Notes under the pieces: model-generated | Databases searched by the model: none | What the model was told of the DNA's origin: nothing | Seen by the model: only the letters and a program-made list of their open reading frames with translations | Made by a program: the position numbers and the translations under genes | DNA from: a virus | DNA length: 33,482 nt | Strand: one strand, 5' to 3' | IMG/VR virus record: IMGVR_UViG_3300032238_001132 | Location: 1-33,482 of that record | In this document: piece after piece, positions 1 through 33,482 of the stretch | Layout: each line of letters starts with the position of its first letter | How positions within the stretch are numbered: position 1 is the stretch's first letter

Positions 1-8
1 AAGACATA

Positions 9-1013
9 TTAGATTAAGAACCAATTATTACCATTAAAAAAGTATGTGAAACTTTGATGATTGATTTTCATTACTACTGAACTATCATTTTCAACACTTG
101 TTCCAGCACCTGCCTGGACTGTTATATTGTATGTAGCAATCTTATTACTCTCGTCTTTTACGATGAGTTTTTTTCCATAAGAAGGAATTTGTGGTAATAC
201 TATAGTTACTGGAACATCTGCATTTACTCCAATATAATCATCATTATTAGTTGCCTGATAATAATTAGTTACTCCACTAATAGAAACGATACTTGTAACA
301 CCAACGGCATTTGGATTTACAAACTCCGCTTTATTGGTGGTTGAGTTCCATTGTAAAAACTTACCATCATAAGCACTTGGATTTGTTTTAATTCCTACAA
401 TACCATCAAGATATCTAAAACGATATTCTCCTCCACCACCAATCGTAGAAAGTTGTTGCTGAATACGAGTGAGAAAAGTATTATAATGTTTTTGCAAATC
501 ATCAAGTGTTGCAAACTTTTGATCCAATGGAGTTAATGGATCATTTTGTTGTTTAACGTCCGATGGTTCGGAGAGAAGTCCTAAAGATTTTTCAATCAGT
601 TCTTCTTTTGGTTCTTCAAGTTCTTCTTTGTAGTCTTCAATAACCTCAAGAACTTCTTCTAAAGATTCTTCAATTACATCATCAATTACTTGTTTCTGTT
701 CTTTGGGTGTCTCTGAATACAACCATTTTTCAAATGCTTTAACAGTTTTTTCTTCCTGTATTTTTTTCTTTTTGGTTTCTTTCTTTAGACTAGCAACCTC
801 ATCAAAAAGAGTATCTAAAGTAATTTCACCTATAATAGATTCTTGTTCTTTTTGCTCTTCTACTTTCTTTTCCTTCTCCTTTTTCTTAAGTGTGGCAAAT
901 TCATTAAAAAGTGAATCTAATCCTAAGTCTCCAACTACAGAATCAAATTCTTCTTTTTTCTTTTTCTTATCCTCTGCTAATAATTTAAAGAAATCATTTA
1001 GTTCCGACGACAT
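9..1013 (-). CDS. Virion structural protein, coiled-coil N-terminus and fibre-like C-terminus
   Basis: The protein has 334 residues. Residues 1-150 are Lys/Glu-rich and probably coiled coil. They contain an internal duplication: residues 23-45 (FDSVVGDLGLDSLFNEFATL...) resemble residues 57-79 (ESIIGEITLDTLFDEVASL...). After about residue 190 a Gly-rich hinge (IGGGGEYRFRYLDG) leads to a beta-rich tail. The last ~70 residues (VTIVLP...GKKLIVKDES...FFNGNNWFLI) look like the small beta domain found in T4 gp10 and other fibre proteins. I infer a virion surface or collar/fibre component; no enzyme motif is visible. It starts at an ATG one base after the stop of the 27-aa ORF upstream. Its stop lies 1 base before another ATG (positions 7-5) that leaves the window and is probably the start of the next gene, perhaps gp17. 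Confidence 0.75.
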   Translation of the reverse strand: MSSELNDFFKLLAEDKKKKKEEFDSVVGDLGLDSLFNEFATLKKKEKEKKVEEQKEQESIIGEITLDTLFDEVASLKKETKKKKIQEEKTVKAFEKWLYSETPKEQKQVIDDVIEESLEEVLEVIEDYKEELEEPKEELIEKSLGLLSEPSDVKQQNDPLTPLDQKFATLDDLQKHYNTFLTRIQQQLSTIGGGGEYRFRYLDGIVGIKTNPSAYDGKFLQWNSTTNKAEFVNPNAVGVTSIVSISGVTNYYQATNNDDYIGVNADVPVTIVLPQIPSYGKKLIVKDESNKIATYNITVQAGAGTSVENDSSVVMKINHQSFTYFFNGNNWFLI

Positions 1014-1014
1014 A

Positions 1015-1098
1015 CTAACAATTCCACTTTCTTAATGATTTATTGATTCTTGAATTGGGATCATTCGCAGTTTTTGCTGATGTAAGTTTCTTTTTCAT
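1015..1098 (-). pseudogene. 27-aa ORF repeating the C-terminal motif of the 580-aa protein
   Basis: This short frame runs ATG to TAG and encodes 27 residues ending DPNSRINKSLRKWNC. The 580-aa protein across the HNH gene ends DPNSRLRLARKKWNC, and over the last 17 residues 10 are identical. The ATG directly follows the TAA of the HNH gene, and the stop is one base before the ATG of the 334-aa gene, so it is packed like a real gene. It may be a C-terminal remnant left when the HNH gene was inserted or a domain was duplicated. It could also be a functional micropeptide. The similarity is seen directly; its origin is inference. Confidence 0.5.
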
Positions 1099-1518
1099 TT
1101 AATTATTACGATCTCTTAAATATTTAATTGCTATTTCTAGTGTATTTATATTATCCTTAAAATTTCCAAGACCTCTATTACAATGACTACACAGCATTCC
1201 TCTAAATTTTCCAGTTTCGTGATTGTGATCCATAACTAAAGGATAAATTTTTCCTAAATGTTTATTATTTCTCGATCCTGCAAATTCTGACCCACCACAT
1301 ATATCACATTTATCTTGTTTTTTTAATTTTCTAACTTCGTCGTCGGAAAGTTGACCTCTAAATTTACCTCTATTTATTTCACTCCTATAAGATGCTCTAC
1401 ATTTTCTACACCAACTATCCAAACCATCTAATTTTTTATTATGTGGTGGAAAACTAATTGTATCTTTTGATTTTTCTTCTTTACATTTGGTGCAAATTTT
1501 AGTATCCACTATTTTCAT
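1099..1518 (-). CDS. HNH endonuclease, endonuclease VII family
   Basis: The protein has 139 residues. An N-terminal zinc-ribbon-like part has C9xxC12 and C37xxC40. The C-terminal part has C71xxC74, then the catalytic D97-H98-N99-H100, then C110xxC113 followed by N114. This is the pattern of T4 endonuclease VII-type HNH nucleases (Cys-Cys, DHxH, Cys-Cys-Asn). The family cleaves DNA in a metal-dependent way; members act as junction resolvases, free-standing homing nucleases or packaging-associated nucleases. It has its own late promoter about 18 bases upstream of the ATG and an AAAGG-like ribosome site. It lies between the gp16-linked gene and the presumed gp17 side, flanked by two copies of a C-terminal motif, which suggests insertion. 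The exact role is not determined by sequence. Confidence 0.88.
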   Translation of the reverse strand: MKIVDTKICTKCKEEKSKDTISFPPHNKKLDGLDSWCRKCRASYRSEINRGKFRGQLSDDEVRKLKKQDKCDICGGSEFAGSRNNKHLGKIYPLVMDHNHETGKFRGMLCSHCNRGLGNFKDNINTLEIAIKYLRDRNN

Positions 1519-1536
1519 TCCTTTTCATTACATAAA

Positions 1537-1544
1537 TATTTATA
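1537..1544 (-). promoter_or_regulatory. T4-type late promoter (TATAAATA) before HNH gene
   Basis: The minus strand reads TATAAATA here, matching the T4/cyanophage late promoter consensus. It ends 18 bases before the ATG of the HNH nuclease and lies just past the stop codon of the 580-aa gene, so the nuclease can be transcribed separately. Confidence 0.7.
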
Positions 1545-1548
1545 GAAA

Positions 1549-3291
1549 TTAGCAATTCCATTTTTTTCTTGCTAATCTTAATCTAGAATTTGGATCTTTT
1601 GCTGCTTTTGGCCACATTTTCATTTGTCCAGCAGATCTTAAGCAATAGGACTTTCTGCGATTTGCTGATTTTGATCCTTTTTTTAATTTGGAAGGTTCTG
1701 TTGTGACCGCAAGTGAGAGATGAGAACCTGGATGCTCTTTACGATAAGAAGAAATTCCTTTTTTATTTAATCCACCTTCTGGATTTTTGCCTTCTTTACG
1801 TTGCCATGCCGCAGATGCTTCAATCATAAATTGAGAAAGAGTTTTGCCTTCAAACTCATAATGTGCTAATTGAAGTTTTGATCTTTTTGGTGCGGGAACA
1901 TAAGGATTTTTTGGATCTTCTTTTGGTGCATTGTATGGTTGACCAGGAGATCCACCTTCTCCCTTTGCCAAAGGTAATTGTGGTTCTTTACCTTTTATGA
2001 TTCTAATTGGTATATTTTCTGGATTTTCTTTTGGGAGAGATGGATTCTTCCATGGAGATTTTCCTCCAGCAATAGTAGGACTAATTGTTTCTTTAACTAA
2101 ACGCTCTGATTTAATAATGTCAACAATTCTTAGAAATGTGTTACCATTTGCATCTTCGATAGTAATATCTTCATTTACCTTACTTTCACCACTATCCACA
2201 TAATCTGCTGCTGCATCAATATAGTCTGCTGCCTTTGTAATTTTTGATTGCACCCACGCTTCAATATTGCCCTCACCTTTCATTTTTTTGCGAAGTCTTT
2301 TGGCAGCAGACATAATAGTTGCAAGTTCTGATCTAGCCATCGAATACTCGTGATCATAAGACTCGGGAAAATTGCCAGGATGTGGTGTATTTGGAGTATA
2401 TTTTTTACCTAGACTCATTGGTAAAGAAAACATATCCCAATATTTCTCACCATATTTACATTCACTGCGAGTTTCATCTTTCTGACATTTTGGGCAATAT
2501 CTTACCATTCCAGTTTCTTCATTAACTTCCGATTTTGGTTTAATTCCTTTTTTCTTCATACTAATTGCAATTGCTGCCTGTTGAGCAGGATTTACTGCTT
2601 CACTTTTTGTTCCCCAATTTGCTGCACCAACTTTACGACATTTGACTAATGCTCCAGATGCATATGCTGACGGCCAAACATCATAACGGGATTTTACTTT
2701 GCTATAACAAGCATCCTTTTTACCACTATCTTTACCAGGTTTATCCTTTACTTCTTGGAGATCCATTTCTTCCGTCCTTACATTTGTTGGTTTTGATGCA
2801 CCAGTTTTTTCTGGTTGATTTGGGTCTAAACGATTTTTCCTTTTAAATGCTCCTTCTTCTTCTTTTGTGGATAAATCTCTTTTCATTTTTGAACTACCAC
2901 ATTTTGGAGTAGAAGTTTGTCCAGGTTGGCGAGCACATGGTTCTCCCGAAAATTTTCCACCCAACTGAACCCATCCTTTTTTTCCGCTGGATGATTTTGA
3001 TTTGCCAAACCAGTCGTGAAGACCTTGATCTCCAGACTTAGTTTCTTCTTTTACATCCTTAAACTTTTTATGCTCCTTTTTGGCAGATGCTTCCATCTTC
3101 TTCAAACGAGTATAATAGTCTGGTATTTCATCTAAATGCTGTAGAGCAATATCCATAGCAAGTGTATGATCTTTAGTATGTTCATGCTCAATTGGTTCTC
3201 CCATATCCAGTTGCTTCTGAATGAAAGAAACGTCAAGACGATGCTTCTTAGCAATTTGCTCTACAGATTTGTGGGGTTTTAGATGATCCAA
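1549..3291 (-). CDS. 580-aa Lys/Cys-rich mosaic protein next to small terminase
   Basis: The N-terminus (about 1-75, DHLKPHKSVEQIAKKH... HLDEIPDYYTRL) resembles the DUF5661 domain of phage proteins. Residues 90-170 form a basic segment with CARQ and PKCGSS. Residues 187-230 hold a conserved cyanophage-type block (ACYSKVKSRYDVWPSAYASG). Residues 265-280 hold CPKC...SEC, probably zinc-binding. Residues 310-375 are helical (SYDHEYSMARSEL, ADYIDAAADYVDSGE). The end (503-580) is a second basic module ending DPNSRLRLARKKWNC. No catalytic motif is seen, and a DNA-binding virion or packaging role is a guess. The only start that uses the full conserved N-terminus is TTG at 3291-3289, preceded by a weak AAGG. 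The frame is continuous with gp16 through its TAA stop. Confidence 0.75.
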   Translation of the reverse strand: MDHLKPHKSVEQIAKKHRLDVSFIQKQLDMGEPIEHEHTKDHTLAMDIALQHLDEIPDYYTRLKKMEASAKKEHKKFKDVKEETKSGDQGLHDWFGKSKSSSGKKGWVQLGGKFSGEPCARQPGQTSTPKCGSSKMKRDLSTKEEEGAFKRKNRLDPNQPEKTGASKPTNVRTEEMDLQEVKDKPGKDSGKKDACYSKVKSRYDVWPSAYASGALVKCRKVGAANWGTKSEAVNPAQQAAIAISMKKKGIKPKSEVNEETGMVRYCPKCQKDETRSECKYGEKYWDMFSLPMSLGKKYTPNTPHPGNFPESYDHEYSMARSELATIMSAAKRLRKKMKGEGNIEAWVQSKITKAADYIDAAADYVDSGESKVNEDITIEDANGNTFLRIVDIIKSERLVKETISPTIAGGKSPWKNPSLPKENPENIPIRIIKGKEPQLPLAKGEGGSPGQPYNAPKEDPKNPYVPAPKRSKLQLAHYEFEGKTLSQFMIEASAAWQRKEGKNPEGGLNKKGISSYRKEHPGSHLSLAVTTEPSKLKKGSKSANRRKSYCLRSAGQMKMWPKAAKDPNSRLRLARKKWNC

Positions 3292-3303
3292 TACTTTATA
3301 ACC

Positions 3304-3726
3304 TTATTCTTTATTATTTAGAAAACCTTGCTTAAGTAATTTTGAAAGTTCTGAAGTTGATCCAACAAATAATGCATTGTTTGTGACGTTTGTTGGAGAT
3401 CTAGTAGTATCTTCTTCAATATCTTTCAATTTCTTTTGTAAATCAATTAACTTATCAGTTGTATCCGCAACATTTTTGATTAATTGACCTGCAACTTCAT
3501 ATGCTCTTGGAGAACCTCCTTCTCCGGCAAGTTCCATAATTCCGTTAATTGCTTCTTGACCTTTTTCAATCAAAGAATATAAATTTGCACGAGTATATTC
3601 ATAATCTTTTTGAATATCTTCTGATTTTATGGGAGTTATGTTTAATTCTTCTTTAATTTTTTCCACTTCTACAATTTTACTTTCAATATTTAAAGATTCA
3701 TCTAAACCATTATAATTATTTTTCAT
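3304..3726 (-). CDS. 16: Terminase small subunit gp16
   Basis: The 140 residues compare with 164 in T4 gp16. The protein matches the cyanophage small terminase pattern: a helical core (YTRANLYSLIEKGQEAINGI, SPRAYEVAGQLIKNVADTTD, LIDLQKKLKDIEE) and the conserved tail TNVTNNALFVGSTSELSKLL. Small terminases form rings that recognise or present DNA and regulate the gp17 packaging ATPase. It follows gp15 after 6 bases, as in T4. Unusually, what comes next is not gp17 but the 580-aa protein, which is in the same frame and separated only by the TAA and four sense codons. Confidence 0.9.
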   Translation of the reverse strand: MKNNYNGLDESLNIESKIVEVEKIKEELNITPIKSEDIQKDYEYTRANLYSLIEKGQEAINGIMELAGEGGSPRAYEVAGQLIKNVADTTDKLIDLQKKLKDIEEDTTRSPTNVTNNALFVGSTSELSKLLKQGFLNNKE

Positions 3727-3732
3727 AGTTAA

Positions 3733-4530
3733 TTAAATATCAGTTTGTCTTGATGGACTAAAATCCTTTCCATCAAAAAACATTTCTACAGACTCATTAA
3801 ACCCAAAATCATCGCTTGGATTTGCATCAATTGGATCTGGAGTTACTGTATATCTCATTTCTCTCTTTGATGATGGTGAATTGGATCCACTATAATAATC
3901 AACTTGAACTTTACGAATTAGTCCATCATTGCTATCTGCAATTGGACCAAACAAATACATTTTAGCAGTAAAATTAAAAGTATAGATTAAAATTCTTCTT
4001 GTTGAAAAATCTCCTTCATAATCATCTGTAAAATTTACACTATCTAAAACAATTGGAACATCTCTTTTTTCTCCGATAGAATCTATTAAATCTATTGTTA
4101 AATTAAATGATGGTTGAAAATATGGAAGAATTTGCTCAACAACTTGTAAAGCATCATCTTGAATTTTACTCATTAAATTCAATTGAAATCCAATATTATA
4201 AGGTACTGGAAGAAATACTTTTTTTAAATTATCACCATCAATAGCTTTAAAAGTTTGAGTAATAGTTGCCTTTCTTGTGGCATCATATTGTATTGATGTC
4301 ATTTCAAAAGACATTCTTGGCAATGTTATTGCAATAGGTTTATTTAATTCTGGTTGTTGCTCAATTCTTGCTAAGAATTTTTGAACTGGACCATATGCTA
4401 ATGGAACTTTAATCTCACTAATACTATTTCCAGAAGAATTTTTATGTCTGACATTAATATCATTAAATAATGTGCCAAAGGCAATTACAGTTCTCCTGAT
4501 AATTTCGTGGTAATAGTAAGTTCCTAACAT
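3733..4530 (-). CDS. 15: Tail sheath stabilizer / completion protein gp15
   Basis: The protein has 265 residues (T4 gp15 has 272). It resembles T4 gp15 at the N-terminus (YYYHEIIRRTVIAFGTLFNDI), in the very conserved block VVEQILPYFQPSFNLT, and further on (DVPIVLDSVNFTDDYEGDF). gp15 forms the hexameric cap at the top of the tail tube and sheath and joins tail to neck. The ATG overlaps the gp14 stop by one base (TAATG), indicating translational coupling within the neck operon. Confidence 0.93.
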   Translation of the reverse strand: MLGTYYYHEIIRRTVIAFGTLFNDINVRHKNSSGNSISEIKVPLAYGPVQKFLARIEQQPELNKPIAITLPRMSFEMTSIQYDATRKATITQTFKAIDGDNLKKVFLPVPYNIGFQLNLMSKIQDDALQVVEQILPYFQPSFNLTIDLIDSIGEKRDVPIVLDSVNFTDDYEGDFSTRRILIYTFNFTAKMYLFGPIADSNDGLIRKVQVDYYSGSNSPSSKREMRYTVTPDPIDANPSDDFGFNESVEMFFDGKDFSPSRQTDI

Positions 4531-5909
4531 TAGTAAGTTCCAAATGGATTTGATTCTGAAAAATCTATGATATTATCCGCTTCTTCTTCAATTTGTTTAT
4601 TTTCACTATATTTATCAGTATTAAATGCATCAAAAGATTTTACTGCATAACTTGCAGATGAAGCAGTTCCTACAATCAGTTCACCAGGATAAAAACCTTT
4701 AGTTGCAGCATTATCAACAAAAGATACTTTAAGAATTTTTGTATCTTGGTCCCAATATTTTACTCTTCCACTTGTGCTTGATATAGATCCAACTACAACT
4801 TCATTGAACTTATAAGTTCCTATTCCACTAATAAGTAATGGTGGAGCAATTGTAATTGTTGGTGCTATAGTATATCCAATTCCAGAATTTACAATACTTA
4901 TCGAATTTATTCCATCTGTTGTATTAAGAATTGCCCGGGCAATTGCAGTTTCTCCACTACCAACTGGTGAGGATATTGATATAGTTGGAAGTTTAGTATA
5001 TCCAACTCCAGAAAATGTAATATTAAAACTAGTAACTCCCTTTTGAACTTTTTCTATTGAACAAGTTGCTGCTGCTCCCGTTCCACCTCCACCATTTATC
5101 GTAATTGATGGTGCTATAGTGTATCCAGATCCAGCATTAGTTAATACAATCTCCTGTATAGAGTTAACTCCACCTTTGAATGTTGTAATTGCTACTGCAG
5201 ATGCATTTATCCCGCCATACGGTGCAGTAGAAATTGAAACAATTGGTGTTGATGTATATCCATATCCATCATTATTTAAAAATATTTTTCTAATATAACC
5301 ACTAGAAATTCCTGCTGTAGACGTTGCAGTAATTCCAAAACCAACAAGATTTAATGTTGTAATATAACCTTCTTCTTGAATTTGGGTATCAATTTCATCA
5401 ACAGTTGTATCAATAACTTCATCTTCATATTCAAATAATTCACATTTTAATTCATATACATATAACTTCCCTAATTGATAAAAAGGTTGCTCATGCTCAA
5501 CAAATTTAACTTCAAACAACCTTTGTCCTAACGGAAAATACACCAAATCTCCTTCCTTGGGTCTTGTTGTCAATTCTACATCTGTATTATTTAAAAATGG
5601 TGATATGAAATCTTCATATCTTTCTCTAGAAATGACTAAACTTACTTCATCTTTTAAATTCATACCAAATTTTGATAAAATGTCTCCCTGCCCAGTATAA
5701 CCATCATAAGTATTTACATATGCTTCTATTGCAAAATTATCATCAAATTTGGAAGATGATAATTCTTTTAGTATAGTTTCTTTCCTAACAAATTTTCTTG
5801 GTATATAAATTACTTCCACACCATATATTTTCAACTGTTCATTGATCAAATCTTGCACAAGTCTTTGTTCTCCTGGAGAACCTTGTAAAAAAAAGGGATT
5901 GAGTGCCAT
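4530..5909 (-). CDS. 14: Neck protein gp14 with inserted Gly-Tyr repeats
   Basis: The length is 459 residues, against 256 for T4 gp14. The N-terminal part to about residue 180 (NPFFLQGSPGEQRLVQDLI, IEAYVNTYDGYTGQGDILSK, EGDLVYFPLGQRLFEV) and the C-terminus (EEADNIIDFSESNPFGTY) are of gp14 type. The extra length is explained by residues about 200-360, four copies of a ~42-aa repeat, followed by a short beta segment (GSISSTSGRVKYWDQDTK). gp14 sits in the neck between the gp13 dodecamer and the tail. The insertion probably projects from the collar as a beta-rich decoration. It starts at an ATG 2 bases after the gp13 stop. Confidence 0.92.
   Translation of the reverse strand: MALNPFFLQGSPGEQRLVQDLINEQLKIYGVEVIYIPRKFVRKETILKELSSSKFDDNFAIEAYVNTYDGYTGQGDILSKFGMNLKDEVSLVISRERYEDFISPFLNNTDVELTTRPKEGDLVYFPLGQRLFEVKFVEHEQPFYQLGKLYVYELKCELFEYEDEVIDTTVDEIDTQIQEEGYITTLNLVGFGITATSTAGISSGYIRKIFLNNDGYGYTSTPIVSISTAPYGGINASAVAITTFKGGVNSIQEIVLTNAGSGYTIAPSITINGGGGTGAAATCSIEKVQKGVTSFNITFSGVGYTKLPTISISSPVGSGETAIARAILNTTDGINSISIVNSGIGYTIAPTITIAPPLLISGIGTYKFNEVVVGSISSTSGRVKYWDQDTKILKVSFVDNAATKGFYPGELIVGTASSASYAVKSFDAFNTDKYSENKQIEEEADNIIDFSESNPFGTY
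4832..5312 (-). repeat. Four ~42-aa GxGYTxxPxIxI repeats inside gp14
   Basis: Within gp14 the motif recurs as GYGYTSTPIVSI (215-226), GSGYTIAPSITI (260-271), GVGYTKLPTISI (301-312) and GIGYTIAPTITI (343-354), spaced 45, 41 and 42 residues apart. The same motif occurs many times in the 3643-aa gp7-like protein and in degenerate form in gp8 and the 2407-aa protein. The boundaries given are approximate. Confidence 0.8.
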
Positions 5910-5911
5910 TA

Positions 5912-6754
5912 TTATCCGATAAAATCGTAAGGTGGAAGTTCATAATCCATTGACATTCTTTCTCTGATATTTTCAATTTCTTTTTCAGCATCTTCATATA
6001 TTTCTCTACCATTCAATTCAATACCTCCAGGTAATTTAACTCCTCTAAATTTAATTAAATTTTGACCCCACTGTCTTTTCATTAGAGCAGTTAAGTATCT
6101 TTTTATAAAACTATCATTATATACTTTAGTAAAGTCATTTGGATCTAAAATTCTATAGCAATCAATAATTATAAAAGTATCTTTTGATTTTGATCCCCAA
6201 TCAATATCAAGATATAATCTATTTTGCCTTTTATTAAATCTAATTTGCTTATCGGTAGAAAGAAGAAAATCAATATCTTCTAAGTATGACTTGACCATAG
6301 CATACTGTAAAAGTTCAACCGAATTGAAATAGTATAAATCATTTAAAAACAATTGATATTTTATACTCCACATTCCTCCAGAAATTGAACTTGTGTCAAA
6401 TTTAAAAACTTTTTCAATTCCTATAACTGAATCTGGAACTTGAATAAAATTGGAATTTTCATAAAAATTAAAGGTTGTCGTCCCAATACCCGAAATATTA
6501 GCAGATCCTGTTGTTGTTACAATACCTACGCCATTTGAATATTGTGCTTTTCCCCTGTTTATATCATTTTCAGTAACCTTGTATTTCAGATACATCCTTT
6601 CAACGCCATCAAAATGTCTTTCATAAAAATATTGTAGCGCATCATCAACTAAGTCATCTATTTGATCATCATCCAAGTTAATCTCTAATACTGGAGATCC
6701 TAAACGCCTTAAACAATAATCTATAAGTTCTTGTCTACTTGTTGGTTTTGACAT
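5912..6754 (-). CDS. 13: Neck protein gp13
   Basis: The 280 residues compare with 309 in T4 gp13. The cyanophage gp13 pattern is clear: SRQELIDYCLRRLGSPVLEINLDDDQIDDLVDDAL then ALQYFYERHFDGVER near the start, a beta middle, then YLTALMKRQWGQNLIKFRGVKLPGG and GREIYEDAEKEIENIRERM near the end. gp13 forms the head-proximal neck ring that closes the portal and takes gp14. It is the first gene of the tight 13-14-15-16 cluster. Its ATG overlaps the stop of the upstream 143-aa gene by one base. Confidence 0.92.
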   Translation of the reverse strand: MSKPTSRQELIDYCLRRLGSPVLEINLDDDQIDDLVDDALQYFYERHFDGVERMYLKYKVTENDINRGKAQYSNGVGIVTTTGSANISGIGTTTFNFYENSNFIQVPDSVIGIEKVFKFDTSSISGGMWSIKYQLFLNDLYYFNSVELLQYAMVKSYLEDIDFLLSTDKQIRFNKRQNRLYLDIDWGSKSKDTFIIIDCYRILDPNDFTKVYNDSFIKRYLTALMKRQWGQNLIKFRGVKLPGGIELNGREIYEDAEKEIENIRERMSMDYELPPYDFIG

Positions 6755-7185
6755 TAATATGATCCTCCATCTATTGTATTAGACCAAGTAGTAATCCCAG
6801 CATCATTTGTTGTAAGTATATAGTTAGTATAATTAATTGAATTAGTTGTAGATCCAGTAGAGACCATAAGACCAGAAGAATTAAAATATGCAACTCCTCC
6901 AGTATTATATTGCCCATAATAAAAGGCACCTGAAATAGTTGCAATTCCAGTTATATTTACATTTCTTACATTTGTTAAATCGTTTGTTATATAAAGATTA
7001 CTATTAACATTTACACCATTAACAAAAGTTGCTATTCCAGATACATTTAGTTGAGTTACAGAAGCAATACCACCAATTACATTTGTTGAATTTCTTGAAT
7101 TTTCGGAATATGCAGATCCACCAGAAACACTTGAAATTAACTTTACTGAATTTTGTTGACCAACTCTTACTTTTATGTCTGACAT
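6754..7185 (-). CDS. Small virion structural protein with fibre-like repeats
   Basis: The protein has 143 residues. It starts MSDIKVRVGQQNSVKLISS and continues with short Asn/Ser/Thr/Gly-rich beta-strand repeats (VSGIATFVNGVNV, ITGIATISGAFYYG, GGVAYFNSSGLMVSTG). This composition is typical of shaft-like segments of phage fibre proteins. It has no catalytic motif. It lies in the position between T4 genes 12/wac and 13, so a collar or fibre role is likely but inferred. It overlaps both neighbours by one base, giving a translationally coupled chain of 114-aa gene, this gene and gp13. Confidence 0.75.
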   Translation of the reverse strand: MSDIKVRVGQQNSVKLISSVSGGSAYSENSRNSTNVIGGIASVTQLNVSGIATFVNGVNVNSNLYITNDLTNVRNVNITGIATISGAFYYGQYNTGGVAYFNSSGLMVSTGSTTNSINYTNYILTTNDAGITTWSNTIDGGSY

Positions 7186-7529
7186 TATCTAGTAACTCCT
7201 TCCCTTACGAGAACAGTTCCCTCAACTACTCTAGTTTTTAAACCAAATGCGTCACTAATCACTACATCATAAACATATCTTCCTGGTTTAATTGGCACAG
7301 TTTCTAAAGATGTTAAAGACAAATATATTTGACCATTTGTTGGTGGGTCAGTTATAGACGAAGCAAAACTTACTGAGGTTGAACTACCCGACCACTTCCT
7401 CAACTGTGCATCAACAGTATAACTTGTCAAATCTAATGGTGAATTTGAGTCATTACTTGCTAAGGTAAATGATTGACTAAAATTCGAACCAGCATTAATT
7501 ATTAAATTATTGACATATACTGCTGCCAT
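7185..7529 (-). CDS. Small virion protein, Ig-like beta sandwich
   Basis: The protein has 114 residues: MAAVYVNNLIINAGSNFSQS, then LTSYTVDAQLRKWSGSST, then PGRYVYDVVISDAFG and EGTVLVREGVTR. The alternating beta strands and the end pattern GRYVYDVVI...G.V.V resemble the small baseplate-upper-protein-like or Ig-like domains seen in many phage tails. I infer a structural role and cannot name a T4 counterpart. A late promoter lies 27 bases upstream of its ATG, so it heads the unit leading to gp13-gp16. Confidence 0.75.
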   Translation of the reverse strand: MAAVYVNNLIINAGSNFSQSFTLASNDSNSPLDLTSYTVDAQLRKWSGSSTSVSFASSITDPPTNGQIYLSLTSLETVPIKPGRYVYDVVISDAFGLKTRVVEGTVLVREGVTR

Positions 7530-7555
7530 ATATGTATTTGATTCTACTCTACTTC

Positions 7556-7735
7556 CTATTTATGATCTATAAAACTAAGAGAAGAAACTACCTCCTGTTG
7601 CTTTAAATATAACTTGCAATAAAGTTTGGAAAATTTTTTTAGTTCCTCTATATTTAAATCATCAATTATTCTTACATGTTTTTCATATTCGAATAGTTTA
7701 TCTATAGATTCAAGAGTGATATCATTTAGATCCAT
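7556..7735 (-). CDS. 59-aa hypothetical protein
   Basis: This short frame encodes MDLNDITLESIDKLFEYEKH and continues to a Lys-rich helix (EELKKFSKLYCKLYLKQQ) ending SLSFIDHK. Its ATG lies 14 bases inside the end of the 67-aa gene, a typical overlap of co-translated phage genes, and its stop TAG forms part of the ATAAATAG late promoter. It is predicted to be mainly helical. I recognise no family. Confidence 0.7.
   Translation of the reverse strand: MDLNDITLESIDKLFEYEKHVRIIDDLNIEELKKFSKLYCKLYLKQQEVVSSLSFIDHK
7557..7563 (-). promoter_or_regulatory. T4-type late promoter (ATAAATA) before 114-aa gene
   Basis: The minus strand reads CATAAATAG. The element ends 27 bases before the ATG at 7529. It is embedded in the last codons and stop of the 59-aa gene, so coding and promoter sequence coincide. 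Confidence 0.65.
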
Positions 7736-7925
7736 TTAAAATCTCCATCAAAAGAGATTTAATTTCACTAATATCCTTTTTCATTTCTTCGATTTCACAT
7801 CTTTCCCGTTTTTTATTATTCATAGTAGACATATATTGATTATATGATTGATTATCACAATTAATTATAGCACCAGAATTTTCATCTCTATATAGACTTG
7901 GATGCCCTTTTACTGGAATCATCAT
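7722..7925 (-). CDS. 67-aa hypothetical protein with C-terminal coiled coil
   Basis: It begins MMIPVKGHPSLYRDENSGAI and continues with INCDNQSYNQYMSTM. The C-terminal half (KKRERCEIEEMKKDISEIKS...) has a heptad-like hydrophobic pattern and is probably a coiled coil. The first ATG overlaps the stop of the 2407-aa gene (ATGA), which supports this start. Small proteins of this shape accompany the giant tail genes in cyanophages. Its function is unknown; a chaperone or minor virion role is possible but not shown. Confidence 0.75.
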   Translation of the reverse strand: MMIPVKGHPSLYRDENSGAIINCDNQSYNQYMSTMNNKKRERCEIEEMKKDISEIKSLLMEILNGSK

Positions 7926-10900
7926 GCTAATGCAATGCTCCGTAAATCTTTAAATCTTGGTGCATGTGCTTGATTAGTTCCTGACATTACAATTTTAATA
8001 GTATATCCGATAAAATCTCCAAGATTACTCGCACCAAAATTATATTCTACAAATTCATCATTTAAACTTGCAGAAACTTTAGTATCTGGTAGACCACTAT
8101 TTTTAGAGCGATCAATTACATCAAGGAATCCATCCTGATCAGTGTCAGTATTTAAATTATCATATCCTGGAAATAATTCAAAGGATTGTGCAACTTCACT
8201 CGAATCTGCTCTAATTAAACTATAGAGTACTCTAAAATCTGAACTCGAATGCCTATAAGCACTTACAATAACTTTAAGTGATGTTGCTGTGTTAGATAAT
8301 TTTACCGTGTTTGAAACATAAACCGCAGCATGAGGATCATCTGAAATACTATTAACTCTATTATCTGTTATATAATTTTTAATTGGGGAATTTAATCTAT
8401 TGTTATTAAACTTAACAGAAGATTTATCACATAAAATTAATGGAGAAACATTCTCATCAGTTGTTGATAAATTTAATTTCAATGTGAATGATTTATTTCT
8501 CAATAAAGATGATAGATAAGTTTGTTCATTGATATTTGAGCAAACAATCCTTGTGGAACTTAATTTATTTTCTTTTCCAAGTTCAACTGTCTCATAACCC
8601 TGATCTACAAATGATGTCTCATTTCCACTTACACTTGTTCCACTAACTGTTCTAATTTCAGCAGTTGTAGAGGTCGGAGTGGACGGATTAATTACATAAG
8701 CTTGGGGAGTTATGGAATTAAATTGTATGTTTTCTGTGGCAAGTACCTCACTTCCTCCACAGGTTGAGTTTGAATTGAATGATAATTGCGGAGAATTTGA
8801 TGCTGATACATCAATTGACCTATCTGTAGCATTAGCATCAAATGAAGTCATATCAATTTCTAGATAGTAACTATCAATATCAATATCAACATCACTAATA
8901 TCATGTGTTTTATTAATTCTTCTAAGAGATACACCATTAAGTTCATACTTATAAACTAATAAATCAGTATCAAAATCTCCAACTGAAGTTGAATCAATTC
9001 CCCTAACGATTCCACTTAGTAGTCCAGTACTAACTGAAGTATATTTAATAATTTCATTACCAATCATAACAAATCCTGGATTAGAAGAACTCACGCCCAA
9101 CCCTTCAAAAGTAGAAAAATCTGAGGTAGAATCAATACTAATTGAAGTATCTGTTTTACTTAATTTTTTGGATAATTTAGTTGGAGGTACATTGCTACCA
9201 ACATTATATAAAGTAACTTTATTATTTTTCGCATACATTCCATGATTATAGTGGTTTACCCCAATAAAATTGCCAGAAACAAATCCACCAAAATCTGTAG
9301 ATGATATGACATTTGTTCCAGCAAGAGATACTGAATTTCCAGAATTATCATAATATGTTAGTGATGAAATTCCTGAAGAAACAAAGGATTTTCCTTGAAC
9401 ATTGGAAAGATATAAAGTATCGACACCACTAATTGTTGAAATTGTAATAATTGAACTTGATCCCGATTCTGAAGGGAATGTAGAAGTTACAATTCCAACA
9501 GTGTCTCCTACAGCATAACCATTTCCTGGATATAAACTAGAAACTGCAGCTCCAGTAACTACACCATTATTTGCTGTAATATTTAATTTTAACCCACTGC
9601 CATTGCTATTAATATTATAAGTTTCTACACTTGCTGTAACAGTTCCTGTAGAATAATTTATACCACCTGTTGTAACTCCCACAGAGGAAGCAGAACTTCC
9701 TGTCCCAACGATATAACCATATTTGTAAAGTGCATTTGATGGAGATACTTTTCTACCTGTGGTTAAAATGCCAATAGTCGATGACGATTGAACTGTAGTT
9801 ATACCCACTTTTATTTGCTTAGGTAAAGAAACAAGTGGATCTGAATTTAATTTGGGAACAAAAGTATTACTTTCATTTAAAGTTGGATTATGGAAATATG
9901 CACTTCCTGTTTTTGCGGTAAATTTTGCCTTATATAATTTAAATTTTAAATCTTGATTTTGGTTTGCTGTCCAAATAGAACCATTTTGAGATTTGAAAAG
10001 ACTTCCTCCAAGATACTGGCTTGTATATTTAATAGATTGAGTATCTGGAAGGTTTTTTGTTTCAACAGTTTTGGTATCCCTTATAGCAGTCCAAACTTCA
10101 TACTGATCAGTTTGGGGGGCAAGTATAACTATTGCATATTCTAGATTAGGTTCGAGATAAATTGGATAGTCAAACGTTACTTTAGTTGCAACTGATGCAT
10201 CTGAAGATACCTCAACTTGATTAGGTTGTAAAGTAACTGGATTTCCTAAAATTTTCCTGGTAGGTGTTCCTAACTCAACTGTCCTAATTTCTATTGATAC
10301 AGGAGCGTTTCCAGAATCTTTATGTGCAAAGAATAAATCAACTGCTGTTAAATATGCACCATTTACATCTTCGGATGGTTTATTTCCATTTGAAACATCA
10401 CTAGATACAACTCCACCAACTGTAAAAGATTGTGCTAGAGGATCGGCATAGTAATTTGTGGTTACAGTTGTTATTATTTTTTGAACCTCTTCCCATGTTC
10501 CTTGTGACTTGTAGATAGTTTCTCCAGAAGATATTAATGAACTTCCTTCTAATGGAGTTTCATTTGTTGAACTTGAAGATAACTTATAAGTTTTTGATCC
10601 TGTTGATATTCTAACAGTAGGTTTTGGTTTTGTATTCGGATCTTTAAGGAAAAATGATCCAGATACGAATCCATTTTCATCACTAATTAATCTCAAATCT
10701 TTAACATAAGAAACAGCACCACTTGTTTGTCCAATTAATTTCATTCCGACTGAAAGATATCCAGAATATAAACCCTGAGCTTCTGCACATAATGAATTAA
10801 TATCAATGTTTAGAGTTTTTGACGATGAACTATATTCTGAAGGAATACTTTCAGTTGATGCATATGGATTAAGTGTATATGTATATGTTGGTTTATTGAA

Positions 10901-13900
10901 CGGACCTACTTTATGATTTGACTGTGCAACTCTGAATGAAATTGCAGATTTTAAAACTCCAGTTGAAGTTTTTACATATCCTATAACTTTTTCTCCAACT
11001 TTAAACGCAGATGAAGATCCATAGTTTTGGAGAGATGAATCACTTGCAATTTCAACTAATTTTGGAATAAAATCTACAGATCCGTTTCCATCTAAAAACT
11101 GATAGTATCTAGTTAAGGATTTTAAATTAACTACAGTAAATCCAGTATTTCTAGATCTCATGTATAATTCGCTACCTGTTTCTCTTATAACATCACGTGA
11201 AGATGTTGAAGTAGAACTTCCTTTATAAATTTTCCAACCACCATTAAGAGATACTTTTTGGGAATAACTTTCATAGACATTCGATAGTCTAATAGTTCTG
11301 ACCCAAGTATCACTTGCCGGAGTTAATTTTACATTACCATTATAAACAGTAACTTGAAATGGATTGACATTTTCCACTGTAGTTGCAAATAATTGCTCTA
11401 TCCAACCTACAGATTTATACTTTAGTGTTATAGCATCCCCAGTTTTTTGCACATTAGAATCAAATAAATCAAAATCTGTTGATAAATCCAAATTTTCATC
11501 TGTGATATTGGCAGAGGTTACTGGTTTAAGAGTTAATGAATTTGAATTTATTTTAGTAGTTAACTCTTTATTATCAGAATCAATATTTACTTCCGATAGT
11601 TCAAGATTTATTAAATTGGAATTTTTGAAATCATCAACAAAAAATCCAGTTTTAAATCTACTTATTCCCTGTGCATCTTTAATTTGTAGAGTTTGTGTAT
11701 TTAATTCAAGTAAAGAAAGTGAGGTAACTCTTTCTAAATTTTCAACGCGATCTTCAATCTTTCCAATATCTCTCATCGTATATCTTTTATTATCAACCAA
11801 AGATATTTTTATATCTTTTGGACTATAAAGATATGGAGGTAAATTAAAAGTTGCTATTTCAATAACATCACTTGGTTTATCTGGATCTTTTGGATTGGTT
11901 GAAGGATCTCCTTGAGAAATGGTAAACATTCCATTTTTATCAAGGAACAATTTATCAATTCTTCCAAGATAAAATTGATATCCAATTAATGCACTTTCAT
12001 TTGGTGATAGTATTATTTTTGGTTCAGTTCCAAAAGATCTTGAATTGAAATCAAATGGTGATGATGATGTGCTAGTAAATACTGAAACTCTTGGTCTAAA
12101 ATCCAAAGTATCAGTAACTCTTATATTATTTTTTCCAACATATGGAATATCTGATGAGTATCTTTCTGCAGTATAACTATCTACTGTAAATACATCTCCA
12201 GTATCATTTGCTGGAACTGAATAATAATCAAAAACTATTAATAATTTTCTAGATGGTGGACTTTCTCCAGAATTTCTAATTATTTTTGAATAATCATAAT
12301 ATTGGTCCTTCTGATTTTTATCTAAACTAAATTTATTGGTAACATTTTTAAATTTTCCGGGAATTATTGATGAAATTTGAGTATTAATATTTGATTCTTC
12401 AAAAATTACATCTTCTCCGTCAGAAAAAATATGAGTGTTTAAATAAATGATTCCTAAAGTATTTGTAGAAGGTTTGGAGACTATTCTTGCTACAGCATTA
12501 CTGATTTTACCAATAATATTTTCACCAATAATTGCATTTGTATCTACATTAACTAGAGAACTAAAAGATAATTGATTAAGTACTGGAGCATTCTTATCCA
12601 GAGATTCATAAATTGCGATAACATCAGAAACATCTGGATAATTTAAAGATATCTCTTCATCTTGAACTCTCAACCCATAATATTGATTATATGTCAATCC
12701 ATCATCAATAGAAGTGTTTATTCCAGTTCCTGATTCGGGATTTTTTGAAAAAGTTACATTAATAACTTTACTTCTATTAAATTGTTTTACTTTACTTTGA
12801 ATGGCGTTTTTAACAAAAGTCGCATTAATTACTGAAATTAATTTATTTGATACATTTGAAAAAGTAACTTGTGATGAATCTGCACTTAGAACTACTTCAT
12901 CTGAAGTTAATTTATCAATTGTGCCATCTGCATAAAATATGGAATATCTTTCCGCATCAAACGCTGCAAATTTGGCAGATGATGTACTTATTCCAAGATT
13001 GAAGTTAGATGTATTTACAGTTAATTTTTTTCCTGACGGTGTTAATGATCCTGTAGACTGTGCTGAAAAAATTATTGTTGATGCACTTAAATCTGTGGAG
13101 GAAATATTAGAATTTGGCAATTCTGCATATAAAAATCCCTTATCTACGTTTCTAATCCTTCCTACACCTAGTGCATATGGTCCACTATACTGGGTGGTTG
13201 GTAATGAACCATCAGAAACACCTGGAACATCAGAAACTGCCTGTAGGGTCATAGAGACCAGACTTGGATCTATGGATACAACTTTATTATATGTTTCTGT
13301 TGTTATTCCGGGTTTTTGATATCTGATAATATTATCTGTTTTAATTCCTGCAAAAGTATATGGGGAAGAAATTGTTGCTGTGCTTATTGTGCCACCACCA
13401 GAGGCACTAATTGTTATTGTTTCTTGTCTAGTTGTTCTTTTTAATTTTATATCGCAGAGAAATGAGGTAGAAAATCCAGAAATAGAAGTTGGTTGATATG
13501 TAGACTTAATGTCTTCACCAGTATAAACTTTTATTGAACTTATAGTTCTAGGATATAACTCAACGTTATTAATTGTAATTTGTTCACCAACTATAAATGA
13601 TCCTGATGTTTGACTAAGAGAAATTTTAGTTGAGTTGTCACCAGAAAATGTAGCATAACCGCTTGCTCCACTACTCTTACCTTTCACAAAAGAAGATGCT
13701 GGTAACTGAGAAGAAGAAATTGCTTGATTTAAAAATAATTCTGTGTAAGTTTGTATATCGTATAAGTATAAATCCCAACTAGTAGATGCATTCGAATATG
13801 TGGCATCAGTAAGATTAAAATTATAAACTCTTGCAGATCCTACAGTATTTCCAGATCCAACAAGATTGCTATTTTTTCTACTTCCTTGAAGATATATGAT

Positions 13901-15145
13901 TTGCTTTTGTAATGGTGCTCCAGATACATTATTAACTCTTAGTAAATTACCCATTTCAAATGGAATACTTACCGAAGATGTAGATTGTTTTGTTCTTGGT
14001 TTTGGTAAATCTACAATTTCAATTCCAGTTTTTTCAATATCATATCCCTTCACATATGCCTTTCCTGGAGAAATCTTAACACACATTAGATCATCTGATG
14101 GAGTGTTTCCTTCTGAGGTCTTTTCAGTATCAAAAAATAGACCATCATTTCCAAGTCTATTATTCAATGAATTGTTTAATGAAAAATCAAATGGAGTTAC
14201 AACATAATTACCAGATTCATCATAAGTTCTTTGTGCTAGATAATCTCTTATATTAGAATATGTTGTTTTAGTTTCTAGTTTGTTAATAGTTCCATCTTCA
14301 ATTCTTAATAATTCAACAAAATCTGTATCATTATTATCTGTTAAAAATCTTTTTGTTAAGGTCAAACTAATTTTAAATCTATCAGCACCAGGTGCTGCAT
14401 AGTTTGTAAATCCTTTTGCATTATCGTACAATGAAGAATCATCACTTGAAGTAATAATTTGTTCGTCAATTTTTAATCCCACTCTATATGAGGGAGAATT
14501 TGTGTAATAATCTAATATAATTGTTTGTTTTGCTACTCTAACAAAACTACCTCTTATAAAATATATGCCATAATTTATAGATACTGCTGACCCAATAGAT
14601 GTTGCATTTGTAGAAATTGTGCTTGCAAAAGGAGTTCCTGCACTTATAACACTACTTTGATATGCAACATCTTCTTCTACATAAAGAGATTCATTATCTT
14701 TAAAACTACTAATTTCAAAATTTGAGTCAGAATCATTATATTTCACATATAAAGTTATGTATTCAACTTCAGAGTTTGGTAGTTGGACTAATTTAACAGA
14801 AGCACTTACGCCAGAGTCTCTGCCTATAATTTTTTTACCAATATATTGATTTATGTAATTTTCAATATCAATACCGTATTGGAGGGGATTTAATTTAACT
14901 GCATGAAATTGTCCATCATAAGTTATACCTCCAGGTATAACGACAGACCCATCTTTAAAAATACTATTTCCAAAGGATTCTACTTGATCTTGCAATATTG
15001 ATTGTAGAGTATTAAGTTCCCGAGCCTGTACTGCTCTTCCTGGATTAAATAAAACTTTGTAATAATTTTTATCTTTAGCACCTATTTCAGACTCTGAAAA
15101 GTCATCGAAATATGGATTTAAGTTTAGATTAGTTTTTTGGGACAT
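7922..15145 (-). CDS. Giant DUF4815-type virion structural protein at the gp9-12 position
   Basis: The protein has 2407 residues. The N-terminus (LNPYFDDFSESE, YYKVLFNPGRAVQARELNTL, SIFKDGSVVIPGG) matches the DUF4815 family of cyanophage tail proteins. A long beta-rich middle follows. Residues about 1818-1915 carry a degenerate GxGY repeat. Residues about 2015-2060 have the MIGNEIIKYTSV...GIVRG module also found in the gp7-like protein. Near the C-terminus DTDQDGFLDVIDRS looks like a calcium-binding DxDxDG loop. Between gp8 and the neck genes it takes the place of T4 genes 9-12, so a baseplate-periphery or fibre-attachment role is likely. Its ATG is 2 bases after the gp8 stop. Confidence 0.85.
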   Translation of the reverse strand: MSQKTNLNLNPYFDDFSESEIGAKDKNYYKVLFNPGRAVQARELNTLQSILQDQVESFGNSIFKDGSVVIPGGITYDGQFHAVKLNPLQYGIDIENYINQYIGKKIIGRDSGVSASVKLVQLPNSEVEYITLYVKYNDSDSNFEISSFKDNESLYVEEDVAYQSSVISAGTPFASTISTNATSIGSAVSINYGIYFIRGSFVRVAKQTIILDYYTNSPSYRVGLKIDEQIITSSDDSSLYDNAKGFTNYAAPGADRFKISLTLTKRFLTDNNDTDFVELLRIEDGTINKLETKTTYSNIRDYLAQRTYDESGNYVVTPFDFSLNNSLNNRLGNDGLFFDTEKTSEGNTPSDDLMCVKISPGKAYVKGYDIEKTGIEIVDLPKPRTKQSTSSVSIPFEMGNLLRVNNVSGAPLQKQIIYLQGSRKNSNLVGSGNTVGSARVYNFNLTDATYSNASTSWDLYLYDIQTYTELFLNQAISSSQLPASSFVKGKSSGASGYATFSGDNSTKISLSQTSGSFIVGEQITINNVELYPRTISSIKVYTGEDIKSTYQPTSISGFSTSFLCDIKLKRTTRQETITISASGGGTISTATISSPYTFAGIKTDNIIRYQKPGITTETYNKVVSIDPSLVSMTLQAVSDVPGVSDGSLPTTQYSGPYALGVGRIRNVDKGFLYAELPNSNISSTDLSASTIIFSAQSTGSLTPSGKKLTVNTSNFNLGISTSSAKFAAFDAERYSIFYADGTIDKLTSDEVVLSADSSQVTFSNVSNKLISVINATFVKNAIQSKVKQFNRSKVINVTFSKNPESGTGINTSIDDGLTYNQYYGLRVQDEEISLNYPDVSDVIAIYESLDKNAPVLNQLSFSSLVNVDTNAIIGENIIGKISNAVARIVSKPSTNTLGIIYLNTHIFSDGEDVIFEESNINTQISSIIPGKFKNVTNKFSLDKNQKDQYYDYSKIIRNSGESPPSRKLLIVFDYYSVPANDTGDVFTVDSYTAERYSSDIPYVGKNNIRVTDTLDFRPRVSVFTSTSSSPFDFNSRSFGTEPKIILSPNESALIGYQFYLGRIDKLFLDKNGMFTISQGDPSTNPKDPDKPSDVIEIATFNLPPYLYSPKDIKISLVDNKRYTMRDIGKIEDRVENLERVTSLSLLELNTQTLQIKDAQGISRFKTGFFVDDFKNSNLINLELSEVNIDSDNKELTTKINSNSLTLKPVTSANITDENLDLSTDFDLFDSNVQKTGDAITLKYKSVGWIEQLFATTVENVNPFQVTVYNGNVKLTPASDTWVRTIRLSNVYESYSQKVSLNGGWKIYKGSSTSTSSRDVIRETGSELYMRSRNTGFTVVNLKSLTRYYQFLDGNGSVDFIPKLVEIASDSSLQNYGSSSAFKVGEKVIGYVKTSTGVLKSAISFRVAQSNHKVGPFNKPTYTYTLNPYASTESIPSEYSSSSKTLNIDINSLCAEAQGLYSGYLSVGMKLIGQTSGAVSYVKDLRLISDENGFVSGSFFLKDPNTKPKPTVRISTGSKTYKLSSSSTNETPLEGSSLISSGETIYKSQGTWEEVQKIITTVTTNYYADPLAQSFTVGGVVSSDVSNGNKPSEDVNGAYLTAVDLFFAHKDSGNAPVSIEIRTVELGTPTRKILGNPVTLQPNQVEVSSDASVATKVTFDYPIYLEPNLEYAIVILAPQTDQYEVWTAIRDTKTVETKNLPDTQSIKYTSQYLGGSLFKSQNGSIWTANQNQDLKFKLYKAKFTAKTGSAYFHNPTLNESNTFVPKLNSDPLVSLPKQIKVGITTVQSSSTIGILTTGRKVSPSNALYKYGYIVGTGSSASSVGVTTGGINYSTGTVTASVETYNINSNGSGLKLNITANNGVVTGAAVSSLYPGNGYAVGDTVGIVTSTFPSESGSSSIITISTISGVDTLYLSNVQGKSFVSSGISSLTYYDNSGNSVSLAGTNVISSTDFGGFVSGNFIGVNHYNHGMYAKNNKVTLYNVGSNVPPTKLSKKLSKTDTSISIDSTSDFSTFEGLGVSSSNPGFVMIGNEIIKYTSVSTGLLSGIVRGIDSTSVGDFDTDLLVYKYELNGVSLRRINKTHDISDVDIDIDSYYLEIDMTSFDANATDRSIDVSASNSPQLSFNSNSTCGGSEVLATENIQFNSITPQAYVINPSTPTSTTAEIRTVSGTSVSGNETSFVDQGYETVELGKENKLSSTRIVCSNINEQTYLSSLLRNKSFTLKLNLSTTDENVSPLILCDKSSVKFNNNRLNSPIKNYITDNRVNSISDDPHAAVYVSNTVKLSNTATSLKVIVSAYRHSSSDFRVLYSLIRADSSEVAQSFELFPGYDNLNTDTDQDGFLDVIDRSKNSGLPDTKVSASLNDEFVEYNFGASNLGDFIGYTIKIVMSGTNQAHAPRFKDLRSIALA

Positions 15146-15147
15146 TT

Positions 15148-16734
15148 TTAAAATTCCAGGATGATTTTAACGTCTTCTTTTTGTCTTAGACTTCTTGAAA
15201 CTGTTGGTCTATTATCAATATAAACTATATATCCAGACTTATTATTTATTTGAGGTTTTGCAATTCCTTGTGTAAAAGTAATTCCAAGATTTATAATTTT
15301 GTTTGCTATTGTAATTTTATTGTTTGAAAATGATGTATCAATGCTAGCATTAAATCCATCACCAGTTATTTGCAAATTACTATCAGCAACAAATTCTACA
15401 GAATTTCCGTTTCCATTGAAAAAAGACGACACTCCAACAAAATCTTTATAATCTTCTCCTCCTCCACCACCAAGATATAATGATCTATCTTGATAATATT
15501 TTAAAACTTTTGTTTGTGAATCATAAGAAACTACATATCCAACTGCTTTTTTTCCAGTAGTTGAATTAAACTGAAATATTTTTGAACCAACTGAAATTGT
15601 AGCATTTGATGGAGTAATTGAAGATAATTTCAAAGCATAAACTGCAGAAAAATCACTTGAATTATATATTGATGTATTAATACCTGCGGAATCATACACA
15701 GTTGGATTTTTTATAATTCCAATTTGAGCAAACTTAGAATCAATTGGAAAATTTTTGGTAGAATCATCAAAACGTATGTAAACTATAATTCTATCAGAAC
15801 CTAGTTCTTTATAAAGATCATAACCATGACCTTTAGATGGTGGAATAATTGGAATTAATTCTGCATAGGTTGATGGTGTACTTGAAGAATTAGTTCCAAG
15901 ATCGACAAGTGCATATGTATAATTTTTTCCACCAGAAGTGACTATAGCATCAGTGATTTTTTGCTGAGACTGATCAACTTGTAAAGAAACTTTCCCTCCA
16001 GAACCATCACCAACTAAATTGCAAGATTGTCCAGATTGTAAATTATATCCAACCCCACCATTTTTAATAAAGACTTTTTTTATTTGGTTATCGTTTAAAG
16101 ATGAATCTCCATTCTCTCTTACTGCAGTAATCTGTGGATCGGAGGACGAACTCCAATCATTGGGTAATGTAACATACTCTGTAGTATCAAATTTTATGAT
16201 GTCACTTGGAGAAATAGTATACAAATATTTCCAAACATACCCATCACTGAGTTTAGATGGTTCCAAATCAGTAAATGTTGGTTCTACTTGAGATGAATTT
16301 CCTGTCGATTTAATTCCGGATGATCCATTATCAATACAAATATAAACCTTATAATCCGAATTAATTACATAATAATTAGCATCATATAATCTCATCGATC
16401 CAGTTACTGGAGATGGGTTTAGAACACTATAATCTGGTCTATACATTTCATACTGTTGACCAGAATTCCAATCAATTTTTCTAATTGCTCTTCTAACGTT
16501 AGCACTTGTAATTTGCTTACCAAATAGAATAGTAGATTCGGAATGATTTAAGTAGTCAATATTATCAATTGGGTTTGGTGGATTTGAATCCCAAGAAGAA
16601 TTTCTTCCAAATCCTGATGCTGTTGGATTTGTTAATCCAACAAAAACATAATAAGAATTATTTGAATTTTGAATCGAATCTACAAAATTAGAAGCGTTCA
16701 ATATTCTAAATTGATCTGTTACAAATGCAGACAT
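15148..16734 (-). CDS. 8: Baseplate wedge protein gp8
   Basis: The length is 528 residues (T4 gp8 has 334). Both ends resemble T4 gp8: near the start FRILNASNFVDSI..., SSWDSNPPNPIDNIDY, VRRAIRKIDWNSG and LSDGYVWKYLYTISPSDII, and at the end GYIVYIDNRPTVSRSLRQKE then DVKIILEF. The extra ~190 residues lie in the middle and include two GxGY/GGKNY elements (GGVGYNLQSGQ at 226, SGGKNYTYALVDLG at 267) and a Gly-rich loop at 422-426. gp8 forms dimers in each baseplate wedge, binding gp7 and gp6. It has its own late promoter 19 bases upstream of the ATG. Confidence 0.92.
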   Translation of the reverse strand: MSAFVTDQFRILNASNFVDSIQNSNNSYYVFVGLTNPTASGFGRNSSWDSNPPNPIDNIDYLNHSESTILFGKQITSANVRRAIRKIDWNSGQQYEMYRPDYSVLNPSPVTGSMRLYDANYYVINSDYKVYICIDNGSSGIKSTGNSSQVEPTFTDLEPSKLSDGYVWKYLYTISPSDIIKFDTTEYVTLPNDWSSSSDPQITAVRENGDSSLNDNQIKKVFIKNGGVGYNLQSGQSCNLVGDGSGGKVSLQVDQSQQKITDAIVTSGGKNYTYALVDLGTNSSSTPSTYAELIPIIPPSKGHGYDLYKELGSDRIIVYIRFDDSTKNFPIDSKFAQIGIIKNPTVYDSAGINTSIYNSSDFSAVYALKLSSITPSNATISVGSKIFQFNSTTGKKAVGYVVSYDSQTKVLKYYQDRSLYLGGGGGEDYKDFVGVSSFFNGNGNSVEFVADSNLQITGDGFNASIDTSFSNNKITIANKIINLGITFTQGIAKPQINNKSGYIVYIDNRPTVSRSLRQKEDVKIILEF

Positions 16735-16753
16735 TTTAAAATAGTTTTTTTTG

Positions 16754-16761
16754 TATTTATA
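16754..16761 (-). promoter_or_regulatory. T4-type late promoter (TATAAATA) before gp8
   Basis: The minus strand reads ATATAAATAC, an exact TATAAATA, ending 19 bases before the gp8 ATG and touching the 27-base gap after the giant gp7-like gene. It would allow gp8 and the downstream giant gene to be made independently of the 10.9-kb gene upstream. Confidence 0.75.
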
Positions 16762-19700
16762 TTAAATGGTAAAACTCTTTTTAATTGGACCAATATTTCT
16801 TAGTCCAAACCCTCTTCTTTGAATTGTTGGGAAAGTTGAAAGTCCAGAATTAACTAGATATCCAGATACTGATATTGATATTGGATTTGTCGATCTGGTA
16901 AAATTATAAATTCTACCCCAAGAGAACTTACCAACAGTATTTCCAGTTGTTGCAATTCCAACTACCGAAGAAGAATTTGATATATTGCAAGTTATAATTC
17001 CTACATTAGGATTAAATGCACTAATATAATAGATATTATCCAAAAATATGGTGCTGACACCTAAGGTATTAGAACTATTATCTAAAGTAGTGGTTCCACT
17101 ACCAACAGATGTATTGTAAATGTAAATTGGATATCCAGTTGATAATCCTGCAAATGGCGATAGTGACGGATCTAAAGTAAATTTCAATGCAAGATTTGTG
17201 CCAATTCCAGTAGTTGTTGAAATTGCAACAATATTTCCAAATGATCCACCAATTCCCGCAATATTTTTAATATTTTCATAGGATCCTGATGGCACTGGAG
17301 CAATAACTTTTGGTGGATTTAATGAACTGTATCCAAAACCAGGATTTATTATTGTCACTGCTCCAGTTAACGATCCATTAGAAATAGATGCAGTTGCAGT
17401 TGCAGTAGTAATTCCTGGAGAGGAAAATATAACACTAGGAAAAACATTATATCCATATCCTGGACTTACAATTGTGACTGAAGTTACAGCACCATTAGTT
17501 ATATTTGCTGTTCCTGTTGCAGTAGATCCAATTCCAACTCCAATGATTTTGGGATTTTCAAATCTGACAGTTGGTGGTGAATTATATTGATATCCACCAT
17601 AAGTAATAATAACGTCTGTAACAATACCAGAAGATCCGGTAATTGCGTATCCAATAGCAGACTTACCTACAGGAGAGGAAATTTTTATATGTGTTGTTGT
17701 TCCAACATACCCACTTCCAACATCATTGATAGTCAGTGATTGAATAGTTCCTGCAGCAGACACAGTTGCTGTAATTGCCGCTGAAACGGGATCTGTAGAT
17801 CCAGAAATTATTATTCCATCAAATTTAATTGGAGAATCATAACCAAATAAATTTACATTATCTACAAAAATTTGATTATCTGAAGTAGTTATATTTCTTA
17901 TAATTTTTGCTGTTGGATACACTTGAGATTCATTTATATCTCTTGTTTTGTATATAATTTGCCCATCTACAATTTTATCAGTTTTTTGCTTTGTCCAACT
18001 TAAATTAAGTGGTTTATTTGCCTGCAGATCAATCCCTTGTCTAATATAATCATTTGTTTGAATTTTATCAGATGATGAAATATCAACAACGTCTCTTGAA
18101 TCTTGAGTAGTTGTAACTCCCAAATAATTATTATTACTAAAAGATTTTACAGAATCTCCAATTTTAATAGTTTCATTAATATTAACTAATGTACTATCAG
18201 AGTTACTTCCTCTATAAAAGAAAATAGAAACGATATCTTCAAGTTTTGGTGCTTGAGTAAATGTGAATGAAGTTCCACCATTAAATTGATATGCTACACC
18301 AGGTTGTTGAAGAATTCCATTTATAAAAATAATTAAAAGATTATTAAAATCAATTAGTTGAGAATCATTATTGGAGGAATTCTTTTCAAAACTTAAGAGT
18401 TGTGAATTATAATAAAGTGGAAATCTTGTCCTAACTCCATCTTGATATAGTTTTACACTATCAATATAATCCATTTCTCCAAATTGCCATGCTGAGAATG
18501 AATCTGTGAAAGTCTCTAAAACTGTTAATTGAAACTCTGACACTGGATATGAAAGTCCATAATCAGTAACTAAACCAACTGCTTTAATTACATCACCACG
18601 TTTAAATCCATATCCACTTCTAACAATTTTAAAACCAGTAACTTCAAATAAAGTTGAACCTATTCCTGTCGTTGAACTAGCACCAACTTCAATATTGAGT
18701 AATAATCCAACACCAGTTTCAGTTGTTGATCCAACACTTAATCTAGAAACTCCAGTAACAGGTAAATTACTATAACTCGGTGGTGATATGCTAATAGTTG
18801 GATTAGTGTATCCAGAACCACCATTTACAATGCTAAAAGATAATGTTCCTCCAGCACCAACAGATGCTGTAATTGTTGCTCCTGTCCCCGTATGACCGCT
18901 TTCAGTTACTGCGATTGAAACTGGACTTCTATAACCAGATCCCCAGTTTCCTTTTGTCCCAATACCAATAGAAACAATAGATCCACCAGAAATAATAGCA
19001 GTAACAGAAGCACCTACCAAAGATGCATATCCAAGACCAGGTGTAGATCCTAATGATACAATCATCCCACCTCTAGGAAGTTGGTTTAAGTTGACATCAG
19101 AATATGATATAAAAATAGAACCATTGGATGAAGTAATTCCAGAGAATACTATACTAGTAATTCCAACTGAAGAATTTTCTACAATTTTGAAATTATTATT
19201 TGTATTATTTTCTGTAGTTGGTGTTTGGAATATACCATTTATGAATACTATTCCATTTCCACCAATACTACCCAAACCAACTGTATTAATTCCATTTGTA
19301 GTTAAAGTATAAGTTTGCCCTATTCCAGTAAATTTTTCCGAAATATTATCAAATATTTGATTACTAGTATAGTCATTTTTAAGAAAAACTCTCCCATTAA
19401 AATAAGATTTTGGTTCTGGTAAATTATAGGTATCTGTATATGTCTGAGTTCCAGCATTTCCTCTTGGTGGATCAGTAAAATAAATTTTATTTCTAACAAT
19501 ATTAAATGATCCTCTGTATAAAGATGCTAAACTAGAATTTGAATGGGAAGTTGCAGAAGTGCCCACAAATCCCCTTTGAACAGAAACTAGTGGAAAAGTT
19601 CCTGTAAAGGAAATTGGACCACTAACTGTAGTCCCAAGTCCAACATTAATAACTTTCATATATTCATTATCAATTTTCAACAAATCACCAAGAGAAATTG

Positions 19701-22700
19701 AAGAAATGCCACTCAATCCAATAATAGTTGTTGCGGAACCTATTGCACCTCCATTGTTTACAGTATAAGTTAATAGTGAATATGCTATTGGAGATTGAAC
19801 AATATTATCAATTGAAATGATACATTTATTATTTTTATTAACCATTTCAAACTCATGAGTTTCTCCAATACCAACTGAAGTAAATGTTACCCCAATTGCA
19901 GGATTTGATAGTGCATATTCTTTTCTAGTTGCTACCTTAAATGAATCTTTATCAATTTTAATTGCATAAAGTGTAGGTGGTAAAATATTAGTTACTACTC
20001 CTACATTATTAAGAGTAGATCCAATGCCCATAGAAGTTGAAGAGTTTGAACTATAAATTAATTCTTCTCCTGTGCTAAAGAGGTGATTTGAAATATTAAA
20101 TTTACCTGTATAAAGATCAATAACTGTTGAATCTGATGGATTGAAAGTTTTTGAGAAAATTGGAATTCCTTGGTCATTTAAATTAAATGAATATTGATTC
20201 TCAGAAAAAGATGAACTTATATCATCAATTTGAATAACCCTATTTGTACGACATTCGATATAATCTGAGAGTTTTTTGTTTTTAAATTTTAAATATTTTG
20301 AACTATTTCCGTCACTGTCTACATCTAAAACCAAATCAAAATTATTAATAGTATCAACTCTATTTTCATCAACTAATTGATAAAGAATATCAGCATATTG
20401 TAATGCTGTTATTCCAATTCCAACATTTCTAACAATTTGAGTATCTGCAAAATTTTTAAGACCACTTGTATGAAGTAAACTATTGACTGGACTTACAATA
20501 TTTTCCCAAGTTTGATTACTCTTTACAGAATATGAAAGATTTTGATAATAATCATTGTCCGAAATAACTTGCATATCATCATCTAGTTTTCCAATATTAT
20601 CGGACCATCCAAGATTTTTAATATTTGAATAATTAATTTGGAATTGACCTTTTGATTCTTTAATATCACTAATAGTTGCAATTGTTCCCGATTGATTTCC
20701 TCTAATAGTTTTTCCTACTTCTAAATTATAAGATCCTAAAATCTTGACATAATTTTTATTACTTTCTACAATTTTTAATTGAACATCAACAAACACAGAT
20801 TGTTCATTTACTTGCAAATATTCGCCAATAATAAAATTTGAAAATCCTTGCACAACATTAAATTTTGGATAATTTTTGTAATTTATTATATTTCCATAAA
20901 TTCCAATTATGGTATCGGCAATTCCAGGATTTGAACCAGTATCGAATTCAATTTGTCTTGGTAGTTGTGTGCCAGCATTATAATACTCTTTAATTGTAAA
21001 GAAATTATATCCATAATCACTAGAATTAAATCCATCTCCATCTGAACCATATTTTTTAATTCCTTCAACAAAAATTGTATCATATTTTTCAAATGGTTCA
21101 ACACTAAAACCAGTTTGTGGAGTTGCTAAGGTGCAAGTAACAATTCCAGAATTTGATGACTGAATTGTTTGAATTCCAACTCCATTAGTATTATTAATTG
21201 CAAATATTTTTGCTGTAGATTGTGGCAATCCACTTGGAGGTTGTTTTATTATTACGGATGAGATTGAAGTCCCATCCACATTTGCAATCAATGACCCAGA
21301 ATCTATTTCTTCACCAGTATCAGAATTGACAATTATTAAATCTGGAGATACTGTATAGTTCTTACCTCCATCAACAATAGAAATTCTAGCAATTGTATTT
21401 GAATTTTCTATTACTAAGGATTTGGAAATTTCTGCTTCTGGTTTTAGAGTTTTGTCGGAAGAATATTCAAAACCTTCATTGAAAATTTTGGTCTGATTTA
21501 CTCTTCCAATTTTATTAGATTTTGGAATAATATATGCACCATTTCCATATTGAGACTGAACACTATCAAAAACTGGTAACTTTTTAAAATTAGATCCTGA
21601 TGAAATTGTTCTAACTTTAAAAACTCCACCTAAAGCAGTTGGAGACTTTGTTGTATAACTCAGATTCTCACATTCAAAGTTGTAATATGTATATTTTTCA
21701 GGTTTTATTTGAAGAGATATGTTAAATGTAGATTGACCAACTCCCGAAATATTATAAGAACCGTTATAATAACTATCAATAAAATTAATCTGTGAGTAGT
21801 TATTAATTTCTGTATCAGCGGATATTGTTTGTCCAGATTTTTCTAGTGTATAGAATAATGGGAAAGAAATTTGATTTGAATTTATAATAGCAGATGCATT
21901 TGCTGATACTCCAGGAATTCCATTTTTAATTACTGAAAATGTATTCGCTGTTCCTACAGAAATAAATTCATCTTCAAAATTTTCATCATAAAATACTTTG
22001 AAATTATATCCATTTAAAGAACTATTAGATAAATCAAAAACAATATTATTCCCCTTTATTGGATATAATGGTGGATTTATAGGTGATAATATTTCATTGG
22101 AACCAGAAGAAGAAGTTATATTAACAAATAATGGATTAACAGATATTGAATCATTCTTCGTTTCACATAATTTAATCGTATTTTCATCCACAACATAGAC
22201 GTAATAAAATCCTGTAGATAATCCAGCAGATACAGTTGTTGCTGTATAAATTACTTTTTGTCCAGTATTAAAATTATGATTTAATATTGTTATCTCACCT
22301 TTACTAGTATTAACTGCAGATGAGGAAAATTTTACTGGATTAATGATTACTTTATTTCTAACCGAATCATAAGAAACATTAATTGCGGTTGATGTTCCAA
22401 TTCCAACTGAAAGATTTGGAACTACTGAAAGGTCAATTTGATCTCCATATTTTAAATTATGGCTAGTTGATATTGATAGTGTTGATACAATCTTCTTTAT
22501 ATTTCCCCTTACTTTATTATAATCTGATTGGAAGAAATACTGGTAATTATTATCACCATTTGTTATAAAATATAGTCCATTTGTTGTTGTAGTTAATCCA
22601 ACTTCAGTGACTATTCCAATATAATCATCAGATTTTTTAATGACATAAACTGTTTGTTGGTTTCCAGTAAATGGAATACTGAATGCTGCTGAACTTGAAG

Positions 22701-25700
22701 TATTTGCTACAGAAATTGCTGATGTAGATCCAGGTTTATTTAAAATTACTCTCTGATTTGTTTTAAATGGGTGGTTTGGTAGATAAATTGATTGTGTTTG
22801 GACATATGCAGTTCTAGTTGTTATTCCGATAGTATTATTGACCGTAATTCCAGTTCCACTTACTGTACCTAAACCAATAGAATTAATTGGATTAAAGTAA
22901 ACTAAATCATCTACCGTTGAATCAAAGTAATCTAAAGATTTTTGTAATGTAAAACTATTTGGTGAAAAATAAACAACACTTGTAGATGTATGAATTCCTC
23001 CATTAGTATTTCTTGATGCCCTAATTACATTATCATATTTAAAAATATTAAGAACAGAGAAACTTTCCCCATCTATTGTAAATGTGTTTCCTATTGAAAC
23101 TGAATCTGGTATATTTGAAATATAAATGTCAGTTACAATACCTGTGGATGAATATGATGGAATATTTCTGGATAAAGATGTTGTATATGAAGTTACACCA
23201 ATTTGATAGAATCCATTTAGTGAACTAAAGGATGTCGAAAATCCAGAAATAGTAACATAATCTAAGTTTTCTAAACTATGTTGTGGATTTATAGTTGCTT
23301 TAATTTCTTGACCATTTTTCCAAGTGAACGTAACATTATCATACGATACTGCATTTGTTTGTAAATTTGTAATTTGTTTGCCATATACGCTAGATACCTT
23401 TACATATAGTCCTTCACCACCAGTGCTAGTCTCATCAAATGTAACTAAATCTCCAACTTGATAGTTCTTTCCAGAATTTATAATATCGAATGAATCTATA
23501 GAACCTTTAGTCACAGATTCTACCACTGCTGTTTGACTAGTCAATTCATTAGATTCTATTATAAAATCATTTCCCCCATATTGATCGTTAACTTTATATG
23601 GGAATGTATTCCGAATTAAATTTGAATTATTAAAATCAAATGATTGATTTAATTTTTTATTTTCACTAATAAATTTTGACCTATATCTGTTTCCTATAAA
23701 ATAAGGAAAACTTCCAATTATATTTGCATTTGCATCTGTAACTGTAGTTGAAAAGTATGCATAAACCCCATTTGGAAATTCTGGAGTTAAGCAATATCTA
23801 CCATTACATTCATCTAAATCACCAGAGTTTGTAAATTTATAATCATCTATAAAAAATCCAGAGACAAATCCAGATGGCCTATTAAAGACATTTGATTGAT
23901 TTAAAGAATATCCCGAAACTAACTTTTTAATTCCGGAGTTTATATTTTGTGGATCTTTATATCCATAGGATCCATAAATTGGATTTCCATCATATGCCCA
24001 TCCAATAATTGGTGAATGTTTTGAACCATCATCTTTAAAAATATTTTGGATAAATCCAGAATATCCAGAAACACTATACTCCAAATTATTATATGAAGAT
24101 TTTATTATTTCATTCGTAACTAAACTTGAATCATTTATGTCATCATAAAGAATGTTATTATTGACAGTAAGAGATCTAATTTGAACATCAAAAATTGCAT
24201 CTTTTCCTGATGGAACGACAACAATAGATGTATTATCTTGTGAGTATCCAGATCCAGAATTTAATACAATAACATTCGAAATTCTATTATTAACTATAAT
24301 TGGTTTAATTATCGCACCAGTTCCATCCCCGACTACTTTTAAATCTGGAGTTGAGTAATATTCAATTCCACCATATTGGGTCGAAATACTTTTTATTTTA
24401 CCACCAATAATTACTGGAATAAACTGTGCATATAATCCATTTTTTATTTTAATTGTTGGATTTTTATTATAGTTTAAAATTGAAGATCCATAGTCTGTTC
24501 CGTTGTTGTAGACATATGTACCTACAATTTTTCCCTTAACTACTGGAGTTGCATTGATTGTTCCCCTATACTGAGTACTTCCTAATCCAACTGCAGTATA
24601 CTCAACCTTCATTGATATATCAGGATAGTTAAAAATGTGATATCCAGTTCCAGTCGATCCTAAACTGATAGGTTTTCTTCTTTGATAGTTACTTACTATT
24701 GTTCCACCAATACCAGCATCAGCAATCTTAAATTTATTTTCATCTTCTTTGAGAATATAATATTGTTTTAGTGTAGATATTCCCGAAATTGGATAAGATA
24801 AAGTTGTAGAAATTCCAGTATTAGAATATGAAACTAATTCTCCATCATTAAATCCATGATTAGAATAATACAAATAACTATTGCTAGTAGAAACACCTGA
24901 CGGCAAGATTCTAAGTTTTCTATTTGTATATTCACTTCCACCATTAATTACTTTAATTTGAGTTAATGTATTTTTAGTTTCTGTCAAAAACTTTTGAATT
25001 CCAGAATTACCAACAGTTGTAAATCCTACAGTATTAATTCCAGATTTATAATCTGAAAATGATGGATACAATTGAATTGTAGTATCACTAATATATTTTG
25101 TATAGTATTTTGAACCATTTGTTAGGGTAATATTGGCATCTGCAACTGTTCCTATACCCAATGGTGGATTAGCAGCAGGATTATATATGATTGGTTGACC
25201 ATCTACCAAATTGTGATTTGATAAGAATGTTATAGTTTCACTTGTGGTATCAACTCCACCGCCAGATGAAATTTCTCTTGCATCAAATTCCATTTCTCTG
25301 TTTATTCTTTCAATTACTGGTTCAAATGTTGCACCTTTCCCATTACCTCCAGTAAGATTGGCAGAAATTATAACATCAATATTAAAATCTAAAGGATCTA
25401 CATAAATTTTTTCTACAAATCCACTTACAATTGGTTGAACTAGAGCATTGCCATCCGAAAATTCTAAAAGTGGGGGATTGACAACATCATAATCACTCCC
25501 ACCATTTAATACTTTAACATCTGATACTGGACCATAATAAATTTTATCATTGGATTTATAATTTAGAATTTCAACGCCATTAATTAACATTCCAATATAT
25601 CCAGGATCTGTTAAATCCGATTCCCTATCTTTAATATTATGATTAAATGGGAATTTCCTTAATAGTTTTTGTGGTGAAATTTTACCATCTTTTTGAGAAC

Positions 25701-27693
25701 TGAGAGTAAAATTGTGTGTTCCTGAAGTTAAATTTCCAAATTGAACACAATTATTTGTACCAACTACAGATCTAGAATTGTATAATTTAATTTGTAAATT
25801 ATTTGTTCCATTTACTACTTCAACATAATATATTCCTTCATTTAAACCTGAAATTGGAGATTGTGATGGTTTATAATATACCTCACTTCCATCTAAAAAT
25901 GAAACTGAAGTAGAAAATTTTATTATTGAATAAAATCCTGTTTCATCATCTCTACCATTTACTTCAGTGGCATTATATGAAAAAATTCCTTTTTTAATGT
26001 TATAAGAGGGTAATGAATTTGATGCAACATACATGTATTCATCATTTTCATTATATACATTCTGAATATCTGAAGTTATTGAATTAAATTCGAGAGGAAC
26101 TACTGATGAACTAGATTTTTTAATTCTTCTTCTAATGTCATAATTGAAACTTTTATTGAGAGAAAATGATTCAATAGTTGTAATTTGTTTTCCCGAAATT
26201 TGAGATATACTTAATCCAGATCCCACTACTGTTTGAGAATCCCTATTTAATATATCAATGTAATCTCCAACTTTTAAACTTGACTTATCAATATTGCTTT
26301 TTAAAATTAATTGTGAAATAGATCCTGGAGAGAAAGTATCAATTTCATATCTCGAACTAGTATTATAAATCCAACTATTGGCAAAAATTTCCTTATAAGA
26401 AGCATCAGTATTTTTAATATTTTCACCAATACTTTTTACTAATATTGATTCTCCAACATCAATCGTAGAGTTTTCATAAATTGGTTTATATTTAGATAAA
26501 ACACCAGTCAGTCTCAGTTCAACTTTTTTAGAAGTATCTCCACCCTCATACCCATAATAAATTTCATCCGATCTAATTACAGAAGAAATAGGTATAGATG
26601 ATGTAATTCCAGAACATCCAAAAAATTGATTAATACTTTTATTCGTATAAGATATAGTATTAATACCTGAGTAAATTTTTCCTGTTGGCGGAAATCCTAT
26701 CGTAGAATCTACTGTAATTATAGAACCACCAATACTTACAGATTCTATATTTTTTGTACTACCTGTTATATCAAATGTTCCAGTTACTGTTGGAAATGCA
26801 TTGTCATATCCAACAAAAAGAAAAAGTTTATAATATGTTTTTCCACCTCTTCTTATAATTTCAACTTCAGAAACTGAAGCTGTGCTATTTTCATCAGTAT
26901 TTTTTATAATTGTTTGACCAGATAGTTTTAAAGGATCTCCAGAAATAGCTTCCGCAACAACAACTTCTCTTTTAGTATAAGTTGCTGAAGATGGTTTAAA
27001 AAGAAATTGCTCCAAATCTACAACTTTTGGAGTTTCTCCAAACAAAACGTTAAAAAGAATTCTAAATGATTCATCAGTACCTTTTGACTCATAAAGATTG
27101 CGAGATGATTTAATAAAATTTCCCACATTAAGATTGGGAGTAAAATTTAAATTCTCTAATTCTGGTGTTAAAGTATACTTTGTTTTTTTATAAAACTCCT
27201 GTAAAAATAACGCACTTAAATTTTGAACATGTGATAATGCATTATGAGATGCTGCTGTTGAGGTTGAAAATACTAATTCTTGACTATTTAAATCTGCATG
27301 GTAACTGGTAATACCAGAGAATCCGCGAATACAACCAGTAAAAGTATTTGATGTAATTCCCGTATAAGTTATAATTTCATCGTCAATTTTTAATAGTCCA
27401 TATTTTGGAGGAAATCCTTTGGTCGAAGTGACTGTAACAATACCAGAAGAAGATGAAACATTCGTCGATAATCCAGTAAATCCAATTATGACTTCAGGAA
27501 TTAAATTATCAACTTTTTTATATTGATCGAGATTCTCTACAATATCAATAGTTGCGCCTTGATATTCTTGAGAAATATAATATTGCTTTAAAAAATCCGA
27601 AAACTTCGGACTTTCATCTAATATGAATTCTGGAATTTGATTGTTAATTATGTCCTGAATTTTTACCCTAGATTCAAAACCAGTTTGTATCAT
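16762..27693 (-). CDS. 7: Giant gp7-like baseplate wedge protein with YHYH domain
   Basis: The protein has 3643 residues. Residues 1-230 resemble the C-terminal core of T4 gp7: FSDFLKQYYISQEYQG, then FLQEFYKKTKYTL and FIKSSRNLYESKGTDESFRI with LFNVLFGETPKV, against T4 SRSYDFYSTKGIEASYKFLF. The rest is recurring beta modules: at least 12 GxGY elements, several IDDEIIxYTG...RG elements, and YYVxVVDxxTIKL elements. Residues about 1227-1336 look like a YHYH domain. T4 gp7 is 1032 residues, so this is a greatly enlarged version. It sits exactly between gp6 and gp8 as gene 7 does in T4. gp7 is the wedge scaffold and fibre-network anchor; the extensions probably project from the baseplate. The assignment to gp7 comes from remembered sequence. 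Confidence 0.85.
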   Translation of the reverse strand: MIQTGFESRVKIQDIINNQIPEFILDESPKFSDFLKQYYISQEYQGATIDIVENLDQYKKVDNLIPEVIIGFTGLSTNVSSSSGIVTVTSTKGFPPKYGLLKIDDEIITYTGITSNTFTGCIRGFSGITSYHADLNSQELVFSTSTAASHNALSHVQNLSALFLQEFYKKTKYTLTPELENLNFTPNLNVGNFIKSSRNLYESKGTDESFRILFNVLFGETPKVVDLEQFLFKPSSATYTKREVVVAEAISGDPLKLSGQTIIKNTDENSTASVSEVEIIRRGGKTYYKLFLFVGYDNAFPTVTGTFDITGSTKNIESVSIGGSIITVDSTIGFPPTGKIYSGINTISYTNKSINQFFGCSGITSSIPISSVIRSDEIYYGYEGGDTSKKVELRLTGVLSKYKPIYENSTIDVGESILVKSIGENIKNTDASYKEIFANSWIYNTSSRYEIDTFSPGSISQLILKSNIDKSSLKVGDYIDILNRDSQTVVGSGLSISQISGKQITTIESFSLNKSFNYDIRRRIKKSSSSVVPLEFNSITSDIQNVYNENDEYMYVASNSLPSYNIKKGIFSYNATEVNGRDDETGFYSIIKFSTSVSFLDGSEVYYKPSQSPISGLNEGIYYVEVVNGTNNLQIKLYNSRSVVGTNNCVQFGNLTSGTHNFTLSSQKDGKISPQKLLRKFPFNHNIKDRESDLTDPGYIGMLINGVEILNYKSNDKIYYGPVSDVKVLNGGSDYDVVNPPLLEFSDGNALVQPIVSGFVEKIYVDPLDFNIDVIISANLTGGNGKGATFEPVIERINREMEFDAREISSGGGVDTTSETITFLSNHNLVDGQPIIYNPAANPPLGIGTVADANITLTNGSKYYTKYISDTTIQLYPSFSDYKSGINTVGFTTVGNSGIQKFLTETKNTLTQIKVINGGSEYTNRKLRILPSGVSTSNSYLYYSNHGFNDGELVSYSNTGISTTLSYPISGISTLKQYYILKEDENKFKIADAGIGGTIVSNYQRRKPISLGSTGTGYHIFNYPDISMKVEYTAVGLGSTQYRGTINATPVVKGKIVGTYVYNNGTDYGSSILNYNKNPTIKIKNGLYAQFIPVIIGGKIKSISTQYGGIEYYSTPDLKVVGDGTGAIIKPIIVNNRISNVIVLNSGSGYSQDNTSIVVVPSGKDAIFDVQIRSLTVNNNILYDDINDSSLVTNEIIKSSYNNLEYSVSGYSGFIQNIFKDDGSKHSPIIGWAYDGNPIYGSYGYKDPQNINSGIKKLVSGYSLNQSNVFNRPSGFVSGFFIDDYKFTNSGDLDECNGRYCLTPEFPNGVYAYFSTTVTDANANIIGSFPYFIGNRYRSKFISENKKLNQSFDFNNSNLIRNTFPYKVNDQYGGNDFIIESNELTSQTAVVESVTKGSIDSFDIINSGKNYQVGDLVTFDETSTGGEGLYVKVSSVYGKQITNLQTNAVSYDNVTFTWKNGQEIKATINPQHSLENLDYVTISGFSTSFSSLNGFYQIGVTSYTTSLSRNIPSYSSTGIVTDIYISNIPDSVSIGNTFTIDGESFSVLNIFKYDNVIRASRNTNGGIHTSTSVVYFSPNSFTLQKSLDYFDSTVDDLVYFNPINSIGLGTVSGTGITVNNTIGITTRTAYVQTQSIYLPNHPFKTNQRVILNKPGSTSAISVANTSSSAAFSIPFTGNQQTVYVIKKSDDYIGIVTEVGLTTTTNGLYFITNGDNNYQYFFQSDYNKVRGNIKKIVSTLSISTSHNLKYGDQIDLSVVPNLSVGIGTSTAINVSYDSVRNKVIINPVKFSSSAVNTSKGEITILNHNFNTGQKVIYTATTVSAGLSTGFYYVYVVDENTIKLCETKNDSISVNPLFVNITSSSGSNEILSPINPPLYPIKGNNIVFDLSNSSLNGYNFKVFYDENFEDEFISVGTANTFSVIKNGIPGVSANASAIINSNQISFPLFYTLEKSGQTISADTEINNYSQINFIDSYYNGSYNISGVGQSTFNISLQIKPEKYTYYNFECENLSYTTKSPTALGGVFKVRTISSGSNFKKLPVFDSVQSQYGNGAYIIPKSNKIGRVNQTKIFNEGFEYSSDKTLKPEAEISKSLVIENSNTIARISIVDGGKNYTVSPDLIIVNSDTGEEIDSGSLIANVDGTSISSVIIKQPPSGLPQSTAKIFAINNTNGVGIQTIQSSNSGIVTCTLATPQTGFSVEPFEKYDTIFVEGIKKYGSDGDGFNSSDYGYNFFTIKEYYNAGTQLPRQIEFDTGSNPGIADTIIGIYGNIINYKNYPKFNVVQGFSNFIIGEYLQVNEQSVFVDVQLKIVESNKNYVKILGSYNLEVGKTIRGNQSGTIATISDIKESKGQFQINYSNIKNLGWSDNIGKLDDDMQVISDNDYYQNLSYSVKSNQTWENIVSPVNSLLHTSGLKNFADTQIVRNVGIGITALQYADILYQLVDENRVDTINNFDLVLDVDSDGNSSKYLKFKNKKLSDYIECRTNRVIQIDDISSSFSENQYSFNLNDQGIPIFSKTFNPSDSTVIDLYTGKFNISNHLFSTGEELIYSSNSSTSMGIGSTLNNVGVVTNILPPTLYAIKIDKDSFKVATRKEYALSNPAIGVTFTSVGIGETHEFEMVNKNNKCIISIDNIVQSPIAYSLLTYTVNNGGAIGSATTIIGLSGISSISLGDLLKIDNEYMKVINVGLGTTVSGPISFTGTFPLVSVQRGFVGTSATSHSNSSLASLYRGSFNIVRNKIYFTDPPRGNAGTQTYTDTYNLPEPKSYFNGRVFLKNDYTSNQIFDNISEKFTGIGQTYTLTTNGINTVGLGSIGGNGIVFINGIFQTPTTENNTNNNFKIVENSSVGITSIVFSGITSSNGSIFISYSDVNLNQLPRGGMIVSLGSTPGLGYASLVGASVTAIISGGSIVSIGIGTKGNWGSGYRSPVSIAVTESGHTGTGATITASVGAGGTLSFSIVNGGSGYTNPTISISPPSYSNLPVTGVSRLSVGSTTETGVGLLLNIEVGASSTTGIGSTLFEVTGFKIVRSGYGFKRGDVIKAVGLVTDYGLSYPVSEFQLTVLETFTDSFSAWQFGEMDYIDSVKLYQDGVRTRFPLYYNSQLLSFEKNSSNNDSQLIDFNNLLIIFINGILQQPGVAYQFNGGTSFTFTQAPKLEDIVSIFFYRGSNSDSTLVNINETIKIGDSVKSFSNNNYLGVTTTQDSRDVVDISSSDKIQTNDYIRQGIDLQANKPLNLSWTKQKTDKIVDGQIIYKTRDINESQVYPTAKIIRNITTSDNQIFVDNVNLFGYDSPIKFDGIIISGSTDPVSAAITATVSAAGTIQSLTINDVGSGYVGTTTHIKISSPVGKSAIGYAITGSSGIVTDVIITYGGYQYNSPPTVRFENPKIIGVGIGSTATGTANITNGAVTSVTIVSPGYGYNVFPSVIFSSPGITTATATASISNGSLTGAVTIINPGFGYSSLNPPKVIAPVPSGSYENIKNIAGIGGSFGNIVAISTTTGIGTNLALKFTLDPSLSPFAGLSTGYPIYIYNTSVGSGTTTLDNSSNTLGVSTIFLDNIYYISAFNPNVGIITCNISNSSSVVGIATTGNTVGKFSWGRIYNFTRSTNPISISVSGYLVNSGLSTFPTIQRRGFGLRNIGPIKKSFTI
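17280..17720 (-). repeat. Tandem GxGY repeats near C-terminus of gp7-like protein
   Basis: Four consecutive ~35-50-aa units are readable in translation: GSGYVGTTTHIKISSP, GGYQYNSPPTVRFENP, GYGYNVFPSVIFSSPG and GFGYSSLNPPKVIAPVP. Each is followed by a Thr/Ala-rich strand. They match the gp14 repeats in pattern (Gly-x-Gly-Tyr, then Pro-x-hydrophobic strands). Confidence 0.75.
23680..24015 (-). other. YHYH-type domain within gp7-like protein
   Basis: The translation contains IIGWAYDGNPIYGSYGY, later FIDDYKFTNSGDLDECNGRY, then CLTPEFPNGVYAYF and FPYFIGNRYRSKF. The combination AYDGNPIYG...LDECNGR...TPEFPNGxYxYF...PY is the signature of YHYH-domain proteins found in marine bacteria. The final YHYH element reads YAYF here. 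Its function in virions is unknown; surface binding is a guess. Confidence 0.7.
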
Positions 27694-27694
27694 A

Positions 27695-29641
27695 TTATGA
27701 CCTCGTTAATTCCCCATTCGAATAGCTTGAACGATAATAATCTTTTGTTGAAAATATAACTCCAGATATGTCATCTCCAGAAGCAATCACATCCTTAACC
27801 ATATTTATTCTGCTTTTTGAAAGATTAAATGAGATATACAAGTCCTTAAGTCCTACCACATCATTAGATTCTGGGAATGCCTGTATTTCAATTATATCCT
27901 GAGGCATTTCTGTGGAAGTAATCACAATACTATTTAAATTAATCTCTCCTGTTTCATAGTTTACTGTTCCAGCAGATGGAACAGTAACTTTAGTTTTAAA
28001 AGTAGTTACTGTAGTTGCAACTCCAACTAAAGGTGTGTTTTTAACAATGGATATTGTTCCTGTTTTCAAATCTGAGTTTGGTGTATCAGTAAAATAAACC
28101 ATATCAGATTCTCCCTGAATATAAAATCCAGTTGATTTAATATTTTTTCCTTCTGAAACTACATGGAACTTGTTACCATAGCAAATTTCATACTGTGTGG
28201 GGGAATTTAATAAAACTTTAAGATCTCTTCTTATTATAACTTTTGTAATATTAGAAGTAATTGCATTATCAACAGAATCAATTACTTGTAAAACTTTGCT
28301 ATATTTAAATCTACCACCAAATGAATTTAAATTGGGAGAATCTGCATATGCTGATAATGCATTCACTACCTTTGTTTTTAAATCTTCAACACTACCAATT
28401 TTAGAATAATTGTAATAGATTGATGAATCTATTTCCACATATAAAACCTTTAGATCGACAATATCTACGTTTATACCAGCAACAGTATACTGTTTTAATT
28501 TATTTTTAATTGATTGTTTATTAAAATCTGAGACAAAGGAACCATTTTTTGGTTTAATACTGATAATTACTTTTCCAAACTGAGGAGGAGTCAATTCTTC
28601 ACCACCAACTATAGATACAGATTCTGCATCTGGATAAATTTTAGATTTAATTATTGTTTCATAATCTCTAGGAGTTACCGCCCTATATTGAGATGAATAT
28701 AATCTTGGTGCATATCTCTTAATTGAATCTATATCTTCAATATTTGACCCATTTTGAGATCCTTGTGTTACTTTAACATTTATCGAATTTTCTGGAACAA
28801 TTGTAGATCCATTTGCATCCTTAAAAGATCCAGAAAATGCAAATGATTTGATTCCATTTCCATTTTTACCGTCAGTGACGATATATGTAACTGTAATAAT
28901 TGAATTATTTTCTAATTTTTTACCAAAAATATTATCACCAAAAATAATTTCATATTTCTCATCTTTTACTTCTTGTATTAAGAAGATTTTTGAATCTTTG
29001 TCAACTTCAAAAATATTATCTACAACACCATATAAAGTTCCCAATCCAACTTCACTAATTCCTTTCACATACACACGAATCGTTGATGTATCAATAAAAG
29101 GATTTTCTAAAATAAATCTTTGATCTAATGACCCATTAACTACAAATTGTTTCGTTAAAAAACTACCTTCTTTAATAATAAGATCAGTAAATTTTGCAAC
29201 CCCATTATTAACTGTTGCTGTTACATTATTTGGAATTGAAAAAATATAAGAACTACTATCAGAAGATCCTGTGCATACTAACCCTGATTGTAAAGTAATG
29301 GTTGGAGTATATGTAATCGGTGATGATGTAATTGGAGAAACAGACACATCAAATGAAATGTTGGCATTTGCAGAAACTCTAGAGCGAGGAACATATCCAA
29401 TGTTTCTTGCTAAGGATACTACATTTTCTCTAACAGTTGCAGAATCTAAGAAAGATTCATTCACAACCATATTTGAATTAAATGCTGTAATATAGGTGTT
29501 ATACGCTAAAATATCGATCAGAACCGAAAAATTAGATCCTTCAAAGTCAAAATCCGTAAAATTGGAATTTGATCTAAGATAATCTTTAATTGATGTTTTT
29601 ATCTGATCGAAATCTAGATTTGTAAATTTAGTAAAAGGCAT
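27695..29641 (-). CDS. 6: Baseplate wedge protein gp6
   Basis: The 648 residues compare with 660 in T4 gp6. The N-terminus is close to the family pattern: FTNLDFDQIKTSIKDYLRSN, FEGSNFSVLIDILAYNTY and NESFLDSATVRENVVSLARN followed by IGYVPRS. The middle has the baseplate J-like block (YEIIFGDNIFGKKLENNSII) and AVTPRDYETIIKSKIYPDAE. gp6 dimers form the inner ring of the baseplate that ties wedges together and triggers contraction. The gene starts one base after the gp25 stop and stops one base before the giant gp7-like gene, so 25-6-7 are one tight unit. Confidence 0.95.
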   Translation of the reverse strand: MPFTKFTNLDFDQIKTSIKDYLRSNSNFTDFDFEGSNFSVLIDILAYNTYITAFNSNMVVNESFLDSATVRENVVSLARNIGYVPRSRVSANANISFDVSVSPITSSPITYTPTITLQSGLVCTGSSDSSSYIFSIPNNVTATVNNGVAKFTDLIIKEGSFLTKQFVVNGSLDQRFILENPFIDTSTIRVYVKGISEVGLGTLYGVVDNIFEVDKDSKIFLIQEVKDEKYEIIFGDNIFGKKLENNSIITVTYIVTDGKNGNGIKSFAFSGSFKDANGSTIVPENSINVKVTQGSQNGSNIEDIDSIKRYAPRLYSSQYRAVTPRDYETIIKSKIYPDAESVSIVGGEELTPPQFGKVIISIKPKNGSFVSDFNKQSIKNKLKQYTVAGINVDIVDLKVLYVEIDSSIYYNYSKIGSVEDLKTKVVNALSAYADSPNLNSFGGRFKYSKVLQVIDSVDNAITSNITKVIIRRDLKVLLNSPTQYEICYGNKFHVVSEGKNIKSTGFYIQGESDMVYFTDTPNSDLKTGTISIVKNTPLVGVATTVTTFKTKVTVPSAGTVNYETGEINLNSIVITSTEMPQDIIEIQAFPESNDVVGLKDLYISFNLSKSRINMVKDVIASGDDISGVIFSTKDYYRSSYSNGELTRS

Positions 29642-29642
29642 T

Positions 29643-30044
29643 TTATCTTGTTGCCTCTAATATAAATGAAAATTGCTGTGCTGGAATTTGTTGCCCAATA
29701 ATATTAAATGAAACTGTCACTTCAAAGGTATTTAAATCTGGTTGAGGGTCTACTTGAACGATTGTATTATTTACTCTTGGTTCATAATTTAAAATCACTT
29801 CATAAATTTGATCTTGAATTACAGAAGCAGTTCCATAGTCTATAAAATCAAATAAACTTTTTCTTACATTTGATCCTAAAGTAGAATTAAAAAATCTTTC
29901 AGTAGGAATTGTTTCAACTAAATTGCGAATCGCACGAATAATAGATCTTTCATTTGTGAGAATCGGCAAATCTTTTGTCACAGGATGTGGATCAAAAGAT
30001 AAACTAATATCTTTAAAAGATCTAGATATCCTAGTAACTGCCAT
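29643..30044 (-). CDS. 25: Baseplate wedge protein gp25
   Basis: The protein has 133 residues (T4 gp25 has 132). It has the gp25/GpW family features: DISLSFDPHPVTKDLPILTN, AIRNLVETIPTERFF and the conserved EPR core motif in ILNYEPRVNN. gp25 joins gp6 and the sheath at the inner baseplate and acts as the first sheath-like layer. It opens the baseplate transcription unit behind a late promoter 22 bases upstream of its ATG. Confidence 0.95.
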   Translation of the reverse strand: MAVTRISRSFKDISLSFDPHPVTKDLPILTNERSIIRAIRNLVETIPTERFFNSTLGSNVRKSLFDFIDYGTASVIQDQIYEVILNYEPRVNNTIVQVDPQPDLNTFEVTVSFNIIGQQIPAQQFSFILEATR

Positions 30045-30066
30045 TTTTAAATAAGTTTTATTTACT

Positions 30067-30073
30067 TATTTAT
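30067..30073 (-). promoter_or_regulatory. T4-type late promoter (ATAAATA) before gp25
   Basis: The minus strand reads TCATAAATAAG. The element ends 22 bases before the gp25 ATG and just after the stop codon of the 80-aa gene. It is positioned to drive the long 25-6-7 unit. Confidence 0.7.
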
Positions 30074-30075
30074 GA

Positions 30076-30318
30076 TTATTTCCAAGAAGATCCATAAGTT
30101 GGTTCTGTTCCATATTCCCAATCATCATAATCTTCATCATTTCTAATTTTTTCATGCAAATCAGTCTGCTTTTTAAGATTATGTTTGGGTGCTATATCGT
30201 GCATAATCTCTTGAATTACACGTTGCGGAGGTGTTGAATCATAATCAGTGATTAGTTTTGCTGTCCCCCATGTTTCATACATGTAATTTTTATCTCTATC
30301 GACTGGTAAATTGGACAT
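30076..30318 (-). CDS. 80-aa conserved hypothetical protein
   Basis: The 80-aa acidic protein begins MSNLPVDRDKNYMYETWGTA, has a central helix (QRVIQEIMHDIAPKH) and ends in an Asp/Tyr/Trp-rich tail (NDEDYDDWEYGTEPTYGSSW). It has a good Shine-Dalgarno AGGAG 6 bases before the ATG, one of the clearest in the window. I recognise no domain. It lies between speD and gp25; the tail composition would suit a protein-binding peptide, but this is speculation. Confidence 0.75.
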   Translation of the reverse strand: MSNLPVDRDKNYMYETWGTAKLITDYDSTPPQRVIQEIMHDIAPKHNLKKQTDLHEKIRNDEDYDDWEYGTEPTYGSSWK

Positions 30319-30326
30319 TTTAGCTC

Positions 30327-30347
30327 CTGTTTTAATGAATAAAACAG
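30327..30347 (-). other. Perfect 8-bp hairpin in leader of 80-aa gene
   Basis: CTGTTTTA and TAAAACAG are exact reverse complements separated by five bases. On the minus strand the stem ends at the AG of the AGGAG ribosome site of the 80-aa gene, so it could limit or present that site. It has no T-run on the minus side, so it is a poor terminator for these genes. Confidence 0.5.
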
Positions 30348-30358
30348 AACTTTTATAA

Positions 30359-30376
30359 AGGAGGTTGCTATCTCCT
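30359..30376 (-). terminator. Possible weak terminator after speD
   Basis: On the minus strand AGGAG and CTCCT form a 5-bp stem with an 8-base loop, followed by TTATAAAAG. It is 10 bases after the speD stop. The stem is short, so the call is tentative. Confidence 0.3.
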
Positions 30377-30385
30377 CACTTCTAT

Positions 30386-30712
30386 TTAACGATCTACTTC
30401 ACGAATAGAATATGAATCCGAATTGAGGTATTTTAAAACTTCAATAGCGATTAATTTTGGATTTCCTTCTCCACAAGTATACACATCAACTGCTAAACAT
30501 CCATTTTCTGGCCAAGTATGACAAGAAACATGACTTTCTGAGAGTGCAATCACTACCGTGCATCCTTGAGGATAAAAGTAGTGTGAGAAAGTGTTTAAAA
30601 TTGTCATTTTGGCACGTTCAATGCCCTTAATCATGACGTTTTGGAGAGACTCTACGTCATTAATAAGATCATGTTGAACATTATACACCTCTAAAAGAAG
30701 GTGTTTACCCAT
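30386..30712 (-). CDS. speD: S-adenosylmethionine decarboxylase SpeD (auxiliary metabolic gene)
   Basis: The protein has 108 residues from the ATG. It has the prokaryotic AdoMetDC core ALSESHVSCHTWPENGCLAV. Ser60 (after Glu59) would be the self-cleavage site that becomes the pyruvoyl cofactor; His65 and Cys80 occupy the catalytic positions. The spacing (60, 65, 80) equals that of the Thermotoga enzyme (63, 68, 83). The enzyme decarboxylates AdoMet to supply aminopropyl groups for spermidine, and speD is a known auxiliary gene of T4-like cyanophages. A TTG 15 bases upstream (30727) would add MKKFS and sits 18 bases after the late promoter; neither start has a clear ribosome site. Expression with late genes suggests polyamines are needed at packaging time. 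Confidence 0.93.
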   Translation of the reverse strand: MGKHLLLEVYNVQHDLINDVESLQNVMIKGIERAKMTILNTFSHYFYPQGCTVVIALSESHVSCHTWPENGCLAVDVYTCGEGNPKLIAIEVLKYLNSDSYSIREVDR

Positions 30713-30745
30713 TGAAAATTTTTTCAATTCAGAATGTAAAAAATT

Positions 30746-30752
30746 TATTTAT
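30746..30752 (-). promoter_or_regulatory. T4-type late promoter (ATAAATA) before speD
   Basis: The minus strand reads GAATAAATAAA directly after the hairpin terminator at 30765-30793. It is placed 33 bases before the speD ATG (18 before the alternative TTG). Confidence 0.65.
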
Positions 30753-30764
30753 TCAATATAAAAG

Positions 30765-30793
30765 TCGGGTTTAGGAACGTTCCTAATACCCGA
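30765..30793 (-). terminator. Strong hairpin terminator after the 51-aa gene
   Basis: TCGGGT pairs with ACCCGA around an inner palindrome TTAGGAACGTTCCTAA, giving a long stem with one bulged base. On the minus strand it is followed by ACTTTTAT. It is 29 bases after the stop of the 51-aa gene and separates the sigma70-driven module from the late structural block. The other strand also shows T-rich sequence after it, so it may work in both directions. Confidence 0.7.
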
Positions 30794-30821
30794 TTTAAGA
30801 TTTAGATTTACGAATAATACA

Positions 30822-30977
30822 TTATCCTTTACCTTGTCCTCTATACTTTTTACGTGCTCCATTACGAGAAGAAGCAGCATACTTAGTTCCAGATCCATCT
30901 CCTTGACGAGATTTCTTAGGAGGACCGGGAATATAAGAACTATTCTTATTCAGACCACCCTTTACTTTTGCAGCCAT
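30822..30977 (-). CDS. 51-aa basic Gly/Lys/Arg-rich protein
   Basis: This short frame encodes MAAKVKGGLNKNSSYIPGPP, then KKSRQGDGSGTKYAASSRNG and ends ARKKYRGQGKG. It is strongly basic, has no hydrophobic core and is probably disordered; I believe similar short proteins are conserved in T4-like cyanophages. Nucleic-acid binding is a reasonable guess from charge alone. Its ATG lies 16 bases inside the end of the 60-aa gene, so the two are probably translated together. Confidence 0.8.
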   Translation of the reverse strand: MAAKVKGGLNKNSSYIPGPPKKSRQGDGSGTKYAASSRNGARKKYRGQGKG

Positions 30978-31144
30978 ACATTATTCTCCATTAAAATTTC
31001 AGTTTCAAGATCTTCAGGTTTTGGAGAACCTGTCTGATAGAATTCAACTGACAGATCCTCCATTATATTGAAATATTCTTCTTCTGTGAGAGAAGTATGA
31101 ATTCTTTCACCTTTGTGAAAAATATTATAGAGTTCGTTAGACAT
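30962..31144 (-). CDS. 60-aa hypothetical protein
   Basis: It begins MSNELYNIFHKGERIHTSLT and continues with an acidic helix (EEEYFNIMEDLSVEFYQTG) and PKPEDLETEILMENNVWLQK. The ATG shares one base with the TGA of the glycosyltransferase gene (TGATG), the usual re-initiation arrangement; a TTG one codon upstream is less likely. The sequence recalls small conserved cyanophage proteins of unknown function. No domain is recognised. Confidence 0.8.
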   Translation of the reverse strand: MSNELYNIFHKGERIHTSLTEEEYFNIMEDLSVEFYQTGSPKPEDLETEILMENNVWLQK

Positions 31145-31899
31145 CAAATAATCCTTGTTTTTTCGTGACCAACGCGAATGCGAGGATCACACCAAATTTG
31201 AAATCCTGCTTCGATTGCATCTAAACAGAAAGATACGTCCTCTCCACACATGTCTTGAACTTCTCCAGATTCAAAGACTTGCATTTTTGGTGCAAACCAT
31301 GGATATTTCATTTCTGAATGTTCAAAAACTCCATGTTTAATCAGAAGCCATCCAAAACCAGTATAATCTACTGTAAATGGTTTACGACGCTTTGAGATAC
31401 TCTCAACGGTTTCATGATTCATCACACCACCATTGTTACGGAAATCATCTTCCTCCAACCAGTGTGCCACTGAAGTTGTGTGACCATCTTCTGTTGCATA
31501 CCAACCAGCAGCAAGATCTTTATCCATCAGGACTAGTTGCCAAAATTTTTCTGAATTAAAGATAATGTCAGAGTCAATCCAAAGTTGCCAATCATATTGA
31601 AGTTTACCGTCCCAAGGAATTTGATTCGGTCCTCGCAGAACATTCGCACCTAAACACTTGCATCTTGCAAAGTTTACCATTGACGAATAATCCTGAGAAA
31701 TTTGAATGCTTGCTCCTGCCTGCACTAAGTCAAAACAAAGTTGAACAAAGTTTTTCAGATAAGCATAAGAAACTCCTCTTCCAGGAAGACAAAAGACGAT
31801 GGATTTTCCTCTCACCATCTCTTTTGCCAAATTATAATCCCACTCTTCAGTTTGTGTTGGAGAAGGTGTTTTTGTTTTTACTGTAAATCCTTTAGCCAT
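31144..31899 (-). CDS. GT-A type glycosyltransferase
   Basis: The protein has 251 residues. It starts with a Rossmann-like strand (KSIVFCLPGRGVSYAYLKNF), followed by SMVNFARCKCLGANVL and the metal-binding LWIDSDIIF with D109-S110-D111. The acceptor-side GEDVSFCLDAIEAGFQIWCD lies at 219-238, then H245 in VGHEK, a typical second metal ligand. GT-A enzymes transfer sugars from nucleotide donors. In phage the target may be DNA bases, virion protein or host surface glycan; the sequence does not tell which. It is led by a sigma70-like promoter and followed by the coupled 60- and 51-aa genes, so it is probably expressed earlier than the virion genes. Confidence 0.82.
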   Translation of the reverse strand: MAKGFTVKTKTPSPTQTEEWDYNLAKEMVRGKSIVFCLPGRGVSYAYLKNFVQLCFDLVQAGASIQISQDYSSMVNFARCKCLGANVLRGPNQIPWDGKLQYDWQLWIDSDIIFNSEKFWQLVLMDKDLAAGWYATEDGHTTSVAHWLEEDDFRNNGGVMNHETVESISKRRKPFTVDYTGFGWLLIKHGVFEHSEMKYPWFAPKMQVFESGEVQDMCGEDVSFCLDAIEAGFQIWCDPRIRVGHEKTRII

Positions 31900-31922
31900 A
31901 ATAGAATGCGGTTACATCAGGT

Positions 31923-31951
31923 ATCATACACTATTATCTATGTTATGTCAA
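31923..31951 (-). promoter_or_regulatory. Sigma70-type promoter for the glycosyltransferase unit
   Basis: The minus strand has TTGACA (31951-31946), a 17-base spacer and TATGAT (31928-31923). That is a perfect -35, optimal spacing and a -10 with one mismatch to TATAAT. Transcription would start about 15 bases before the ATG at 31899. The -35 overlaps the stop of the 56-aa gene. Confidence 0.75.
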
Positions 31952-32118
31952 TCCACCTCTGTTAGAATGACTTCGCTGCCTTCAATAGAAAACTTAATTT
32001 TTGTGTCTTCATACCATTCAAGATCATTCATAATTTGTTCATGAATATTAATAAAATATTGCCCAGTAATTGGATCGATCTCTATAGGCGCAAAAATTTC
32101 TCCGGAATTTTTTTTCAT
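31948..32118 (-). CDS. 56-aa hypothetical protein
   Basis: This short frame encodes MKKNSGEIFAPIEIDPITGQ, then YFINIHEQIMNDLEWYEDTK and ends IKFSIEGSEVILTEVD. The order of strands, with I.EQIMNDLEWYEDTKIKFSIEG, faintly recalls AbrB-like swapped-hairpin domains (strand, helix, then a Gly turn), which would suggest a small DNA-binding regulator; this is tentative. The start is the only ATG in frame near the front. Upstream sequence is A/T-rich (TATATAAAAG, TTTATATTC) without a clear promoter match. Confidence 0.7.
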   Translation of the reverse strand: MKKNSGEIFAPIEIDPITGQYFINIHEQIMNDLEWYEDTKIKFSIEGSEVILTEVD

Positions 32119-32345
32119 ATAAAAGAATATAAATTTTTATTTTGCTTTTATATAGGGGGGTTTTTGTGTTTTTTTATACTGGCGATTTTTTTATTTTTGA
32201 GTCTTATATAAAGGTCGCTTGGGTAACACTTTGTAGGTTAGGGTAGTATCGGTTTTTTCAATCACCCCCCCCCACCGTAGGGTAACTGCCAAACACGAAC
32301 GAATAGGGGCGCTAAGTGTAACTAACTGCGCCCCACTAACTAACA
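32119..32345. other. Intergenic segment with homopolymer tracts
   Basis: I find no convincing gene here. It contains long single-base runs: nine C at 32265-32273, a run of six G at 32153-32158, several T7 tracts, and two copies of GGGTAAC. The hairpin described separately is at its right end. It marks the change from GC-rich to AT-rich sequence. Confidence 0.6.
32306..32334 (-). terminator. GC-rich hairpin after the 108-aa gene
   Basis: GGGGCGC and GCGCCCC are exact reverse complements with a 15-base loop, placed 11 bases after the stop at 32346. On the minus strand it is followed by TATTCGTTCG, not a real T-run, so it may protect the 3' end rather than terminate. Confidence 0.5.
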
Positions 32346-32672
32346 CTAACCCAGCAACATGGCGCAAGTCATGCTATTGTAACGGTTACAGATAGCATCG
32401 TCAGCATCATAATCGGGTTCAGGTTCGGGTTTGAATGCTATCTCAACAGCAATACAATCGGTTGCCAGGATACCATAATCACGAAAATCATGGCAGCGTG
32501 TGAAATAGGAATCCTCCTCAGATAGGGAAACAAAAAGATACCTATCTCCCAAATCACTGAGGAATTGTTCTACAATTGCTTCCTCTTTATCAGTCAATCC
32601 AGTATAATCATCATTGACAATTGCACACAGAAAATGTGAAGGAATCACGTAAGGTTGCAGGTCGATTTTCAT
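32346..32672 (-). CDS. 108-aa hypothetical protein, possibly DUF6926-like
   Basis: It reads MKIDLQPYVIPSHFLCAIVN, then DDYTGLTDKEEAIVEQFLSD, a strand-rich part (DRYLFVSLSEEDSYFTRCHD), then GILATDCIAVEIAF and an acidic tail (KPEPEPDYDADDAI). The pattern of a short strand, a DY.GLTD.EE helix and a late FTRCHD segment recalls DUF6926, small proteins of unknown function found on phages and plasmids; this is from memory. The leader ATCCTACAATG has no Shine-Dalgarno. It is GC-rich like its two upstream neighbours. Confidence 0.7.
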   Translation of the reverse strand: MKIDLQPYVIPSHFLCAIVNDDYTGLTDKEEAIVEQFLSDLGDRYLFVSLSEEDSYFTRCHDFRDYGILATDCIAVEIAFKPEPEPDYDADDAICNRYNSMTCAMLLG

Positions 32673-32703
32673 TGTAGGATTGCGGTGGGAAAGTGTGAAG
32701 AAT

Positions 32704-32724
32704 GGGGGAGGGATTGCCTCCCCC
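32704..32724 (-). terminator. Perfect GC-rich hairpin after the 82-aa gene
   Basis: GGGGGAGG and CCTCCCCC form an exact 8-bp stem with a 5-base loop, 10 bases after the stop at 32735. On the minus strand it is followed by CATTCTTCACACTTT, which is only moderately T-rich. Confidence 0.55.
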
Positions 32725-32734
32725 TAAGTGTATT

Positions 32735-32983
32735 TCAGTGAAACCAATCGTAAGGCGTTTGAGGTGTTGGATCATACCCATCAATGGCAGCATCAATGGC
32801 GGCAGTTGGTGACAATCCCTGTAGGTAGGATTCTAGCAGGCAATCAAGTGCCCAACCATCATCAGGGACGCCCAACACATCGCCCATAGCGTGATCAAGT
32901 TGATAGGCGTGAGCAGCATCCCACCAAGCGCAGAAAGCAGCAGACTCAAAGCAATTCTCAGTCGTGAAAGCAGTGGCAGGCAT
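32735..32983 (-). CDS. 82-aa hypothetical protein (MPATA-type)
   Basis: It begins MPATAFTTENCFESAAFCAW, continues WDAAHAYQLDHAMGDVLGVP, then DDGWALDCLLESYLQGLSPT and ends in TPQTPYDWFH. It is an acidic, Trp- and Ala-rich helical protein. It shares its first five residues and the DNA around the start (GCCATGCCTGCCAC) with the 60-aa gene upstream. The motif AACCACACC precedes both start codons in place of a Shine-Dalgarno. No known family is recognised. Two overlapping alternative frames here have poorer composition. Confidence 0.65.
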   Translation of the reverse strand: MPATAFTTENCFESAAFCAWWDAAHAYQLDHAMGDVLGVPDDGWALDCLLESYLQGLSPTAAIDAAIDGYDPTPQTPYDWFH

Positions 32984-33005
32984 GGCAGCGGTGTGGTTTG
33001 GGGAA

Positions 33006-33025
33006 GGGGAACCGTGTGGTTCCCC
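33006..33025 (-). terminator. Perfect GC-rich hairpin after the 60-aa gene
   Basis: GGGGAACC and GGTTCCCC form an exact 8-bp stem with a 4-base loop, 16 bases after the stop at 33042 and 22 bases before the next ATG. On the minus strand it is followed by TTCCCCAAACC, so it lacks a proper T-run. Confidence 0.55.
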
Positions 33026-33041
33026 AGAATCTTAGCACGGA

Positions 33042-33224
33042 TCAGGCGCCCATGGCATCCCGCAGCGCCTGATAGGCGTCGGATGCCTGACGGGACCATC
33101 CCGGTTCTTTCGCGGAGGAATCCACAGCACAGCAGAGCGTAGCAATGCGGATCGTATCCCATTGCTGGCGGGTCAGGGTCAGGGTCAGGGGAGCGGTAGC
33201 AGTTTCCAGAGCGGTGGCAGGCAT
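33042..33224 (-). CDS. 60-aa hypothetical protein (MPATA-type)
   Basis: From the ATG at 33224 it reads MPATALETATAPLTLTLTRQ, then QWDTIRIATLCCAVDSSAKE and PGWSRQASDAYQALRDAMGA. The LTLTLT stretch is encoded by three tandem GGGTCA units (plus strand). The same frame is open further upstream, but that extension translates the AT-rich repeats into a hydrophobic peptide and is not credible. The start matches that of the 82-aa gene. The function is unknown; Trp-Asp and Ala-rich helices are predicted. Confidence 0.6.
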   Translation of the reverse strand: MPATALETATAPLTLTLTRQQWDTIRIATLCCAVDSSAKEPGWSRQASDAYQALRDAMGA

Positions 33225-33321
33225 GGCGTCAATGGGTGTGGTTGACCCGTCAATCCTACAGCATCGGAGGGGGATCAGGGGGCACCAAACCTTAAGAGAG
33301 TCTGAAGAGTCTGAGTTAATG
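33225..33321. other. Leader segment between repeats and first GC-rich gene
   Basis: No gene is seen. It contains AACCACACC on the minus strand (33243-33235), a short direct repeat GTCTGA (33300-33313 area) and the base-composition switch from GC-rich to AT-rich. A promoter for the three small genes may lie here or in the repeats, but no consensus is clear. Confidence 0.4.
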
Positions 33322-33418
33322 TAAAGAATTAAACAGTGCTGAATAATAAGAATTAAACAACACAAAGTATAAAGAATTAGACAGGACTGAATGTAAAGAA
33401 TAAACCACACCACTGACA
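33322..33418. repeat. Degenerate ~24-bp tandem repeats (TAAAGAATTAAACA)
   Basis: On the plus strand TAAAGAATTAAACAG begins at 33322, TAAGAATTAAACAA at 33347, TAAAGAATTAGACAG at 33370 and TAAAGAATAAACCAC at 33394, spaced 25, 23 and 24 bases. A further copy starts at 33467 and an inverted one lies at 33441-33450. The array may continue beyond the window. Confidence 0.75.
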
Positions 33419-33438
33419 ATAAATTACATTCAATCCTG
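33382..33438. repeat. Imperfect 15-bp inverted repeat
   Basis: CAGGACTGAATGTAA (33382-33396) is the reverse complement of TTACATTCAATCCTG (33424-33438) with one mismatch, enclosing 27 bases. Confidence 0.7.
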
Positions 33439-33458
33439 AGTAATTCTTTATACTCAGG
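33435..33458. repeat. Perfect 8-bp hairpin with repeat core in its loop
   Basis: CCTGAGTA (33435-33442) and TACTCAGG (33451-33458) are exact reverse complements. The loop ATTCTTTA, with the stem edge, is an inverted copy of the TAAAGAATTA core of the neighbouring array. Confidence 0.7.
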
Positions 33459-33482
33459 GAAAAGTATAAAGAATAAAGAACT

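Follow-up and report, generated by a model that had tools for sequence, protein, structure and literature searches.

This locus raises the question of whether three consecutive small genes, each followed by a GC-rich hairpin, are exchangeable cassettes, and what the hairpins between them might do. The window, by which we mean the whole stretch of 33,482 bp that was analysed, is an IMG/VR virus record. Among named phages it is closest to S-SRM01 and S-SKS1, both T4-like cyanophages, with 75–77% nucleotide identity over parts of 30003–32308. The cassette genes, the hairpins and a structured element are all located on the minus strand, in the order AT-rich element (33454–33366), 60-aa gene, hairpin 1, 82-aa gene, hairpin 2, 108-aa gene, hairpin 3, 56-aa gene and a conserved 251-aa gene (Table 1). 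Promoter-early stem-loops (PeSLs), reportedly described by Arbiol in 2010 and Comeau in 2014 (both cited in PMC4503421), are said to be mobile regulatory cassettes of T4-type phages. Judging from the sequences we consider it quite probable that the three genes are exchangeable cassettes of a hypervariable array ahead of the baseplate/tail genes of a T4-like cyanophage, with PeSL-like punctuation units at the cassette boundaries.

A sequence-only reading of this DNA had described three genes of 60, 82 and 108 aa with three GC-rich hairpins, and all of them were recovered in place and with the same stems. The distance from stop codon to stem, given there as 10–16 nt, agrees with that measured (Table 1), and the MPATA starts of P0001 and P0002 and their AACCACACC leaders are present as described. 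The base composition is indeed far from that of the tail genes, with a GC content of 0.47 in 32501–33000 and about 0.30 in the latter. The tail module of the window contains two very large ORFs, 16762–27693 (3,643 aa) and 7922–15145 (2,407 aa). P0003 matches DUF6926 (PF21977) above the gathering score (30.3 vs 27) and has relatives by tblastn in P60 and S-N03; its predicted structure is of low confidence (pLDDT 65). The predicted structure of P0002 (pLDDT 74) had no PDB match below E 6. No relatives of P0001 were found by a one-pass search; they were recovered by an iterated profile over the fetched loci.

Table 1. Positions in the window of the genes, linker parts and structured element.
Feature	Position	Strand	Description
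AT-rich 24-nt direct repeats	33322..33407	-	AATTCTTTACATT-type; overlap 3' side of element
Structured element	33366..33454	-	two 14-15-bp helices, 2x2 internal loop, ~27-nt apical loop; RNAfold z -8.7; model R1 115.9 bits
Apical-loop core	33402..33417	-	GTCAGTGGTGTGGTTT (15-16 nt); reverse complement of cassette leaders
-10-like TAGGAT of P0001 cassette	33253..33258	-	type I unit; from sequence
P0001 leader	33225..33246	-	GTCAACCACACCCATTGACGCC
Cassette gene P0001	33042..33224	-	60 aa, MPATA start; family core of VTLTxxxWxTIR type
-10-like TAAGAT	33029..33034	-	type II, just upstream of hairpin 1; from sequence, weak and putative
Hairpin 1	33006..33025	-	GGGGAACC-acac-GGTTCCCC, -14.6 kcal/mol; 16 nt past P0001 stop
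P0002 leader	32984..32999	-	AAACCACACCGCTGCC
Cassette gene P0002	32735..32983	-	82 aa, MPATA start; has relatives in many places of the array
Hairpin 2	32704..32724	-	type III unit; GGGGGAGG-caatc-CCTCCCCC, -16.0 kcal/mol; 10 nt past P0002 stop
Type III tail	32689..32703	-	ATTCTTCACACTTTC
Cassette gene P0003	32346..32672	-	108 aa, DUF6926 (PF21977)
Hairpin 3	32306..32334	-	last in array; GGGGCGC-15 nt-GCGCCCC; 11 nt past P0003 stop
56-aa gene	31948..32118	-	conserved array border; phrog_661; syntenic S-SRM01 gene annotated DNA-binding domain protein

Hairpins and leaders of the linkers

The local GC content is high and might by itself yield hairpins by chance, but four perfect stems (at least 7 bp with at least 6 GC) are found in 32250–33300 (1,051 bp) against a mean of 0.075 in composition-matched shuffles, and none of 200 dinucleotide shuffles reached four. 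The stems are moreover conserved and compensated among relatives, and the chance explanation, already refuted, has practically no probability left. No perfect stem of this kind with a loop of at most 12 nt occurs across positions 1–32000 of the window. The fourth stem, of 9 bp (33073–33041), overlaps the stop codon of P0001. The earlier statement that the hairpins have no proper T-run stands for hairpin 1, with two T in the 8 nt after the stem, and less so for hairpins 2 and 3 with four and five; taking a U-tract as at least 4 U in 8 (after PMC13289151), hairpins 2 and 3 have one and hairpin 1 does not. In Synechococcus elongatus canonical intrinsic termination, with hairpin and U-tract, fits only 22% of the transcription units (PMC13289151), and weak U-tracts thus neither prove nor exclude termination.

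The hairpins are present in relatives with compensatory changes in the stems, and gene-plus-hairpin arrays, which the sequence-only reading had thought worth seeking in other cyanophages, were found in IMG/VR contigs and in the isolate S-SRM01. Relatives found by protein keep the same frame of small genes (richer in GC than the tail genes), hairpins, the DUF6926 gene, a hairpin, the 56-aa gene and the 251-aa gene, and differ in the intervening cassettes. Hairpin 3 has counterparts in L010, L016, L018 and S-SRM01. The linker before the DUF6926 gene has the stem GGGGGAGG in the window and AGGGGTGA, GGGGCGG and AGGGAGGC in relatives, and these stems of four lineages, the window included, are all perfectly paired. 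This type III linker (AGTTACACTTA-hairpin-ATTCTTTACACTTTC-ATG) was found in 31 units, chosen for possessing a stem, with 20 distinct stems and many unrelated genes downstream, and the number of different, perfectly paired stems indicates that the structure is conserved and not the sequence. Without such selection, a stem of at least 6 bp abuts 33 of 61 loose tail matches, compared to 2.4% in shuffles. Different genes are preceded by identical hairpins within a single contig (2 of 14 pairs), and separate contigs have hairpins in common as well. The tails are T-rich (TTCTTT), and many of them, such as TTTCACCTTT and TTTCCACTTT, have no -10-like hexamer. L087 and L102 were rejected as relatives, being an unrelated phage in which the tail pattern matched by chance. 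Several relatives contain repeated palindromes of the TCTCGACTAGATT/AATCTAGTCGAGA type where their small genes are located (L018 3735–3820; the array of G001).

Among 177 distinct leaders of relatives, taken from element-bearing contigs, a -10-like hexamer ends 6–7 nt ahead of the anchor GTCAACC/GTTCAC in 148. The hexamers include TAGGAT, TATACT, TAGACT, CATACT and TAGAAT, and positions 2/6 are A/T in 165 of the 177 leaders. The anchor is preceded by an A in 81%, and the start codon, in those cases that were listed, is mostly located 16–24 nt downstream of the anchor. P0001 has a type I unit, with TAGGAT, which is one of the two commonest hexamers at that spacing, followed by 6 nt, GTCAACCACACC and ATG. 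P0002 is of type II, with hairpin 1 located between TAAGAT and the AACCACACC leader, and P0003 follows a type III linker and has no convincing promoter of its own. A stem of at least 7 bp with at least 5 GC is located upstream of 41 of 176 type I leaders against 3.1 in shuffles (maximum 7), and the majority of type I leaders lack a strong perfect hairpin just ahead of them. The motif AACCACACC occurs three times in the window, the third time on the opposite strand, against 0.13 expected. Starts of the form M[T/P/I]AT are common to 24 ORFs belonging to several unrelated families.

Exchange of cassettes and the putative working of the linkers

That the genes are exchangeable had been suggested before, and it is borne out by near-identical phages that differ by whole cassettes with the joints within the linker, and by the same families at different places of the array. 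Breakpoints were read in a few phage pairs. The flanks of L043/L037 and L046/L083 are 94–99% identical, and L043/L037 have three extra genes between two copies of a promoter-leader-start unit (CCCATACTG..TCAGTTCACCACACCACTCCGATGAACTTCTCCGCTCT), of which L046 has one fused copy. Further along, two cassettes of L043 are replaced by one other cassette in L046, with the right joint on the 5' arm of a hairpin. In L026 a P0001-family cassette precedes a P0002-family gene, the same order as in the window, and in L063 this P0001-family cassette is lost, with the CACCACACC leader as the joint. The first codons can belong to the joint, as does MNFSALT in L043/L046, and this is probably why MPATA is shared in the window and why 24 ORFs have M[T/P/I]AT starts. 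In other contigs the P0001 and P0002 families are located on both sides of the element. L010 contains a linker segment of 65 nt in two identical copies, the positions of which, counted from the element, are -2087 and -1279. This segment starts with a canonical terminator T-run (CTCCCTTTTTTTATACCTAACCCC...AATAGGTTCTACC) and is found at other array positions in L018 (-1562) and L082 (+986). L020 and L070 are near-identical except for a 68-nt deletion that starts in a GGGG run, and what is deleted is the sequence ahead of a cassette leader (about +60 to +126 from the element). It is well supported by these comparisons that the cassettes are exchangeable and joined by conserved hairpin linkers.

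A PeSL-like working of the linkers is likely. The GC-rich hairpin would end or weaken the upstream transcript, in many units a -10 promoter element should follow, as suggested by the -10-like hexamers, and then a short leader (GTCAACCACACC or GTTCACACC) that lacks a Shine-Dalgarno sequence, the ATG and, in some units, first codons that are shared. Homologous recombination between linkers would swap, insert or delete whole genes and leave expression intact, since the same linker is present on unrelated genes. The -10-like hexamer at a fixed spacing in many linkers is what gives them their likeness to the terminator-promoter modules of the T4 PeSLs. Stabilisation of the messages at their 3' ends, as proposed by the sequence-only reading, is possible though less likely: the hairpins would then mainly be RNA stabilisers or processing stops, at an upstream 3' end or in a downstream 5' leader, and the array would be read through and cut. 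The weak U-tracts, above all that of hairpin 1, speak for such a role, as do the position of hairpin 1 and its relatives (type II units) within the apparent leader of the following gene and the lack of an obvious promoter for P0003. In type I units, however, the hexamer lies at a constant spacing between hairpin and leader, which would be superfluous for a pure stabiliser, and the type III tails are T-rich. A terminator plus promoter reads better than a 3' stabiliser since hairpins 1 and 2 are each located between two genes, the hexamer is often found just past the hairpin, and the type II hairpin seems to be in the leader of the next gene.

The single-copy element and the cassette leaders

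The larger conserved hairpin at 33454–33366 had been passed over in the sequence-only reading. In 32 distinct sequences 96.8% of the pair cells are standard, and slid structures, as a control, pair in just 34–46%. Two-sided changes are found in 40 cells against 9.9 in shuffles (0/500) with a covariation of 0.162 against 0.094 (0/500); kin sequences can beat such shuffles without structure, but the slid controls are in agreement with seven pairs that have independent two-sided changes. In contrast to the covarying stem, the loop does not vary. A search with the stem only, the loop being left free (N15–42), gave 42 contigs, all within the loop-defined set, and a looser stem search gave 57, four of them new and with the loop core GTCAGTGGTGTGGTT unchanged. 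Neither search thus turned up a phage in which the loop core varies, indicating that the loop is not conserved by ascertainment. There is one strong match to the element per genome. No family in Rfam 15 reached its gathering threshold for the element, the weak matches all being below it, and no tRNA was found. Contigs of prokaryote genomes contained no exact match, the whole records of seven named cyanophages no convincing one (S-SKS1 only at E 0.345), and blastn of a 183-base region hit only a 32-nt match in a Salmonella phage. In the window (33443–33474) the element may also have an alternative fold, in which its 5' arm would pair with a ATTCTTTATACT copy further upstream (12 nt, 100%); this is present in only some of the relatives.

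On the cassette strand G.U pairs outnumber A.C mismatches by 40 to 5 (16 to 5 minus the most frequent pair), which points to an RNA of the cassette-strand sense. The single copy per genome and the adjoining AT-rich direct repeats might instead suggest a DNA cruciform or a replication origin with iterons, but this is improbable given that the excess of G.U is as for RNA. The AT-rich repeats differ by one unit between the near-identical L010 (5330–5410) and L012, and L018 has an array of 52-nt units (4306–4441). An origin at the element was rejected from the relative G001 (174,667 bp), where the cumulative GC skew rises throughout with no inflection there.

As its reverse complement the loop has AAACCACACCACTGAC, and in this sense it matches the leaders of P0001 and P0002, two of the window's three cassettes, and many in relatives. 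Outside the element in element-bearing contigs, the cassette strand has 50 copies of AACCACACC against 4 on the other strand, 141 of ACCACACC against 5 and 23 of CACCACTGAC against 0, counts that include related phages and are not independent events. The predicted duplex of loop and leader has an energy of -25.7 kcal/mol for P0001 and -25.4 kcal/mol for P0002, compared to -2.8 to -14.4 for the other starts tested; the lowest energy among 1,658 tiles of the window is -25.4, with a 1% quantile of -17.1. For 218 leaders the mean is -13.8, and -10.9 for 60 shuffled loops, the best of which gave -12.8. Contigs without a detected element have a mean of -11.6, from 25 leaders that are a small and fragmentary control. 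Cofold energies were disregarded since a kissing loop cannot be represented. All four strict type I units of G001 (174,667 bp) are located within 5.6 kb of the element. S-SRM01 has neither a match to the element nor a AGTYMACCACACC leader; this association is suggestive only, because the element-bearing G002 also lacks that exact 13-mer.

One mark of a trans-acting antisense RNA, a conserved loop complementary to the ribosome-binding regions of several targets, is found here, and antisense control of the cassettes by the element is a good though unproven hypothesis. We tentatively suggest, with somewhat less than even confidence, that the element represents a regulatory RNA of phages that forms a class of its own and is new, with one covarying hairpin per genome, whose invariant loop would pair with the shared type I and II leaders and thereby immediately place any acquired cassette under common post-transcriptional control. 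That the match is incidental is a serious possibility, not far short of even: the leaders would be C/A-rich and unstructured for ribosome binding without Shine-Dalgarno sequence, and the element would have another role, for example as the binding site of a protein or as an insulator that separates early from late genes. The leaders are variable, with many matching over just 8–10 nt, and the reversed loop pairs nearly as well on average (-13.5 against -13.8). This control was judged invalid, however, because GGUGUGG is identical when reversed. Against an incidental match, the loop core beats all 60 shuffled loops, the CACTGAC half is also common to leaders as the counts for CACCACTGAC show, the leaders of P0001 and P0002 have energies at the best end of the window tiles, and the loop stays unchanged over a covarying stem. 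The antisense loop, if true, would be a simple way to keep a mobile gene array under one regulator.

Comparison with known systems

The array and the T4 PeSLs both have an intergenic stem-loop between small genes in a hypervariable region, linked to shuffling among related phages. Here the intergenic stem-loops occur densely in a hyperplastic region, and genes are exchanged at the motif between related phages. The promoter beside the T4 stem-loop may have a counterpart in the -10-like hexamer, the spacing of which is fixed in type I units; in type III such a counterpart is not clear. Unlike what is reported for the T4 PeSLs, the stems vary between units, the leader and start codon are part of the joint, and the host is cyanobacterial. 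The density of PeSLs is low in cyanophage S-PM2 (PMC4503421), and the same paper considered such a mechanism improbable in the case of a marine cyanophage and its ORFan region; the natural before/after variants indicate that cyanophages trade small genes at fixed, expression-ready joints. Structured RNAs of cyanophages include wcaG, PhotoRC-II, CFrI and the glutamine riboswitch (PMC9964418), which likewise have a conserved structure, whereas the element has no Rfam match and a loop complementary to the neighbouring cassette leaders. The description paper of S-SRM01 does not mention terminators, hairpins or promoters. In this phage (Serangoonvirus, NC_070963) gp181–gp185 are found in the same place before the 56-aa and 251-aa genes, with four hairpins between or after the small genes, and the array has type III tails and gene families in common with the window. 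Since S-SRM01 is an isolate that carries such an array, termination and promoter activity are directly testable.
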